Origin: Dyadobacter sp. 676
GTDB taxonomy: Bacteria > Bacteroidota > Bacteroidia > Cytophagales > Spirosomataceae
Reading direction: 5' to 3'
Assembly (NCBI RefSeq): GCF_040448675.1
Contig: NZ_CP159289.1
Span: 6,865,001 to 6,929,000 of the forward strand
DNA: 64,000 nt
Shown here: piece by piece, positions 1 through 64,000 of the stretch
Numbering within the stretch: position 1 is the stretch's first letter
How the letters are laid out: the number at the start of each line of letters is the position of its first letter
Program-made: the position numbers and the translations under genes
Notes under the pieces: generated by a model
The model's input: only the letters and a program-made list of their open reading frames with translations
What the model was told of the DNA's origin: nothing
Databases searched by the model: none

Positions 1-1
1 C

Positions 2-505
2 GTGGCCGAGCACCCGCAGGAGATCAAGCAGTACCTGGCCTATATTCCTGAAACTGTCATGCTGTACCCCAACCTGACGGGCCTGGAAAACCTGGAATAT
101 TTCTCGTCGCTCGCCGGTTTCGATTATTCCGAAGACGAGCTGCGTAAGTTCTTGGCTACCGCGGGCCTGCAAGCCCAGGCTTTCGACCAGCGGCTGGGCG
201 GCTATTCTAAAGGGATGCGCCAGAAAGTAGGTATCGCCATTGCCGTGGCCAAAAAAGCCAAAGTACTGCTGCTCGACGAGCCCACCAGCGGCCTCGACCC
301 GAAAGCTTCCAATGAATTTTCCCAAATCATTCAGAATCTGGCCGCAGAAGGGACAGCGATCTTAATGGCCACCCACGACATTTTCCGCGCCAAAGAAGTA
401 GCCACCCGGATTGGCATTATGAAGGAAGGCGTGCTGCAAGCGGTGATCGACGCCGACAAGATCTCGGCCAATGAGCTGGAAAGTTTGTATTTGAAAACGG
501 TGTAA
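2..505 (+). CDS. ABC transporter ATP-binding protein, C-terminal part (5' truncated by window edge)
   Basis: This is the C-terminal two thirds of an ABC-type ATPase that would power export or import through a membrane partner. In the 167 visible residues I see the signature motif LGGYSKG (65-71), Walker B VLLLDEP (88-94), the D-loop SGLDP (96-100) and the switch histidine in ATHD (about 125). The Walker A P-loop is missing because it lies upstream of the window, so the GTG at position 2 is unlikely to be the true start. The architecture fits CcmA/DrrA-like exporters of the ABC-2 type. The substrate cannot be read. It stops 28 nt before the TonB-dependent receptor on the same strand, so the two may be co-transcribed. 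Confidence 0.9.
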   Translation: MAEHPQEIKQYLAYIPETVMLYPNLTGLENLEYFSSLAGFDYSEDELRKFLATAGLQAQAFDQRLGGYSKGMRQKVGIAIAVAKKAKVLLLDEPTSGLDPKASNEFSQIIQNLAAEGTAILMATHDIFRAKEVATRIGIMKEGVLQAVIDADKISANELESLYLKTV

Positions 506-533
506 ACCAATTCAACAGAATAACCTAAACGAT

Positions 534-2984
534 ATGATCAGGACTTTTATCACCATGCTGCTGCTAGCCAGCTTCCCGCTCTACGCGCAGACTATCACTG
601 GCTCGGTTTCCGACGCTGCGACTGGCAGCCCGATCCCAGGCGCCAGTGTTTCGATGGCCAGTTCGGGTAATGGTACGGTTACGGACTCCACGGGCAAATT
701 CAGGCTGGAAGGCAGTGGCATTCTGTTGGTGACCTCGGTTGGGTACAAACCTACACGCCTGAGGGCAAGTAATGCATTGACGAAAATTGAACTCCTCCCC
801 GAAGCGACGCAGTTGCAAACGGTGGAAGTAATGGGGCGGGTTAGCAAGGATTACGCCAGCGACTATTCCTTTTCGGCCACCCGGATCTCTGCATTGAACA
901 AAGACATACCCCAGGCAATTACTTCCATCACCAAAGAGCTGATTGCCGATCGGCAGGCATTCCAGCTGGGTGACGCGGTCAAGATTGCCAGCGGTGTAAT
1001 CCCTTCGAGCTATTATAACCAGTACACCATTCGGGGAATCAGCCAGAATGAGGAGGGGCAAATCATCAATGGCATGCGTACCAGGCAGTATTACTTCCTG
1101 CAACCGCTGACGGCCAACATCGAGCGCGTAGAGGTGATCAAAGGCCCTGCCAGTGCTACATTTTCGTCTGTGGATCCTGGCGGGAGCATCAATATGGTGA
1201 CCAAAAAACCGCTTGCGACCGAAAGAAAAGAATTGAGCCTTGCCGCAGGAAGTTTCAGTACATTTCGCGGCATGGCGGATTTCACAGGACCGTTGAATGC
1301 TTCCAAAACACTTTTATATCGTGTCAATGGGGCTTATCAGCAGGCGCGGTCTTTCCGGGATATGGTCGGCAACAAATCCCTGCTGGTGTCGCCGTCGATC
1401 AGCTACATTCCCAATAATAAGACTTCATTGAATGCGGAGCTGATTTACAACGATATGAACGGTACTCTTGATCGCGGCCAGCCAATTTTTGGTGCGATAG
1501 CAGGACAAACCAGTCTAAACAGCACGCCGATCACCCTTAGCCTGGGCGCACCCAACGACCATTTCCGCTCCAAAGAGGTGATCATCATGGGTAGTCTTGC
1601 GCATAAGTTCAATTCGAGCATTGGCTTCAACGCAGCTTATATGAAACAATCGTGGACGGAGGATTTGCAAGAACACCGGACCACTAATGCATTTGCCCCT
1701 GATATCAATAACCAACCTGTTACCAGCCTTGCCGCGATGCAGTTTGTACAGCGGCAGCAATACTGGAACATTGATAACCTAAACGCGTATTTTGATTTCA
1801 ACTTCAATATTGGCAGCATCAATCACAAGCTGTTGGTAGGCTATGATCTTACTCGCTGGCAGAAACTGAAAGGCGGCGGCCAGAATGCTGCCAGAGGATT
1901 TTTGCTGAAAGATGGTACCGTTGCGGGTTCTTTTGTGCTCTCCAATGCCGCCAACTACCAGACGATCACGATAGACGGCGTCACATTGCCCAGACCGAAC
2001 GTCAATCATTTTAATCTGCAAAACCCACAGTACACCATCCGCAATGTAGAGGATTACAACCTGAATGTACGGACAGCATTACCTTCCGCTTTAACTACCA
2101 CAAATGGAATTTACATTCAGGAACAAATGAAGGTGGGGAAGCTGACGATGCTCCTTGCGCTCAGGAACGATTGGTTTGAGGATATTACCAATTACAATGC
2201 ACCGGGTACATTGACAGTCCACAAAACTGCGCTTCTTCCAAGGGTTGGCCTGACCTATGCGTTGACCAAAACCATCAACGCATATGTCACTTACCTGGAA
2301 GGTTTTCAGCCGCAATCAAATACGGTAACATTGATGCCGCAAACAGGTACCTTACCCGCCGGGAGCCAGTTCGCGCCGCTTCGGAGCGACTTGAAAGAGC
2401 TGGGTTTTAAGGCCGATTTCTTTCAGAGCCGCATGCGCCTAAACCTGGCATTTTATGAGATCAACCAGAAAAACATCCTGATGAATGCCAACGATCCGGC
2501 TAACCCTGACCTGCTCGTTACCCGAGGCGCCGAGCGCAGCCGCGGGATCGAGTGGGATCTGGCGGGTTACATTACCCCACAGTGGCAGGTGAATGCATCA
2601 TATAGTTTCATTGACGCGGTGATCCGTGAAGATGCCGATGAAAGTCTGATTGGTACGCGCAAGCAGAACACACCCAAGCACAGTGCTAACCTGTGGACAC
2701 GCTATAATTTCGGAGGCAATACCGCTTTCAAGGATTTAGGGATCGGTTTGGGCGTTCAGCACCAAGGCAACAAAGTGCCTTGGTTTACAAGAGATTTTCT
2801 CATACCGGCATATACTATTTTCGACGCTGCCATTTACTATACTCCCTCGAAAAGCAGTATGCAGATTGCACTGAATGCCAATAATTTATTTGATAAAACC
2901 TATTGGCTGGGTGCTCAGAACTACCTGCGACTTTTCCCCGGAGCTCCGAGGAATGTCATGTTAACGCTGACATTTCGGTTCTAA
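534..2984 (+). CDS. TonB-dependent siderophore-type outer membrane receptor
   Basis: An 816-residue outer membrane receptor that would import a ferric chelate or similar ligand using TonB energy. A signal peptide (about 1-19, ending YAQ) is followed by a CarboxypepD_reg-like domain (about 20-95, GSVSDAATGSPIPGASV), a plug domain (about 115-225, with VEVIKGPASATFSSVDPGG) and a long 22-strand-type barrel ending in the aromatic terminus LTFRF. The plug wording (IPQAITSITKELIADRQ, GVIPSSYYNQYTIRGI) matches the TonB-dependent siderophore receptor class (FhuA/FpvA-like) and not SusC. The length is normal and there is no frame break. The preceding ABC ATPase end is only 28 nt upstream. The ligand is not deducible. 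Confidence 0.92.
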   Translation: MIRTFITMLLLASFPLYAQTITGSVSDAATGSPIPGASVSMASSGNGTVTDSTGKFRLEGSGILLVTSVGYKPTRLRASNALTKIELLPEATQLQTVEVMGRVSKDYASDYSFSATRISALNKDIPQAITSITKELIADRQAFQLGDAVKIASGVIPSSYYNQYTIRGISQNEEGQIINGMRTRQYYFLQPLTANIERVEVIKGPASATFSSVDPGGSINMVTKKPLATERKELSLAAGSFSTFRGMADFTGPLNASKTLLYRVNGAYQQARSFRDMVGNKSLLVSPSISYIPNNKTSLNAELIYNDMNGTLDRGQPIFGAIAGQTSLNSTPITLSLGAPNDHFRSKEVIIMGSLAHKFNSSIGFNAAYMKQSWTEDLQEHRTTNAFAPDINNQPVTSLAAMQFVQRQQYWNIDNLNAYFDFNFNIGSINHKLLVGYDLTRWQKLKGGGQNAARGFLLKDGTVAGSFVLSNAANYQTITIDGVTLPRPNVNHFNLQNPQYTIRNVEDYNLNVRTALPSALTTTNGIYIQEQMKVGKLTMLLALRNDWFEDITNYNAPGTLTVHKTALLPRVGLTYALTKTINAYVTYLEGFQPQSNTVTLMPQTGTLPAGSQFAPLRSDLKELGFKADFFQSRMRLNLAFYEINQKNILMNANDPANPDLLVTRGAERSRGIEWDLAGYITPQWQVNASYSFIDAVIREDADESLIGTRKQNTPKHSANLWTRYNFGGNTAFKDLGIGLGVQHQGNKVPWFTRDFLIPAYTIFDAAIYYTPSKSSMQIALNANNLFDKTYWLGAQNYLRLFPGAPRNVMLTLTFRF

Positions 2985-3083
2985 TGTGGCACGACAGTCA
3001 ATTGAGCCGCGTTGCATTGTAACTTTATTAGATACTTGAAGGTCCTGAATACGAGCTCGAACCTCCTCCACAAGTGTAAAGTG

Positions 3084-5621
3084 CTACCTTCACATTCCCC
3101 GCCTCCCAAGACGGCAAGCTAAGACGTTACTTTGCTTTTGTCACTGCCCCTAAAACACCCCCAACTTACCCCTTCCGGGTGATTGAAACCCGATGGGAAG
3201 AGCCTCAACTTTGTCCTCCAAATAGTGCCTACCAACGCTTGCACTAAGGACATTTTCCAATTTTTTTTCCCGCGAAGCCTTGCGTATGAATCATCTTTAT
3301 CGATGGCTGGCCCTGAGTTGGCTAGCTACTACCTCCTATTTTGGCCTGGCACAGACTCCCACGGCCAATTACATTATCAGCCGCACCTACAAGCAGGCTG
3401 GCATTAACGAAAACCTAGCTGGCGCCAACTTTACTGCCACGGCCAATCAGGCTACCAGCCAGGTCTCCTACTTCGATGGGCTTGGCAAGCCGACCCAACA
3501 AGTTGCCGCTTTTGGAGCAGGGTCCAAGGCTGATATTGTCACAATAACCGAGTATGACGCGTTGCAACGACCCGTCAGGACATTTTTACCGACACCAATG
3601 AGCTCCAATGGTGGACAACTTCGGGCGGGGGCGGATGTTAAAACCGCAGCTAAGGATTATTACACCAGTTCTACAAAGGTGTCGGCTCCGATTGCAGCTA
3701 ATGCACAACCGGAAACGTTTTCAACTCAAACTTTTTACGAAAGTGCGCCGCTCAACCGAGTCACCGGAAGTAAAGCGCCGGGGGCTACCGGCAATTCCAC
3801 GCAGTTCCATGGTGTAAACGTAGCCGACGAAGTCAAATACTACCGCGCCGTTGGCGCGGCTCTTACCGATATTGAATTGAACAGCACATATGCGGCTGGC
3901 GAATTGACTTATACGCGTACTGTTGACGAGGCAGGTGGCAGCGTGACCCAGTACCAGGATCGGCTTGGCCGGATCGTTCTTAAGCGGACACTTACCAACA
4001 AAATTGTTCAGGGGGGTCCTTAAGGATGTTAATCTGGACACATACTATGCCTACGATGAGAAAAGTCAGCTTCGGGCTGTACTCCAACCTGGCTACCAAA
4101 GCGAAGCGGATTTGAGTCGGCACGCCTTCCTGTACCGTTACGACGAATACGGACGGGTGGTTGACAAAAAACTGCCTGGTAGCAACGCCGGCAAAATAGA
4201 TTATGTCGGTACCACGGATTTGCCCAAAAGCAGCACCGATGGCCGTGGACAGAAGTTTTATTATACCTACGACAACCTTAATCGTCAGATCGAGATGGGC
4301 CTGTGCAAAAACGGCAACTGCGACACCCCCCGAACCGCTGCTGAAGACCTACTACGACAACTATGATTTCACTCCTTTCCGGGCTTATGCTGCCGAGCCT
4401 GGCATGACGGGTGTTGCCTTTGCGCAAACCCCTACTGCCAACCGTATCGGTTTGAATACCGGCCAAGCTGCCAGGGTATTGCTACCTAGTGGCGAGTACG
4501 GCTCCTGGCTTCAAACAGTGATCTACTACGATGACAAGCAGCGGGTGATTCAGACATTACGCCAGTTGTACGGGTTCAGCAGCAATGCTTATGAGCGTGT
4601 GAGCTATCAGCTTGCCTTCGATGGCAAGCCCGAGCAGGAATGGACGACACAGGAAACCGGCAGCGTAACCTACAAGTTGGCCAAGACGTTTACCTACGAT
4701 CATGGTGACCGGCTGAGCAAAACCGAAGTGATACTTTATGAAGGAGGTGTCCCGAAAAAAACCTACACCCAGTCGGAACAGCTCTACAATGAGGTCGGCC
4801 AAGTGGGCACCAAGTCCCTGCACGCAGGAGTGCAAATTCTGGGTTACAAGTACACGCCACGCGGCTGGCTGGGGAATGAGCAAACCAACACCGGGCAGCC
4901 ATTTGCGTTAGGCCTTAATTACCAGGATAACGGTAACATCAACAGCCTGTCGTGGACAACCAAAAGCAATAGTGGCGGAATGAATTTAAGCTACGACAAG
5001 TCCAGCCGACTGACAGGGGCCACGGGTACTGGTAATTTCGCGAACTACGACGAATCGCCCATTAGCTACGACGCTAACGGAAACCTGGAAAGCCTGACTC
5101 GCAAGTACAATAACACGCCCATTGACCAATTAAGCTATCTGTATCACGGCAACCAATTACACCGTGTAAACGACTCGCAGGATAATCAGAGCCAGGCCGT
5201 TAAAGGATTTATCAACGGGGCCAACGCGGATGACGAGTTTGTCTACGACGGCAATGGAAACCTGGTCCGGGATTTTAACCGGGGTATAGGAAATAGTACT
5301 ACCGACGGGATCAATTACAACGTATTGAACCTACCCCGCCGCGTGGTGCGCAACACTCGCACGGTGCAGTACACATATGATGCCAATGGAGTAAAACTAA
5401 AAGAGTGAAGCCCCGGATAATGTCAATACATACTATGCGGGGACGTTCGAGTATCGCGCAGAGAACAGCTTGTTGCGCATTGGTGTAGAAGAAGGGCAGA
5501 TTGTCAAGGATGGAACAAGCTACCTGTCTCAATACTACCTTCGTGATCATCTGGGAAACGTGCGCTCGGTGCTGGATGAGACCGGCAACGTGATCCAGGA
5601 AACAGAGTACTACGCGTTTGG
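3084..5621 (+). repeat. 2.5 kb duplicated segment, copy A (partner at 11000-13524)
   Basis: The sequence from about 200 nt upstream of the RHS start codon to the YAFGL codons in the RHS core recurs at 11000-13524 in direct orientation. Upstream of and within the first 150 nt of the gene there are scattered substitutions. From about 3425 to 5621 I found no substitution by eye, only indels: three single extra bases here and a 10-nt loss in the other copy. Identity stops abruptly after the codons for YYAFG, which is where variable tips begin. Confidence 0.93.
3147..3179 (+). promoter_or_regulatory. C-rich upstream element, copy 1 (before RHS copy A)
   Basis: A 33-nt element of pattern CCCC-xAAA-CACCC-AACT-CCCC-GGG. 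It ends 106 nt before the ATG at 3286. Similar elements lie at 11064-11097, 14982-15012 and, on the minus strand, 9616-9649, always in the same orientation relative to the gene. Conserved order, orientation and distance suggest a regulator site or a promoter/leader element. Function is inferred. Confidence 0.55.
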
Positions 5622-6568
5622 GCTGGCGATACCTAGGACAGTAGGAATTAATAAGTATCTTTACAACGGTAAGGAGAAACAACCCGAGACCGAGTGGCTC
5701 GACTATGGAGCTCGGCAGTATGACCCGGCGATTAGCAGGTGGATGATCATCGATCCGCTAGCGGAATTAAGTATTGGTGTTTCTGGATACGCTTATGTTG
5801 AAAATGACCCAATAAGAAAGATTGATCTTTTTGGATTAATTGATATCAATAATGATGGAACTGATGATGGAATATCTTTACCGGAGGCCACGGTAACTGG
5901 GAAAAGGCCTGACCCTCTTTTTTGCGCAGTATGAACTCAATAGTTTAAAATACTCGAGTTCAAAACCGAGCCCATACAGCTGGTCGAGAAATGAAATTAA
6001 AACAGCAATTAAATATGAAGCTGCTGCTGCTGTATCATTGTATGCAGGTGGAGTTGTGGCAGGTGGAAGATTTGCAACTTGGCAAGCAGGGCCAAAAGCC
6101 ATTGCCCAACTTCGAAAATTAGCTGCTGCTAGACAGATTTTGCAAAAAACGTACTCGATGGTAGTAGCAAAAGGTGTTAGCCAACAGGCTTTATATGGAA
6201 AAGCCGGATTGAGTTTACTTGGACAAACGGTTGGAAATTTGTTGAAAGGAGAAATGAAAATAGATTTTGTAGGTCTGGCTGCGGACTTGTCTTTAACAAC
6301 AGGAGCGAGTTCATTAACTGGTGCGGTTGGAGAGATGGGTGTTGACTTATCTGAGGGGACGTTTTATAGCACTATTAATTCTCCCCAGGAAGGAGGCTTT
6401 AAATTAGCTACGGGTTTAGGATTTGGAACATTCGGTGGGAAGGCATCTGAAATGATGTCTGTGAATGGATTCTCCAAAGCTATGTCAGGAATGGTCGAAG
6501 GAATGGTGGAGGTATATAATCAGGTGATTGATACAATGGCGTCAAAAATACAGACACCAAATAAGTAG
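3286..6568 (+). pseudogene. RHS-repeat protein with DUF6443-type N-terminus, copy A, four +1 frame breaks
   Basis: A secreted RHS/YD-repeat protein related to polymorphic toxins. It begins with a signal peptide (MNHLYRWLALSWLATTSY...), a DUF6443-like region (SYFDGLGKPTQQVA, EYDALQRPVRTFLPT), YD repeats and the RHS core (YLYNGKEKQPETEWLDYG, YDPAISRWMIIDP, DLFGL). After the core comes a tip of about 250 residues, Gly/Ala-rich and hydrophobic, of no family I recognise. The frame is broken at four homopolymers: G6 at 4011-4016, C6 at 4326-4331, A4 at 5399-5402 and T6 at 5918-5923. Copy B has one base fewer at the first three. Removing one base at each gives a continuous 1092-codon frame. ATG 3286 is preferred over TTG 3280. 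These may be sequencing errors or real decay. Confidence 0.85.
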
Positions 6569-6576
6569 CCTGTCTA

Positions 6577-7002
6577 ATGAAACTAAACAAAATAAATCCC
6601 GCTCATATATTTTCTATAATTCTCTTAGGGCTTTGTGCTGTCTTTTATGTCAGAGATCGCATTCGGTTAAATAGTAAACTTGGGAAATGCTCGTTGTATA
6701 CAGTTGCAAAGGTTACTAGGATAAAGTATCGAAAATCACATGCGTGGATCGTATACGAGTATAAATTTAAAGGAAATGCTATTGAAAAAGATGACCCAGC
6801 TAATCCAGGTAGTTTCGATGAATGGCTAAATAAAGATATCCAGGAATTAGCGAATCGTAGATTTTGGGTTCAAATGAGTTGTGAAGACCCTAATTTCCAT
6901 AAATTACTATGGGATGTTGCTGTCCCTGACACTTTGCAGAATATACCGGTTAACGGATGGGAAAAATTACCCTTTGGGTTAAAGTCTTACAATAATGAAT
7001 AA
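6577..7002 (+). CDS. small membrane-anchored protein, candidate immunity gene for RHS tip A
   Basis: A 141-residue protein that I do not recognise. It has one N-terminal membrane segment (about 10-27, IFSIILLGLCAVFYV) followed by a soluble domain rich in charged and aromatic residues. It starts 8 nt after the RHS copy A stop, on the same strand and with the same lower GC content as the tip, unlike the GC-richer RHS core. The position of a small gene directly behind a variable RHS tip is typical of immunity genes in polymorphic toxin systems. That role is inferred from position alone. Confidence 0.6.
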   Translation: MKLNKINPAHIFSIILLGLCAVFYVRDRIRLNSKLGKCSLYTVAKVTRIKYRKSHAWIVYEYKFKGNAIEKDDPANPGSFDEWLNKDIQELANRRFWVQMSCEDPNFHKLLWDVAVPDTLQNIPVNGWEKLPFGLKSYNNE

Positions 7003-7073
7003 TCTTCAAGTGGAGTTGCGACCATTTATTGGAGGAATTTATTAGGGGCAATTCTAATAGCCATTAAATACGC

Positions 7074-7114
7074 AGCCCTGACGAGCTACACCAAATGCTT
7101 GTCAGGGCTTTTTG
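7074..7114 (+). terminator. rho-independent terminator after RHS copy A unit
   Basis: The arms AGCCCTGAC (7074-7082) and GTCAGGGCT (7101-7109) are perfectly complementary, with an 18-nt loop, and are followed by TTTTTG. It lies 71 nt after the stop of the small membrane protein and would end the RHS copy A transcript. Confidence 0.75.
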
Positions 7115-7236
7115 TTGTTAACCATAGAAATAACCCGTTGTGCGGTTGAAGTTTGAAGAGAAAAAGATTGTGCATTTTCTGAAATTCAGTAAGTTAATAT
7201 GGGTACCAAACCGTATTAACGTATCCGACCGATGAA

Positions 7237-7412
7237 CTACATATTGATTAAGCCGGGGATTTTGTTGAAGTTTTGTGGGTAAAGGCTTTCGATGTGCTTG
7301 TGGTTAATGGTGCAGATGTTTTGCAGGGTGTGTTTTAGCCAATGAAAGGGATTGACGCTGTGTTTTTTGCAGATTGCAAAAAAAGAATAGATCATGGCAG
7401 CACGTTGTAAAG
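7237..7412 (-). pseudogene. IS66-family transposase (TnpC) C-terminal remnant
   Basis: On the minus strand this encodes about 58 C-terminal residues of an IS66 TnpC, including RAAMIYSFFAICKKHSVNP and ending FNKIPGLINM followed by TAG. The same stretch occurs, with substitutions, at the end of the intact TnpC at 28850-29011 (RAAMIYSFFAICKKHNVNP). No IS66 coding continues upstream of about 7412, so this is a relic of an older and divergent copy. It was too short and broken to look like a gene at first sight. Confidence 0.8.
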
Positions 7413-7474
7413 GGAAAGCAACTGTTTCAATTCAACTGTATTTTTTTTAATTGTCGCCATGCCAATTTTATGTA

Positions 7475-8813
7475 GGGACTATCTCATTAACTGTGTAAAC
7501 TCCCAATCGGGGCTGGGCAGAGTTTAAAGCCTGACCCTATCTTCAAAAATAGTTAAAATCGGATCGCCGAAGCGACTGATTCAGGATCATGCCCCAATTC
7601 CGGATGGGCATGGTCCATTTTTTTGAAGCCTCTCTAAGGGCCAAATAAACAGACTTCAATACCGCATCATCATTGGGGAAAGAGAGTTTATTTTTTGTAT
7701 ATTTTCTGATTTTCCCATTCAAGTTTTCGATCAATTGGTGGTGTAAATGATCTGCCGGATTTCCAATGGGAAATCAAAAAACACAGTCAGTTCATCCCAG
7801 TTTTGTCGCCAGCTTTTGATGGCGTAGGAGTATTTGCTATTCCATTTTGATTCAAGACTTTCCAATGCGGCCAGGGCGGCTTGCCTGGTGGGAGCAGCAT
7901 AAATGTCCTTCATATCGCGGCTGAACTCTTTTTTATCCTTCCAGACCACATACCGGCAACTGTTGCGGATTTGATGAACCACACAGATCTGAGTTGCCGA
8001 TTCAGGGAACACAGACCGGATCGTTTGGGTGAAGCCGTTCAGATTGTCAGTGGCAGTGATCAGAATGTCCTGTAATCCACGGGCTTTCATGTCGGTTAAC
8101 ACGCTCATCCAGTAGGCTGCAGACTCATTCTTCCCCAGCCACATGCCCAAAACCTCCTTGTAGCCATCCCGTTTAAGTCCAACTGCGATGTATATCGTCT
8201 TATTGACGACTTTGCTGTTTTCACGCACTTTGAAAACGATTCCGTCCATCCAAACGATGAGGTACACAGCTTCCAACGGTCTATTCTGCCAGCTGATAAT
8301 ATCTTCGGCTATCCGGGAAGTAATGCGGCTAATTGTTGAAGCTGAAACATCAAAATTGTAAACATCCTTGATCTGCTCTTCAATGTCGGAGACGCTCATT
8401 TCCTTAGCGTACAACGAGACGATTACTTCTTCGATGCCATCGACCATATTCTCCCGCTTGGGGACGATCATTGGATTAAAACATGCATCGCGGTCGCGCG
8501 GAACGCTGATCTCGGATTCGCCGTAGCTGGTCCTGATTTTCTTTTTGCCGTAGCCATTACGGGAATTGCTGTTGGCCGACTGTTCGTGCTTGCCGTAGCC
8601 TAAATGCCCGTCCAACTCGCCTTCGAGCATCTTCTCGATGCCCCGCTTCTGCAACTGGCCCAGGAAGTCATTGAGCGCGTCGCGGCTCTTGAACTGCTTT
8701 AAAAAATCATCCGTTAAAAGATCCTCTGGTCTCATAAGCTGTGTTTTATTAAAAGTAAAAAATCGGGATCATAAACCCCGATTCTTCACTTACACAGTTT
8801 TTGAGACAGTGTC
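7475..8813 (-). mobile_element. IS256-family insertion sequence
   Basis: An element of about 1.34 kb whose ends share an imperfect inverted repeat. Reading inward, the left end carries ACTATCTCATTAACTGTGTAA and the right end ACTGTCTCAAAAACTGTGTAA, both followed a few bases later by AATCGGGG. A mutator-type transposase lies between them on the minus strand. I could not identify a clean 8-9 bp target duplication, so the exact outer limits are uncertain by several bases. Confidence 0.8.
7543..8735 (-). pseudogene. IS256-family (mutator) transposase, frameshifted
   Basis: The DDE transposase of the IS256 element. The 334-residue N-terminal part (from ATG 8735) contains the family landmarks WMDGI (first Asp), TATDNLNG (second Asp) and VVHQIRNS. 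It runs to IIYTTN and stops. The remaining 60-odd residues ([21 protein letters not shown], then [11 protein letters not shown]) lie in another frame from 7734 down. The usual junction of this family is IYTTNAIE. Here one base is missing in the AAT-TG-ATC stretch near 7735. Joined, the length of about 397 residues is normal for the family. The break is not in a homopolymer, so it is more likely a real inactivating mutation than the others in this window. Confidence 0.88.
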
Positions 8814-9159
8814 CATAAAGAATTGCAACAGGAACAAGCCATCTTATTATTTTACTACCATTTTGATTCTACTCTGGTTGCTGGTACTAGCCTGAGTTTG
8901 AACCGCCATGTTGCTCAATGTGAACCTTAAACAATTGCCCCGCAAAAAGGTCAGCCATGCATGGCCCTCATCCCGAATAGCTGCCGTATTGAGATGGAGG
9001 CTATACCCGGAACGATTTCAAACTCAAAATCAGGCAGTCATTTTTTTAACCATTGGCCTGGCGAATTGACCGAAACTTTACGCCGATAAAAATGTAATTC
9101 TTAAAAAACTTAAAGATATAATACTATTGAATTTCAGGTTTCGGATTCAATGAATATAG
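8814..9159. other. intergenic, no gene seen
   Basis: About 345 nt between the IS256 right end and the LuxR-type gene. I see no plausible reading frame, hairpin or repeat that I can name here. Confidence 0.5.
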
Positions 9160-9453
9160 CTAGAACGCATTCACTGTATCTCTATGTACACTAGCCCAAG
9201 ATTGCACTGTCCATAAGTACAACAATCGACGAAATTCAGTTTTTCCGCTCACCTCTAGTTTGCGAATGATATTCTTTCGGTGTCGTTTAACAGTTTCGAA
9301 AGCGATATTTAACGAATCAGCGATTTCCTTACAAGAGTAATCATTGAGGGTCATTAATAGTATCTTACGTTCTTGCGAAGTCAATTGCGCAAGAGCAGGA
9401 ACGTCGTTAGGTGAGGGTAAATTAAATCTTGGCGTTAAAGAATTGAAAATCAT
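9160..9453 (-). CDS. solo LuxR/GerE-type helix-turn-helix protein
   Basis: A 97-residue protein made almost only of a LuxR C-terminal DNA-binding domain (about 22-85). The four-helix pattern is clear: LTSQERKILLMTLND, then SCKEIADSLNIAFETVKRH (recognition helix), then RKNIIRKLEVSGKTEF. There is no autoinducer or receiver domain, so it may act with a partner or be constitutively active. It sits between the two RHS copies. A C-rich element like those before the RHS genes lies 162 nt upstream of its start in the same orientation. It is therefore a candidate regulator of that regulon, including itself; this is inference. A GerE domain encoded alone is short but not unusual in Bacteroidota. Confidence 0.85.
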   Translation of the reverse strand: MIFNSLTPRFNLPSPNDVPALAQLTSQERKILLMTLNDYSCKEIADSLNIAFETVKRHRKNIIRKLEVSGKTEFRRLLYLWTVQSWASVHRDTVNAF

Positions 9454-9615
9454 ACTCTTAAATATTTAATGTCTGTTAATAAGATGGAGTGGCGCGCTTA
9501 CATCTATTGGTTTGAATGCTATCAAAAGAATATTGTTTTAACGCTAACGTGTCCTAACGCGTATTATTAAAAATAGTTCTACAAAGCAAATTTATAAATG
9601 CGTATATTGAAATTA

Positions 9616-9649
9616 CCCCTAAGGGGCAGTTTAGGTGCAGTTTGGGGGC
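9616..9649 (-). promoter_or_regulatory. C-rich upstream element, copy 4 (before LuxR-type gene)
   Basis: Read on the minus strand this is CCCCC-AAAC-TGCACC-TAAACTG-CCCC-TTA-GGGG, which aligns with the plus-strand elements at 3147, 11064 and 14982. It lies 162 nt upstream of the LuxR-type start codon, farther than the 104-106 nt of the other three. The flanking CCCCTAAGGGG (9616-9626) is itself palindromic, which suits a dimeric DNA-binding protein. Confidence 0.5.
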
Positions 9650-9704
9650 AAAGTTGAAGTACTCCCTATTTTTAAGACCAGCGGTTGACTGTTTTTAATT
9701 AGAA

Positions 9705-10571
9705 TTAAGCAGCATTTAGGTAAAGGTTCATGGGTTTCCTGCGACCGATGCCTTGATATTTTCTGCAATTGTAATGCTGGACAAAGCGGGCAATCCCGTG
9801 ATAAAGGTCAAGGCTGTTTTTCTCAGGATTCAAATAGACGTACTTCTGTTTTATAGTTCGAAACCACCGCTCGATATGTGCGTTGTCGGTTGCTCTCCCT
9901 TTACCATCCATACTGATCCGGATCTTCAAATCACTTAATGTACTAACCCAATGCTCGCAGGTGTACTGTGCACCCTGATCGCTATTGATGATTTCCGGCT
10001 TGCCATGCCGAGATATTGTCGCGTGCAACAGCTCTGTCTGTGTTTCTTTTTCCAGACTATTAGATAGCTGCCAGCCGACAATATAACGGCTGTATAGATC
10101 CATAATGGCCGTCAGGTACATAAAGCCATGCTTCATGGGAATGTAGCTGATATCCAATGCCAAACCGCCCGGCGGCCCGGTTGGTTGGGGCGGTTGATCT
10201 CAAGATTCCTAAGCAAATACGGATGAATGTATTTCGCTTTTCCCAGGCGGCTAAGGTTACGTTTGGCGGGGCGGCCCATGCCGATAAATCGGCTCAATGG
10301 TCATTTTCCGTAGCAGACTCCGAATGCGTTTGACATTATAATTCATCCCTTTTTCTGCCAGCTCGTCTTGCATACCAAGCACGCCCAAAGTGGGATCGGA
10401 CAAGAATATTTTGTCCATTACTTCCATCAGTGCCAAATTCTCTTCCGCGTCGGCCGATTTTTCACCAGCAAGCGGATAATACAACTGACTGCGGTTGACA
10501 CTAAGAATCTGGGCTTGCCGTCGAATACTCAACGGATGACCATTGTCTATCAATGCCATGCGCTCCTTCAT
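9705..10571 (-). pseudogene. IS3-family transposase orfB (integrase core), broken
   Basis: The first part, 10571-10257, carries the HTH_21-like region (SIRRQAQILSVNRSQLYYP, then LGVLGMQDELAEKGMNYNVKRI). The second part, 10163-9705, carries the rve/DDE core (ALDISYIPMKHGFMYLTAIMD, NSDQGAQYTC, TDNAHIERWFRTIKQ). Between them the expected linker (NLSRLGKAKYIHPYLLRNLEINRPNQP) is readable only with frame changes near 10255 and near 10165-10180, where a CCGCCCGGCGGCC stretch replaces the usual codons. Catalytic residues are visible, but as it stands the gene cannot give one protein. Confidence 0.82.
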
Positions 10572-10584
10572 AGACCGGCTTTTT

Positions 10585-10869
10585 TCAAGCTTTTTTTAAA
10601 AAGTCGTTCTCCACCTGCAATTGGCCGATCTGCTTAAAGAGGTTGTCAATGTCAACTGATTCCTCGTCTTTGGACGGCTCATCTCCGAAAGCTTTTTCCG
10701 CTCGCTCCAAAAATTCCCGTTTCCAGGCAGATACCTGGGTTGGATGAATCGCCAGGCGACCCTGCTCAAATCTGGTCGCCAATTCGCTCAACGACTTTCG
10801 TTCTTTCAAGGCTTCAACAGCCACCATTGCCTTGAATTTTGCTGTGAATTTCCTCCGGTTTTGTTTCAT
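10585..10869 (-). CDS. IS3-family transposase orfA
   Basis: A 94-residue HTH_Tnp_1 type protein (KFTAKFKAMVAVEALKERK, then HPTQVSAWKREFLERAEKAF) with a C-terminal coiled-coil stretch ending ENDFLKKA. It binds IS ends and is normally fused to orfB by -1 frameshifting. The frame is intact. Confidence 0.85.
   Translation of the reverse strand: MKQNRRKFTAKFKAMVAVEALKERKSLSELATRFEQGRLAIHPTQVSAWKREFLERAEKAFGDEPSKDEESVDIDNLFKQIGQLQVENDFLKKA
10590..10600 (-). other. programmed -1 frameshift slippery site of IS3 element
   Basis: On the minus strand the end of orfA reads TTTTTAAAAAAAGC followed by TGA. An A6/A7-G slippery run directly before the orfA stop is the usual site where IS3-family ribosomes slip by -1 to make the OrfAB transposase. 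Confidence 0.6.
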
Positions 10870-10999
10870 TGTCTCATCGGTTTAATGTCAAGTTACTAAA
10901 CTTAACGATGGCCTCAATTTCGGCGAGTATTACAAATTACCTTAAAGCAGGAGTTGTAATATGACTAACGATTTAGCTTTTAATAGGCTAATACATTTC

Positions 11000-13524
11000 C
11001 TACCTTCACATTCCCCCGCCTCCCAAGACGGCAAGCTAAGACGTTACTTTGCTTTTGTCACTGCCCCTAAAACACCCCCCAACTTGCCCCTTTCGGGTGA
11101 TTGAAACCCGACGCGGAGAACCTCAACTTTGTCCTCCAAATAGTGCCTGCCAACGCTTGCACTGAGGACATTTTCCAAATTTTTTCCGCGAAGCCTTGCG
11201 TATGAATCATCTTTATCGATGGCTGGCCCTGAGTTGGCTAGCTACTACCTCCTATTTTAGCCTGGCACAGACTCCCACGGCCAATTACATTATCAGCCGC
11301 ACCTATAAGCAGGCTGGCATTAACGAAAACCTGACTGGCACCAACTTTACTGCCACGGCCAATCAGGCTACCAGCCAGGTCTCCTACTTCGATGGGCTTG
11401 GCAAGCCGACCCAACAAGTTGCCGCTTTTGGAGCAGGGTCCAAGGCTGATATTGTCACAATAACCGAGTATGACGCGTTGCAACGACCCGTCAGGACATT
11501 TTTACCGACACCAATGGTGGACAACTTCGGGCGGGGGCGGATGTTAAAACCGCAGCTAAGGATTATTACACCAGTTCTACAAAGGTGTCGGCTCCGATTG
11601 CAGCTAATGCACAACCGGAAACGTTTTCAACTCAAACTTTTTACGAAAGTGCGCCGCTCAACCGAGTCACCGGAAGTAAAGCGCCGGGGGCTACCGGCAA
11701 TTCCACGCAGTTCCATGGTGTAAACGTAGCCGACGAAGTCAAATACTACCGCGCCGTTGGCGCGGCTCTTACCGATATTGAATTGAACAGCACATATGCG
11801 GCTGGCGAATTGACTTATACGCGTACTGTTGACGAGGCAGGTGGCAGCGTGACCCAGTACCAGGATCGGCTTGGCCGGATCGTTCTTAAGCGGACACTTA
11901 CCAACAAAATTGTTCAGGGGGTCCTTAAGGATGTTAATCTGGACACATACTATGCCTACGATGAGAAAAGTCAGCTTCGGGCTGTACTCCAACCTGGCTA
12001 CCAAAGCGAAGCGGATTTGAGTCGGCACGCCTTCCTGTACCGTTACGACGAATACGGACGGGTGGTTGACAAAAAACTGCCTGGTAGCAACGCCGGCAAA
12101 ATAGATTATGTCGGTACCACGGATTTGCCCAAAAGCAGCACCGATGGCCGTGGACAGAAGTTTTATTATACCTACGACAACCTTAATCGTCAGATCGAGA
12201 TGGGCCTGTGCAAAAACGGCAACTGCGACACCCCCGAACCGCTGCTGAAGACCTACTACGACAACTATGATTTCACTCCTTTCCGGGCTTATGCTGCCGA
12301 GCCTGGCATGACGGGTGTTGCCTTTGCGCAAACCCCTACTGCCAACCGTATCGGTTTGAATACCGGCCAAGCTGCCAGGGTATTGCTACCTAGTGGCGAG
12401 TACGGCTCCTGGCTTCAAACAGTGATCTACTACGATGACAAGCAGCGGGTGATTCAGACATTACGCCAGTTGTACGGGTTCAGCAGCAATGCTTATGAGC
12501 GTGTGAGCTATCAGCTTGCCTTCGATGGCAAGCCCGAGCAGGAATGGACGACACAGGAAACCGGCAGCGTAACCTACAAGTTGGCCAAGACGTTTACCTA
12601 CGATCATGGTGACCGGCTGAGCAAAACCGAAGTGATACTTTATGAAGGAGGTGTCCCGAAAAAAACCTACACCCAGTCGGAACAGCTCTACAATGAGGTC
12701 GGCCAAGTGGGCACCAAGTCCCTGCACGCAGGAGTGCAAATTCTGGGTTACAAGTACACGCCACGCGGCTGGCTGGGGAATGAGCAAACCAACACCGGGC
12801 AGCCATTTGCGTTAGGCCTTAATTACCAGGATAACGGTAACATCAACAGCCTGTCGTGGACAACCAAAAGCAATAGTGGCGGAATGAATTTAAGCTACGA
12901 CAAGTCCAGCCGACTGACAGGGGCCACGGGTACTGGTAATTTCGCGAACTACGACGAATCGCCCATTAGCTACGACGCTAACGGAAACCTGGAAAGCCTG
13001 ACTCGCAAGTACAATAACACGCCCATTGACCAATTAAGCTATCTGTATCACGGCAACCAATTACACCGTGTAAACGACTCGCAGGATAATCAGAGCCAGG
13101 CCGTTAAAGGATTTATCAACGGGGCCAACGCGGATGACGAGTTTGTCTACGACGGCAATGGAAACCTGGTCCGGGATTTTAACCGGGGTATAGGAAATAG
13201 TACTACCGACGGGATCAATTACAACGTATTGAACCTACCCCGCCGCGTGGTGCGCAACACTCGCACGGTGCAGTACACATATGATGCCAATGGAGTAAAA
13301 CTAAAGAGTGAAGCCCCGGATAATGTCAATACATACTATGCGGGGACGTTCGAGTATCGCGCAGAGAACAGCTTGTTGCGCATTGGTGTAGAAGAAGGGC
13401 AGATTGTCAAGGATGGAACAAGCTACCTGTCTCAATACTACCTTCGTGATCATCTGGGAAACGTGCGCTCGGTGCTGGATGAGACCGGCAACGTGATCCA
13501 GGAAACAGAGTACTACGCGTTTGG
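11000..13524 (+). repeat. 2.5 kb duplicated segment, copy B (partner at 3084-5621)
   Basis: Direct repeat of 3084-5621. It starts at CTACCTTCACATTCC, about 200 nt before the RHS start, and ends within the YYAFG codons. It lacks 10 nt (AGCTCCAATG) at about 11516 that copy A has at 3600-3609. In copy A the lost block is bounded by two CCAATG repeats, which is the signature of replication slippage. Confidence 0.93.
11064..11097 (+). promoter_or_regulatory. C-rich upstream element, copy 2 (before RHS copy B)
   Basis: CCCC-TAAAACACC-CCCC-AACTTG-CCCC-TTT-CGGG, ending 104 nt before the ATG at 11202. It belongs to the 2.5 kb duplication, so its likeness to copy 1 is partly by descent. The independent copies at 14982 and 9616 are the stronger evidence for function. 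Confidence 0.5.
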
Positions 13525-14398
13525 CTTACCCATCCAGCGAACTGGGTCTGATAAAAACAAGTATCTTTACAACGGGAAGGAGAAACAGCCTGAAACGGAA
13601 TGGCTGGATTATGGTTTTAGAATGTATGATCCTTCGATCGGGCGATGGATGACCGAAGATCCGATGACAGAGAGTCAAGAAAGCTGGTCTACCTACCAAT
13701 ACGTGTACAATAACCCGCTAAGATTTTCCGACTTATTTGGAATGGTGGGAGATACTACAAATGTAGACTCCAATAAGCCGATCAATAAAGATGACATAGT
13801 TGTATTCGTTGATGGATCCACAGCCCAGGCGAGTGCAGGTGATGCTACTGTAAAAGGGACAAAAAATAGCGACGCAGAGAATTTATTTTACGACATATGG
13901 CACGGCAAAGGGGAAAGAGGTACCATTGGAAATATTATTGACTTTTCCGAGAAACACTATTCTATTCTAACAGACATAGTAGATTCCTACGACAAACCTT
14001 TTGGATCTGGGTCAAAAGTAGTAGTTTCGCAATTTGCCTATAACCTCACTAAGACGAAAAGGCTAGTACACCCTTTGAATGGAAGGTTACTTAAAGCAGG
14101 TCAAGTAGCTAAATTACTAAAAAGTTCGGGCAAAATATCAAAATTTCTCGGACCTGCTGGCAACGTGTTAGGAATAGGCAAAATAGGGTATGACTTGATG
14201 AATAATACTTGGGACGCCTCTACCGTAATTGATGTTGCCATAATAGCTGGAATTGCCACCGCAGGAGCGCTGGCGTCACCAGCAGTGGTCGCAGGATTAG
14301 CAACAGGTGCCGCGGTATATGGGGTGCTGGATTATACCTTCGACATAAACGATAAAATTGATAGTTCTTTTGGGCGCAACGCAGATAGGTGGAAATAA
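11202..14398 (+). pseudogene. RHS-repeat protein with DUF6443-type N-terminus, copy B, 10-nt deletion near the start
   Basis: The second RHS/YD-repeat protein. Signal peptide and DUF6443 start are as in copy A, but the frame breaks at about 11516 because of a 10-nt deletion between CCAATG repeats. The rest (from about 11520, 930 residues) is open: YD repeats, RHS core (YLYNGKEKQPETEWLDYG, MYDPSIGRWMTEDPM, DLFGM) and a tip of about 215 residues unrelated to that of copy A. The tip has a glycine/alanine-rich hydrophobic stretch (AIIAGIATAGALASPAVVAG), as in pre-toxin or pore-like segments, and ends SSFGRNADRWK. Restoring the 10 nt gives 1068 codons in frame. A GTG at 11585 could start a truncated product without a signal peptide. 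Confidence 0.85.
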
Positions 14399-14400
14399 CA

Positions 14401-14793
14401 ATGAAAATATTCGAAATATTTATTTGCACTGGAATGATTGGAGACAAATCTTCACCAGAATTAAGGGCGGTCAATGCAGCAAAATGGACTTTCTCTTACG
14501 TTCTCTCATTGATTTATTTTGTCATTCTAAAATTGCTTTGGATTTCTTTTGGGATAAAGATCGGAGAGATTATGTATTACTTACTACTATTCTCAACTGT
14601 CTTTATTTCGTGGAGCTTACTTAATAGCTATTATTACAATAAAGTCAACAAAGCAAAAAAAATAGTTGAGAGCAACTATTCAAAAGGTTCGATAAAGCTT
14701 TGGGGATACATCGGAGGATTTATTGTTTTTATTGCACCACTATGCTTGCTTATTATAGGCATTCCATTAGTCAGCAACTACAAAAACTGGTAA
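14401..14793 (+). CDS. small membrane protein, candidate immunity gene for RHS tip B
   Basis: A 130-residue protein with about three hydrophobic segments (near 25-45, 50-70 and 100-125, the last being YIGGFIVFIAPLCLLIIGIPL). I do not recognise the family. The ATG at 14401 is 2 nt after the RHS copy B stop, which implies translational coupling. Like the gene behind copy A it is AT-rich and tip-specific: the two small proteins share no similarity, just as the two tips do not. This fits an immunity protein acting in the membrane, but the role rests on position only. Confidence 0.65.
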   Translation: MKIFEIFICTGMIGDKSSPELRAVNAAKWTFSYVLSLIYFVILKLLWISFGIKIGEIMYYLLLFSTVFISWSLLNSYYYNKVNKAKKIVESNYSKGSIKLWGYIGGFIVFIAPLCLLIIGIPLVSNYKNW

Positions 14794-14808
14794 AATAAGT
14801 AGATAAAA

Positions 14809-14862
14809 ACAATCTGCATTGCATGAGGCTCTTCTAATCCTCATGCAATGCAGATTGTTTTA
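14809..14862 (+). terminator. strong terminator after RHS copy B unit
   Basis: A perfect 20-bp stem (14809-14828 with 14839-14858; ACAATCTGCATTGCATGAGG) with a 10-nt loop and a following T run. It lies 15 nt after the stop of the small membrane protein and separates the RHS unit from the next one. Confidence 0.9.
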
Positions 14863-14981
14863 TATCACCCCTACCTATTCCATTTTCTTCTTTATTGATA
14901 AACGGCAGCATCGCTTTTAACTTAACGGCCACTCTGCCACAGGTAGTCCTTCGCCAATTGAATCCCCAAAAAAGGCGATCC

Positions 14982-15012
14982 CCCCAAAATACACCCAAAC
15001 TAACCCCAAGGG
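14982..15012 (+). promoter_or_regulatory. C-rich upstream element, copy 3 (before SdrD-like gene)
   Basis: CCCC-AAAAT-ACACCC-AAAC-TAA-CCCC-AA-GGG. It ends 105 nt before the ATG at 15118, nearly the same distance as in the two RHS genes. The surrounding sequence is otherwise unlike the RHS leader, so this likeness is not explained by the duplication. Confidence 0.55.
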
Positions 15013-15117
15013 AGCATTTTATCCCACGTCCTAATGCACCAATTTTGTTGGAGTAGAATCCCTTTTTCCAACAAACTGCTTTTCAATAATCTTTCTCTAA
15101 GCATTTCTGTGTTTTTT

Positions 15118-17565
15118 ATGAAACAGCTGTATTTATTAATCCTGGTTAACCTATGTCTTGCTACTCAGAATCCTCTGTTTAGCCAAGTTTCAGGCTATGT
15201 CCATCGGTATTCATCTTCCCCACTTTCAAATGACAGGCCCAGAGGAGGTTTTATGAAAGTGGGCGTCAGGGCGTATGATGCCCAAGGTAAATTTCTTACT
15301 TCCGCAACTTCCGATGCAATGGGGTATTACCAGCTAGACGTGCCTGCCGGTCAGCGCGTTCGGCTTGAATTCGACCAACTACCGCAAGGTTTTGGCCCTG
15401 CACCCGGTCAAAGCCGCACAAAGTTCCTTACGAGCCCTGCTTCGATCAATTTGGCCTTATGGCAACCGGGTCAATTTGTTGGTAGCCACCCCCGGGCCGT
15501 CCAGTCGCTCTATACGACGAGCAATTCAAAAAAGGCGGGAGAACCGCAGGCCGCTTTGGTAAGTTACCAGGCCGGCGATTCGACTACCGGGGAAGCAATG
15601 ACACTGGCAAATTCCGCTCAGGTAGGTTCTTTATGGGGCATCGCCTACGATCGCAGCAGCAGGCGGCTGTTCGCCACCGCGTTTGCAAAGCGCCATAGCC
15701 CGATAGGTCCCCTGGGGCTTGGAGGCATCTACGTTGTTAATCCTGAAAAACAGGATGTAAAGCCATTTGTTGATTTATCAGCATTAGGTATTCCAACGGC
15801 ACCGGCTAATTACCTGCGCGAAGTAGCCAGCGAAGAAAGCGCGTTCAGTCACGACTCCCTGATGTTTTCGTTCGTCGGTAAAACCGGCTTGGGCGGGATA
15901 GATGTTTCCGACGATGGTCGAGAGCTTTGGGTGACTAATTTATTCGATCGCAAGCTCTATAAAATTGCCCTTTCTTCTGCGGAACGATCACCTGCGGCGA
16001 CCGACATTACGGGTTACTCCATTCCCTCAGTGGGCCGTAACGGAGTAACAAGGCCTTTTGCCGTGAAATTTTATGGGGGCAAAGTCTACGTAGGAGTTGT
16101 CAGCGATGCGACGGGTGAAAAAGCGACGGACGCTGACCTGACTGCAACCGTATTGGCTTTTGATCCTGCTCGCCAGAAATTTGAGACGGTGTTCAGTATG
16201 GCCCTTAACTACACCAGAGGCACGCTCGACTATGGTGTCTCCGGATGGCGCCCGTGGACTGATGATTATCAAAAAGCTGTTTTGGCAAACAACAACGGGT
16301 GGATGATTTATCCTCAACCAATTCTTGCCGACATTGAATTTGACACTGATGGATCTATGATTATAGGCCTGATGGATCGGTTAGGCCATCAGACGGGTGA
16401 GGGACAACTCTACCGGCCCAAAGGCATCCGCCAACTTCAACAAGTTCGTGGTCTGGCCGGCGGCGATGTGCTCCGTATTGCCTACCGTGGTAACGAGCGG
16501 GCAGCGAAGCGATATGAATTAGAGCATAATGGTCAGGCTGGCGACCGGATATCCGCCGGCCAGGGCAATGGAGAAGGCCCCCAAGGCGGTGAATTTTACT
16601 TCGACGACGCCTTCAAAGCCAGCGGGATAACCTGGCACCAGGAAACTGCGGCGGGTGGATTAGCACTGCTCCCAGACCAGGACCTGCTGCTGGTAGCGGC
16701 CAGGGAACCTGAGCAGGAAGGGTATTTGGGCGGAGGCGTCAAATGGTTCGATAACAGTACTGGCGCGGCCGTAAAAGGCCTATCGCTGCTATCTAAAAAT
16801 CAAATTAATCCGTTTGGTAAAGCTAATAATGTAGGGGATATAGAATTGATCACCGAAGTACCTCCTACCGAGATAGGTGACCGCATCTGGCAGGATTGTG
16901 ATGAAGATGGCATTCAGGACGCGGAGGAAACCGCTTTGGCTGATATAAATGTAGGGTTGTATCAAGGCGATACTTTGCTGGCCGCTGTCAGGACTGATAG
17001 CCTCGGGCATTACGCCTTTAATGATACGTTGGTGTCAGGCGGTATTAAAGCCAGAACGGCATACGAGCTTCGGGTCGCTGTCAAGCAGCCTGGATACGCC
17101 CAACTAGAACCAACGGCTAGCCTGCAAGGTGGCAATCGAGAGATCGACAGTGACGCCATGTTAATTAACAACTATGCCGTTATCAAATTCACTACAAATG
17201 CTCCTGGCCAGAATATCCATGATTTAGACTTTGGGTTTCGCTGCTTGGATAAACCTCAGACAGCCGCCAGATTAAATGCCGAAGAACAGGCTGACACGCT
17301 GGATTCCGAGGATCGTGGGCTGGTTGTGTCACCAAATCCTGCATCGGATTACGTAGTCATTCGTTACCGCAGTAAAAACAATCAGGGAAGCATTCAACTC
17401 CTGATAACGGACATTAACGGACGCCCTTTAATGGCACAGCGCGTCGAATTGAATGAAGGGCGCTACCAAACAAGATTTAACCTCACACATCAACCGCCTG
17501 GCAGTTACATCATCGCGATTCAGGACGGCAGCATGAAAGTCTCCGAAACAATTATCAAGCAGTAA
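15118..17565 (+). CDS. secreted SdrD-B-like repeat protein with type IX sorting domain
   Basis: An 815-residue surface or secreted protein. The signal peptide starts MKQLYLLILVNLCLATQN. A carboxypeptidase-like/SdrD-type fold follows (about 25-115), then a large propeller-like region (GSLWGIAYDRSSRRLFATAF; IDVSDDGRELWVTNLFDRK). An SdrD B-like domain sits at about 585-710 (IGDRIWQDCDEDGIQDAEE, DFGFRC). A Por_Secre_tail sorting domain closes it (about 738-815, VSPNPASDYVVI, PGSYIIAIQDG), so it is expected to leave by the type IX system and be anchored outside. I chose ATG 15118 because it begins the signal peptide and gives the same spacing to the C-rich element as the RHS genes. The giant gene follows 47 nt later. 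Confidence 0.85.
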   Translation: MKQLYLLILVNLCLATQNPLFSQVSGYVHRYSSSPLSNDRPRGGFMKVGVRAYDAQGKFLTSATSDAMGYYQLDVPAGQRVRLEFDQLPQGFGPAPGQSRTKFLTSPASINLALWQPGQFVGSHPRAVQSLYTTSNSKKAGEPQAALVSYQAGDSTTGEAMTLANSAQVGSLWGIAYDRSSRRLFATAFAKRHSPIGPLGLGGIYVVNPEKQDVKPFVDLSALGIPTAPANYLREVASEESAFSHDSLMFSFVGKTGLGGIDVSDDGRELWVTNLFDRKLYKIALSSAERSPAATDITGYSIPSVGRNGVTRPFAVKFYGGKVYVGVVSDATGEKATDADLTATVLAFDPARQKFETVFSMALNYTRGTLDYGVSGWRPWTDDYQKAVLANNNGWMIYPQPILADIEFDTDGSMIIGLMDRLGHQTGEGQLYRPKGIRQLQQVRGLAGGDVLRIAYRGNERAAKRYELEHNGQAGDRISAGQGNGEGPQGGEFYFDDAFKASGITWHQETAAGGLALLPDQDLLLVAAREPEQEGYLGGGVKWFDNSTGAAVKGLSLLSKNQINPFGKANNVGDIELITEVPPTEIGDRIWQDCDEDGIQDAEETALADINVGLYQGDTLLAAVRTDSLGHYAFNDTLVSGGIKARTAYELRVAVKQPGYAQLEPTASLQGGNREIDSDAMLINNYAVIKFTTNAPGQNIHDLDFGFRCLDKPQTAARLNAEEQADTLDSEDRGLVVSPNPASDYVVIRYRSKNNQGSIQLLITDINGRPLMAQRVELNEGRYQTRFNLTHQPPGSYIIAIQDGSMKVSETIIKQ

Positions 17566-17612
17566 ACCAATCCCAATTCTTATTTAATCCTCACGTCTTT
17601 TATTTATCTATT

Positions 17613-20600
17613 ATGAAAGCCTTCATTGTGCCTTCTAGGGATTCCTATGTTTTTTCGAAAACCAGGATAAGGCAATTTATTATTTATCTGAATATTTTCC
17701 TCCTGCTTTGGGTGGGGTCCGGCAGCATTTCATTGGCGCAATTTCAAAAGCCAGACATAGGAATGCCTACTCCGAATGCAGCCAGTATCGGCTTATATGG
17801 AGAGGTCCCGGTTTCACTTTATACAGGTACACCCAACATAGACATTCCTATTTACACGATTGATGAAGGAAAAATTAAAGTTCCTATCAGTCTGAGTTAC
17901 CATGCATCAGGAGTAAGAGTTAATCAGCATCCTGGATGGGTTGGATTAAACTGGAATTTAAATGCCGGAGGCGCTATAACCAGGGTTGTAAAAGGATTCC
18001 ACGACGAAACTGCTTATACTGCCTGGTTAAGTTCTCCTGAAAATTCATATAGGCATTTAGGATACTACTACAAATCGTCATATTTGAATAGCTCAAACTG
18101 GGATACTAAGGAATTCATGAAGACGCTTTTCGAGCAAAAAATGTCGACTGCACCACCAGGACAGTTTAGTAAGCTATACGCAGATCTACAACCAGATGAA
18201 TTCAACTTTAACTTTCTAGGATATAGCGGGAAGTTTTACAGAGACTATGATGGTAGCTGGGTAGTTGGTAGTGAGACGTCCATGAAAGTACAATTGCTGG
18301 CAAACGAATTTACCAAACCAGGTACTGAATTAAAGTATGGTGAAGATGAGGTGACTAGCAATTACTTCTTTTATAGCTACAATGGTTTTATTATAACCAC
18401 GCCTGATGGAACTAAATACGAGTTTGGAGGAAATACCAGTGCGATAGAATTCAGTTTGCCGTTTTTTGTTGATGATAGTAAAGATCTTTCTTCAAGCTCA
18501 TCCCCGGGAGCAGGCTGGATGGCAGATACCTGGTATCTAAAAAAGATAACAACAACGGAAGGAAAAATAGTCGAATTTAACTATGAAATAGCTCCCTTGA
18601 AGGAAGGTAAATTTATTGCTTCATTTTACCGTTCACTTGCAAACAAAACTACTTCCGGATCGGGCAGGATCAGAGGCTTCTTGGGTGCAGGTGTATCTTA
18701 CCAATGTGCATCTTACAATACGGCATATCTGGACTCAACAAATCACTACAACGGAACCTTGCAAAGACCCACGTATCTAAAAGAGATCAAGTTTCAAAAG
18801 GGAAAGATTATTTTTGATACTGAAACAACAAATGAGTTACCTTACAAACCTCATGTTTTTAGCGCCAAATACTGGACACTTCGAAATAACCAAGCCGAAC
18901 CTCTTACCGGACCCTTGCCAGTTGCTTATAAATATTATCTTACAGGTGGCGATCTTACAGAAATGCAAAATAAGTTTTTTTGTTTCAATTGTGAGTTTTA
19001 TTCAGTCAGAGCTGAGTTGGCCAACAACATTGTAGGAAATTTGAAATGGCGAAAGCTTAAAGCAATTACCATCCAGGCAAATGACGCCATTGCTACTAAT
19101 AAATTCTCATTCGACTACGTAGACAATCCGAACTCGCGACTTTATTTAACGGCCATTAACAAAATTTCAACTATTGACGCGAACTGCAAGGAACTTTATA
19201 AGTTTTTCTACCACCACGACACGAATAATCCATTACCGGATTATCTTGATAAAGCTGACCAAACAGATCATTGGGGCTTTTTTAATAAAAATACATATAA
19301 TTTAAATTCGTTTCCGACCAACTACGAAAACCACAAAAACGCCTCTAATCAGCTGACGGTTTTACAAGAGGGAACGCTGTCAAAAATAGAATTTCCTACC
19401 GGCGGCACAAGTGAATTTGAGTATGAACCTCATGATGCCTATAAGTACCAGAAGTTCAATTTAGATGGAAGTGTTACCTTGGATAATTCGACTTCAAGTG
19501 TGGGAGGAATTCGGATAAAAAAAATCAAAATCAATGATGGCACCCAGGTAAAAGCTAAGGAGTATGAATATAAATTTGTTGACGGCACGGAAAAATCCAG
19601 TGGTATTCTCAACGGAAAACCTCAATATATTTATGACGTAACACTAAAAGTTGATGAGATGACTGGCGCGACCGGTACATATAGTGCTCATTATGTGTCG
19701 TCACAAAATACATTGCCTCTATCAGCCAATTCATCTGGCTCTCACATTGGGTACCGGCAGGTAAAAGAAAAGTTCGGGGATGGCAGCTATAAGGTTCATC
19801 AATTTACGAACTATGAATCCAGTGATGGATTGCATTTGGATGAAGCAATTACCAATAATCAAAGAATTGGAGATGGAGCCAGCTTGTACGAGGAAAAAAA
19901 TAGTCTTGCTCTGGAAAGAGGAAAACTTCTAAGTGAAAGTTACTATTCAAAAGACAACCTTTTGGTTAGCAAAAGAAGTTTTACTTATCAACGATACAAT
20001 TCTCGTTTTGCAAGAGGGCTCTCAGCAAATTTATTCGCCATATGCGGAGATGAAAGGATTAAAGTAGTTCAGGCGTATGCATACAAAAATTATGCCTTTC
20101 AATACTTTCCTCAAAAGGTAGAAAATTACACCTACGATCAGGCTGACACCGCTAAATTCACTTTGGATTTAGTTACTTATAGGTACAATGGTTTGGGACT
20201 ACAAAGTGAAGCCAGTAATACCAGAAGCGGAAAAACTATCAGAACGCTCAATAAATACGTATATGACTATGAAACCACCACCGGTTCTGATGAAGCGTCT
20301 CAGAGTATTTTAAGCATGAAAAACCTGGGCATGGACGGAGTGCTGGTAGAACAGCAAGTCTGGAACGATGAAAATGGCACAGATGCAATGGCTAGTGGAA
20401 ACGTTAACCTTTTTAGGAGATACAACGCTGCTTCGGGTTATAACAATGTGCAAGTTGAAAGAGTTTACAGCTTCGCTAACCCGGTGCCTCAGACAGTTGT
20501 ACCTTTATCGCTCATCAGTTCAGGGTTATTTAAATACAATTCCGGGTACACAAATCTAGTGGGTGATTTTGGATCCGATAATGCAAATGGATACACTCCG

Positions 20601-23600
20601 AACGGTGAACCAAAGCGCTTTAAAGGTCGGGACGGTGTCTGGAATTATTTTAGCTGGTATGATGGGAATAAGATTGGTCTTCTTCAGTCCAAGACAATTG
20701 GTAACCAAACCACAACTTACGACTACAAGCCTTTGGTGGGGATTATCTCCATTAAAGATCCTGCCAGCTTTAACACGTTCTACGCATACGACGGCTTTAA
20801 TCGATTAATTACAGTAAAGGATCATTGGAACAACTTACTTCAATCAAACTCTTATAACCTAATTAATAGTTCGGGATGTAGTACACCCAAGTTAGTCTCT
20901 GAACCGATAGTTACTCCATCACTCTCATCGGGCAAATATAGCCGGGTAGTCATTATAGGAAACAGCATTACCAAGCTAGTAGCTCAGACTGGTTCTGATG
21001 GATGGCAATCGCCTGCGCTTAGTGCAGCCGGGGGCTGGGGAAGAGCATCATCCACACAAGCAAAAGACTTTGCGCATATCCTTGAAGCCCGTTTCAAACA
21101 ACTCGATCCTAACGCGCAGGTACTGCCGCTATGGGAGGCACCTTTTGAACGGGATTATATCAGCAGCCCTGCGGGTTGGGTTACTTACGATTTTACGGCC
21201 CTTCAAAACCGTATTAAGAATAGCTTTGGCTCGTCATCCTGGAAGCCTGACCTTGTCATTATCCGATTGGGAGAAAATGTTCTTGATACCGAGGTCGAGC
21301 TTAACAATTTCAAAGGAGCATATAACACGTTGATCGACAAAGTACTGGCAGTAAGTGCACCCGGCGCAAAAGTAATCCTGACCAATTCAATGTGGCCGGA
21401 CCAACCACTCGCTGATGCCAAAATTCAGCAAGTGGCGACTGAGCGTGGATTGCCCTTCGTAAGTCTGAGCGATATGATATCGAATCCTGTTTATCTGGCA
21501 GGAAACGACCCGGTATCCATGGCTGCGTTCCCTAACAACACGGGTGACCGGCATCCGGGCGACGCCGGGATGTTGGAGATCGCGGACCGCATCTGGAGTA
21601 AAGTTAAAAATGTCGATTTGCCATCGAACATCGGGGGTAATATCACCAAAGTCAGAATATATCCCCGTTCCGAAACTTGCTGTATCGCACGTATTGTCGG
21701 TAGTGTTATTCAAGGATCAAATGATATGTCCAGTCCCAATGGCTGGACTACCCTGGCCACTATAACTGAAACACCGGTTGCAGGATGGAATGAATACACT
21801 ATCCGGACAACTACTGCCTGGCGATATGTGCGGTTCCTGGCAGGGGCCAATTGCTATGGAGACATAAAGGAATTGGAGTTTTACAATGGAAATGTAAAAC
21901 TAAACGGATCAAGGTTTGGGTCTTCAACCGCTTACAACAACGATCCCGCCACTTACGGCTATAATGTGGTTTTTGATGGACAATTGACAAACGTTTGGAG
22001 TGGCACAGTTCCCGGCCCACAAAACTATGCAGGGCTAGATTTGGCGGGCTGCTCTTCCGTGACGGGCAGTATGATCTCCCCAGCCACTGTGGTGGGCACC
22101 CGTAGTACGACTAATCCAAGCCGGGTGATGATCCCCATCAGCGTCCGCACTTGTGCCCCGGCAGGTACCACCATCACCGGCGTAGAGATTTGGGCGAAGA
22201 CGACTTCCGGCAACTGGGATACCCGAATGGGATATGCGATAGCCGATGCCAGTGAAGCAGGTGTTTACAAGCTGTCCGCTGAGGAAGCAACCACCGCAGG
22301 TGCCCTCGGGAAGTGGGTGTCACCTCCACCTCTTGATCCGGGAACTTACCGCTTTTATGCCAGGGTATATGTCGGAACAACTTTCTACAAAAGTGACTCG
22401 CTTAACATCACCCTGAATGCCCCTCCTTCCACGGGCAATATCACCAAGGTACGATTGCACACCCGTCCCGAAACGTGCTGTACCGGTCGCATTATAGGTA
22501 GTGTTATCCAGGGATCGAATGATATTTCCAATGCCAATGGCTGGACGACACTGACCACGATCAGTGGAACACCTGTTGTGGGCTGGAACGAATATCCTAT
22601 TCAGACAACTACTACCTGGCGGTATGTACGGTTTTTAGCAGATTCGGATTGCTATGGGGATTTACAAGAACTGGAATTTTATAATGGAAATGTAAAACTG
22701 ACCGGGTCAAGCTTTGGATCATCAACTGCTTATACCAATGATCCAGCCAAGTGGGGCTATGCGGTAGTTTTTGATGGTCAGGTGGGACAAACGGCAAACG
22801 TTTGGAGTGGCACAGCTCCCGGCCCACAAAACCATGCAGGGCTAGATTTGGCGGGCTGCTCTTCCGTGACGGGCAGTATGATCTCCCCAGCCACTGTGGT
22901 GGGCACCCGTAGTACGACTAATCCAAGCCGGGTGATGATCCCCATCAGCGTCCGCACTTGTGCCCCGGCAGGTACCACCATCACCGGCGTAGAGATTTGG
23001 GCGAAGACGACTTCCGGCAACTGGGATACCCGAATGGGATATGCGATAGCCGATGCCAGTGAAGCAGGTGTTTACAAGCTGTCCGCTGAGGAAGCAACCA
23101 CCGCAGGTGCCCTCGGGAAGTGGGTGTCACCTCCACCTCTTGATCCGGGAACTTACCGCTTTTATGCCAGGGTATATGTCGGAACAACTTTCTACAAAAG
23201 TGACTCGCTTAACATCACCCTGAATGCCCCTCCTTCCACGGGCAATATCACCAAGGTACGATTGCACACCCGTCCCGAAACGTGCTGTACCGGTCGCATT
23301 ATAGGTAGTGTTATCCAGGGATCGAATGATATTTCCAATGCCAATGGCTGGACGACACTGACCACGATCAGTGGAACACCTGTTGTGGGCTGGAACGAAT
23401 ATCCTATTCAGACAACTACTACCTGGCGGTATGTACGGTTTTTAGCAGATTCGGATTGCTATGGGGATTTACAAGAACTGGAATTTTATAATGGAAATGT
23501 AAAACTGACCGGGTCAAGCTTTGGATCATCAACTGCTTATACCAATGATCCAGCCAAGTGGGGCTATGCGGTAGTTTTTGATGGTCAGGTGGGACAAACG

Positions 23601-25655
23601 GCAAACGTTTGGAGTGGCACAGCTCCCGGCCCACAAAACCATGCAGGGCTAGATTTGGCGGGCTGCTCTTCCGTGACGGGCAGTATGATCTCCCCAGCCA
23701 CTGTGGTGGGCACCCGTAGTACGACTAATCCAAGCCGGGTGATGATCCCCATCAGCGTCCGCACTTGTGCCCCGGCAGGTACCACCATCACCGGCGTAGA
23801 GATTTGGGCGAAGACGACTTCCGGCAACTGGGATACCCGAATGGGATATGCGATAGCCGATGCCAGTGAAGCAGGTGTTTACAAGCTGTCCGCTGAGGAA
23901 GCAACCACCGCAGGTGCCCTCGGGAAGTGGGTGTCACCTCCACCTCTTGATCCGGGAACTTACCGCTTTTATGCCAGGGTATATGTCGGAACAACTTTCT
24001 ACAAAAGTGACTCGCTTAACATCACCCTGAATGCCCCTCCTTCCACGGGCAATATCACCAAGGTACGATTGCACACCCGTCCCGAAACGTGCTGTACCGG
24101 TCGCATTATAGGTAGTGTTATCCAGGGATCGAATGATATTTCCAATGCCAATGGCTGGACGACACTGACCACGATCAGTGGAACACCTGTTGTGGGCTGG
24201 AACGAATATCCTATTCAGACAACTACTACCTGGCGGTATGTACGGTTTTTAGCAGATTCGGATTGCTATGGGGATTTACAAGAACTGGAATTTTATAATG
24301 GAAATGTAAAACTGACCGGGTCAAGCTTTGGATCATCAACTGCTTATACCAATGACCCAGCCAAGTGGGGCTATGCGGTAGTTTTTGATGGTCAGGTGGG
24401 ACAAACGGCAAACGTTTGGAGTGGCACAGCTCCCGGCCCACAAAACTATGCAGGGCTAGATTTGGCGGGCTGCTCTTCCGTGACGGGCAGTATGATCTCC
24501 CCAGCCACTGTGGTGGGCACCCGTAGTACGACTAATCCAAGCCGGGTGATGATCCCCATCAGCGTCCGCACTTGTGCCCCGGCAGGTACCACCATCACCG
24601 GCGTAGAGATTTGGGCGAAGACGACTTCCGGCAACTGGGATACCCGAATGGGATATGCGATAGCCGATGCCAGTGAAGCAGGTGTTTACAAGCTGTCCGC
24701 TGAGGAAGCAACCACCGCAGGTGCCCTCGGGAAGTGGGTGTCACCTCCACCTCTTGATCCGGGAACTTACCGCTTTTATGCCAGGGTATATGTCGGAACA
24801 ACTTTCTACAAAAGTGACTCGCTTAACATCACCCTGAATGCCCCTCCTTCCACGGGCAATATCACCAAGGTACGATTGCACACCCGTCCCGAAACGTGCT
24901 GTACCGGTCGCATTATAGGTAGTGTTATCCAGGGATCGAATGATATTTCCAATGCCAATGGCTGGACGACACTGACCACGATCAGTGGAACACCTGTTGT
25001 GGGCTGGAACGAATATCCTATTCAGACAACTACTACCTGGCGGTATGTACGGTTTTTAGCAGATTCGGATTGCTATGGGGATTTACAAGAACTGGAATTT
25101 TATAATGGAAATGTAAAACTGACCGGGTCAAGCTTTGGATCATCAACTGCTTATACCAATGATCCAGCCAAGTGGGGCTATGCGGTAGTTTTTGATGGTC
25201 AGGTGGGACAAACGGCAAACGTTTGGAGTGGCACAGCTCCCGGCCCACAAAACCATGCAGGGCTAGATTTGGCGGGCTGCTCTTCCGTGACGGGCAGTAT
25301 GATCTCCCCAGCCACTGTGGTGGGCACCCGTAGTACGACTAATCCAAGCCGGGTGATGATCCCCATCAGCGTCCGCACTTGTGCCCCGGCAGGTACCACC
25401 ATCACCGGCGTAGAGATTCGGGCGAAGACGACTTCCGGTGACTGGGATAACCTGATGGGGTATGCGATAGCCGATGCCAGTGAAGCAGGTGTTTACAAGC
25501 TGTCCGCTGAGGAAGCAACCACTCCGGGGGCCCTCGGGAAGTGGGTGTCACCTCCCCCTCTTGACCCGGGAACTTACCGCTTTTATGCCAGGGTATATGT
25601 CGGAACAACGTTCTACGAAACCGGTCCCATTGTCGTCACAATGAATGCCCCTTAG
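17613..25655 (+). CDS. giant RHS/SpvB-like surface protein with SGNH hydrolase domain and five discoidin/Ig-like repeats
   Basis: A 2680-residue protein. A long signal region (1-43, ending SLAQ) precedes a SpvB/RHS-type domain starting PNAASIGLYGEVPVSLYTG and running to about 1090, where YD-like repeats appear (FYAYDGFNRLITVKDHWNN). An SGNH hydrolase-like domain follows (about 1110-1330), with blocks IGNSI (1116), RLGENV (about 1218) and HPGDAGM (about 1313). Ser in GNS, Asn in GEN and Asp/His in the last block would form the active site. From residue 1342 come five repeats, each an F5/8 type C-like half (YVRFLADSDCYGDLQELEFY) and an Ig-like half (NPSRVMIPISVRTCAPAG). The protein ends directly after the last Ig half with no type IX sorting domain. 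It lies 47 nt behind the SdrD-like gene, probably the same transcript. Confidence 0.85.
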   Translation: MKAFIVPSRDSYVFSKTRIRQFIIYLNIFLLLWVGSGSISLAQFQKPDIGMPTPNAASIGLYGEVPVSLYTGTPNIDIPIYTIDEGKIKVPISLSYHASGVRVNQHPGWVGLNWNLNAGGAITRVVKGFHDETAYTAWLSSPENSYRHLGYYYKSSYLNSSNWDTKEFMKTLFEQKMSTAPPGQFSKLYADLQPDEFNFNFLGYSGKFYRDYDGSWVVGSETSMKVQLLANEFTKPGTELKYGEDEVTSNYFFYSYNGFIITTPDGTKYEFGGNTSAIEFSLPFFVDDSKDLSSSSSPGAGWMADTWYLKKITTTEGKIVEFNYEIAPLKEGKFIASFYRSLANKTTSGSGRIRGFLGAGVSYQCASYNTAYLDSTNHYNGTLQRPTYLKEIKFQKGKIIFDTETTNELPYKPHVFSAKYWTLRNNQAEPLTGPLPVAYKYYLTGGDLTEMQNKFFCFNCEFYSVRAELANNIVGNLKWRKLKAITIQANDAIATNKFSFDYVDNPNSRLYLTAINKISTIDANCKELYKFFYHHDTNNPLPDYLDKADQTDHWGFFNKNTYNLNSFPTNYENHKNASNQLTVLQEGTLSKIEFPTGGTSEFEYEPHDAYKYQKFNLDGSVTLDNSTSSVGGIRIKKIKINDGTQVKAKEYEYKFVDGTEKSSGILNGKPQYIYDVTLKVDEMTGATGTYSAHYVSSQNTLPLSANSSGSHIGYRQVKEKFGDGSYKVHQFTNYESSDGLHLDEAITNNQRIGDGASLYEEKNSLALERGKLLSESYYSKDNLLVSKRSFTYQRYNSRFARGLSANLFAICGDERIKVVQAYAYKNYAFQYFPQKVENYTYDQADTAKFTLDLVTYRYNGLGLQSEASNTRSGKTIRTLNKYVYDYETTTGSDEASQSILSMKNLGMDGVLVEQQVWNDENGTDAMASGNVNLFRRYNAASGYNNVQVERVYSFANPVPQTVVPLSLISSGLFKYNSGYTNLVGDFGSDNANGYTPNGEPKRFKGRDGVWNYFSWYDGNKIGLLQSKTIGNQTTTYDYKPLVGIISIKDPASFNTFYAYDGFNRLITVKDHWNNLLQSNSYNLINSSGCSTPKLVSEPIVTPSLSSGKYSRVVIIGNSITKLVAQTGSDGWQSPALSAAGGWGRASSTQAKDFAHILEARFKQLDPNAQVLPLWEAPFERDYISSPAGWVTYDFTALQNRIKNSFGSSSWKPDLVIIRLGENVLDTEVELNNFKGAYNTLIDKVLAVSAPGAKVILTNSMWPDQPLADAKIQQVATERGLPFVSLSDMISNPVYLAGNDPVSMAAFPNNTGDRHPGDAGMLEIADRIWSKVKNVDLPSNIGGNITKVRIYPRSETCCIARIVGSVIQGSNDMSSPNGWTTLATITETPVAGWNEYTIRTTTAWRYVRFLAGANCYGDIKELEFYNGNVKLNGSRFGSSTAYNNDPATYGYNVVFDGQLTNVWSGTVPGPQNYAGLDLAGCSSVTGSMISPATVVGTRSTTNPSRVMIPISVRTCAPAGTTITGVEIWAKTTSGNWDTRMGYAIADASEAGVYKLSAEEATTAGALGKWVSPPPLDPGTYRFYARVYVGTTFYKSDSLNITLNAPPSTGNITKVRLHTRPETCCTGRIIGSVIQGSNDISNANGWTTLTTISGTPVVGWNEYPIQTTTTWRYVRFLADSDCYGDLQELEFYNGNVKLTGSSFGSSTAYTNDPAKWGYAVVFDGQVGQTANVWSGTAPGPQNHAGLDLAGCSSVTGSMISPATVVGTRSTTNPSRVMIPISVRTCAPAGTTITGVEIWAKTTSGNWDTRMGYAIADASEAGVYKLSAEEATTAGALGKWVSPPPLDPGTYRFYARVYVGTTFYKSDSLNITLNAPPSTGNITKVRLHTRPETCCTGRIIGSVIQGSNDISNANGWTTLTTISGTPVVGWNEYPIQTTTTWRYVRFLADSDCYGDLQELEFYNGNVKLTGSSFGSSTAYTNDPAKWGYAVVFDGQVGQTANVWSGTAPGPQNHAGLDLAGCSSVTGSMISPATVVGTRSTTNPSRVMIPISVRTCAPAGTTITGVEIWAKTTSGNWDTRMGYAIADASEAGVYKLSAEEATTAGALGKWVSPPPLDPGTYRFYARVYVGTTFYKSDSLNITLNAPPSTGNITKVRLHTRPETCCTGRIIGSVIQGSNDISNANGWTTLTTISGTPVVGWNEYPIQTTTTWRYVRFLADSDCYGDLQELEFYNGNVKLTGSSFGSSTAYTNDPAKWGYAVVFDGQVGQTANVWSGTAPGPQNYAGLDLAGCSSVTGSMISPATVVGTRSTTNPSRVMIPISVRTCAPAGTTITGVEIWAKTTSGNWDTRMGYAIADASEAGVYKLSAEEATTAGALGKWVSPPPLDPGTYRFYARVYVGTTFYKSDSLNITLNAPPSTGNITKVRLHTRPETCCTGRIIGSVIQGSNDISNANGWTTLTTISGTPVVGWNEYPIQTTTTWRYVRFLADSDCYGDLQELEFYNGNVKLTGSSFGSSTAYTNDPAKWGYAVVFDGQVGQTANVWSGTAPGPQNHAGLDLAGCSSVTGSMISPATVVGTRSTTNPSRVMIPISVRTCAPAGTTITGVEIRAKTTSGDWDNLMGYAIADASEAGVYKLSAEEATTPGALGKWVSPPPLDPGTYRFYARVYVGTTFYETGPIVVTMNAP
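21636..25652 (+). repeat. five tandem repeats of about 807 bp inside the giant gene
   Basis: Units: 21636-22433 (798 bp), 22434-23240, 23241-24047, 24048-24854 (807 bp each) and 24855-25652. The three inner units and most of the fifth look identical at the DNA level except for rare changes (for example CATGCAGGG versus TATGCAGGG after the CCACAAAAC stretch). The first half of unit 1 and the last 230 bp of unit 5 are diverged. Diverged edges with a homogenised interior are expected from unequal crossing-over, so copy number is probably unstable. Confidence 0.95.
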
Positions 25656-25662
25656 GAAATTA

Positions 25663-25712
25663 TTTATAAAAGCTGGAAGTGAAAATGGTTTTTCACTTCC
25701 AGCTTTTATAAA
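25663..25712 (+). terminator. long perfect hairpin after the giant gene
   Basis: A 23-bp perfect stem (25663-25685 with 25690-25712; core AGCTGGAAGTGAAAA) with a 4-nt loop, 7 nt after the stop codon. Arms begin and end in A/T runs, so it can work as a bidirectional terminator. The 230 nt beyond it hold nothing I can identify. Confidence 0.8.
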
Positions 25713-25946
25713 TATCGAATTCAGCGTGATATCCAATTCAACTTGGCTAACCTCGAATCAATTCCCAGCCATTTGCCCGCAGATACCCCCAAGGAAATCC
25801 CCGATGCATATCGAATATGATCTCTTTTTGACATGCTTGCACCTTTCGAGCAACCAAGTCCCTCTAACCCAAAAGATGCCACTTCCCTGAAATGAAATTA
25901 GAGCATACTCCTAAATAGCCAATCAAGATGAAGGTATATCCTAAGT

Positions 25947-26138
25947 TTAGCTTCGTTGCCATATCCAGTTCCAGGCAAGCTGTTTCCAATTTTTTATCAT
26001 TGCCCCTTGGTTATTCTTCCACAACTTGGTTTTGAAGTGACAAAAGAACGCCTGGGCGTCAGTCTCAGGTACCCCTTGTTGCGAAAAATAAACCCTGACC
26101 TGAACTTCGTCAGGGGACACTGGTGTCCAAAACCAGTT
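25947..26138 (-). pseudogene. C-terminal gene remnant cut by the IS3 element
   Basis: About 60 codons ending at TAA 25947, with the pattern EVQVRVYFSQQGVPETDAQ, FFCHFKTKLW and IKNWKQLAWNWI. This 'YF..KG....AEKFF..F....W......MKNWK.A..NWI' pattern recurs at the C-terminus of small Bacteroidota DNA-binding or replication-type proteins. I know it by pattern only and give no function. The upstream part is lost at the left edge of the IS3 element near 26140. Confidence 0.45.
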
Positions 26139-26755
26139 GAGTGATGTGGTTCCGTTTTGGTTTACACTTTTGCGGGTGAATAAATATTTAAAGTTTGAAT
26201 TCTCATCCGGTTTGCCGATAATATTCAGCCTCAAAGGAGGCCGGATTCAGATAGTTTAAAGAGGAATGCAGCCTTCTTGTATTGTAGTATCCGTCAAAGT
26301 ACTCAAATAGGACGAGCTTCAATTTTTCTAGGCTCTCATATCCACCTTTCGGCATATTCAGCTCCGCCTTCAGCCTGCTCCAGAACGACTCCGCCCACGC
26401 ATTGTCGTACGGATCATCGGCGCGCGACATACTCTGTTTCAGTTTAAAGGTCCGGATCAATTTCTTCATTTTATACGAAAGATATTGGCCGCCGCGGTCT
26501 GAATGTACGATCATACCTGGCTTTACCTTCCGCTTCAAAAGAGCCCTTTCTAATGGCTCGCGAACAAGACTTTCTTGCATATTATCATCTAATTGCCAGC
26601 CAACTACCTGGCGTGAGAATAAATCAAGCCAGACACACAAATAAGCCCATTTGCCACCTTTTAGAGGCATATATGTAATATCGGAAACCCACACACAATT
26701 GGGTTTGCTTGGCTTAGGTTGATCCAGCAGAAGATTAGGGGATACCCGTTTCCCA

Positions 26756-26779
26756 TGCCTACTGTATCCGGCCTATCAA
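26756..26779 (+). repeat. IS66 left junction: 8-bp target duplication plus left terminal repeat
   Basis: TGCCTACT (26756-26763) is the target site, then GTATCCGGCCTATCAA (26764-26779) is the left inverted repeat. Both have exact partners at the right junction. Confidence 0.93.
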
Positions 26780-26835
26780 GTGCATATTTTTTAGCAGCGG
26801 CCGCCTGATTACTTTTGGCAAAAACATAACGCATT

Positions 26836-27114
26836 ATGGATCAGTCAGAAGAAATGTTCAAATTAGTGAGACAATGGCGTAAAAGTGGCCTGAGCCAAAG
26901 TGAATTCTGCAAGTTGCACGGCATGACAGTAGCTAAATTTGGCTATTGGGTCGGAAAGGAAAAGTTGGTTGAAAAAGCGACGGGTTTTGTTCGTATATCC
27001 GCCCAGCGTTCGGCCATGGACAATGCTTATGAAGTCATTTATCCAAATGGCGTGCAGGTAAATTATCAGGGCGGTGATCTGACGGTGCTCTCTGAGTTGA
27101 TCCGGCTTTACTAA
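26836..27114 (+). CDS. tnpA: IS66 family accessory protein TnpA
   Basis: A 92-residue protein with the IS66 TnpA look: MFKLVRQWRKSGLSQSEFC at the N-terminus (a helix-turn-helix-like segment) and YEVIYPNGVQVNY near the end. It is needed with TnpB for transposition in this family. The stop and the start of tnpB overlap by one base (27114), implying coupled translation. Confidence 0.85.
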   Translation: MDQSEEMFKLVRQWRKSGLSQSEFCKLHGMTVAKFGYWVGKEKLVEKATGFVRISAQRSAMDNAYEVIYPNGVQVNYQGGDLTVLSELIRLY

Positions 27115-27458
27115 TGTTTAGTCTGGGTTCATCCCACCAATATTATCTGTACCGAGGCGATTGCGATATGCGTAAAGGTTTTGATGGACTCTGTGGCCTG
27201 GTGGATTCCGAGTTAGGTAGAGTGGCCACCAGTGGCGAAGTTTTTATCTTTCTTAACCGAAGACGGACCCATCTTAAAATGCTGCATTGGGAGCCGGGAG
27301 GCTTTGTACTTTATTATAAAAGACTGGAAAGTGGCACCTTTCCCTCCCCTAAAAAACAGGCAACCGGAAGTATTTCTTGGAGCGAACTGGTGCTGATGAT
27401 CGAAGGAATCCAGGTACTGAAAAGCAGTCGTAGAAAGCGTTTTATTTTACAGCAATAA
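27114..27458 (+). CDS. tnpB: IS66 family Orf2 protein TnpB
   Basis: A 114-residue IS66 Orf2-like protein with the family features YLYRGDCDMRKGFDGLCGLV, IFLNRRRTHLKMLHWEPGGF and YYKRLESGTFP. It is intact, starts on the last base of tnpA and is followed 44 nt later by tnpC. Confidence 0.92.
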   Translation: MFSLGSSHQYYLYRGDCDMRKGFDGLCGLVDSELGRVATSGEVFIFLNRRRTHLKMLHWEPGGFVLYYKRLESGTFPSPKKQATGSISWSELVLMIEGIQVLKSSRRKRFILQQ

Positions 27459-27502
27459 GTGCTTTTGCTAGCTTTAAAGGCTGTTTTTCCGTACTTTTAA
27501 GT

Positions 27503-29011
27503 ATGCAAAATGCCCCGCTGGAAACGCTGGATAAAGACCAATTGCTCGCTCTTTTAAAAGAACGGGATCAGCAGATATCGGGTTTAACCCAGCAGAACGC
27601 ATACCTGGAATCTCAGGTAGAGATGTACAAACGGATGCAGTTCGGTCAAAAGCGTGAACGCTTTGAAGGAGATCCGGCCCAGATTGCGCTTCCCTTTGAA
27701 GCTCCTAGCGAACAGGCTGCTGCACAAGAAGAAATTCTGCATGAAAAAATCAGCTACATCCGTAAAAGGCCAAACCATAAGGGCCGTGCAGCACTGCCTT
27801 CTCATTTACCCGTCGAAGAGATCGAGATTTATCCTGCCGGTGATCTTTCTGAAATGGTATGTATCGGCAAGGAAGTTACTGAAGAGCTGGATTACGAACC
27901 CGCACGCTTTTTGATCAAAAGATATATACGCTATAAATATGCACCCAAAAATGGTGAAGGGGTCAGAATCGGTCAACTTCCCGAGCGGGTCATCGACAAA
28001 GGAATACCATCTGCGGGACTGCTGGCTAGCATTTTAACCGATAAATACCAAGACCACCTTCCACTTTACCGGCAGAAGCAGCGTTTTGCCAGGGAAAATA
28101 TCCAGATCGCATCTTCAACACTTGAAGGATGGACCAAAGAAGCGCTGATCAAGCTGGAACCGCTTTATGAGCAACTGGTCTTTGATATGAAATCGAAGGG
28201 CTATTGGCAGGTGGATGAAAGTCCGATTAAAGTACTGGAAACTGACAAGAAAGGCGCTTGCCATCAGGGATACTATTGGGTCTACCACAGCCCTTTGGAT
28301 GATGTCGTTCTCTTTGATTACCAACCGACAAGAGGCTCAGCAGGAGCGAAGACGATGTTGGAAAGCTTTAAGGGCTATCTACAGACGGACGGCTACGCAG
28401 TTTATGAAAAGCATGGGAAGCGGAAAGATGTTATCCATCTTGCTTGCTGGGCGCATGCGCGTCGGGAATTTGAACGGGCCCTGGACAACGACAAAACCAG
28501 GGCGCAAAAAGCACTATCGATGATCCAGCAACTGTACGCTGTGGAGCGGAAAGCCCGCCAACTGATGCTGGATGCTGTTGAAATCAAAGAGCTGCGGCTA
28601 ACAGAATCCCTTCCAGTTATCAACGAGCTGGGCAAATGGATCTTCGAACAAATTAAAAGTACGCTCCCAAAAAGCCAGATCGGAAAGGCGATGCAGTACA
28701 GTTACGGCCGTTGGGATGCACTCAGTGCCTACTTATACGACGGAAATCTGTTGATCGATAATAATCAAATTGAAAATTCTATACGCCCGTTGGCCCTGGG
28801 CCGGAAAAACTATTTATTCGCTGGCTCACACGAAGCAGCACAGCGGGCTGCTATGATCTACTCCTTCTTTGCTATCTGCAAAAAACACAACGTCAATCCC
28901 TACAATTGGCTAAAAAACACTCTACTAAACATCTCCACAATCAATCATAAAAACATCACTGACCTGTATCCGCAACACTTTAACAAGGTTCACCAATTAA
29001 CAAATACGTAG
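27503..29011 (+). CDS. tnpC: IS66 family transposase TnpC
   Basis: A 502-residue transposase. The N-terminal leucine-zipper-like region (LLALLKERDQQISGLTQQN) is followed by the zinc-binding/HTH region and the DDE domain: YWQVDESPIKVLE (first Asp), LQTDGYAVYEKHG (second Asp) and the final Glu near QIENSIRPLALGRKN. The C-terminal IS66_C part (IYSFFAICKKHNVNPYNWLK) matches the relic at 7237-7412. Full family length, no break. The stop is one base before the right inverted repeat. Confidence 0.95.
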   Translation: MQNAPLETLDKDQLLALLKERDQQISGLTQQNAYLESQVEMYKRMQFGQKRERFEGDPAQIALPFEAPSEQAAAQEEILHEKISYIRKRPNHKGRAALPSHLPVEEIEIYPAGDLSEMVCIGKEVTEELDYEPARFLIKRYIRYKYAPKNGEGVRIGQLPERVIDKGIPSAGLLASILTDKYQDHLPLYRQKQRFARENIQIASSTLEGWTKEALIKLEPLYEQLVFDMKSKGYWQVDESPIKVLETDKKGACHQGYYWVYHSPLDDVVLFDYQPTRGSAGAKTMLESFKGYLQTDGYAVYEKHGKRKDVIHLACWAHARREFERALDNDKTRAQKALSMIQQLYAVERKARQLMLDAVEIKELRLTESLPVINELGKWIFEQIKSTLPKSQIGKAMQYSYGRWDALSAYLYDGNLLIDNNQIENSIRPLALGRKNYLFAGSHEAAQRAAMIYSFFAICKKHNVNPYNWLKNTLLNISTINHKNITDLYPQHFNKVHQLTNT

Positions 29012-29035
29012 TTGATAGGCCGGATACTGCCTACT
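29012..29035 (+). repeat. IS66 right junction: right terminal repeat plus 8-bp target duplication
   Basis: TTGATAGGCCGGATAC (29012-29027) is the exact reverse complement of the left end and is followed by TGCCTACT (29028-29035), the second copy of the target site. Confidence 0.93.
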
Positions 29036-29336
29036 GTCTGTCGTTCTTGGAACGAATTTCGGCGGTTGAATAGCTCTCAAACCCTCTTTTCGCATTATTT
29101 TAACAACTTTCCTACGACCTATTTTTATACCCTTTTGTTTCAGAGATTCCTTAATGCGTCTGCTACCGTACCGCTTAAAATTCCGGATAAACTCAATCCG
29201 CACTTCATGCTTTGGCCGATTATATTTTTGTCAGCATTATGGCTTTCCCCTCGCCGATAGCGGTAATAAGCTGTACGGCTAACCTCAAAAAGTGAGTATA
29301 AATAATTGGTCTTGTGCGTCCGAGAAAGAGAGCATA

Positions 29337-29666
29337 TCAGCTCATAGACGTCCCTGAGTCGGACTGGCTCAAAAGACCTAAGGCTTTTTTTAGGATTTCA
29401 CGGTCGGTTTTCAGGCGTTCATTTTCAGCACGCAGTTTAGCAACTTCCGCAGCCAGTTTCGCTGCTTTGTCGTTGCGATCTGCTTCGCTATTCGATTTTG
29501 TCTTTTTTGTTGCCATTCTCTTCCAACGATAGAGAAGATTCTCGGCAATTCCAAACGCCTCCGAGATTTCCTTGGCGCTCCTGCCGGAAGCCAGCATTCT
29601 GGTCATTTCCTCTTTGAACTCAGCATCGTAGTTCCTACGAATTTTTACCGATTTGGGGTCTTTCAT
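29337..29666 (-). CDS. IS3-family transposase orfA
   Basis: A 109-residue HTH_Tnp_1 protein (YDAEFKEEMTRMLASGRSA, then EISEAFGIAENLLYRWKRM) with a coiled-coil tail (LAAEVAKLRAENERLKTDRE). It belongs to the IS3 element whose orfB is cut by the IS66 insertion, and is itself intact. Confidence 0.87.
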   Translation of the reverse strand: MKDPKSVKIRRNYDAEFKEEMTRMLASGRSAKEISEAFGIAENLLYRWKRMATKKTKSNSEADRNDKAAKLAAEVAKLRAENERLKTDREILKKALGLLSQSDSGTSMS

Positions 29667-29712
29667 TTTGCATCAGGTTGTGCAAAAATGTGTGCCGATT
29701 TTCGGATCCACC

Positions 29713-30295
29713 TCAAAGAATACCTAATAGCTAAATTATAAGGAATAAATGCATGTTGAACATATAGATAAAGACCGTACAACGGCATACAAAATGTATG
29801 GATTATTCCCGATGCTAGTTTTTTAGGAAAGACGTGGGCTAAGCCAAGAGAACCAAGATATGACCAATACAACCCCATCTCACTAAGTATTAGCAGGTAC
29901 CCGTGTTTAGCTAATGCCATTGACAGTCCCTTCTTTTGATACATTGCTGCCAGTAAAACTAATATTGGCGGAACCATGATTGCCTGTTCTTTAAAACCAA
30001 AAGCAGCAACTAAGGACCCGACAGTACTTAGGTTCCTTAAAAAATATGATTTTTCAAGGTTTTTCGCAAATGAAATTAATGCAACTAGCGAAAATAAAGT
30101 ACAGCCAAGAATTTTTGAGGCAGCAATCCAGGAAATAACTTCTGCATGTACAGGTAAAATAGCAAAGAAAAGGGCAGCATACAAGGCACTTTCATTTCCA
30201 TAACTTGCGTTAAACAAAGACAATACAATACAAATTAACCGGTACGTTAGGAGACAATTTGTGATATGAAAAATTAGCCCCATTATATAATGCAT
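29713..30295 (-). pseudogene. truncated multi-pass membrane glycosyltransferase-like (TMTC/GT39-like) gene
   Basis: About 190 residues of a hydrophobic protein with several membrane segments. The segment FFAILPVHAEVISWIAASK resembles the HPVHVEAVAWISGRKD loop of TMTC/GT39-like dolichyl-type mannosyltransferases. Both ends are lost: the C-terminus runs into the IS3 inverted repeat at 29712, and the N-terminus stops at about 30295, where an unrelated gene on the other strand begins. No start of the original protein is visible, so this is a relic. Confidence 0.65.
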
Positions 30296-31408
30296 TGCGA
30301 CGAGTAGTTACCCCAATCCGTCAGGGATACAATACGAGTAACGGGATTGCTAACATAGCGACTGCAGTTCAAGGAAGCACAGGAGGAGCTAACAGGCTTG
30401 GCATAGGCCATAGCCTGGGAGGAACGGCCGCGAGACAAGTCAGTTTCTGGAACAATTTGCACTGGAGAGGCATAGTAACCATGGGATCACCTTTGCGAGG
30501 TGCAAAAATATCTGCATCGGCTTCGGATGGAACAAACACTGCGTTCATCAACAATGGTATCGACCGGATGATGGCCGGACCGGGAGTTGGAGCAGGAACA
30601 GCACCTCCAATCTTTCCGAACCTAGGAATACTAATCCACCAAGTGAGTATTCTCGGCCAGCTTTTTTTCCGGCACGCTTGCGTCCAAAGCGAACAGTACG
30701 TTAATGAATAGCTTCGGGCTCGTGGGACAAACCGCGGTAGATTTGCACCCCAATAGTAACTATCAATCCGGCGTCCAATTTCAGGGTGCTACCGTACCGA
30801 AAATACTTATTTGGGGAAACGAAGTTTACCCGCTTTTATGGCGAACTGTCGGTACTTATTCTTCTGACAATGGAACTGATGATCAGGGAGTAAGTATTGC
30901 GTCGACTGCCGCTGATATTTATAATACAATCGCAAATGGTGAGGAAGCATTGAGTTGGGCAAACCTGCCCATGCATGGGTTCCATCAATGGCGCAAGGGC
31001 AAATGGGAAGAAGGTAAAAACTGGGTTAACAATGACTCAAACGCCGGATGGGAGGAAGTGATTGGTTCTAATTATACAGAATTGGTCTCATGGTATGAAA
31101 CTGTTGTAACGTGCGATGCAAACCAATGGCAAGCGTGCTATGCATCAAGTCCCCCACCCGGTTATTGTGATGACTACTGTACAGATCAGGTATATCATTT
31201 TTATACCGTGTACCATGACTACCCGAGTGACGGAGTAGTAACCCAACGATCAGCGACGAATGATGGAGGAAGCTGGCAAGGAATCCACCTGGAAGCTCCC
31301 AACACAAATCATGGCGAATTTAAACGACCGGATAGGGTAAGACCGACGTTGGATTGGGTTTTCAATAACGGTGACCAAAGTGGTCACTTCCAAATTGACC
31401 TCAGATAA
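30295..31408 (+). pseudogene. lipase-fold alpha/beta hydrolase, N-terminally truncated and frameshifted
   Basis: The 5' end abuts the relic at 30295, so the N-terminus of the hydrolase is missing. The first part has the nucleophile elbow GIGHSLGGTA and IVTMGSPLRGA. One extra base in the T7 run at 30662-30668 shifts the frame. The rest reads on to a likely acid (YPSDGVVTQRSA) and base (NTNHGEFKRPDR). Those three sites make a credible lipase-type Ser-Asp-His triad. With one T removed the frame is open for about 370 codons. The stop TAA is directly followed by the ATG of a lipoprotein gene. In secreted effector loci, lipase effectors are often paired with a lipoprotein immunity gene. That analogy is inference. 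Confidence 0.7.
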
Positions 31409-32710
31409 ATGCGTAAGCTACTATTTATATTGTTCTTCTCCTGGTTGCAGAGCTGCAACCAGGAGAAGATTGGTACCCAGGTCGACAAGGATGGCGTGGT
31501 TACTAAAATGCCCTTTTTATGGAAATCCCGTATCTCGGACGGTGCCCGCTTGTCAGCAATATCAAGAGGATATTTAGTTGATGAGAAGGGGCTTCTTTGC
31601 GTGGCAATGAAAAATTCTACGCCGCCGGAAGGCTATGGTGACAATTTCCTACAACTTAAAGACATGCAAACAGGAAGGAACATTTGGGAATGGGACGACC
31701 TGTTCGACAAAAGGATCGCCAACACCATTCGTCAGGGCATTGATGTTCAGAAAGGCAGGATGCTTTTACATGATGGGCGATCCCGGTATTTTGTTGACAC
31801 CGATGCAGGCAAGACCATATGGAAAGGGAAGAGCGAGCTACCTGGTATTGGCCCACACGCTTCCTTTCTTGACGACCGTTACTTTATCAAAGCGTCCGAC
31901 CCAGAAATAATGGCGCTCGATATTGCCAAAGATGCTATTTATGAGGGTAATTATCAGAATGGCGACCTGCGACAAATCGCAATGCCGAAGTATAGCGATG
32001 AGTATTTTAAGAAAGTTGATGGTCGCGTGGATATGGGTGGTGCGATTGTAAACTTTCATGCATTCAAAAAGGACGGGAAAAGCTACTTGATCATACCCTA
32101 CGCGGAGCCGGGTCCGGTAGTAAAGTACTCTAACGTACATGCCCTGTTCGGCGTGTATGATCTGGATACAAGAAAATGGATATATGACCGAATTCCTATG
32201 GGTATTAGTGAAGACGGCACAACTGCGAGCGTCGTGCCCGTTATCGACGGCGACTTTGTTTATATGACTTCGCGCGCCACTGTGGATTGTTATGAGGTTA
32301 TGACTGGTAAAAGGGTTTGGCAAACGCGACTAACAGAAACCAACACAACTGCATTGGATTTGATTGTCGACGGCTCAAACCTACTCATTAATTCGGGCGA
32401 CGCCACATTGTACTGCTTGGATAAAACGACGGGGGCGAAACGCTGGTCGCTACCATCAAGCGCATTTGCAAGTGATCTCTACTGTCAAGACGGCACGGTG
32501 TATTGGATCGCCACTAATGCGCTGCGGGCTGCCGATATACAGTCCGGGAAAATGTTGTGGAACATGGAATCGCCGGACAAATATGAAGAGGGACGTTCCG
32601 ACTCCTGGTTTTGGGGATTTGTTACCGGATTACCCGCATATAGCGGAAACAAAGGTAAAATATACGTGAGTACGAATTTAAATATCTATGCGTTTGATGC
32701 TGTAAAATAG
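31409..32710 (+). CDS. PQQ-like beta-propeller lipoprotein
   Basis: A 433-residue predicted lipoprotein: signal peptide with lipobox LQSC (Cys 16), then repeated propeller blades of the PQQ/quinoprotein type (DMQTGRNIWEWDD, YEVMTGKRVWQTRL, LDKTTGAKRWSLPSS, DIQSGKMLWNMES). Such proteins act as binding scaffolds on membranes; enzyme residues are not evident. The ATG touches the stop of the lipase-like gene, so the two are coupled. The downstream side is an IS256 remnant. Confidence 0.8.
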   Translation: MRKLLFILFFSWLQSCNQEKIGTQVDKDGVVTKMPFLWKSRISDGARLSAISRGYLVDEKGLLCVAMKNSTPPEGYGDNFLQLKDMQTGRNIWEWDDLFDKRIANTIRQGIDVQKGRMLLHDGRSRYFVDTDAGKTIWKGKSELPGIGPHASFLDDRYFIKASDPEIMALDIAKDAIYEGNYQNGDLRQIAMPKYSDEYFKKVDGRVDMGGAIVNFHAFKKDGKSYLIIPYAEPGPVVKYSNVHALFGVYDLDTRKWIYDRIPMGISEDGTTASVVPVIDGDFVYMTSRATVDCYEVMTGKRVWQTRLTETNTTALDLIVDGSNLLINSGDATLYCLDKTTGAKRWSLPSSAFASDLYCQDGTVYWIATNALRAADIQSGKMLWNMESPDKYEEGRSDSWFWGFVTGLPAYSGNKGKIYVSTNLNIYAFDAVK

Positions 32711-32749
32711 CATCCCGCCTGAATGGAAAATATTTTGGAGGGATTATGC

Positions 32750-32925
32750 GTTAGTGTAAATTCCAAATGGGGGCTGGGGAGAACTTATAGCCTGACCCTG
32801 TCTTCAAAAATAGTTAAAAATTGATTTAGGGTCATGCCCCAATCCGGAAGGCATGGTCCACTTTTTAGAGGCCCCTCTGAGCGACAGACAGATAGGCTTC
32901 AATACCGCATCATCTGTAATAGCAA
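32750..32925 (-). mobile_element. IS256-family end remnant
   Basis: About 175 nt that match, with many small differences, the left end of the IS256 element at 7493-7675, including AGCCTGACCCTGTCTTCAAA and CTTCAATACCGCATCATC, which encodes the C-terminus of the transposase. It stops at 32925. It has the same orientation as the 7.5 kb copy and lies at the other edge of the accessory block. Confidence 0.85.
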
Positions 32926-33201
32926 CTACTTGATCTGACAGGTAAGGGTTAAAACAACCCGTCACCTTTTCAGGCGCGTTTGAGACTGGTGGTTGTGACT
33001 TATCCGTCGCTATTCACATCCAACACCTCTTCGCAAAACAATGGATAGCCTCTTAACCGCGATCGGCCGGACGGTCAGCGAAATGCTCCCCATAAAAAGC
33101 ATCCCGACAACGATTCGTTATTGCAGGGCCCGTAAGCACCGTATCAGCGACAGCATGGCAATGTTACGGGAAAAGCTCTTCACCAAAACGAGCTGTGGCT
33201 T
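32926..33201. other. intergenic, no gene seen
   Basis: Between the IS256 remnant and the SRPBCC gene terminator I see no convincing coding sequence. Base composition becomes GC-rich at about 33010, where the ordinary chromosome seems to resume. Confidence 0.45.
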
Positions 33202-33240
33202 AAAGCAAAAAGGGACGGCAGTCGCTGTGACTGCCGCCCT
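33202..33240 (-). terminator. terminator for the SRPBCC gene
   Basis: Read on the minus strand: stem AGGGCGGCAGTC / GACTGCCGTCCCT with a 5-nt loop, followed by TTTTTGC. It lies 55 nt after the stop of the SRPBCC gene. Confidence 0.75.
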
Positions 33241-33295
33241 AAATAATAATCGTCTTTGCCGGTACTGTGCCCGCCGGTAAAGCCTCACCTTATTA

Positions 33296-33745
33296 TCAGG
33301 CATCCGGTATGTTGGGTTCGACCAATTTCGTAAGTTTTTCCAGGGATTCCTGCCAGCCAAGGTAACACATTTCGGCTGGTATTGCGGCAGGAATTCCTTC
33401 CTGTGAAATTTTGAGCTCGGTACCAACCAGGGTTTGCGTCAGCCAAACGGTGGTAACCATTTCACCGGGCAGGTTCGGGTCGTCGAATTTATCTGTATAC
33501 CTGAGCAGTTCGTTCGGTTTGACTTCAAGGTATTTCCCACCGAATGAGTGGCCGTTGCCGGTAGTAAAATTATGAAAGGACATCCTGAACGAACCACCGG
33601 GCTCTACATTCAATTCATGGACAGTGCAAAGAAAGCCGTATGGCGGAAGCCAGGAAGCCAGGGCCAGGTCCTGGGTAAATGCCTTGTACAATTTTTCAGG
33701 GGATGCCTTGATCACCCTGTGCAGGGAAACGCTGTTTGTTGACAT
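33296..33745 (-). CDS. SRPBCC / AHSA1-type domain protein
   Basis: A 149-residue protein of the START-like SRPBCC superfamily (activator of Hsp90 ATPase homologue 1-like). The N-terminal strand and helix pattern LHRVIKASPEKLYKAFT and the block GKYLEVKPNELLRYTDKF are typical, as is the terminal helix GWQESLEKLTKLVEPN. Members bind hydrophobic ligands; the ligand is unknown. It is monocistronic with its own terminator. Confidence 0.87.
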   Translation of the reverse strand: MSTNSVSLHRVIKASPEKLYKAFTQDLALASWLPPYGFLCTVHELNVEPGGSFRMSFHNFTTGNGHSFGGKYLEVKPNELLRYTDKFDDPNLPGEMVTTVWLTQTLVGTELKISQEGIPAAIPAEMCYLGWQESLEKLTKLVEPNIPDA

Positions 33746-33915
33746 ATGATCGTGTTTTTTAATCCTACTCTTCTGGCTTTTCGGTTGCGCCCGTTTTTAA
33801 AGTGGTACTGCTCCACTGAATACAACAGCACAAAGATGATAATAAAGTATAGGCTTAAAGGAGGGAGTTTGCGACAATTTCCGGGGTAATTTACGGCACA
33901 CCACGAGCCGGATTC

Positions 33916-34791
33916 CTATTTTTTCCATCGCTTGTGGGTCCATAGCCAGCCATACGGTTCTGCAACGATATTGTCTTCGAGACAGGCGACATACTTTCTG
34001 GTTATTTCTTCCTCTCTTGTGGACTGCGCTTGAGCACATATCGGCAGGCACGTTACTTTGTAATATCCCTTTGCCAGCAACGTAACGTGCAGGAATACAA
34101 CCGCCGATTCACTCTGGCGGGCCAGCCTTTCCATACCGGATATGACATAAGTCGGCTGGCCAAATAGTTCGAGCCTGATCCTTTCGTCTCCGCCTGACGG
34201 GCACTGATCTGCCAGGAACAGGTACACGGCTGGCAGCGGGCCTTTGCTAAGGATATGGCGCGCTACCTGCTTGTCGGGTATCAGCTTCATACCGAACCGC
34301 GCCCGGACTTTGATCATTAGCTTGTTCATTGCCTGCGAGCGCAGGGGCTTATACACTGCGTACATACGCAGCCCGAGTTTGTAGGGCATGAAATTCAGCA
34401 TTTCCCAATTTCCGCAATGCCCCATACAGGCAATGACATTCTTTCCCGCTTGCACGTGCGCGCTGATAAGCTCGGCGTTCTCAAGAACAATCCGTTTGTC
34501 AAGCACCGCTGCCGGCGCCGAAATGCCTTTCAGGATCTCGGCGAAATAGGCGGTGAAACAGCTGTAAAACTTCTTGACAATGCAAATTATCTCCCCATAC
34601 CGCTTGTCAGGAAAGCAGCGCGCCACGTTTTGAACCACCACCGCTTTCCTGTATCCGGGGATATAGTAAGCAAGGAAGAATGCCAGGGTAGCTATGCCGT
34701 ACAGAAACGACATCGGGGCCAGACTTAACGCATATGCCAAACCATAGACGGCCCCTACTCCCATGTCTTCGAATGTCTTTTTGATTCTCAT
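33916..34791 (-). CDS. lipid A biosynthesis acyltransferase-like protein (LpxL/HtrB family)
   Basis: A 291-residue membrane-associated acyltransferase. An N-terminal hydrophobic segment (LYGIATLAFFLAYYIPGY) is followed by the catalytic block CMGHCGNWEML (HxxxxE type), by FLADQCPSGGDERI and by the late motif EPYGWLWTHKRWK, all hallmarks of lysophospholipid/lipid A acyltransferases. It would add an acyl chain to a lipid A-like or other outer-membrane lipid. I chose the ATG at 34791 because it overlaps the TGA of the upstream gene (ATGA), which signals translational coupling. A start 15 nt earlier is possible. Confidence 0.87.
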   Translation of the reverse strand: MRIKKTFEDMGVGAVYGLAYALSLAPMSFLYGIATLAFFLAYYIPGYRKAVVVQNVARCFPDKRYGEIICIVKKFYSCFTAYFAEILKGISAPAAVLDKRIVLENAELISAHVQAGKNVIACMGHCGNWEMLNFMPYKLGLRMYAVYKPLRSQAMNKLMIKVRARFGMKLIPDKQVARHILSKGPLPAVYLFLADQCPSGGDERIRLELFGQPTYVISGMERLARQSESAVVFLHVTLLAKGYYKVTCLPICAQAQSTREEEITRKYVACLEDNIVAEPYGWLWTHKRWKK

Positions 34792-35714
34792 AGCTTGAAG
34801 TCCCATTTCAAGCCTATGGACGCATATGGAGACGCAGAAAAGTAGTAGTCATTATTGGAAGCAAACATTCCCTTCAAGGTCCTGTCGCTATACGCAGCCG
34901 GACGATATAGATTCAGGCCGACCATGGCAGACGCCGTCAGTCCGGTCTTGCCGAGCTTCACCTCGGGACGCAGCCCTGTGACAATGTATTGGTGCGAGAA
35001 TATGACATCTTTGCCCTCTTTTTCGAGCAGTGCCATTTGCCCGTTCATTTCAAATGCCCACGAAAGTTTCAAATTGTCATTGAACCTGTAACTCGCCGCA
35101 ACATCCAGGCCATCGACCAACTCGGCGCTGACATTGAACTTCCCGTGGTGTTTCCAGTTCACATAAACGGCCGGAAATACCATCGGATAACCCAGGGAGC
35201 TGTTCAGTGCCAGGCCACCTCCGACAGCCAGGTTTGGTTTCAAATGGCGGATAAAAACAACACCGGCACTCCCAAGCACATTCCTGAATCTGATCTTCGA
35301 AAAATCGGTGGACGGAGTAAATACTCCCATGCCCACACCGGCCCTGACCGACCATTTCCCGTTTAGCGGCCGCAGGTGGTAAACACCCAATTGCAGGTTC
35401 ATGATCTCCGAAACCATCTCGCCCCCGAATTTCTCATTGCCAAGCGAGGCGTAGGCACCGCTGAGACCCACGCCCCAGGCGGTGGGACGATTATTTTCAT
35501 TCATTTTCGTGGACAGCGGAATATTCACGGCGCCCTGATATATGATGGCAGACCCCTTGCTATCACCAATTTTTTCTTTCGGTTTGTCTCCGTTTGGCAG
35601 AAACCAGTAACCCGAATTTCCGATGAACTCCGTTTTAAAAGAGACTTGTTGCGCGTTCGCTTCCAGGCAAAACAAGGACCCGAGCATTGCCGCAAATAAT
35701 GATGCTGATTTCAT
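34788..35714 (-). CDS. outer membrane beta-barrel protein (DUF6268-like)
   Basis: A 308-residue protein with signal peptide (1-21, ending ANA) and alternating amphipathic strands through to the end (ASPYASIGLKWDFKL), the layout of a monomeric outer-membrane barrel. It resembles the DUF6268 family of Bacteroidota by overall pattern. The function is unknown. It overlaps the acyltransferase gene by 4 nt, so the pair is probably one operon. Confidence 0.75.
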   Translation of the reverse strand: MKSASLFAAMLGSLFCLEANAQQVSFKTEFIGNSGYWFLPNGDKPKEKIGDSKGSAIIYQGAVNIPLSTKMNENNRPTAWGVGLSGAYASLGNEKFGGEMVSEIMNLQLGVYHLRPLNGKWSVRAGVGMGVFTPSTDFSKIRFRNVLGSAGVVFIRHLKPNLAVGGGLALNSSLGYPMVFPAVYVNWKHHGKFNVSAELVDGLDVAASYRFNDNLKLSWAFEMNGQMALLEKEGKDVIFSHQYIVTGLRPEVKLGKTGLTASAMVGLNLYRPAAYSDRTLKGMFASNNDYYFSASPYASIGLKWDFKL

Positions 35715-35866
35715 GACTTCGACCGTTACCGGCGTTTACATTTATTTCATTTGTCAGCAAAAGTGAGCCGAACAATGCAACATCGAAAGGCATAAACCAT
35801 CGGGTTCGGAATGGGCAGGTCGAAGTGCAGAATACAGGGAATGGAATTGTGAATGCCGGTTGTTAG

Positions 35867-36622
35867 CTATTCAAGAACACCGTCCATCCATTTCAGAAAG
35901 TCCGGAACGCGTACCCGGCTCACCAGCACTTCATGCGGGCATGCCGGCGAAAAGGAAAGCTGCAAGCGGCTATTGAAATATTTGGCTACATTTTCAATCG
36001 CTTTTACATTGCCGATGCAGTTTCGGGACACACGAAAAAACAACTGGCGATCCAGCTGCTGTTCAATCTGGTCCAGCGTGTAATTAACGATATATCGCTT
36101 GTCGTTGAATGTGTGCAGAAACACCACACCGTCTTCGCTGTAAAAATGAGCGATATCGGTCGTTTCTATGTAATGATAGTTTTCTCCTTTCGAAATCAGG
36201 AAACGGTTTTTCTTACCGGCTGGCAACAGCTGCTTAAATCGCTCGGAATTAGATTGGTATGAATGATTATGGAAAATATTCTCGAATTTGATCAGTGCCG
36301 ATTCCAGTTCAGTTTCCTCGAAAGGTTTTAGCAGGTAGTCGATGCTGTTTAATTTGAAGGCCCTGATCGCATGCTCGTCATAAGCAGTCGTGAATATAAC
36401 CGGGGTTATTACTTCTATGTGGTTGAACATCTCGAAGCAACTGCCGTCGGCGAGCCTGATATCCATCAGAATCAAATCAACATTTGATGTTTTAAGGAAT
36501 GCTATGGTATCAACCACCGTCTTGGTTTGTTTCTCCAAAATGTAACCTGGACGCAAAGCGGTCATCATGCGCTTCAGTTCTTCTGCGGCAAACCGCTCAT
36601 CTTCTACAATGAGGTATTTCAT
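35867..36622 (-). CDS. LytTR-family response regulator
   Basis: A 251-residue regulator. The receiver domain (1-120) has the acidic pair ED (7-8), the phospho-acceptor Asp 54 in LILMDIRL, Thr in FTTAYDEHA and Lys in YLLKPF. The LytTR DNA-binding domain (about 145-248) has HYIETTDIAHFYSEDGVVFL and FFRVSRNCIGN. It overlaps the histidine kinase gene by 4 nt and is its partner. Targets are not visible; the neighbouring outer-membrane operon is the nearest candidate. Confidence 0.93.
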   Translation of the reverse strand: MKYLIVEDERFAAEELKRMMTALRPGYILEKQTKTVVDTIAFLKTSNVDLILMDIRLADGSCFEMFNHIEVITPVIFTTAYDEHAIRAFKLNSIDYLLKPFEETELESALIKFENIFHNHSYQSNSERFKQLLPAGKKNRFLISKGENYHYIETTDIAHFYSEDGVVFLHTFNDKRYIVNYTLDQIEQQLDRQLFFRVSRNCIGNVKAIENVAKYFNSRLQLSFSPACPHEVLVSRVRVPDFLKWMDGVLE

Positions 36623-37647
36623 GGCTGAATATAAGGGACTTTCACGATGAACTGACTGCCGGTGTGCTCCACGACAATTTCTTTACCATGCAACTCATAC
36701 TGCTTTTTCAGGTATTTCAATCCGATACCGCTTTTGTCCGCGTTGCTGGTTGGCTGTACCTGATTTTCCACCGTAACATATTCGCTTCCGATCGTGATTT
36801 GTATATCCAGAGGCGCTTCTTCGGTTGCAACATTGTGCTTGAATACATTCTCCAAAAGAAGCTGCATGGTAAGGGGTACGATCTTATTGCTTTCAAATGC
36901 GCCTGGTTTATGAACCTTAAAAGTGAATGCGTTTTCAAACCGCATCTGCATCAGGAAAATATACGAGTCAAGTGCTTCCATTTCTTCTGCGACCGTTACG
37001 GCAGTTCGCTGGTTCAGGGAAAGTACGTACCGGTAGCTTTTGGAAAGCGCCTTGGTAAACTTGTTGGCATTCTGCGGGTTCAGGTAAATCAATGAAGAGA
37101 GCACATTTAGTGAATTGAACAAAAAATGTGGGTTTATCTGTGCTTTCAATGTCTCGTGCTGAAACAACAGGACTTCACGCTTCGCCTTTTCGGAGTCGGC
37201 GATCGCCTTTTGTTCGGATCGGAAATAATATATCAGCTCAAAAACCAGCAATATGGGCGTATTGGTGAGCATTCCCAAGGCAAATTTGGTTGCAAACGAA
37301 GGCAGTCCCGCCGCGGGAACAAGAAGTATGTTGTAGATCGTAAAATCGAAAAGCCATATCAGCGTCAGACATATTAATATCAGCCCTGCCAGGTCCGCGG
37401 CAATCCGGTACAGTATATTTCTGGAATACGGCAGGTGCTTATTCAAAAATATCAACAGGTTGTAATCCACCACACACATCGTAAATACCACAATGTAGTG
37501 GGCCGTTAACTGGACGGCAAACTTTTCCCATAAATCATCCTCCATCACAATGTTGCTCAGCAGCATCTGGCATAAGGCATACAGCAGCGATGAAAAGATG
37601 AAAATGAAAACGTGCTTTACGTTAAAACCGCTTATTTGGCGTATCAT
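36619..37647 (-). CDS. LytS/YehU-type sensor histidine kinase
   Basis: A 342-residue kinase. Four membrane helices lie in the first 150 residues, then a coiled segment and the His_kinase domain with the phospho-acceptor in QINPHFLFNSLNVLSSLIY. A degenerate HATPase region follows (LTMQLLLENVFKHN as N-box, SGIGLKYLKKQYE as G-box). No extracellular sensor domain is evident, so the membrane part itself may sense. It is coupled to the response regulator by a 4-nt overlap. Confidence 0.92.
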   Translation of the reverse strand: MIRQISGFNVKHVFIFIFSSLLYALCQMLLSNIVMEDDLWEKFAVQLTAHYIVVFTMCVVDYNLLIFLNKHLPYSRNILYRIAADLAGLILICLTLIWLFDFTIYNILLVPAAGLPSFATKFALGMLTNTPILLVFELIYYFRSEQKAIADSEKAKREVLLFQHETLKAQINPHFLFNSLNVLSSLIYLNPQNANKFTKALSKSYRYVLSLNQRTAVTVAEEMEALDSYIFLMQMRFENAFTFKVHKPGAFESNKIVPLTMQLLLENVFKHNVATEEAPLDIQITIGSEYVTVENQVQPTSNADKSGIGLKYLKKQYELHGKEIVVEHTGSQFIVKVPYIQP

Positions 37648-37925
37648 CAGTGTCGGAATCGATGAAGGCGGAAAAGTAGGATATTACCGGCAGACCATTT
37701 GTAAATCTCTTTATTTTTCCGACGAACTTCATTATTCGGGGGATGAATTGTTTAATACCTTCTCCACGGTGAACACAAGCAACGTCGCTCCGTTGGGCGT
37801 AAATAATAGCGGCGATGTTGTAGTTCTCCGGGGTGCCGTTCCTTCATTCAGGGTTACGGGAGTGGTTACAACACGTGTGCTACCAGTTCAACGTTGATTC
37901 TCAGGCGAATCTATCGCTAACGTCA

Positions 37926-38084
37926 TCATAGCCCGGTTGCCCGTAAACGGTTCAGTATACAGGAGTTATCCACCGTCACAGATGTATATAGCGATCTCCG
38001 TTGTTCGTCTCTTTTTGCACAAGAGACGTAACTCACCCCAAAAATGAATAGTAACGCAATGAGTGGCGACGGGCGGTTTTTCAT
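37926..38084 (-). CDS. possible small lipoprotein
   Basis: A 52-codon frame starting MKNRPSPLIALLFIFGVSY with lipobox SYVSC and a charged tail (AKRDEQRRSLYTSV). The signal sequence is convincing but the remainder is short, so it may be the surviving 5' end of a larger broken lipoprotein gene. The frame extends upstream without a better start. Confidence 0.35.
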   Translation of the reverse strand: MKNRPSPLIALLFIFGVSYVSCAKRDEQRRSLYTSVTVDNSCILNRLRATGL

Positions 38085-38228
38085 GGCAAAATTTTGTGAT
38101 TTGATGTGGAACCGCCGCGGAATAAAAAGGTTACAACCATTGTTATTTTTTCCCCGTGGCAGTAACTTTTGGCTCAAAAGCCCCCTTTTTTGTCGCGGAT
38201 CGCCTCTATAATATTTGATGTCTCAACC

Positions 38229-38236
38229 TACTTTTG
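38229..38236 (+). promoter_or_regulatory. possible -7 promoter box (TACTTTTG)
   Basis: This matches the Bacteroidota -7 consensus TAnnTTTG, 34 nt before the ATG at 38271. A TTTG lies upstream but at 11 nt, shorter than the usual spacing to the -33 box, so the assignment is weak. Confidence 0.3.
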
Positions 38237-38270
38237 AACCTGTATCCTTGAAGACCAAAACAAAAACCAA

Positions 38271-38822
38271 ATGAGAACTGTAACATTCGCTATGAATATC
38301 AGCTTAGATGGGTATTGCGATCACACTATCGGTAATCCCGATGAAGAGCTTCTCGACTATTTCACGGAAACGATGGACGACGTCGATCTGCTTTTTTTCG
38401 GTCGCGTCATGTACCAGCTGATGTTCCCTTACTGGGCCGATGTCGCAAAAAATCAATCCGGCACGGCGGATGAGATTAGATTTGCGGAAAGGTTCAGCGC
38501 TATCGATAAAGTCGTTGTTTCGCGAACATTGGAAAATGTAGAGGACAATGCACGGATTATTCGCGGCAATCCCGCCGGGGAACTACGGAAATTGAAACAG
38601 CAGCCCGGAAAAAAAATTTCGGTAGACAGTGTAAGCCTGCTCCCGGAATTGGTTTCGTCAGGCCTCATCGATGAATTTCATTTAGTTGTTCATCCGGTGA
38701 TGGTGGGTAAAGGAAGGCGATTGCTCGACGCGGGCAGCCTTCAGGAGAAGTTTAATTTAAAATTGGTTGATACCGTAGTCTTCAAATCCGGGTGCGTGGC
38801 CCTTCATTATTTGAAGCAGTGA
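38271..38822 (+). CDS. dihydrofolate reductase-family protein (RibD C-terminal type)
   Basis: A 183-residue reductase-like protein. The N-terminal FAMNISLDGYCDH, the block DLLFFGRVMYQLM and the late block GLIDEFHLVVHPVMVGKGRRL are the standard marks of the RibD_C/YyaP-like branch of dihydrofolate reductase-fold proteins. It would bind NADPH; the substrate is unknown. It is single, with no close partner on its strand. Confidence 0.9.
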   Translation: MRTVTFAMNISLDGYCDHTIGNPDEELLDYFTETMDDVDLLFFGRVMYQLMFPYWADVAKNQSGTADEIRFAERFSAIDKVVVSRTLENVEDNARIIRGNPAGELRKLKQQPGKKISVDSVSLLPELVSSGLIDEFHLVVHPVMVGKGRRLLDAGSLQEKFNLKLVDTVVFKSGCVALHYLKQ

Positions 38823-39018
38823 CGGACGCCATCGTTTTGCCCGAAACACAGCCAGCCAATGTCTAAATTGTTACATGAATAGCTTCTGTTCGTCTGAATA
38901 ACAGGTCTTACATTATCCCCCGGCTCCCCTCCCGATCTCACAGGCCCGGCCGGACTGGTAAAATTGCCGACACCTCCCCCCATCGCCCCGTCTATAATCG
39001 TAAGCCGCCAGTCATTTG

Positions 39019-39050
39019 CCTGGGCTGCGGACGTGACGCCGCAGCCCAGG
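39019..39050 (-). terminator. GC-rich perfect hairpin after the copper-module operon
   Basis: CCTGGGCTGCGG (39019-39030) pairs exactly with CCGCAGCCCAGG (39039-39050) around an 8-nt loop. It lies 13 nt after the stop of the minus-strand transporter gene. There is no T run on either side, so it may stop or stabilise transcripts less efficiently than a classical terminator. Confidence 0.5.
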
Positions 39051-39063
39051 CGGGAACCGATTC

Positions 39064-39975
39064 TCAAAACAGGAAAGCGACCTGCGCCAGCAAACGCTCC
39101 CTGGCTACCACGTGTCCCGACGCGCTTTGCTGCACAACAGGTTTTTGGCCAGTAATGCCGACCGTCCACTTGTCGGAAAACAACGTAATCCCGGCGCTGG
39201 CGTTCAGCAATTCGCCTCCGGTTATGCCAAGCGTTTCGCCGTTTTGAATGCCATGCCCCGCATGCTCGCCGTAAACGCCGACGCTCGGCGTGACGGTCAG
39301 CTTTCCGATCCGGATCGACCGGTAAAGGTTCACTGTGCCATAAAGCTGGTTTCCAAATCGATATCCCTCGGCATTGTTCGTATTAAACTTCCGTGAGACA
39401 TTCGCGGCCAGTCCCCATTGGTCCCTGTTAAGTGTGTAAAAGGCATTCAAAATGAAATCGGTGCTGCCCGTTCCCAGTTGAAAGTTGGCATTGGCGACAT
39501 GAAGCACATTATTCTCGTCAAACCTAAACCGGCCAGTGGGCAGCTTCACGCCACCGCCGATCAGCAGCGTGTGGTTGAAAGTCCGCGCATTCTCACCGTC
39601 CATGAAGGTATTGAACAGGTTGTAATTGGCAAGCACGGTAATGTCACCCATGCCGCTCTGCCTTTTCACGTCGGCGGAGGTAATTTGCCTGTCCGCCCTG
39701 AAAGGTACGAATGCCATTACCTGAACCCGCTTGACCGGGAAAAAGCGCGTATAGAGCTCGCCGATATTGAAATGTTCCTCGGTACGGAGCACTTTGCTCT
39801 CGCCGTGCGTGACGAAGCGCATCCGCTGGTACCGCACGCCTACCAGCGATTTGTGTGATTGCGGGAGTAACCCGAAATAGGCGCCGCTGTTTGCGCAGCC
39901 GCATATGTCGCATGCGAAAGCCTGCCGCGGCGAGGCCAGTAGCAGCATGATGATGCAAAAACTCAGGTTTTTCAT
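39064..39975 (-). CDS. outer membrane transporter-like protein of the MbnP/MbnH module
   Basis: A 303-residue beta-barrel-like protein. After the signal peptide (ending AFA) comes a cysteine cluster CDICGC that is characteristic of a barrel family found next to MbnP and di-haem peroxidases in Bacteroidota. Strand-like amphipathic repeats run to the end (ERLLAQVAFLF). A role in outer-membrane passage of a metal, likely copper, fits the neighbours but is not shown by the sequence. It lies 12 nt downstream of the peroxidase gene in the same operon. Confidence 0.72.
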   Translation of the reverse strand: MKNLSFCIIMLLLASPRQAFACDICGCANSGAYFGLLPQSHKSLVGVRYQRMRFVTHGESKVLRTEEHFNIGELYTRFFPVKRVQVMAFVPFRADRQITSADVKRQSGMGDITVLANYNLFNTFMDGENARTFNHTLLIGGGVKLPTGRFRFDENNVLHVANANFQLGTGSTDFILNAFYTLNRDQWGLAANVSRKFNTNNAEGYRFGNQLYGTVNLYRSIRIGKLTVTPSVGVYGEHAGHGIQNGETLGITGGELLNASAGITLFSDKWTVGITGQKPVVQQSASGHVVARERLLAQVAFLF

Positions 39976-39987
39976 TTTAGGTCTCGT

Positions 39988-41127
39988 TTAAAAATTCGTC
40001 CCGACGCCCGGATCGGAAAAACGTTTTTCCCGGATAAACTGCTCGTCGCTGAGCGAGCGCAGAAAAGCTATAATCGATTGCTTCTCAGCGGCACTCAGGC
40101 TGATGCCCGGTCTTTGGCCGGGCCGGGTCAACGGGCTGTCCAATGTGGCCGAAGGATGAATACTGTCCGAATAATGGTCGAGCACTTCTTGCAAGCTATG
40201 GTAACGGCCGTCGTGCATGTAAGGCGCGGTCAGCGCTATATTGCGAAGGCTCGGCACTTTGAACTTGTAGCGGTCGGCCGGATCGGCCGTAATCCCGAAC
40301 CGGCCCTGGTCGTCGGCACCGGACGGGACCAACCCATTGTTCCGGAAGCTGTAATCGGTGAATAGCTCGCCCGCGTGGCAACTGCCGCATTTGGCCCGGA
40401 ACACAGCCATTCCCTGCCGTTCTTCCGCGGTCAGCGCCGACGGGTCGCCCTGCCGGAAATAGTCGTACCGCGACCCCGCCGACACCAGGCTAACCATAAA
40501 CTGCGAAAGCGCTTTCATCATGCGCTCGCTGGTAATTTGCTCATCGCCGAATGCTTTTTGGAACATCAGCGGATAATTAACCGGCATCCTGGCCGTCGGC
40601 AATGGCGTATTTTGCAGCTTTGCGATTACATTTTTCACCGTTTCGTCCATCTCCACCGGGTTTTCGATCGGGTTGAACGGCACCAGGTCCAGGTCGTGCA
40701 CGCCACCGTCCCAGAAGAACGACGGGTTCCAGGCCAGATTCTGGATCGAGGGCGAATTGCGCGTGCCGAGCAGGTCGTCAACGCCATGGCTAAGCTCATG
40801 CCCGTGGTGCGTAAACGCAGCTTCCTGCTGGTGGCAGGTACCGCAGCCGATCTGTTTGGTCCGCGAAAGAATGCCGTCGTAAAACAGGAAACGGCCGAGC
40901 TCAACGCCCTCTTCGGTAAGCGGGTTGCGGCTCATGTCGTATACCGGATCGGGAAAATGCGCGGGCTTTTTCCAGTGAACCGGTGTCGGACTGCCATCGC
41001 CCGGCTCCACTCCCGGATCGTCGCTTTTCTTGCAGGCGATGGTTACCAGCGCGAATGTACCGGCCAGAATGGCGCATGCGAAAGGTACCTGGCCGGTTGC
41101 CCGGCCAGGTTTGAAAGTCGATACCAT
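39988..41127 (-). CDS. MbnH-like di-haem cytochrome c peroxidase
   Basis: A 379-residue periplasmic or lipid-anchored di-haem enzyme of the CCP/MauG family. Two haem-binding sites CxxCH are present: CGTCHQ (about residue 95) and CGSCHA (about 248). Family segments RNSPSIQNLAWNPSFFWDG and KFKVPSLRNIALTAPYMHDG are clear. The signal segment ends TIACKK, a possible lipobox. MbnH partners MbnP by oxidising a tryptophan to make a copper site; this family knowledge fits because mbnP lies just upstream, 6 nt away. Confidence 0.9.
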   Translation of the reverse strand: MVSTFKPGRATGQVPFACAILAGTFALVTIACKKSDDPGVEPGDGSPTPVHWKKPAHFPDPVYDMSRNPLTEEGVELGRFLFYDGILSRTKQIGCGTCHQQEAAFTHHGHELSHGVDDLLGTRNSPSIQNLAWNPSFFWDGGVHDLDLVPFNPIENPVEMDETVKNVIAKLQNTPLPTARMPVNYPLMFQKAFGDEQITSERMMKALSQFMVSLVSAGSRYDYFRQGDPSALTAEERQGMAVFRAKCGSCHAGELFTDYSFRNNGLVPSGADDQGRFGITADPADRYKFKVPSLRNIALTAPYMHDGRYHSLQEVLDHYSDSIHPSATLDSPLTRPGQRPGISLSAAEKQSIIAFLRSLSDEQFIREKRFSDPGVGTNF

Positions 41128-41133
41128 CGTCCG

Positions 41134-41959
41134 TCAATGAATATGGTCGACCGAAAACATCTGCGCGTAATTGTCGGCAATCTGCGCGGCCACTTCCGGC
41201 TGCTGGCTCATGACGCTGTTATATTGCCCGATAGACAGGCTGGTGCCCGGCCCTTTGAACACTTTCTGCACGTCGGCAAACAAATGCACCTCCGGTGCTT
41301 TCGACGTCGTCACATCCGCTTTCAATTCGCCAAAGCCAAGTTTCACTATGCGCGTATTGTTGACGGTGCGGGTGCTGTACCCGCCAAACAGGCCGATGTG
41401 GTAGTAAAACTTACCGTTGACCGGATTTCCTTTCGAAGAGGTCCCTTCCATTTTCAGGAAAATATAGCCCGAATTCCAGGCCCAGTACATCCCGTCCTCC
41501 ATCATCGAGCCGCCGGGGTCCAATACGCCGGTCCGCTTTTCGATTGGCATCGTATTGCGCGTGCTATCGACGCCGAGCATAAATTCCAGGCCGGTGTAAG
41601 TGCCGACCGGGACGCCTTTGAGCCGTACGAACTGGGATTCTTTTTTTATTTTCCATAATCAGGAAATAGCTCGAATCTTGCGGCACGGTATAGGAGGTCC
41701 CGTCCGCGCACAGCAGCTTGATGTTCGAAACGAAATAATTAAACTTGGTAACGACAAAGTCCTCGCCCGCGCCGTTAATGCTCGCGCCACCGCCGAGCAC
41801 CAGGTTTTTATCCCCTACAATATTGTCGAATTCGATGGTGAGCGCACCCTTATCGCCGGTGGAAGGTACAGGCCCCTGTGCTTCGCTTTCGCAGGAAGCA
41901 AGCATGAGCATCCCCGCCACGGCAGCCAGCATCGCTGGCAAAGCCCTGGAAAGTTTCAT
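41134..41959 (-). pseudogene. MbnP-family copper-binding lipoprotein, one +1 frame break
   Basis: A lipoprotein with signal and lipobox MLASC, then the MbnP-type domain: LTIEFDNIVGDKNL, FVVTKFNYFVSNIKLL, YFLIMENK, then in the next frame GVPVGTYTGLEFMLGVDSTR, GMYWAWNSGYIFLKMEG and YYHIGLFGG. The conserved WAW and His residues fit a copper-binding protein whose tryptophan is modified by MbnH. The frame changes at the T7 run 41641-41647. Removing one base gives 274 residues, normal for the family. Because both halves are perfectly conserved, a sequencing error or a very recent lesion is more likely than old decay. Confidence 0.85.
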
Positions 41960-42041
41960 GATTAATAAATGGATTAGCGGCCTTGACGGTAATGGTTACC
42001 GAAGGCCAGGTTTCTGTTATGACAAAGTACGGTTTACAATG

Positions 42042-42437
42042 TCAGCAGATGGGTGGACGGAAAATGTCGCGGACAAGGTTCTGTCCGCTGAACGGGTCGG
42101 AGAAATTGAACGCCACGACTTGCGGAATGGCCACGAAAGTAGCCGGTTGCAGCCGTGTAATGCTTTCATGAGCCGGCGCATGGGCCGAAAGTATTTTACT
42201 CATCAGTTCGTTTTCCGCCTGGCGTTGCTCCTGCCTGGCCGCCTGGGCGATCCGTTTGGCGAGGTAACATTTCCCGTCGCAATGCAACTGCGGACGCGCC
42301 CTGTTTTCACAGAGGGTCGCGATGATGTAATCTTTCCGGAGCTGGTAATCCAGGTAAATCACAGGCACCACAAAGACCTTCACCAGCATCACCGCCAGTA
42401 GTAACAGTCCCGATATCTGGTTCACAAGTGATTTCAA
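42042..42437 (-). CDS. small Cys-containing membrane-anchored protein at the head of the MbnP operon
   Basis: A 131-residue protein. One N-terminal membrane segment (about 10-30, LLLLAVMLVKVFVVPVIYL) is followed by a cysteine motif, LCENRARPQLHCDGKCYLAKR, that could bind metal, and a tail ending RDIFRPPIC. I recognise it only as a type of gene seen beside copper-related clusters. It lies 82 nt upstream of the MbnP gene on the same strand and is probably the first gene of that operon. A metal-handling role is an inference from the cysteines and neighbours. Confidence 0.7.
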   Translation of the reverse strand: MKSLVNQISGLLLLAVMLVKVFVVPVIYLDYQLRKDYIIATLCENRARPQLHCDGKCYLAKRIAQAARQEQRQAENELMSKILSAHAPAHESITRLQPATFVAIPQVVAFNFSDPFSGQNLVRDIFRPPIC

Positions 42438-42660
42438 AATGATTTACGCAGGTTGTGCAGGTAGTAGTCGCAATTGGCGCCAAAAGTAACATAGGAACGC
42501 GAAGGTGCCTAATTTTTTAAACTAAAATTGGTTACAAGATCCGTTACCTCCCAGGCTCGTCAACTGATATCGGCAAGTCGGATAATACCGCCGTTCCGAC
42601 AAGAATTCCCTGACAGGTATATTCAGTGGATTGCGATCCGAATCGCAATCCGCGAAAACA

Positions 42661-43398
42661 TTAAAACAGCCGGTTTTTCCCGACCAGCTGCATAAAAGCA
42701 TCGCGGTAGCCTTTGCTCAGCGGGACCTCCCTGTCGCCTATGTAAATGGTACCGCCCTGAATGGCGTCGATTTTTGAAAAATTGACAATGAACGAGCGGT
42801 GGACGCGCACGAAGCCGGGTTTGGGCAGCATCTGCTCCATTTTGCCCATTTGTCCCAAGGTCATGATCTTTTGCCTGCCGCTGTAAATCAGAATATATTC
42901 CCCATAAGCCTCGATCACATCGATGTCGCTATGGGCGATTTTATGGATTTTATAATCGGATTTGACGAAAATGTATTCGCTGAAAATATCAGTTTGAAGC
43001 GGCGTCTCCGTTTCCGCAGTTTTGGGTAATACTTTGATTAGGTTAATATACTCCACCGCGCGGCTGACGGCCTGAAAAAACCGTTCGAATGAAATCGGTT
43101 TTAAAAGGTAATCGAGCACAAATAGTTCATAACCCTGGACCGCATATTCCGCAAAGGCCGTCGTGAGAATGGTAACGGGCTTATTCGGCAGAGACCGGAG
43201 CAGCGAAATGCCGGTTACATCGGGCATCTGAATGTCCAGAAACAGCAAATCGATACGCTGCTTCTGTAAAAAACTTTGCGCCTCCATGGCAGATGCGCAT
43301 GTAGCGACCAGTTTTAGTTCGGGTATCTTTCCTACGTACTCAGTCAGCAGCCGCCTGGCGAGCAACTCGTCATCCACGATCAGACAGTTAATGGTCAT
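42661..43398 (-). CDS. LytTR-family response regulator
   Basis: A 245-residue regulator: receiver with DD (9-10), Asp 55 in LLFLDIQMPD, Thr in LTTAFAEYA and Lys in YLLKPI; LytTR domain (about 140-243) with FVRVHRSFIVNFSKID. It overlaps its kinase gene by 4 nt. The MbnP operon starts 223 nt downstream on the same strand, so that operon is a plausible target. Confidence 0.93.
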   Translation of the reverse strand: MTINCLIVDDELLARRLLTEYVGKIPELKLVATCASAMEAQSFLQKQRIDLLFLDIQMPDVTGISLLRSLPNKPVTILTTAFAEYAVQGYELFVLDYLLKPISFERFFQAVSRAVEYINLIKVLPKTAETETPLQTDIFSEYIFVKSDYKIHKIAHSDIDVIEAYGEYILIYSGRQKIMTLGQMGKMEQMLPKPGFVRVHRSFIVNFSKIDAIQGGTIYIGDREVPLSKGYRDAFMQLVGKNRLF

Positions 43399-44447
43399 AA
43401 ACGAAATATTTTTAAGCGCACAACGAACTGATCATTCAGTTCCGACAGCAGCAATTCATGATTTCCCGGGTAAATCAGTTCCAGTCGCTTTCGCACATTG
43501 CTCAGCCCGATTCCCTTGCTGGCGCCCTCCTGATTTATCCGCTCCCTTTTGGTATTCGCACACTCAAACAGCAATGTGCCGGCAGCATCCACGTTTAATG
43601 AAATAGCGATATAACCGTCGTGATTAGTATCCAGATCGGCATATTTAAAGCCATTCTCCACAAATACCAAAAGCAGCAACGGCGCGATGAGCTGGTCAGG
43701 CTGCACACCGGCGGTTTTGAATACGATCTGCTTTTGATAGATGTCGGATTTCAACCGCTGCATCGCGATGATATTCTGCAAAAACTCCACTTCTTTTTCG
43801 AGCTTGACGCGGTCGGCCTGGCAGTCATACAAAGTGTACCGGAGCAATTCCGAAAGCTTCATGATCATCGGTGCGGCGTTATCGTCCTTCAGGTAAGCGA
43901 GTGTGTAAACGTTGTTCAGGGTATTGAAAAGAAAATGTGGGTTAATCTGATTTTTCAGCACTTGCAGCTCCGTTTCAAGCTGTTTTCTGAGCAGCTCCGA
44001 TTGCCGGTGCAGGGCGTTGAACCGATCTGCGGCAAACTTGTAAGCCGTGCTGGTCATGTGGATCACAAACAACAGAAAATACATTCTTCCAAACTGAAAC
44101 GCCCTCGGATACCGGATTTCCCGTTTGACTGTCGGGAACAGCGCCCCCGGCTCTGTCAGCTTCATATAAAGTATCGTAACCACCAATAGCAGCACCGCCA
44201 CCTGCACACTATAAGCCACGTATTTTCTTTTTTCCAGAAACCGGGGGATCAAAAAACGGGTCGTGGCGAAAGCGACCATCCCCTGGGCAGCCACATTGAC
44301 GGACGCCGCCCAGACGGCCTTCCCGAACGGCTGAAAATTCGATAGCAAAAGTACCCAGATCAGCCAGTAACAGGCCCAGAACAGGTATGGATTGGCCGGC
44401 ATGTGGATGTATTGCTTTTCGCGCATGGGACTTCCGGTGTTTGACAA
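43395..44447 (-). CDS. LytS/YehU-type sensor histidine kinase
   Basis: A 350-residue kinase with four membrane helices (LFWACYWLIWVLLL and others), then the His_kinase domain with NQINPHFLFNTLNNVYTLA, the N-box LLLVFVENGFKYAD and the G-box SKGIGLSNVRKRLEL. It is the partner of the regulator just downstream. An internal ATG at codon 8 or 16 could also serve as start. Confidence 0.92.
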   Translation of the reverse strand: MSNTGSPMREKQYIHMPANPYLFWACYWLIWVLLLSNFQPFGKAVWAASVNVAAQGMVAFATTRFLIPRFLEKRKYVAYSVQVAVLLLVVTILYMKLTEPGALFPTVKREIRYPRAFQFGRMYFLLFVIHMTSTAYKFAADRFNALHRQSELLRKQLETELQVLKNQINPHFLFNTLNNVYTLAYLKDDNAAPMIMKLSELLRYTLYDCQADRVKLEKEVEFLQNIIAMQRLKSDIYQKQIVFKTAGVQPDQLIAPLLLLVFVENGFKYADLDTNHDGYIAISLNVDAAGTLLFECANTKRERINQEGASKGIGLSNVRKRLELIYPGNHELLLSELNDQFVVRLKIFRL

Positions 44448-44681
44448 TGCAATTGTAACTTAAAAGTACATGACCTGAAAAATTGACCGCTGAACGACCC
44501 CATTCCTCCGACGAATGCGACCTTTTTCCGCATAAATCAATTTTCAAAGCTTCAATGGTCGCTCACGGGAACATCGGGCCCGTCCGTGAACATTCCCCGG
44601 TCATTCATCGAAAGAATTTCCCGAGCGGCGGACGATTGCCTTGATTCGGCCATCGAAAACCAATCCCATGTTTATCCAACC

Positions 44682-45059
44682 ATGAAAAAGAAGCTAATGA
44701 TCGGTACCGGGATGTGCGGCCTGATGCTCTTCTCCCACGCATTATTGGCGCAGCGGCAACTCCCGGACAAGCCGGCAAATGAACGGGCGGCAGCGCAAAC
44801 GCAGCGAATGACCACCAGTCTCCAACTCGATTCGGTGCAGGCCGGTAAGGTTGCGCGGATCAACCTTACATATGCGCAAAGAATGGAGCCGGTGATGCGG
44901 GGAAATGGCAGCCGGATTTCAAAACTGAAAGCGATCCGGACAATGCAAAAGGAAAAAGAAGCCGAGCTGAAACAGGTCCTGACCAGGGAGCAGTTCGAGC
45001 AGTTCAAACAACAGCAACAAGCGGTGAAAGATGAAATCAAAGAACGCAGGAAGTCCTGA
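44682..45059 (+). CDS. Spy/CpxP-like periplasmic protein (DUF4890-like)
   Basis: A 125-residue exported helical protein. The start at ATG 44682 gives a clean signal peptide (MKKKLMIGTGMCGLMLFS, ending LLAQ). An earlier in-frame ATG at 44586 would add 32 residues with no signal character. The mature part is charged and helical (LQLDSVQAGKVARINLTYA, LKQVLTREQFEQFKQQQQ), as in Spy/CpxP-type stress chaperones. Its 3' end overlaps the next gene by 29 nt. Confidence 0.78.
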   Translation: MKKKLMIGTGMCGLMLFSHALLAQRQLPDKPANERAAAQTQRMTTSLQLDSVQAGKVARINLTYAQRMEPVMRGNGSRISKLKAIRTMQKEKEAELKQVLTREQFEQFKQQQQAVKDEIKERRKS

Positions 45060-46351
45060 CCGGCCGTTGCTTCACGGCCTGCTGATGGCCGGGTTGCTTT
45101 TGGCAGGGTGTAAAACCAGCGAGCCGGACGGCGCCGGACAGCTCGATCCTGCCTACGGGCCCGGCTGGTCGGCTGTGCATGCCGACAGCCGGAACTCCGA
45201 CTACTCGCCGATGCAGGGGCCGCGCAAAGTCGTGCCTGCCTGGCAACGCAAATTCGAAGGAACGATCAATCTCGGGCCTACCACCGGCAAGCAGGGTCAT
45301 GTTTACCTTACTACCAATGCAGGCGACTGTCACTTGTATGCCATGGACCCTCGGACCGGGAAAACGATCTGGTGCAGTAATGAGGTGAACAAATTCGCCG
45401 TCGCGTCGTCGGCGCTCGTCGATGCGCAGGGATGTCTTTACATCGCCGATAATGAAGCCATGCACGCATTCGACGCTACCGGCCGGCTGCTTTGGGAAAC
45501 GAAGATCAAGGGCTTTCCGCTGTCGGCGCAATTCACGCATACCGGGCGGCTGATTTTCATCACCCATATTGGTATCATTTACGTGCTCGACCGAAAGAAC
45601 GGGGCATTCATGCTCGACCCGCACCCGCTTTTAGCCGACTTGCCGTCCGACCCGGATTTTGATCCCCGGGCGTGCATGCGCGGCACAGCCGATTGTCCCT
45701 GCGCAAACACGCTCGCTGTCGACCAGGCCACCGGCCGTTTCTTTTTCACCTACTGGGCGCCGGGCGCGGCGCAAGCCTGCATAAAGGCCATGGTTTATTC
45801 CGAAAAGAATGAGCCTTCGATCGGAGCGCTATGGGAGAATACGGCACTGCCCGGGGGGGAGTGCTTCCAGTCCTGATATTTCGGCAGACGGCTCCCGCAT
45901 TTACGTCAACGACAACGAGGGCAGTTTGCACGCGATCGACGCCGCGACCGGCAGGAACATCTGGAAATTCTTCATCGGGTACGGGCCGGGCGGCAGCCAG
46001 TCGACCTCTCCGGAGGGCCTCATTATGCCGGCCGGTGGCGGCGGCGCGCCATTGATGTGCATTCGGGACGCAGGCCAGGAAGCCCGCCTGATGTGGAAAA
46101 ACGATAGCCTGAACCATCTGGGACTACCCATGCAGACAAGCGGCCATCTCGCTTTTGCTACCGTGGCCGGCTCGCCCACCAAAGCGTACAAAGACCTCGT
46201 GGTAGTGGATAACCGTACCGGCAATGTCCTCGACCGCGTTCATTTCCCCGGCAAAACGCTCTTTACCGTCGGTACGACGATCGGTGCCGAGGGAAATGTG
46301 TATGTACCGGGCTTTGACGGGACGCTATTCGCATTCAGGCCAGCCGAATAA
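45031..46351 (+). pseudogene. PQQ-like beta-propeller lipoprotein, one +1 frame break
   Basis: A lipoprotein (lipobox LLAGC) made of quinoprotein-type blades: LYAMDPRTGKTIWCSNEV, MHAFDATGRLLWETKI, LHAIDAATGRNIWKFF, DLVVVDNRTGNVLDRV. The frame shifts at the G7 run 45852-45858. With one G removed the product is 439 residues and fully open. Cysteine-rich insert CMRGTADCPCANT at about 213-225 is unusual for such a propeller. It starts inside the preceding Spy/CpxP-like gene. The function is probably binding or scaffolding on the periplasmic side. A sequencing error is a real possibility. Confidence 0.8.
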
Positions 46352-46387
46352 TATGTAAAACACCTTTTAGTCAGAAAAATAAATCAC

Positions 46388-47392
46388 ATGAAAACCATTC
46401 AGATAATACTCTTATTACTGTGCGTCGTTTCGACCACCACAAATTGCCAGAACACCTCCCCTGATCCCGGTAAAGCGCAGGTGCCGGGCCAGCCGACATC
46501 GGGCTACGGGGGGAGCAGCTATCGGCATGCCGAGGTAATCAGGAAAAACTACGACGACGGCCCTACCGGCTATTGGCTGTACCTGCCGGCATCGCCCGCA
46601 CCAGCTTCCGCACCGGTGGTGGTGTTTAACCATGGCTATGGAGGCTGGAACCCGGCCAACTACGGGGCCTGGATCAGGCACTTGGTACGGCAGGGCAATA
46701 TCGTGATCTATCCGCGGTATCAGGAAGGGCCGCGTACCAAACCGACCGAATTCACGCCCAATGCGGCGGCCGGCGTCAGGCGCGCTTTGCAGCTTCTGGA
46801 AACCGGCGAGTTCGAAATCCGGCCGGAAACCGATAAGCTGGTGATCATCGGGCATTCCTATGGCGGCGTGGTAACGGCGAACCTCGCGCTAAATGCGGGC
46901 GAACTGCGCATTCCCAAGCCCAAAGCTATTTTTTTGGCTGCCGCCGGTGTGGGCCCTGTCCCTTCGGGTCAGGCAAAGTCGTACGCGGGCCTTCCAGAGT
47001 CATTGAAAATGCTGATGATCATCGAAAAGGAAGACACCATCGTCGATAGTGTGTTCATGAAAAAGGTATATGCCGAATCGAAAGCTATTCCGCTCGCTCA
47101 CAAAGCCATGCTGATGCATTATCCCGACGGCTACGGGCTGGATTCCATCACCGCCGAACACAATGAGCCGACCTGCATCGATCCCGATTTCGACAGCAAG
47201 GACGGTAAGCTGGCCGCATCCACGAAAGTAGACGCGACCGACTATTACTGTTACTGGCGCCTGGCCGATGCGCTGATCGATTGCAGCCGGAACAACAAAG
47301 GCTGCTCCACCGCCTTCACCGACGTGCGGGAGCAGACATTTATGGGCCAGTGGAGCGACGGGGTCGAGATCAAAAGACTGGGCGGCCGGTAG
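46388..47392 (+). CDS. alpha/beta hydrolase, lipoprotein
   Basis: A 334-residue hydrolase with lipoprotein signal (lipobox TTNC). The oxyanion region VVVFNHGYGGWNP and the nucleophile elbow IIGHSYGGVV are clear. The later PDGYGLDSITAEHNEPT is a candidate for the region of the acid/His residues. It resembles the chlorophyllase/PET-hydrolase-like group of secreted esterases by layout; the substrate is unknown. It lies 36 nt after the propeller lipoprotein on the same strand. Confidence 0.82.
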   Translation: MKTIQIILLLLCVVSTTTNCQNTSPDPGKAQVPGQPTSGYGGSSYRHAEVIRKNYDDGPTGYWLYLPASPAPASAPVVVFNHGYGGWNPANYGAWIRHLVRQGNIVIYPRYQEGPRTKPTEFTPNAAAGVRRALQLLETGEFEIRPETDKLVIIGHSYGGVVTANLALNAGELRIPKPKAIFLAAAGVGPVPSGQAKSYAGLPESLKMLMIIEKEDTIVDSVFMKKVYAESKAIPLAHKAMLMHYPDGYGLDSITAEHNEPTCIDPDFDSKDGKLAASTKVDATDYYCYWRLADALIDCSRNNKGCSTAFTDVREQTFMGQWSDGVEIKRLGGR

Positions 47393-47416
47393 ACCGCCAT
47401 AGTCTGCATTCAGCAA

Positions 47417-48307
47417 TTATTTCACCTTATTGTCGATAGGCGGAATTGTTTTTAAATACGCATAGATGGCCGAAGTCTCCGCAGCCGTCAGCTCCGGATA
47501 CAACGGCATGGGATAGCTGACTACCGAATTGTCCTTTGAAATACCCTCCGTAACCGCGCGCCTGAACTCGGCTTCCGTCCAGTTCAGCATGCCGGTTGCA
47601 TGCGGGGTAAGATTAGGGGTTCTGATTTTCTTTCCGGCGGCGTCGCGCAGCTTGTTTCCCCCGCCCATGAATCCTTTCGAGCGCTCGGGAGTCTGCACAT
47701 CGAGAGACGTAAAGCTTTTGGAATGACAATGAAAACAGGCCAGATTGTCGACCAGGTATTTCCCCAGCAATACCGGGTCATTCTTAGGCTTTTGAATGCT
47801 GTCACCACGGTATTTCCCTCCTTTCGTGAAGCTTAAACCCAGCCGGCCGATCGGCGAGTACATGGTTTTGCCGGGGTTCCTTTCCGATGGTCTTACCGCG
47901 GGATCGCCGGATTTCAGATAGGCGACGATCGCATCCAGGTCCTCGTCGGCCATATTCGGCCGGTGCATGTACGGCATTAGCCGCCCGGTCCTGCCAATGC
48001 CGGTCCGTACCAGATAGGCCAGCTCCCCGGGTGTGTATTTACCCGCCCCCAGCCCGGGATGTTGCGTGATGTTGGCCGCGTAAATCTTTCCCAAAAACTT
48101 CGGGGAATCCTCGAGCTGTTTTCCGCTGAAATCTTTCGTCTCGAAATTGTAATGGCACGAGCCGCAAACGAGCATCGTCAGCCGCTTCCCTTCGCCGACA
48201 TCCGCGGACGCCGTTTTGTAATCGATCTTTTCCGTCTTGTAGTGAATCCTGCATCCGGTGGCCAGCACGGTAACCACCGCCAGAAGTGTACCAATTTTCA
48301 AATCCAT
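47417..48307 (-). CDS. di-haem cytochrome c lipoprotein
   Basis: A 296-residue lipoprotein with two CxxCH haem sites, VCGSCHYNF and CFHCHSKS, each in a cytochrome c domain (GKYTPGELAYLVRTGIGRTG with RLMPYMHRPNMADEDL; TPHATGMLNWTEAEFRRAVTEG with YPMPLYPELTAAE). The distal Met ligands are visible in PYM and PMPL. I chose the start at 48307 (MDLKIGTLLAVVTVLATGC) because it gives a proper lipobox; a start 42 nt earlier adds non-signal residues. It would carry electrons in the periplasm. Partner unknown. Confidence 0.87.
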   Translation of the reverse strand: MDLKIGTLLAVVTVLATGCRIHYKTEKIDYKTASADVGEGKRLTMLVCGSCHYNFETKDFSGKQLEDSPKFLGKIYAANITQHPGLGAGKYTPGELAYLVRTGIGRTGRLMPYMHRPNMADEDLDAIVAYLKSGDPAVRPSERNPGKTMYSPIGRLGLSFTKGGKYRGDSIQKPKNDPVLLGKYLVDNLACFHCHSKSFTSLDVQTPERSKGFMGGGNKLRDAAGKKIRTPNLTPHATGMLNWTEAEFRRAVTEGISKDNSVVSYPMPLYPELTAAETSAIYAYLKTIPPIDNKVK

Positions 48308-48500
48308 GTCGCTATATCGTTGTGTTTGAAGCACAAATCTAGCGGGCACCGGGCCTGAGCGGCGTCATTTCAACACCGTTATCGACCGCCTTATCCGCCA
48401 CTTTGCCCGGTATCTCTCCCGGCACAATGAACAGGGCGGAATGGTCGTTCAAACAGGCATTTCGGCGGATCAATCCCACGCCTGACCTCGTCATCCCCGG

Positions 48501-48508
48501 TAATTTTG
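48501..48508 (+). promoter_or_regulatory. possible -7 promoter box (TAATTTTG)
   Basis: This matches the Bacteroidota TAnnTTTG consensus 49 nt before the ATG at 48558. I find no good TTTG box at the expected upstream distance, so it is tentative. Confidence 0.3.
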
Positions 48509-48557
48509 GAGCGCAGAATCCGACAATCGAAATGCATTTTCAACCAACATTTAAAAG

Positions 48558-49082
48558 ATGATCCGCGACAAACACCGTTCGGCAGTGCTTAACATACCTG
48601 TGATGGCCGGCATACTCTACGCCTGGGCCCAGACTGTGGTTACCGGCGCATTGCTCTTTGACACCTTTGTGCTGTACCCCAATATCTTCGCCGATGTTCC
48701 CCAATCGCTTTCCGCTTCCACACAGTTTCTGAGTCGCGCAAGCCCGGGCAGCTTTTTTCCCGGCCTGGGCGCATTCACGCTGGCGACCGGTTTGGTTACG
48801 CTGTGGGCCTGGCGGCGAAATCGGGGCGTGTTGGCGTACTTTGCCGCCGGTTTTTTACTCATGGCCACTTTTGATTTCGTCGCCTCGGCGCTGTATTTCT
48901 GGCCCCGCAATACCCTTATGTTTACCGAGGGCCTGAAAGTACATTCCGCCGAAAAGCTCCTGGAAGTGTCCCGCCAGTTCCGTTCCGCACATTGGATCCG
49001 CGTGGTGGCAAGCGTGACGGCCAGCTTTTGCGCAATGCTTGGTCTGGTCACAGCTGCGCGGCAATCAGCTCAAAACCAATGA
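48558..49082 (+). CDS. four-helix membrane protein (DUF1772-like)
   Basis: A 174-residue integral membrane protein with about four helices (near 15-35, 70-85, 92-115 and 148-168). The pattern, including AHWIRVVASVTASFCAMLGL near the end, resembles the DUF1772/anthrone oxygenase-like family. No catalytic role can be read. It converges with the LytTR gene, with only 5 nt between the two stop codons. Confidence 0.6.
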   Translation: MIRDKHRSAVLNIPVMAGILYAWAQTVVTGALLFDTFVLYPNIFADVPQSLSASTQFLSRASPGSFFPGLGAFTLATGLVTLWAWRRNRGVLAYFAAGFLLMATFDFVASALYFWPRNTLMFTEGLKVHSAEKLLEVSRQFRSAHWIRVVASVTASFCAMLGLVTAARQSAQNQ

Positions 49083-49087
49083 GCAGG

Positions 49088-49858
49088 TTACCGGTTTTCG
49101 ACCCAGGCCAGGAACGCAGTGGATTTGGCTTTGCTTACGATCACCGGCTCGCTCGGCACGCCGTCCAGCCTGACCAGCAATTTACGGTCGTCATAATGCT
49201 CGATGCGATGAATGGCCTCGAAGGCAAGCAGCGTTTGCCTGTTGGCGCGGTAAAACCGGTGCGGATCGACCTGCGCCTCGATGGCGTCCAGGGGCTTGCA
49301 GAGCTGAAACTTCCGCCCATCGCGGACGAAAATCTCCGTTGTGTCGTGAGTGACCTTGAACAGCAGAATGTTTTCGGTTGCGACGGGAATCAGCTGGTTC
49401 CGGAAGTGGATCAGGAAGCTTGTTTTAAAATTCCGGAGCCCGGATTGGAAAGTGGTGAGCAGCTTCTCTACCATTTCCCTGCCGTACTTTGGCGCAAACA
49501 GCTGCCCAATGGATTCGAGCTTTTGAAGGCTCGCCTCAAAGAGGTCTTCGTTGATCGGTTTGAGAATATAGTCGATTCCATTGCTTTGAAATGCCCGGAT
49601 AGCATACTCATCGTAGGCCGTGCAGAAGATGACCGGGCAGGTCAGCTCAACTTTTTGAAATATCTCGAATGCAAGACCGTCGCCGAGCTGGATGTCGGAT
49701 ATCACCAGCTCCGGATGCGGGTTGTGCAGGAGCCATTCCACGCTGCTTTCGATGCTGTCGAGCACGGCAAGGACCTGGTGCCCGGGGCGAAGGGTTTTAA
49801 TGCAGTTCTGAATGTCCCACGCGGTATGCACCTCGTCTTCGATGATCACAATGGTCAT
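49088..49858 (-). CDS. LytTR-family response regulator
   Basis: A 256-residue regulator: receiver with EDE (7-9), Asp 55 in LVISDIQLGD, Thr in FCTAYDEYA and Lys in YILKPI; LytTR domain (about 150-250) with FYRANRQTLLAFEAI. It lies 2 nt downstream of its kinase gene. This is the third such pair in 14 kb. The large open frame on the other strand is a shadow. Confidence 0.92.
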   Translation of the reverse strand: MTIVIIEDEVHTAWDIQNCIKTLRPGHQVLAVLDSIESSVEWLLHNPHPELVISDIQLGDGLAFEIFQKVELTCPVIFCTAYDEYAIRAFQSNGIDYILKPINEDLFEASLQKLESIGQLFAPKYGREMVEKLLTTFQSGLRNFKTSFLIHFRNQLIPVATENILLFKVTHDTTEIFVRDGRKFQLCKPLDAIEAQVDPHRFYRANRQTLLAFEAIHRIEHYDDRKLLVRLDGVPSEPVIVSKAKSTAFLAWVENR

Positions 49859-49860
49859 AA

Positions 49861-50880
49861 TTAATCGGCAATTGGTAACGAAACTTTAAACAAACTATCA
49901 TTTTTCTCGACAATGATACCTTTCCCTTTCAGAATCCCGAAGCGGTTATTGACATTGCTCAATCCGACGCCCGATGTTTCATGCGCCTTTTTAAATTGCA
50001 GGTTGTTCTCGACGATCAGCAATCCGGCCTCTTCATAAATGCGTACTTTCAAAGGCCTTTTCCGGGAAAAGATATTGTGCTTTACGACGTTTTCGATCAG
50101 GATCTGGAGTGTGTTCGGCGGGAGCGTAGCGCCCAGGATAGACGGCGGAAGCTGAATATCGACCGCAAATGCATCACCATACCGGATTTGAAGCAGGCCT
50201 ACATAGGATTCCAAAAACCGGATTTCTTCGTTCAAAGTAACCTCGGCCTTTCCGTTGTAAACAAGCATGTACCGGTAAATCGAAGCCAGTTCGTCGATGA
50301 ATTTCAACGACTGCACCTGGTCCTGCTTGACGAGCGATTTAAGGGTAGTAAGCGAATTGAACAGGAAATGCGGGTTTAGCTGTTGTTTTAACGATTCATG
50401 CAGGGCGATCAGGTTTTCCCGCTTCAGGGTTTCGAGCTCCAATTCCACCCGGCGGCTTTTGGCGGACAGATCGTAAAAATATTTGATCAAAATGGTCAGA
50501 CCGTTTAGCAGGCTGATCCTTAATATCAGGTAGAACCAGGCTTTCCGGGAATATATTAGGTCTCCTTTTACCTGCGAGAGCAGCAACCGGGATTCGTCGG
50601 CGAAACCGATGCCCACGAAAACAATAACCGCGAGCAGTGTGGAAAGCAAAATCCGTCGTAGCAGTTTACCGGTTTCTTTTTTGTTATTCCAAAGGCAGGA
50701 GAAGTCGACAAGGGCAAAGTTGATCACCCAGAAAGCAAAAATGCAGCAAAATGAAAACAGGAAACGGAACAACGCCTCCCTGCCCGTGGACACCGAAAAC
50801 ACGAAAATACCGGGCAGCACGGCCGCCAGCAGCGCGCCCGTTTTCAGTTGATATTTATTTACGAGTTCTGACATCACCAA
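49861..50880 (-). CDS. LytS/YehU-type sensor histidine kinase
   Basis: A 339-residue kinase with membrane helices in the first 140 residues, then the His_kinase domain with QQLNPHFLFNSLTTLKSL, the N-box LQILIENVVKHNIF and the G-box TSGVGLSNVNNRFGI. It pairs with the regulator downstream. No periplasmic sensor domain is visible. Confidence 0.91.
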   Translation of the reverse strand: MVMSELVNKYQLKTGALLAAVLPGIFVFSVSTGREALFRFLFSFCCIFAFWVINFALVDFSCLWNNKKETGKLLRRILLSTLLAVIVFVGIGFADESRLLLSQVKGDLIYSRKAWFYLILRISLLNGLTILIKYFYDLSAKSRRVELELETLKRENLIALHESLKQQLNPHFLFNSLTTLKSLVKQDQVQSLKFIDELASIYRYMLVYNGKAEVTLNEEIRFLESYVGLLQIRYGDAFAVDIQLPPSILGATLPPNTLQILIENVVKHNIFSRKRPLKVRIYEEAGLLIVENNLQFKKAHETSGVGLSNVNNRFGILKGKGIIVEKNDSLFKVSLPIAD

Positions 50881-50905
50881 TTACTGACAAACCGGATATT
50901 ACTAC

Positions 50906-51439
50906 ATGGAAAATGCAACGAACGATGCCAAACCGGCACTTCCGCAGGACCCTACCGCCTTGCATCTTCATTTTATCGAACTGATATTCAACGCTGCATC
51001 CTCCCAAGGTATAAAATTATGGCTGGAAAGTGGCTGGGCCATCGATGCCCGCCTCGGCCGAATCACCCGCGAACACGACGACATCGACATCGCCTACCCA
51101 CAGGAGCATCACGACGCGTACGTGAAGCTGCTCACCGATCTGTGCTTCTCCGAATTCGAGCAACTCGATTACGGCTTTTTAATGAGGCAAAACGGCGTTC
51201 TGATCGACTCCGAGCCATGTGTAAAGACAGGTGCGGCATATGAACTGCCCGGTTTTCCTGCCGGATCGTGCCCTGCCGAGCCGGAGGGTTGGTTGAACGG
51301 AAAGCCGATCCGTTGCATTAGCTGGCAAGCGATGCATTTCGAGTTTATGGGTTACGAGCAGGAAATTCCCAAAACTCACTGGCGACCGAAAGATCACGAA
51401 AGCCTCAGACTGATCGAGCTACACCTGAACGACGCCTGA
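50906..51439 (+). CDS. nucleotidyltransferase, aminoglycoside ANT(2'')-like
   Basis: A 177-residue protein of the nucleotidyltransferase fold. The pattern KLWLESGWAIDARLGRITREHDDIDIAY is the GG/GW-x(n)-DxD-type core of ANT(2'')-Ia/LinA-like enzymes, with Asp pair in DDID as metal ligands. Members adenylylate aminoglycosides or lincosamides; others of this fold act on unknown substrates. Whether it gives resistance cannot be told from sequence. It is divergent from the kinase gene, with 25 nt between the starts. Confidence 0.75.
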   Translation: MENATNDAKPALPQDPTALHLHFIELIFNAASSQGIKLWLESGWAIDARLGRITREHDDIDIAYPQEHHDAYVKLLTDLCFSEFEQLDYGFLMRQNGVLIDSEPCVKTGAAYELPGFPAGSCPAEPEGWLNGKPIRCISWQAMHFEFMGYEQEIPKTHWRPKDHESLRLIELHLNDA

Positions 51440-51442
51440 AGA

Positions 51443-52417
51443 CTATTTCTTGCGCGCGGCCCGGATCAGCTCAACCGCTTTGCGCTCCGGGTCATCGGAA
51501 ACCACATCCGGAATAACCCCCTTTCCCTCCCAGTTGGTTTGGGTGACGGGATTGACCGGGCTCGCAACGGAAATAGACATTCTTAGCCCGGCCGGCAAGT
51601 CGAAATACTCGTTTCGGTTGGCGCCACCCGCGCTAGCCCGGCCCACGATAACGGCCTTTTTGAAAGCTTGCAAGGTATAGGCGAAATACTCCGCCGCGGA
51701 AGCCGTCTTCTGGTCGATCAGAACATAGAGCGGCGTTCCGGTCCGCAGCTTCCCGTAAATCAGGTCGGAGGTGAATGTGACCTGGCTTCCGCCGTTGGAC
51801 GATTTGGTGGTCGATAATTCGATGGGTTCTCCCTCAAAGTAGTGATTAAGAATGTACTCCATAATACCCGGGTAACCGCCGCCGTTTCCGCGAAGGTCGA
51901 CGATCAGATTATCCGAGTTCTCGACCAGCTTCATGGCCGCCACAGCGGTTTGCATCGATCTTTTCGGATGCATGAATTCGGTGATCCTGATATATGCAAT
52001 GTCGTCATCGAGGATTTCCACGCGCGTGAATCCATAGTTGTATTTCTTTTCGGCTTTCTTCTCTATCTGCTCCCAATTCTGGTTATCCGCAACTGCCTTT
52101 TTGCCCTGCACGTACAAATGCCCGTCATTACTGATCTTTCGTAAGTCTTTGCTCAATTCCTCGCTTAGGGCGGCCTTATCGTTCAACCGTGCATACTTGC
52201 CCGACGCCGACAGCTTCCGAAAATCGCTGCTGATCCGGCCACCGGCGGCTTTGTCGACATAATGTGTCTCTATCAACTGAGCCACGGCGCTCACCACCGC
52301 ATCGATATCGCTTGCGGTCATCTTACCCGGACCGCCTTCCGGTTGTTGGGTATTCATTTGGGCGTAGGCTACCGGCGCCAGAACGGCCCAGATCAGCATG
52401 AACAAAATGGATTTCAT
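51443..52417 (-). CDS. S41-family peptidase
   Basis: A 324-residue exported protease-like protein: signal peptide (1-19, ending AYAQ), an N-terminal helical domain (about 35-105), then the tail-specific protease core with DLRGNGGGYPGIMEY and the catalytic serine in KTASAAEYFAYTLQ. The typical late segment EGKGVIPDV is present. No PDZ domain is visible, as in the interphotoreceptor-binding/TSPc-type S41 subgroup. It would work in the periplasm; the substrate is unknown. It converges on the nucleotidyltransferase gene with 3 nt between stops. Confidence 0.9.
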   Translation of the reverse strand: MKSILFMLIWAVLAPVAYAQMNTQQPEGGPGKMTASDIDAVVSAVAQLIETHYVDKAAGGRISSDFRKLSASGKYARLNDKAALSEELSKDLRKISNDGHLYVQGKKAVADNQNWEQIEKKAEKKYNYGFTRVEILDDDIAYIRITEFMHPKRSMQTAVAAMKLVENSDNLIVDLRGNGGGYPGIMEYILNHYFEGEPIELSTTKSSNGGSQVTFTSDLIYGKLRTGTPLYVLIDQKTASAAEYFAYTLQAFKKAVIVGRASAGGANRNEYFDLPAGLRMSISVASPVNPVTQTNWEGKGVIPDVVSDDPERKAVELIRAARKK

Positions 52418-52667
52418 AGTCGGACCTTTCAGTGTAAAAATATTTGCCCGACAAAATTACGCCTACACCCACCTCAGCGCCTCACATTCATCCGCTATCC
52501 CGGCCGTTTCATCCGCCTGCTTGCCCGGTTCGGATTCTTTTAAGTGCGGGCCGCTCCAACCTTCCCCATCGCATATTTCTCCTATCGTTAATCTTTTCCT
52601 GCTCACTTCAGTAGCGTTTCAATTCCTTTTTACGACCTGGTTAAAAACAACTTAATCTGTTAGCAAA

Positions 52668-53168
52668 ATGAAAACAAATCTTTCAAAGTGTCTCGCGTTC
52701 CTTTTTCTCGTCGTTTTGTCCGTTTCGTTTTCCTGTAACCGCGAAAACAACATTTCGCCTGATCCGGATGGCGGGCCGTTGGTGCAAACGAATGGCGCCG
52801 AGTATAGCAAACTGATGGCCGGGCGGGAAACCTTCGACGGTACGCCGTTTGAAATCACAAAAGTAACCCGGGAAGGCAACTCATTGAAGATCGACGTGAC
52901 CGGCGGCGGCGGTATCGAAAACTACAAAATCGTTTGGGACGGCTCGCTGATGCTCTCCTACCCGATGCAGGCCCGGCTCGTGGTGGCATATAACACGCCC
53001 GACGGTGCCCAGGATACCGCGATGCACGACTACACGCTCGAAGTGGACCTGCAAAAGCTATTTGGAAACGCGGCCAATGCGTCCGAGGTCATCGTGCACG
53101 TAGCGAATGGTTCCAAAAAACAAGATAAGGTGGTTGATCCCAACGGAAGCACTTCCAATCCAAAGTAA
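52668..53168 (+). CDS. small lipoprotein of unknown function
   Basis: A 166-residue lipoprotein: signal MKTNLSKCLAFLFLVVLSV with lipobox SFSC. The mature part (FEITKVTREGNSLKIDVTG, YKIVWDGSLMLSYPMQARL, DYTLEVDLQKLFG) looks like a compact beta-sandwich. I do not recognise a named family with certainty. It is followed by a GC hairpin and then an ECF sigma gene. Confidence 0.75.
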   Translation: MKTNLSKCLAFLFLVVLSVSFSCNRENNISPDPDGGPLVQTNGAEYSKLMAGRETFDGTPFEITKVTREGNSLKIDVTGGGGIENYKIVWDGSLMLSYPMQARLVVAYNTPDGAQDTAMHDYTLEVDLQKLFGNAANASEVIVHVANGSKKQDKVVDPNGSTSNPK

Positions 53169-53201
53169 CACCGCGTCCTTTTCAATCACCTCATCCCTGT
53201 G

Positions 53202-53220
53202 GCCCCGGCGCGTCCGGGGC
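53202..53220 (+). terminator. GC hairpin after the small lipoprotein gene
   Basis: GCCCCGG (53202-53208) pairs with CCGGGGC (53214-53220) around CGCGT, 34 nt after the stop. It has only a weak T-rich tail. Its place argues against starting the next gene at GTG 53199. Confidence 0.45.
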
Positions 53221-53240
53221 TTGCAACGTTATCTCTTATT

Positions 53241-53804
53241 GTGGAATGGCTATCTGATTGTACAACAAATGAAAAACATTGGATTGAGCGCTGCGCCAAG
53301 CGGGACCCCAAAGCGCAGCAATGGGTGTTCAGGCATTTTTTTGGTTTGGCAATGGGCATAAGCGTCCGGTACCTTCCCAGCCATGCTATCGCCCAGGAAG
53401 CCGTCAATGATTCCTTTCTCAAAATATTTGAACAATTGCCCCGGCAACTGGCGGGCCTGCATTCCTTTAAAGCATGGATGCGGGCGCTCGTCGTACGAAC
53501 GGCCATCGACTATTTCAGGAAAGAACGAAAAAATTACCAGGCGACAAGCCTGGATGCCTGTCACGACAGCTACACTGCCGCGGACGAAGTCGCCGATGGC
53601 CAGTCGGTGGAAGAAATCCTGCGGCTCCTCGACAAGCTTCCGCCGGTGTGGAAGGTGGTTTTTAACCTGTACGAGGTGGAAGGTTACAGCCATGAAGAAA
53701 TCGGAAAAATGTTGGATATCTCGACCTCGTCGTCGAGAGTATACCTCGCCAGGGCCAAGGAGTGCCTGCGAAAAATGATAACTATTCAAAACGGTAGCCA
53801 CTAA
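53241..53804 (+). CDS. ECF-type RNA polymerase sigma factor
   Basis: A sigma-70 region 2/region 4 factor of about 187 residues. Region 2 reads FRHFFGLAMGISVRYLPSH, AQEAVNDSFLKIFEQL and FKAWMRALVVRTAIDYFRK; region 4 reads KLPPVWKVVFNLYEVEG and SHEEIGKMLDISTSSSRVYL. There is no ATG near the beginning. I chose GTG 53241 because the alternative GTG 53199 lies at a hairpin. The next gene starts 1 nt after the stop, and would be expected to be its regulator or partner. Confidence 0.9.
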   Translation: MEWLSDCTTNEKHWIERCAKRDPKAQQWVFRHFFGLAMGISVRYLPSHAIAQEAVNDSFLKIFEQLPRQLAGLHSFKAWMRALVVRTAIDYFRKERKNYQATSLDACHDSYTAADEVADGQSVEEILRLLDKLPPVWKVVFNLYEVEGYSHEEIGKMLDISTSSSRVYLARAKECLRKMITIQNGSH

Positions 53805-53805
53805 A

Positions 53806-55056
53806 ATGTCGGATCAGGAACCCGTAGGCAAACGAATGCTCGGTCGGCTTCGCGACCACACCGAACCCTATCAACCGGATGCCTGGGAGCATTTTGAGCT
53901 TTTTCGTGCCGGCAAAAGTCGCAAAAGGCGGATTGTGTTTTACTGGCTGGCCGCAGCGGCCTTGCTGGTGATCTTTGGAACGGCCTTGCTGACAAGCCGC
54001 ATTATGGACCGGCGCACCCCGGCAAAACATTCCCTCGCGCAAAAGCAAACGAATGGCGGACACCGGAGTCGGACAAAAACCGCGCTGTCCGGTAGCTCGG
54101 CCGCGCCCTTACGTTCGGGGCCTGCAACAACGCGTCGACAGGCAATTAAGTCAAGGAAAATCCATTCAAAACGGAAAAACCGGGCAATTAACCCGCCAGC
54201 CCCACTGGTTGCGACGCGCGATCAACTGCCGGAATATCCACCTTCACCAACGGGTTACGAGCGGAGGCACGACAATTTCACTCCCGACCTACTGCCTCTG
54301 CGGCCGTTCAACTCTCCGGTCGTACGTTTTGGCAAGCCGCACATTCCCGCCCCGCAACGGCAAATGCATGTCACCCCGCAACCCGCCCGGGCAATTCGCT
54401 GGGGCGTTGCATTTTCCCGGCAATCGAACCGGGCTGCGCATACCAATCCGGAACTGAATTACGGCTTGGGCGGTGCAATGCTCGTGCCCTTGTCCGACAA
54501 AATCGCGTTGGTAACAGGCATTGCGGCAAGTAAGCAATCGTTGAATGTGGAAGAGCCGGCGCGCCTGACTGCCGCCGAAGGATTGGCACAGTTGCAGTAC
54601 GTTCGTTATCAATGGGTTAACCTGGAAGTTCCTTTGCAGATCCAATACAAGTTAGGGGCTTTTAAAAACATCGGGTTCGCTGCCGCCGGAGGAATAACCC
54701 CGCAAACCAGCGTAGGACAAGCGGCCGATTACCACTACAAGACCCGGCGGACGATCGCAACTTTTACAGAAACGGCCGGAGGGCCGGTGCTCGTTTCCAC
54801 TCAAACCATTGAAGAGCTAAGCTCGGTGACCAAGAATGACAAAAAAAGCACGTGGGCTTTCGGCAGCCCGCTCTACTTCGGGCTGGGAATCAGTTATCAG
54901 TGGCAGAAGACGGCTGTCGAAATAGAGCCCTACGTTAAATATCCGCTCGGCGCAAGCACGGCCGAACGACTGCAACTCACCACCGTAGGCATTCAATTGC
55001 GGTTGACTGGCCCGCTTGGGAAAGCGACCCGGGGAACGGAGAATTTCGTTAAATAG
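53806..55056 (+). CDS. membrane-anchored protein with outer-membrane barrel-like C-terminus
   Basis: A 416-residue protein with a short N-terminal cytoplasmic part (MSDQEPVGKRMLGRLRDH, AWEHFELFRAGK), one membrane helix (about 46-64, FYWLAAAALLVIFGTALLT), a basic and proline-rich linker (about 70-175), and a C-terminal region of amphipathic strands (GVAFSRQSNRA, GLGGAMLVPLSDKIALVTG, FGLGISYQWQKTAVEIEPYV) like a PorT/outer-membrane barrel. The gene starts 1 nt after the ECF sigma stop. In Bacteroidota such sigma-plus-anchored-barrel pairs are known by position; the N-terminal part might act as anti-sigma. That is inference. The topology is odd, because one chain would meet both membranes. Confidence 0.7.
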   Translation: MSDQEPVGKRMLGRLRDHTEPYQPDAWEHFELFRAGKSRKRRIVFYWLAAAALLVIFGTALLTSRIMDRRTPAKHSLAQKQTNGGHRSRTKTALSGSSAAPLRSGPATTRRQAIKSRKIHSKRKNRAINPPAPLVATRDQLPEYPPSPTGYERRHDNFTPDLLPLRPFNSPVVRFGKPHIPAPQRQMHVTPQPARAIRWGVAFSRQSNRAAHTNPELNYGLGGAMLVPLSDKIALVTGIAASKQSLNVEEPARLTAAEGLAQLQYVRYQWVNLEVPLQIQYKLGAFKNIGFAAAGGITPQTSVGQAADYHYKTRRTIATFTETAGGPVLVSTQTIEELSSVTKNDKKSTWAFGSPLYFGLGISYQWQKTAVEIEPYVKYPLGASTAERLQLTTVGIQLRLTGPLGKATRGTENFVK

Positions 55057-55352
55057 GTTCCGTCTATCCAATACAGCTCCAGATAACAGGGTATGAAATC
55101 CGCTGGCCGCTTCTTCAATCGGGCATGGAAAAACAGCGACCTGTGAATATCCTGAATTTGAACGAATCAACCGGGATGCTAAAAAAGACCTGGCAAACGC
55201 CACCGGCATTTCACCTTACATCGTGTGGCTAGGGCAAATAAAATAAAGAAATACCGGCAAGTATTTTGGCGAATAGGCTGTTGAATCGTACGTTTAGGCG
55301 AATTCGGCGAAATTAACTATCGATTGTCTGTAATCTAAACAATGAACAGCCT
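55057..55352. other. intergenic, no gene seen
   Basis: About 296 nt of lower-GC sequence, without a defensible reading frame or hairpin. Confidence 0.45.
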
Positions 55353-55631
55353 GTGAATCAAACCCAACAAAAAGAACAAAAATGGGGATTTTGGCTTCAT
55401 CTGCTGAATTTTCTCAGCCTGGATTCAATTGCCCGATTAATAATACAAAAAATTCTGAACGTCGGCGAGATCCAATTCAGTCACCACCTGTTATCGTTTG
55501 TTATCGCACTTTCCTTAGCAATGATAATTTCATATGCAAGTCGGTATCGTGCCTGGCAATACAGAGTTTGGACGACCGGAGCGATTATTGCCATCTGGTT
55601 GCTGACACATATTCTGTATGCAGTAAGCTGA
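55353..55631 (+). CDS. possible small membrane protein
   Basis: A 92-codon frame from GTG 55353 with three hydrophobic stretches (WLHLLNFLSLDSIARLI, LLSFVIALSLAMIISYA, AIIAIWLLTHILYAV). The GTG start and isolation reduce confidence. I do not recognise it. Confidence 0.4.
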   Translation: MNQTQQKEQKWGFWLHLLNFLSLDSIARLIIQKILNVGEIQFSHHLLSFVIALSLAMIISYASRYRAWQYRVWTTGAIIAIWLLTHILYAVS

Positions 55632-55772
55632 TTTGATTCGTCCTATCCGCAACAAGGCCGACAAATCCCGATTTTTTTCCAATCCCACTAGGACTTTTGC
55701 AAGGCAAAATTGTCTCTCATATAAGGATCAGATATCTGACCCTTTGCTTTACCGGATTTTGAATCGGGCAAA

Positions 55773-56444
55773 ATGGAGAAAAAGGAGGAAACGTACGGAC
55801 ATGCGCATTTTTTTTCGTCGGAAGAACAATCTGATGAAAATGATAAAGTACTCGACTCCGAACTGCTGATCCACAAGGCGTTTGAATACGATTTCAGCGC
55901 AGGGATTGAAACGCTTTTCAGATGGTATTACGGGCCGCTATGCAGTCACGCTGTGCGGTATGTCTCCTCCAAAGAGATCGCCGAGGATATCGTTTCGGAT
56001 GTGTTTTGTAAACTGTATCTCGAAAAAACGGTCAGTCACATCAAAACGTCTTTCCGCGCCTACCTCTTCACGTGGGTACGGAACCGTGCATTCAATTATG
56101 TAAAAATGGAAATGGGCAGAAACGCATCCATCGAATACGCTTCGGCCCTGTCGATCCATCAAGGGGAACAACCCGACGATATTACTCAATTTGAAGACTT
56201 GTACCATGACATCGAGCAGGTAATCAACGCCATGCCGCAGCGACGGAGAAAAATATACGTAATGCACCGGATGGAAGGGAAAAAATATGCCGAAATCTCC
56301 GGCGAGCTCGATATTTCGGTCAAAACCGTCAAAGAACATATGTATCAGGCGACACAGCAAATCAGGGAATTTCTGAGAAAAAAGTGGTTCCCAGCCATGT
56401 CCGCCTTCCTAGCCAGTGTGGAAACGCTATGGAATCAAATATAA
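55773..56444 (+). CDS. ECF-type sigma factor of the polysaccharide locus
   Basis: A 223-residue sigma factor of the Bacteroidota expansion type. Region 2: ETLFRWYYGPLCSHAVRYV, AEDIVSDVFCKLYLEK, SFRAYLFTWVRNRAFNYVK. Region 4: MPQRRRKIYVMHRMEG, YAEISGELDISVKTVKEHM. An extra N-terminal stretch of about 25 acidic residues precedes region 2. Its 3' end overlaps the FecR gene by 16 nt. It would be released by FecR on ligand binding to the SusC protein and then transcribe the SusCD operon. Confidence 0.93.
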   Translation: MEKKEETYGHAHFFSSEEQSDENDKVLDSELLIHKAFEYDFSAGIETLFRWYYGPLCSHAVRYVSSKEIAEDIVSDVFCKLYLEKTVSHIKTSFRAYLFTWVRNRAFNYVKMEMGRNASIEYASALSIHQGEQPDDITQFEDLYHDIEQVINAMPQRRRKIYVMHRMEGKKYAEISGELDISVKTVKEHMYQATQQIREFLRKKWFPAMSAFLASVETLWNQI

Positions 56445-57460
56445 CAAAGGAGGTTATTTTCAGCTATCTCGCGGGAAGCTGCACGGCTCTACAAAAAAGC
56501 CTGATTGACGACTGGGTAAAAGACGAGGTGAACAGGGAGTTGTTTTTCAGCTGGCTTTACGAATGGGAAAAGAAAAACGCACAGTATCAGGTCGACGTCG
56601 AAGCGGGACTCGATCGTCACCGTGCATGGGTAATGTCGCTGGGTGAGTCCGAAGCTGTTGCCGATTTTAAACCGCCGGTGGTCGGGCGCCTCTTCCCTCC
56701 CCGAATTGTCGCCGCCGCCTGCGGACTATTGATGACATTGCTCGCAGGCTGGCTCTCACAGGATGTGATCCGGTATAAAACCTACGAAACGGATTTCGGA
56801 GAGATCAGGAAAATTACGCTTTCCGACGGCAGTAAGGTGGTTGTCAACGCGAACTCCACACTTCGGGTGCCCAGGTTCGGCTTCGGCAACAGCAAGCGCG
56901 AGGTTCTACTAACCGGCGAAGCCAGCTTTGATGTGGTACACACCCAAAACCATACCCGGTTCGTCGTCAAAACCAACAAAAACATGAATGTTGAGGTGTT
57001 GGGCACCGAGTTCGACGTATATGCCAGATCGTCCGGCGCACGGGTGGTGCTCAATACCGGTAAAATCCAGTTGCATTACTCCGACGGACATAATGATCAA
57101 AAGCTGACGTTAAAGCCGGGAGACCTGGTAAGCATGGACCGGAAGGGAAAAATGACCATGTCTCACACAGCACAGCCTCAGAACTATTCCGCATGGAAAT
57201 ACCACCGCTTTGTGTTTGAAGATGAGTCTTTCAGGCAAATATGCAACCGCCTGGAGGAAACGTTTGGGACCGAAATCATCATCAGGGACCGGGCCCTTGC
57301 AGACAAAGAGATATCCGGCTCGTTCACCGCCCTGGATGCGGAAGAGCTGCTTGATCTGCTGAGTCTGGCCGGTGATTTCAGCTACATCAGCAAGGACAGT
57401 CGGATTATCGTTTCCGGCGACACGCCATCTGTCAACGACCTTGAAACGCAAAAGGAATAG
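56429..57460 (+). CDS. FecR-family anti-sigma regulator
   Basis: A 343-residue inner-membrane regulator. I chose ATG 56429 because the product then begins with the usual FecR N-domain (ITKEVIFSYLAGSCTALQK, the part that binds sigma). A membrane helix (about 92-108, ACGLLMTLLAGWL) precedes the FecR domain (EIRKITLSDGSKVVVNANS, LTGEASFDVVHTQNHTRFVV, VEVLGTEFDVYA) and a DUF4974-like C-terminus (FEDESFRQICNRLEETFG). It carries the signal from the STN domain of the SusC protein to the sigma factor whose gene it overlaps. Confidence 0.93.
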   Translation: MESNITKEVIFSYLAGSCTALQKSLIDDWVKDEVNRELFFSWLYEWEKKNAQYQVDVEAGLDRHRAWVMSLGESEAVADFKPPVVGRLFPPRIVAAACGLLMTLLAGWLSQDVIRYKTYETDFGEIRKITLSDGSKVVVNANSTLRVPRFGFGNSKREVLLTGEASFDVVHTQNHTRFVVKTNKNMNVEVLGTEFDVYARSSGARVVLNTGKIQLHYSDGHNDQKLTLKPGDLVSMDRKGKMTMSHTAQPQNYSAWKYHRFVFEDESFRQICNRLEETFGTEIIIRDRALADKEISGSFTALDAEELLDLLSLAGDFSYISKDSRIIVSGDTPSVNDLETQKE

Positions 57461-57549
57461 CCGGTTCCCGTTCATCATCACATATTTTTCCGATACACAA
57501 ACAACGGCGGTTGTTCCGATATCGATTTCTAAACCCTTAACCCTTATTT

Positions 57550-60500
57550 ATGAAGGCTACCATACGACTTCTTGTTTTATCCGGTATCAGCTTTAACATT
57601 CCTGTGCCGTCAACCGGCCAGGTCGTGGCGAAGGCTACCGCCTATGTGCAGGTTTCGTTGCAGGACAACCCTTCGACACGTAGTCTGAAGGATGTATTGC
57701 AGGAATTTAAAACGCATTACAAAGTCGACATTCTCTATTTCAACTCGATGGTCGAGCAATATCAGATCCCGGCCCGCGAAGTGGTATTGTCAGGTAATTT
57801 TGAAAAAAATCTTCAAAATATTCTCCGTCCATTGGGCCTGGATTATAAAAAGGGAAAAAGCGGAGGCTATGTCATTATCGAAAAGAAGTCTGCCCGGAAT
57901 AAAGGAAAGAGCCAGCCGGAACTGCCGCTAAGAAAGACCAGCAGCTTGGCCGAACCCCCTGAGTCGCAGCAGCAGGGATTAACCACCGGTTTGCCGACTC
58001 CCGGGCAAAAGAAAGCGGCAGATCATGTAGTCAAGGGAAAAGTAGTCGACGACAAGGGCGAGGGTATACCGGGTGTCAACGTCGTATTAAAAGGTACCCA
58101 GCAGGGGACCACGTCCGATGTGCAAGGCAATTTTGAGCTCGATGTTTCCGAGACCGGCGCTATTCTCGTGTTTTCGTTTGTCGGATATCTGTCGCAGGAA
58201 ATACCGGTCGATGGCAGAACATTTATCGATATCGTTTTGAAAGTCGATGCACGGGCCCTCGACGAAGTTGTGGTGGTTGGTTACGGCGAGCAGTCGAAAA
58301 AGAAGCTCTCGACGGCGATCAGCAAGGTGGCGGCCAAAGATATCAACGGACTACCCGTAGCCAATGCGGGTGACGCACTGGCGGGCCTGGCCGCCGGCGT
58401 ACAGGTGCAGTCGGCCTCGGGCGGAACGCCCGGTGCGGCGCCGGTTATCCGTATACGCGGGGTGGGTTCGCTTGGTGCCTCCAACGATCCCCTGTATGTG
58501 GTGGACGGATATCCCCTGCCCAATGCGACACAATTTGCCCGGATCAATGTTTCCGATATCCAGTCGATCGAGATTCTTAAGGACGCAGCGTCGGCTTCGA
58601 TTTATGGATCCCGCGCAGCCAACGGCGTGGTGATCGTCACAACGAAACGTGGCCGGGAAGAAAAGGTGAGCTTCAATTTGAACGCTTATACCGGCGTCCA
58701 GAATGTGTACAAGAAGATGAAGGTAATGAACAAAGACCAGTATCTTAAATACGCAAAAGACGCCCGCAAAGCACAAAACCTTCAATATCCGGACGTGTTT
58801 GACACGCCCGCCGGACTGGCCGATACCGATTGGCAGGATCAGATATTTCGCACGGCACCCATGTCCGAGATACAGCTGAGCGCGCGTGGTGGTTCAAAAA
58901 CGCTGCAGTTCTCCGTTTCCGGTAGCTATGTTTCCCAGAAAGGCACGATGGTTGGCACCGACTACCAGCTGGGTACATTGCGCGCTAATTTGGATGCGCA
59001 GCTTTCCAAATCGGTTAAGATGGGGGTCGACTTTGCGCCCTCCTTTACACGACAATCGCAACAGCCCGCTCCGGGCATGAACGGTCCGTCGGCGTATGTT
59101 CCGGTTTATGCGGCATTGCTCATGCCACCCGTGGTGGCACCCAGGCTAGCCAACGGGGATTATGGCCAAAACAACGTGCTCCCCTTTACGCAATACGGAT
59201 TTGCGGAAACCGGGATCCACAATCCACGGGCAGTGCTCGACCTGTATGAAAACAGGACGAATTCATTCAATGTACTTAACAACCTCTACCTGAAATGGGA
59301 GCTGTCGAAAGGGCTCTCGTTCAGAACCCAGGCGGGCATTTCGGTGGGGACTACCCAGGTCGACGAATACATTCCATCGACACTGGGCTATACCGGATCG
59401 CCATTCGCGAACCTTTCCAATCCAAGACTGGAAGGCATATCCAGCCAGATCAGCAACGGTCGCAACGTCGACTGGGTATGGGAAAACACGTTAAGCTATG
59501 CGAAGACATTCGGTACCGCCCACAACTTTTCGGCAATGCTGCTCTACTCAATGCAAAAGTATCGGTTATCGACTACGTCGACCCGCGGCCGGACCGGAAC
59601 ATTCACCAACGACCTGATCCATAACCCAACCGCCGCTACCGACCAGATCGGTTCCCAGGCATTCGGGCTGAATAGCTTCATGTCCTATGCAGCAAGGATC
59701 AACTACGACTATCAGGACAAATACCTCTTCTCTGCATCGGTTCGGACGGATGGGTCGTCCCGGTTTGGTCCGGACAACAGGTTTGGAATTTTTCAGTCCT
59801 ATTCGGCCGGCTGGCGGTTATCGCAGGAAGCCTTCATGGCCAATCAAAACCTGTTCAGCGAGCTGAAATTACGCGCCAGCTACGGAGAGACCGGCAATGC
59901 GAACATCGGAGACTTTACGTGGATGAGCGGAGTGAGCTCGGCCAATTACAGCCTCAACAACGCGAGGGTGCCGGGCGTGTATCAGAACGGCTATCTGAAC
60001 AGAAACCTTACCTGGGAAAAAAACCGACAGGTAGACATCGGCCTCGAGGCATCGTTCTTGAAGGACAGAATCTACGTCTCGATTGATTTTTACAACAAAC
60101 TGACACACGGCATGCTGTTTGCCAAGGAGCTTCCGGCAATTGTCGGGTACGCCTCCACATTCCAGACCAACATCGGAGAGCTGCGCAATCGCGGTGTGGA
60201 GGTCGACATCAATAGCCGCAACACCACCGGAGCGGTGCAATGGACGACCAATTTCAATATCAGCTACAACAGGTCGAAAGTGCTCGGTCTGGGTGGCCGA
60301 CAATCCCTCAATGCCAATCCGGGTACCGGAGGCTGGCCCAATGTGTACCGGATCGAAGTAGGTCAACCACTCGGCAACATGAACGGCTTTATCATTGATG
60401 GTATATTCAAAACACAGGAGGAACTTAATGCGAATGCAAAATGGCCTGGCTCGGGTATAGGCGACTACAAAATCAGGGATGTGAACGGTGATGGCAACAT

Positions 60501-61050
60501 CGACGAGAACGACCGCGCGCTTCTCGGCAACGGTCTGCCGGACTTCATTTACGGCATGACCAACACGGTAGCTTACAAGAATTTCGATTTGAGCCTGATC
60601 GTGCAGGGCGTATCGGGCAACAACATTATCAATGGCGCCAGCAGGCATACCGAGCTTTGGGCAGGGCGCTTCAACGCGATCGCCGATATGGCCGACAACT
60701 ATTTTGATCCTGCTAACCCGGAAAGAAACGTCAAATACGCGCGTGTGGGTAACCGTTCCGGATTCAGCACCGCCGGCCAGCTACATTCCTATGCGGTCTT
60801 CAATGGCTCTTTTCTACGCGTCCGCAATCTGACGCTCGGATACTCTCTCGCCCCGGAAGCGGCAAAGAAGGTGCTCTTGCAGTCGGCCAGGATTTATTTG
60901 ACCGCGCAGAACCTGTTCACGCTTTCCAAATATCCCGGCTTCAACCCCGAACCCAGCCAATACGGCTCCTCGGTTTACCAGCCGGGATCGGACCAGGGGA
61001 CGTATCCTGCCAACAGAAGCTTTATGCTCGGGATTAATATAGGTTTCTAA
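57550..61050 (+). CDS. SusC/RagA-type TonB-linked outer membrane receptor with STN domain
   Basis: A 1166-residue importer. Signal peptide, then an STN (secretin/TonB short N-terminal) domain (about 45-115, LKDVLQEFKTHYKVDILY), a CarboxypepD_reg-like domain (about 155-235, VKGKVVDDKGEGIPGVNVVL), the plug with the SusC signature (ILKDAASASIYGSRAANG, YVVDGYPLP) and a barrel that ends SFMLGINIGF. The STN domain is the part that signals to FecR, so this receptor both imports glycan and reports it. SusD follows 17 nt later. Full length, no break. Confidence 0.96.
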   Translation: MKATIRLLVLSGISFNIPVPSTGQVVAKATAYVQVSLQDNPSTRSLKDVLQEFKTHYKVDILYFNSMVEQYQIPAREVVLSGNFEKNLQNILRPLGLDYKKGKSGGYVIIEKKSARNKGKSQPELPLRKTSSLAEPPESQQQGLTTGLPTPGQKKAADHVVKGKVVDDKGEGIPGVNVVLKGTQQGTTSDVQGNFELDVSETGAILVFSFVGYLSQEIPVDGRTFIDIVLKVDARALDEVVVVGYGEQSKKKLSTAISKVAAKDINGLPVANAGDALAGLAAGVQVQSASGGTPGAAPVIRIRGVGSLGASNDPLYVVDGYPLPNATQFARINVSDIQSIEILKDAASASIYGSRAANGVVIVTTKRGREEKVSFNLNAYTGVQNVYKKMKVMNKDQYLKYAKDARKAQNLQYPDVFDTPAGLADTDWQDQIFRTAPMSEIQLSARGGSKTLQFSVSGSYVSQKGTMVGTDYQLGTLRANLDAQLSKSVKMGVDFAPSFTRQSQQPAPGMNGPSAYVPVYAALLMPPVVAPRLANGDYGQNNVLPFTQYGFAETGIHNPRAVLDLYENRTNSFNVLNNLYLKWELSKGLSFRTQAGISVGTTQVDEYIPSTLGYTGSPFANLSNPRLEGISSQISNGRNVDWVWENTLSYAKTFGTAHNFSAMLLYSMQKYRLSTTSTRGRTGTFTNDLIHNPTAATDQIGSQAFGLNSFMSYAARINYDYQDKYLFSASVRTDGSSRFGPDNRFGIFQSYSAGWRLSQEAFMANQNLFSELKLRASYGETGNANIGDFTWMSGVSSANYSLNNARVPGVYQNGYLNRNLTWEKNRQVDIGLEASFLKDRIYVSIDFYNKLTHGMLFAKELPAIVGYASTFQTNIGELRNRGVEVDINSRNTTGAVQWTTNFNISYNRSKVLGLGGRQSLNANPGTGGWPNVYRIEVGQPLGNMNGFIIDGIFKTQEELNANAKWPGSGIGDYKIRDVNGDGNIDENDRALLGNGLPDFIYGMTNTVAYKNFDLSLIVQGVSGNNIINGASRHTELWAGRFNAIADMADNYFDPANPERNVKYARVGNRSGFSTAGQLHSYAVFNGSFLRVRNLTLGYSLAPEAAKKVLLQSARIYLTAQNLFTLSKYPGFNPEPSQYGSSVYQPGSDQGTYPANRSFMLGINIGF

Positions 61051-61067
61051 AACATCAAATCACACCA

Positions 61068-62492
61068 ATGAAAACTCGCTATAGAATCCTCTTCGCCGCC
61101 CTGGCGCTGCTGCAAGCTGGGTGCTCCGACTTTGTAGACCTGAACCCGCCAACCATCGTGCGCCAGGACCAGTACTTTAAAACGCAGGCTGATTTCGCTG
61201 CGGCCGTAAATGGGCTGTATTCGGGGCTGAGGGGTTATTATGCAAATTTTTATTTGTTTGCCGAGATCCCTTCGGACAACTCCGAAGTGAATGGGTACAA
61301 CCTCGCCAACGCGGACCTCGACCAGCTTACCTGGCTCACCAATACGGCAAGTATCCAAACGCTCTGGCTAAGCTCTTACAGCACCATCGCGCGCGCCAAC
61401 ATTATCCTCGACCGGATAGATGCGGTCCCGATGGATGCGACCATCAAAGAGCAATTCAAGGGAGAAGCCAGGTTTGTGAGAGCACTTATGTATTTCAACC
61501 TGGTTCAATTCTTCGGCGAGGTGCCACTTCCGCTCAGAGAAATTACGACCGAAGATGAGGCCTACGCATACACCCGCGAAAGCACCGGGAAAGTCTATCA
61601 GCAAATCCAGCTGGACTTGCAGGACGCAATCAAGGCCTTGCCCCCCGGTTACGACGCGGCTAATAAAGGCAAGGCGACCAAAGGCGCTGCCATGGGGCTC
61701 CTGGGCAAGGTATACATCACAAACAAACAGTTTGCCGAAGGGGCAGCCATACTGAAAACACTGATCGAATCCAACAATTATACTTTACTGGAAAAATACG
61801 AGGATGTGTTCCGGGTAGACAATAGCTTCAATAACGAGATCCTTTTCAATGTTCATTACCTCGGCAACGGGAATAGCGAGGGCAGCAATTTTTCGATCGC
61901 GTTTGCACCGTTTGGCTCTGGCACTGAAATTACCAGCGGGGGAAATCCCGCCGGTTCCAACCAGGGGACGCTTGACCTTTTCAATGCCTTTGAAACCGGC
62001 GATAACAGGAAGAATGTGTCGATCGCCCGTTATCCTTCATCAGGCGACCTGTATACGCGTAAATTCCTCGACAAGCCCATCGCCAACAACGAGGGCAATA
62101 ATGACTGGCCGGTGCTGCGCTACGCCGACGTGCTCTTGCTTTACGCAGAAGCGCTAAACGAAACGGGTTCTTCTTCGGAGGCCGTTCAGCCGCTCAATCA
62201 GGTGAGAAAACGGGCGGGACTTACAGGACTTACAGTCGCCTCTCAGGCGCAATTGCGGGAGTTGATCCAGAAAGAACGCCGCGTAGAGTTGTGCTTCGAA
62301 GGCCACCGCTGGCTGGATCTGCTCAGAACACGCCAAATGCTCCCGGTCATGACCCGGTACAAGGAGAATTACAAAGGGAAAGCATACCTGGTAGAATATT
62401 ATGAGGTGGACGAAAGAAAGTACCGCTTTCCTATCCCATTCAGGGAAAGAAGCCTCAATCCGGCACTCACTCAAAATGAGGGTTACAACTAG
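61068..62492 (+). CDS. SusD/RagB-family glycan-binding lipoprotein
   Basis: A 474-residue surface lipoprotein (lipobox LQAGC, Cys 19) that caps the SusC channel and binds oligosaccharide. SusD marks: FVDLNPPTIVRQDQYFKTQ at the start, TPR-like helices (GEARFVRALMYFNLVQFFG, GKATKGAAMGLLGKVYI), and the C-terminal RagB blocks LRYADVLLLYAEALNE, LIQKERRVELCFEGHRW and FPIPFRERSLNPALTQN. It is 17 nt behind SusC and 31 nt before the GH28-like gene, so all three are one operon. Confidence 0.96.
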   Translation: MKTRYRILFAALALLQAGCSDFVDLNPPTIVRQDQYFKTQADFAAAVNGLYSGLRGYYANFYLFAEIPSDNSEVNGYNLANADLDQLTWLTNTASIQTLWLSSYSTIARANIILDRIDAVPMDATIKEQFKGEARFVRALMYFNLVQFFGEVPLPLREITTEDEAYAYTRESTGKVYQQIQLDLQDAIKALPPGYDAANKGKATKGAAMGLLGKVYITNKQFAEGAAILKTLIESNNYTLLEKYEDVFRVDNSFNNEILFNVHYLGNGNSEGSNFSIAFAPFGSGTEITSGGNPAGSNQGTLDLFNAFETGDNRKNVSIARYPSSGDLYTRKFLDKPIANNEGNNDWPVLRYADVLLLYAEALNETGSSSEAVQPLNQVRKRAGLTGLTVASQAQLRELIQKERRVELCFEGHRWLDLLRTRQMLPVMTRYKENYKGKAYLVEYYEVDERKYRFPIPFRERSLNPALTQNEGYN

Positions 62493-62523
62493 TCGACTTT
62501 AACAAGAAACGAACTCGTACAGC

Positions 62524-63801
62524 ATGCGAATTTTCCTGACGCCCCTACTCACTTTGCTGATCATCCGTTCGCTTTCAGCCGCAGGGCCCGGACCGGCTGT
62601 TACACCGAACCAGTTTAAAAAGGGTTCGGATAGCGACCGCATCGACGCGGCAATCAAAGCCGCACAGAAAACATCCGGCGTAGTGGTAATCCCGGCAATG
62701 AATGCGAATGGCTCGCGTATATGGAAGATCGACAGGGCCATTCTTTTACCCAATGATATCACGGTCATGCTCGACAACTGCACGATTCAGCTTTCCGACT
62801 CATGCAGAGACAACATGTTTCGCAGCGACAATGTCGGTATCGGCATAACAGACCCCGTGTGGAGCAAAAACATCCATATCATCGGAATTGGCGAGGTTTA
62901 CCTTAAAGGTGCGGAAAACCCGCGGGCCACGGGAGATGGCGCGCGCCGGCTGGCACTAGATCCCGAAGCGGAAATCAAAAAGGGCAACTGGCGGATAAGC
63001 TATGGCAGCGATGCCGGCGACCCCGCCCAAAAGCAAACCGGCGACTGGCGCAACATCATGATCCTGATTGCCAAAGTCGAGAACTTCTCCCTGAAGAATG
63101 TGAATATACAGAATTCTCATGCCTGGGCGGTTAGCTTTGAGCGGACGAGGCAAGCCAAACTTTCCGATATCCACATTCACAATCCGGAGGAAATTACCGT
63201 CCGGGGCAAGAAAGTGAAGGTTTTCAATAAAGACGGCATCGATCTCCGGCAGGGATGCAAAAATTTCACGATCAATAACATTTCGGGCTTTACTGGAGAC
63301 GATTTTATCGCCCTGTCGAGCCTGGATGTCCGCGGCGCTTTGCACGATTCCAACGGGAGCATTACTTCCACAATGGTTACGACCAGCCGTTGGAACGGAC
63401 CGCAGGACGACACTGAGCAGATTTTCATCACCAATGTCAACTGCGAGTCGATCTGCCGAGGAATCGCGATACGGGCCAGCGACAGCGCTGGTATCCATCA
63501 CGTCTACATTCAGGGCCTGATCTCACGGGAGGTGCCCGGGCAAGGCGGAAAGCACAATGCAGTACTCATCGGCGGCAAGGGTTATGGAGCACCCTCGCAG
63601 CCCGGCAAAATCAACCACATCCAGGTAATGAATGTGATGTCCACCGGCCATTCCCCGTTCATGATCGAAGCACCTGTTGCCGATTGCCACTTTATGAACG
63701 CTATCTACGAAGGTCGCGATAAAGAATTGATCCATTATGCCATGGATAAAAGCACAATGAGGAACATAACGGAAACAAACCTGAAAAAGGTCGGAAATTA
63801 A
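62524..63801 (+). CDS. GH28-like glycosidase (parallel beta-helix, pectin-type)
   Basis: A 425-residue exported enzyme: signal peptide (1-20, ending LSAA), a pectate-lyase_3/GH28 N-cap (DSDRIDAAIKAAQKTSGVVV), then right-handed beta-helix turns. GH28 active-site features are FNKDGIDLRQ (Asp), FTGDDFIALSS (Asp pair) and RGIAIRASDS. The classical GHG and RIK motifs are not exact, so it may be a divergent rhamnogalacturonan or xylogalacturonan hydrolase. Its place behind SusCD makes a pectin-related glycan the likely substrate of the locus. Confidence 0.82.
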   Translation: MRIFLTPLLTLLIIRSLSAAGPGPAVTPNQFKKGSDSDRIDAAIKAAQKTSGVVVIPAMNANGSRIWKIDRAILLPNDITVMLDNCTIQLSDSCRDNMFRSDNVGIGITDPVWSKNIHIIGIGEVYLKGAENPRATGDGARRLALDPEAEIKKGNWRISYGSDAGDPAQKQTGDWRNIMILIAKVENFSLKNVNIQNSHAWAVSFERTRQAKLSDIHIHNPEEITVRGKKVKVFNKDGIDLRQGCKNFTINNISGFTGDDFIALSSLDVRGALHDSNGSITSTMVTTSRWNGPQDDTEQIFITNVNCESICRGIAIRASDSAGIHHVYIQGLISREVPGQGGKHNAVLIGGKGYGAPSQPGKINHIQVMNVMSTGHSPFMIEAPVADCHFMNAIYEGRDKELIHYAMDKSTMRNITETNLKKVGN

Positions 63802-63832
63802 TATCAGCCGATAAGCGCCCGTATCTCCTGGC

Positions 63833-64000
63833 TATTGAATACTATAACCGCCATCTACAACCAATGTATGTCCTACCACCAGACTGGCGGCATCGCTCCA
63901 CAGCCATACAACGGTGCTCGCAATTTCCTCGGGACGTCCCAGCCGCCCTACCGGAACGGATTGTATCATGGCGCCGAGCACCTCTTGCTGCCCGCCGGCA
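63833..64000 (-). CDS. short-chain dehydrogenase/reductase, C-terminal part (cut by window edge)
   Basis: The last 55 codons of an SDR enzyme on the minus strand, with the family ending VPVGRLGRPEEIASTVVWL, then SDAASLVVGHTLVVDGGY and stop. The Rossmann nucleotide-binding part and the catalytic Tyr-Lys lie beyond the window. It converges on the GH28-like gene with 31 nt between. Confidence 0.88.

What the first reader, a model, noticed from the sequence alone, without database searches (positions are those of the whole stretch)
3286..14793. Twin RHS/DUF6443 proteins with interchangeable tips and tip-specific downstream genes
Two direct copies share a near-identical leader and core (3084-5621 and 11000-13524). 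Within the codons YYAFG the identity stops, and each copy goes on with its own version of the RHS core end, an unrelated AT-rich tip (about 250 and 215 residues) and an unrelated small membrane gene 8 or 2 nt after the stop. This is the layout of polymorphic toxin systems, where tips are swapped by recombination at the core and an immunity gene follows. Neither tip matches a toxin family I know, so these may be new toxin/immunity pairs, perhaps membrane-acting because the tips have Gly/Ala-rich hydrophobic runs.
Basis: partly seen in the sequence, partly recalled or inferred. Interest (0 to 1): 0.82.

Follow-up and report, generated by a model that had tools for sequence, protein, structure and literature searches.

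The report
Duplicated bacterial toxins with swappable tips
This bacterium carries two copies of what looks like a secreted bacterial-warfare protein that share one body but have different ends, each followed by a small likely antidote gene; the arrangement is a known kind with new end parts, and both copies look broken as sequenced.

Summary
The layout is real. Two copies of a DUF6443/RHS gene share leader and core (14 substitutions in the first 341 nt, none in the next 2,195) and part within the YYAFG codons into different RHS ends, tips and small membrane genes. The polymorphic-toxin reading is well supported: cores 92% identical to copy 2 in two other genomes carry tips without detectable likeness; two cores 44% identical carry the same tip (85%) and neighbour; of 28 tips at this position, 3 match known competition-toxin families above cut-off and one more weakly. 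Tip 1 occurs in 4 of 199 other family genomes, behind different cores, with the same small gene next in 4 of 4. Yet that gene mostly stands alone (16 of 20 loci examined), as orphan immunity genes do. The body of tip 2 has no confirmed relative in 221 other family genomes, and its pairing rests on position. Membrane action is untested. New toxin/immunity families in a known kind of system.

The parts
3084..3285 (+). leader of copy 1, shared with 11000-11201
   Evidence: more diverged than the core
3286..4023 (+). copy 1, first open piece: signal-peptide-like start (by eye) and DUF6443
   Evidence: PF20041 E 2.9e-25, on 3280-4023
3965..4366 (+). copy 1 core, second open piece in another frame
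   Evidence: RHS_repeat, below cut-off
4203..5408 (+). copy 1 core, third open piece in another frame
   Evidence: RHS_repeat, below cut-off
5470..5934 (+). copy 1, fourth open piece: core end, YYAFG at 5608, Rhs_assc_core (5608-5838), first residues of the tip
5839..6568 (+). tip 1 (about 242 codons; frame interrupted near 5920; piece 5921-6568 used for searches)
   Evidence: no Pfam, NCBIfam or PADLOC family
6577..7002 (+). small gene 1, putative immunity protein: one long helix, membrane-span-like, plus a small beta domain
   Evidence: follows tip 1 in 4 of 4 other genomes with the tip
7543..8735 (-). Mutator-type transposase in two frames, between the copies
   Evidence: PF00872
9105..9650 (.). 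block that in G209 and G207 lies just upstream of the like core; holds a LuxR-type HTH ORF (9160-9453, -)
   Evidence: 84% identity; GerE
9705..10869 (-). insertion-element genes (HTH_Tnp_1, HTH_21, rve) in several pieces
11000..11201 (+). leader of copy 2
11196..11723 (+). copy 2, first open piece: start, signal-peptide-like region (by eye), early part
11585..14398 (+). copy 2, main open piece (937 aa): rest of the core, YYAFG at 13511, Rhs_assc_core (13511-13744), tip 2
13745..14398 (+). tip 2 (about 217 codons) with a hydrophobic Gly/Ala-rich stretch near its end
   Evidence: no confirmed relative of its body in 221 other family genomes
14401..14793 (+). small gene 2, multi-span membrane protein, putative immunity gene by position
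15034..17565 (+). neighbour with SdrD_B domains and a T9SS-type sorting tail; 89% like DNA follows the like core in G209
   Evidence: (Por_Secre_tail)

Best explanation
The locus is a polymorphic-toxin locus of the RHS kind in a Spirosomataceae bacterium (probably Dyadobacter). A Sec-exported DUF6443/RHS protein forms a shell. Its core end carries two conserved Asp residues, as in Rhs proteins that cut their tip free, and the C-terminal tip is the toxic part, delivered to neighbouring bacteria; the gene right behind the tip makes the producer immune. Copy 2 stands at the site shared with a relative, so copy 1 is most likely the added copy, with another tip/immunity unit. Recombination within the core kept the two cores identical and is the likely route by which tip/immunity units are exchanged at YYAFG. 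Shown by sequence: core identity, junction, exchange among relatives, tip-1/small-gene-1 linkage, toxin domains at the tip position in some relatives. Inferred: export, cutting, toxicity, immunity, membrane target, order of duplication. As sequenced neither copy can make the full protein, so in this strain the locus is either decayed (a store of tip/immunity units with open small genes) or partly misread by sequencing.
For: Core without substitutions over 2,195 nt beside 14 in the 341 nt before it. Copy 2's flanks match the like locus of G209, and its upstream block that of G207. Copy 2's core is 92% identical to G209 and to G207 over its last 300 aa, with no tip match at E 1e-4; G207 and G184 cores are 44% identical but tips 85% and neighbours 55%, both with DUF1493. 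Tip 1 in G015, G045, G073, G121 sits behind carriers of different size, or a core-end cassette, with the same small gene next in 4 of 4; cores of own copy 2, G015 and G121 are 29-53% identical. DUF6443/RHS genes in G126 and G878 have relatives of small gene 1 right behind them. Of 28 tails all match Rhs_assc_core and both Asp are invariant; one tail each matches Cytotoxic, Ntox33 and Colicin-DNase/WHH above cut-off, and one DNase_NucA_NucB weakly. Core-end/tip cassettes in tandem in G199.
Against: Both copies are interrupted as sequenced. Small gene 1 mostly occurs without the tip in the family (16 of 20 loci examined). The body of tip 2 has no confirmed relative and small gene 2 only one full-length relative, not tip-linked. 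Twenty-three or more of the 28 tails match no toxin family, and one neighbour is a transposase rather than a small immunity-type gene. The tip-1 model was unusable (pLDDT 33), so no activity can be assigned. The hydrophobic-tip/membrane-neighbour link was not significant.
Confidence: 0.8

Rival explanations
1. Decayed duplicate: both copies are real pseudogenes and only the small genes are still used, protecting against kin that carry working copies. (A rival on the state of the locus, not on its kind.)
For: Several private frame changes, transposase genes in pieces between the copies; small genes open; small-gene-1 relatives often stand alone.
Against: In the shared core the copies differ by length changes without one substitution in 2,195 nt, unusual for ageing pseudogenes; the genome shows signs of extra frameshifts elsewhere.
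Confidence: 0.4
2. Sequencing or assembly error: the frames of copy 1 are open in the living strain. This concerns copy 1 only; the short deletion in copy 2 would still be real. (A rival on the state of the locus, not on its kind.)
For: Completeness 95.3% for a single-contig genome while 45 of 47 other genus genomes have 99-100%; 41 of 218 against 23 of 206 neighbouring same-strand ORF pairs overlap in 400 kb samples of own genome and G151 (Fisher p 0.03); 1 of 16 against 0 of 12 like genes split.
Against: Small samples from one comparison genome; one of the four interruptions of copy 1 is in its unique tip, not in the repeat; copy 2 shows no such changes in the same stretch.
Confidence: 0.5
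3. Small gene 1 is not an immunity gene but a widespread small membrane protein with another role that happens to lie behind the tip.
For: Found in 23 of 199 other family genomes and 36 of 390 order genomes (own included), mostly away from RHS genes where examined; at some lone loci the gene upstream looks ordinary by eye.
Against: Follows tip 1 in 4 of 4 genomes, on several branches of its own tree, follows DUF6443/RHS genes in G126 and G878, and forms tandem copies.
Confidence: 0.12
4. The RHS copies are structural surface proteins with variable, non-toxic ends.
For: Signal-peptide-like start (by eye) and a neighbour with a T9SS-type tail; most of the 28 tails match no toxin family.
Against: Known competition-toxin domains at the same position in 3 of 28 tails above cut-off and one weakly; one of 26 neighbours has a SUKH (SMI1_KNR4) match, E 0.0011.
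Confidence: 0.06

Closest known systems
Rhs toxins with exchangeable C-terminal tips and orphan tip/immunity modules (Salmonella, Koskiniemi 2014, PMC3967940: abstract and passages read)
   Same: Conserved core, swapped tip plus immunity gene, recombination through the core, locus duplication proposed before exchange
   Different: Here the extra unit is a whole second core copy; DUF6443 at the start; both copies interrupted
Serratia Rhs1 locus with orphan immunity genes (PMC10539506: passages read)
   Same: Immunity genes occurring without their toxin; tip/immunity exchange at a conserved core
   Different: Tips there are NADases delivered by T6SS; tip 1 has no known activity, and the lone small genes examined here are not near an RHS core
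TANFOR polymorphic toxins of Bacteroidetes (PMC7073777: outline, section 6 and passages read)
   Same: Bacteroidota, Sec signal, variable toxic ends with downstream immunity, T9SS-type proteins as neighbours
   Different: No TANFOR match was reported here; the carrier is DUF6443 plus RHS
Tse5/Tsi5 of Pseudomonas, an Rhs pore-forming tip with an immunity protein of two predicted membrane spans (PMC9637101: passages read)
   Same: Works-like model for tip 2 and small gene 2: hydrophobic tip released from an RHS protein, membrane-embedded protector
   Different: No sequence relation shown; T6SS delivery there; pore formation untested here
Polymorphic toxin survey of Zhang et al. 2012 (PMC3482391: passages read)
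   Same: General plan: trafficking part, RHS repeats, toxin tip, immunity gene, polyimmunity loci
   Different: No mention of Dyadobacter or Spirosoma in the held 300,000 of 357,715 characters; tips 1 and 2 match no Pfam family

Membership tests
RHS polymorphic toxin | RHS repeat-associated core domain before the tip | tested here: met
   TIGR03696 at both copies
RHS polymorphic toxin | Like cores with unlike tips | tested here: met
   Own copies; own copy 2 against G209 and G207. A faint likeness of tip 2 to the G209 tip is not excluded (4 of 300 shuffles as high)
RHS polymorphic toxin | Same tip behind unlike cores | tested here: met
   Tip 1: own, G015, G121; G207/G184 pair. Not shown for tip 2
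RHS polymorphic toxin | Immunity gene directly behind the tip and bound to it | tested here: inconclusive
   Tip 1: 4 of 4 genomes, but the gene also stands alone in 16 of 20 loci examined. Tip 2: position only
RHS polymorphic toxin | Conserved Asp pair at the core end for tip release | tested here: met
   D31 and D55 of the tails invariant in 28 of 28 tails picked by a core-end motif; cleavage itself not tested
RHS polymorphic toxin | Known toxin domains at the tip position of relatives | tested here: met
   3 of 28 tails above cut-off, one more at E 0.0013
RHS polymorphic toxin | Tip toxic, neighbour protective | not testable with these tools
   Needs expression tests
RHS polymorphic toxin | Intact reading frame | tested here: not met
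   Both copies interrupted as sequenced
T6SS Rhs effector (Tse5-like) | PAAR or VgrG-type start | tested here: not met
   Only DUF6443 found on the first piece of copy 1; the start looks like a Sec signal by eye. A T6SS TssC gene exists elsewhere in the genome
TANFOR polymorphic toxin | TANFOR domain | tested here: inconclusive
   No match in Pfam or NCBIfam; I did not check that either library holds a TANFOR model
T9SS cargo | C-terminal sorting domain on the toxin itself | tested here: not met
   None on the tips; present on the neighbour 15034-17565; GldL present in the genome
OB-fold domain (small gene 1) | Five-stranded OB barrel | tested here: inconclusive

The most novel reading that the evidence does not exclude
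Small gene 1 belongs to an undescribed membrane-anchored immunity family, spread over Cytophagales mostly as orphan and tandem copies, that guards against a set of Gly/Ala-rich helical tips which dissipate the inner membrane; these tips ride on Sec-exported DUF6443/RHS shells that leave the cell through T9SS rather than T6SS, a route proposed for TANFOR toxins but left as a hypothesis in the passages I read.
Probability: 0.15. Interest if true: 0.62.

Novelty: new member of a known kind. Interest (0 to 1): 0.36.

Why it matters
It suggests that DUF6443 is the entry part of polymorphic RHS toxins in Bacteroidota (no paper in the held library names DUF6443), adds a toxin-tip family (tip 1) and an immunity-like family (small gene 1) that matched no model in Pfam, NCBIfam or PADLOC, and offers a clean natural case of a core kept identical while tips differ. 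If confirmed at the bench it would widen the list of bacterial competition toxins, not, so far as shown, the list of mechanisms.

Tried and rejected
Protein search with tip 2 as a region of copy 2: no hit among 4,116 candidates. In one search a longer piece also met G158 at E 4e-4 over residues 15-115, with stops; the tip body alone did not. Protein search with the G015 tip: 1 hit, itself, among 7,948 candidates. Tip-1 profile over the phylum: 1 of 395 genomes, own only; genome-contig scan: one locus, Telluribacter humicola. Tip-1 structure: mean pLDDT 33.2, dropped, no fold search made. PDB by sequence: tip-1 profile one hit at E 0.25, tip 2 none. PADLOC none. PHROGs: small gene 1 E 0.028, tip 2 E 0.0044 (a DNA-binding family), G015 tip E 1.6e-4 over 20 residues; none accepted. 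hhalign of tip 1 with the tips of G878, G876 and G864: probability 0.4% and 5%, so I do not call them one family. Tip 2 against the G209 tip: BLAST nothing; local score reached by 4 of 300 shuffles, a hint only; the two small genes do not match (270 of 300 shuffles as high). A link between hydrophobic tips and membrane neighbours: rho 0.28, p 0.17; Fisher p 0.22 (28 tails, 2 without usable neighbour dropped). NCBIfam Gpos_tandem_5TM for small gene 2 (17 bits, cut-off 35): rejected. Tandem-repeat finder on 17000-26500: none up to period 500. Tails were picked by a core-end motif from 50 loci and the window: 30 found, two of L137 dropped because the motif was not at a core end, leaving 28 from 22 loci. 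The other 28 loci gave none, some because they repeat the same places, many because their core end is spelled otherwise, so the 28 are a sample.


Full report
WHAT IS THERE. The two direct copies exist as described. The leaders start at about 3084 and 11000, and likeness without substitutions runs into the last codon of YYAFG (which starts at 5608 and 13511). In 3084-3424 there are 14 substitutions in 341 nt; in 3425-5619 there are none in 2,195 nt, only length changes (Fisher p 5e-13). The first stretch has thus diverged more than the core, which points to recent gene conversion between the cores. After the junction each copy has its own RHS core end, tip and small gene, and the G+C content falls from 50-53% to about 36-45%. 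DUF6443 (PF20041, E 2.9e-25) and Rhs_assc_core (TIGR03696) were found; the whole genome has these two core ends and one more elsewhere.

Neither copy is an open gene as sequenced. Copy 1 falls into five pieces in different frames: three breaks in the core, each at a length change in a short run of one base relative to copy 2, and one in the tip, its place inferred from the frames and from relatives. Copy 2 has a short deletion near its 5' end that puts the signal-peptide-like start in another frame from the rest. In an alignment with G209 and G207 each break of the shared core is private to one copy, and G207 has a frame change of its own. Whether this is decay or sequencing error stays open. 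Hints of error: completeness of 95.3% in a single-contig genome while 45 of 47 other genus genomes have 99-100%; 41 of 218 against 23 of 206 overlapping neighbouring ORF pairs (Fisher p 0.03); 1 of 16 against 0 of 12 like genes split; no substitutions beside the breaks. Hints of decay: a break in the unique tip, transposase genes in pieces between the copies, and a deletion in copy 2 that simple run-length error does not explain.

WHERE THE COPIES CAME FROM. In G209 one copy of the like core is flanked upstream by a block like 9105-9650 (84%) and downstream by DNA like 14962-16838 (89%); G207 has the same upstream block. Copy 2 is thus at the shared site and copy 1 is probably the added one. 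The own genome carries transposase genes between the copies.

TIP EXCHANGE. The core search met 25 of 48 genus genomes, own included. From 50 loci and the window I collected 28 core-end/tip tails by a motif rule (26 from the genus, own copy 2 among them, 2 from other genera; 28 loci gave none). Over its last 300 core residues own copy 2 is 92% identical to G209 and to G207, yet the three tips show no match to one another at E 1e-4. G207 and G184 are 44% identical in the core but 85% in the tip and 55% in the neighbour, and both neighbours match DUF1493. G199 has several core-end/tip cassettes in tandem behind full RHS genes. Of the 28 tails all match Rhs_assc_core. One tail matches Cytotoxic (E 2e-21), one Ntox33 (3e-19), one both Colicin-DNase (7e-8) and WHH (3e-7), all above cut-off; one matches DNase_NucA_NucB weakly (1e-3), one LysM, two DUF6973; the other tails match nothing listed. 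Among 26 neighbours are single matches to SMI1_KNR4 (E 0.0011), DUF4279 and DUF7683, and one neighbour matches a transposase. The tip position of this family is thus a toxin position in at least some members.

TIP 2 AND SMALL GENE 2. The body of tip 2 has no confirmed relative in 221 other family genomes; 3 match only its first 42 residues, a shared linker, and a weak match in G158 with a longer query was not repeated. A protein search found none. Its last part holds the strongest hydrophobic stretch of the 28 tails. Small gene 2 has at least two membrane spans by a hydropathy count; its one full-length relative, in G170 (39%), stands behind an ORF that looks PpiC-like by eye, without an RHS core in the stretch fetched. 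Two other matches are partial or weak (G175, G187). Pairing is inferred from position.

MECHANISM. Inferred: export by Sec into the periplasm, an RHS shell around the tip, release by the Asp pair at the core end (invariant in 28 of 28 tails; for Tse5 a like motif is described as a putative aspartyl protease that frees the tip, PMC9637101 passages), delivery to neighbours, and protection of the producer by the small gene. The export route is unknown: the genome has both T6SS TssC and T9SS GldL. The signal-like start (by eye) and a neighbour with a T9SS-type tail favour T9SS, as was hypothesised for TANFOR toxins (PMC7073777). Lone immunity genes and duplication before tip exchange have precedents (PMC10539506 and PMC3967940, passages).

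TAXONOMY. G015 is Telluribacter humicola by the matching record, listed as Spirosomataceae, and of the same family as the window's genome. I take the genus to be Dyadobacter because G151's size equals what I recall for D. fermentans; no call names it.

VERDICT. A known kind of system with new parts; most doubtful are intactness and the second pair. Literature checks: DUF6443 in 0 papers; Dyadobacter with Rhs and toxin in 1, judged by its listing only; Rhs with type IX secretion, antibacterial toxin and Bacteroidetes in 3, of which I read parts of PMC7073777.

Noticed in passing
window 17613-25655: A 2680-aa protein with a secreted-type start (by eye), five F5/8-type domain stretches (near-identical units about 807 nt apart) and a weak GDSL-like match; like DNA lies upstream of the RHS gene in L119 and a similar ORF, by eye, in L118, so it may be a partner of the toxin.
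   Followed up: partly
L116 6744-7061 and L117 (G207, G184): A tip shared by G207 and G184 is followed by a DUF1493 protein in both, not one of the usual immunity families.
   Followed up: partly
L120 and L121 (G199): Arrays of core-end/tip cassettes with small genes behind a main RHS gene; a Cytotoxic (colicin E3-type) match in one cassette of each.
   Followed up: partly
L197, L198, L205, L206, L211: Tandem copies of relatives of small gene 1; in all but L211 behind unnamed Gly/Ala-rich ORFs in which Pfam found no RHS domain where scanned (L197, L198): candidates for more toxin families.
   Followed up: partly
window 45031-45876 and 45809-46351: A PQQ-type beta-propeller gene in two overlapping frames, another possible sequencing or decay break.
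   Followed up: no
G000:C1:3655216-3655482 (L044, L134): A third Rhs_assc_core elsewhere in the genome.
   Followed up: no
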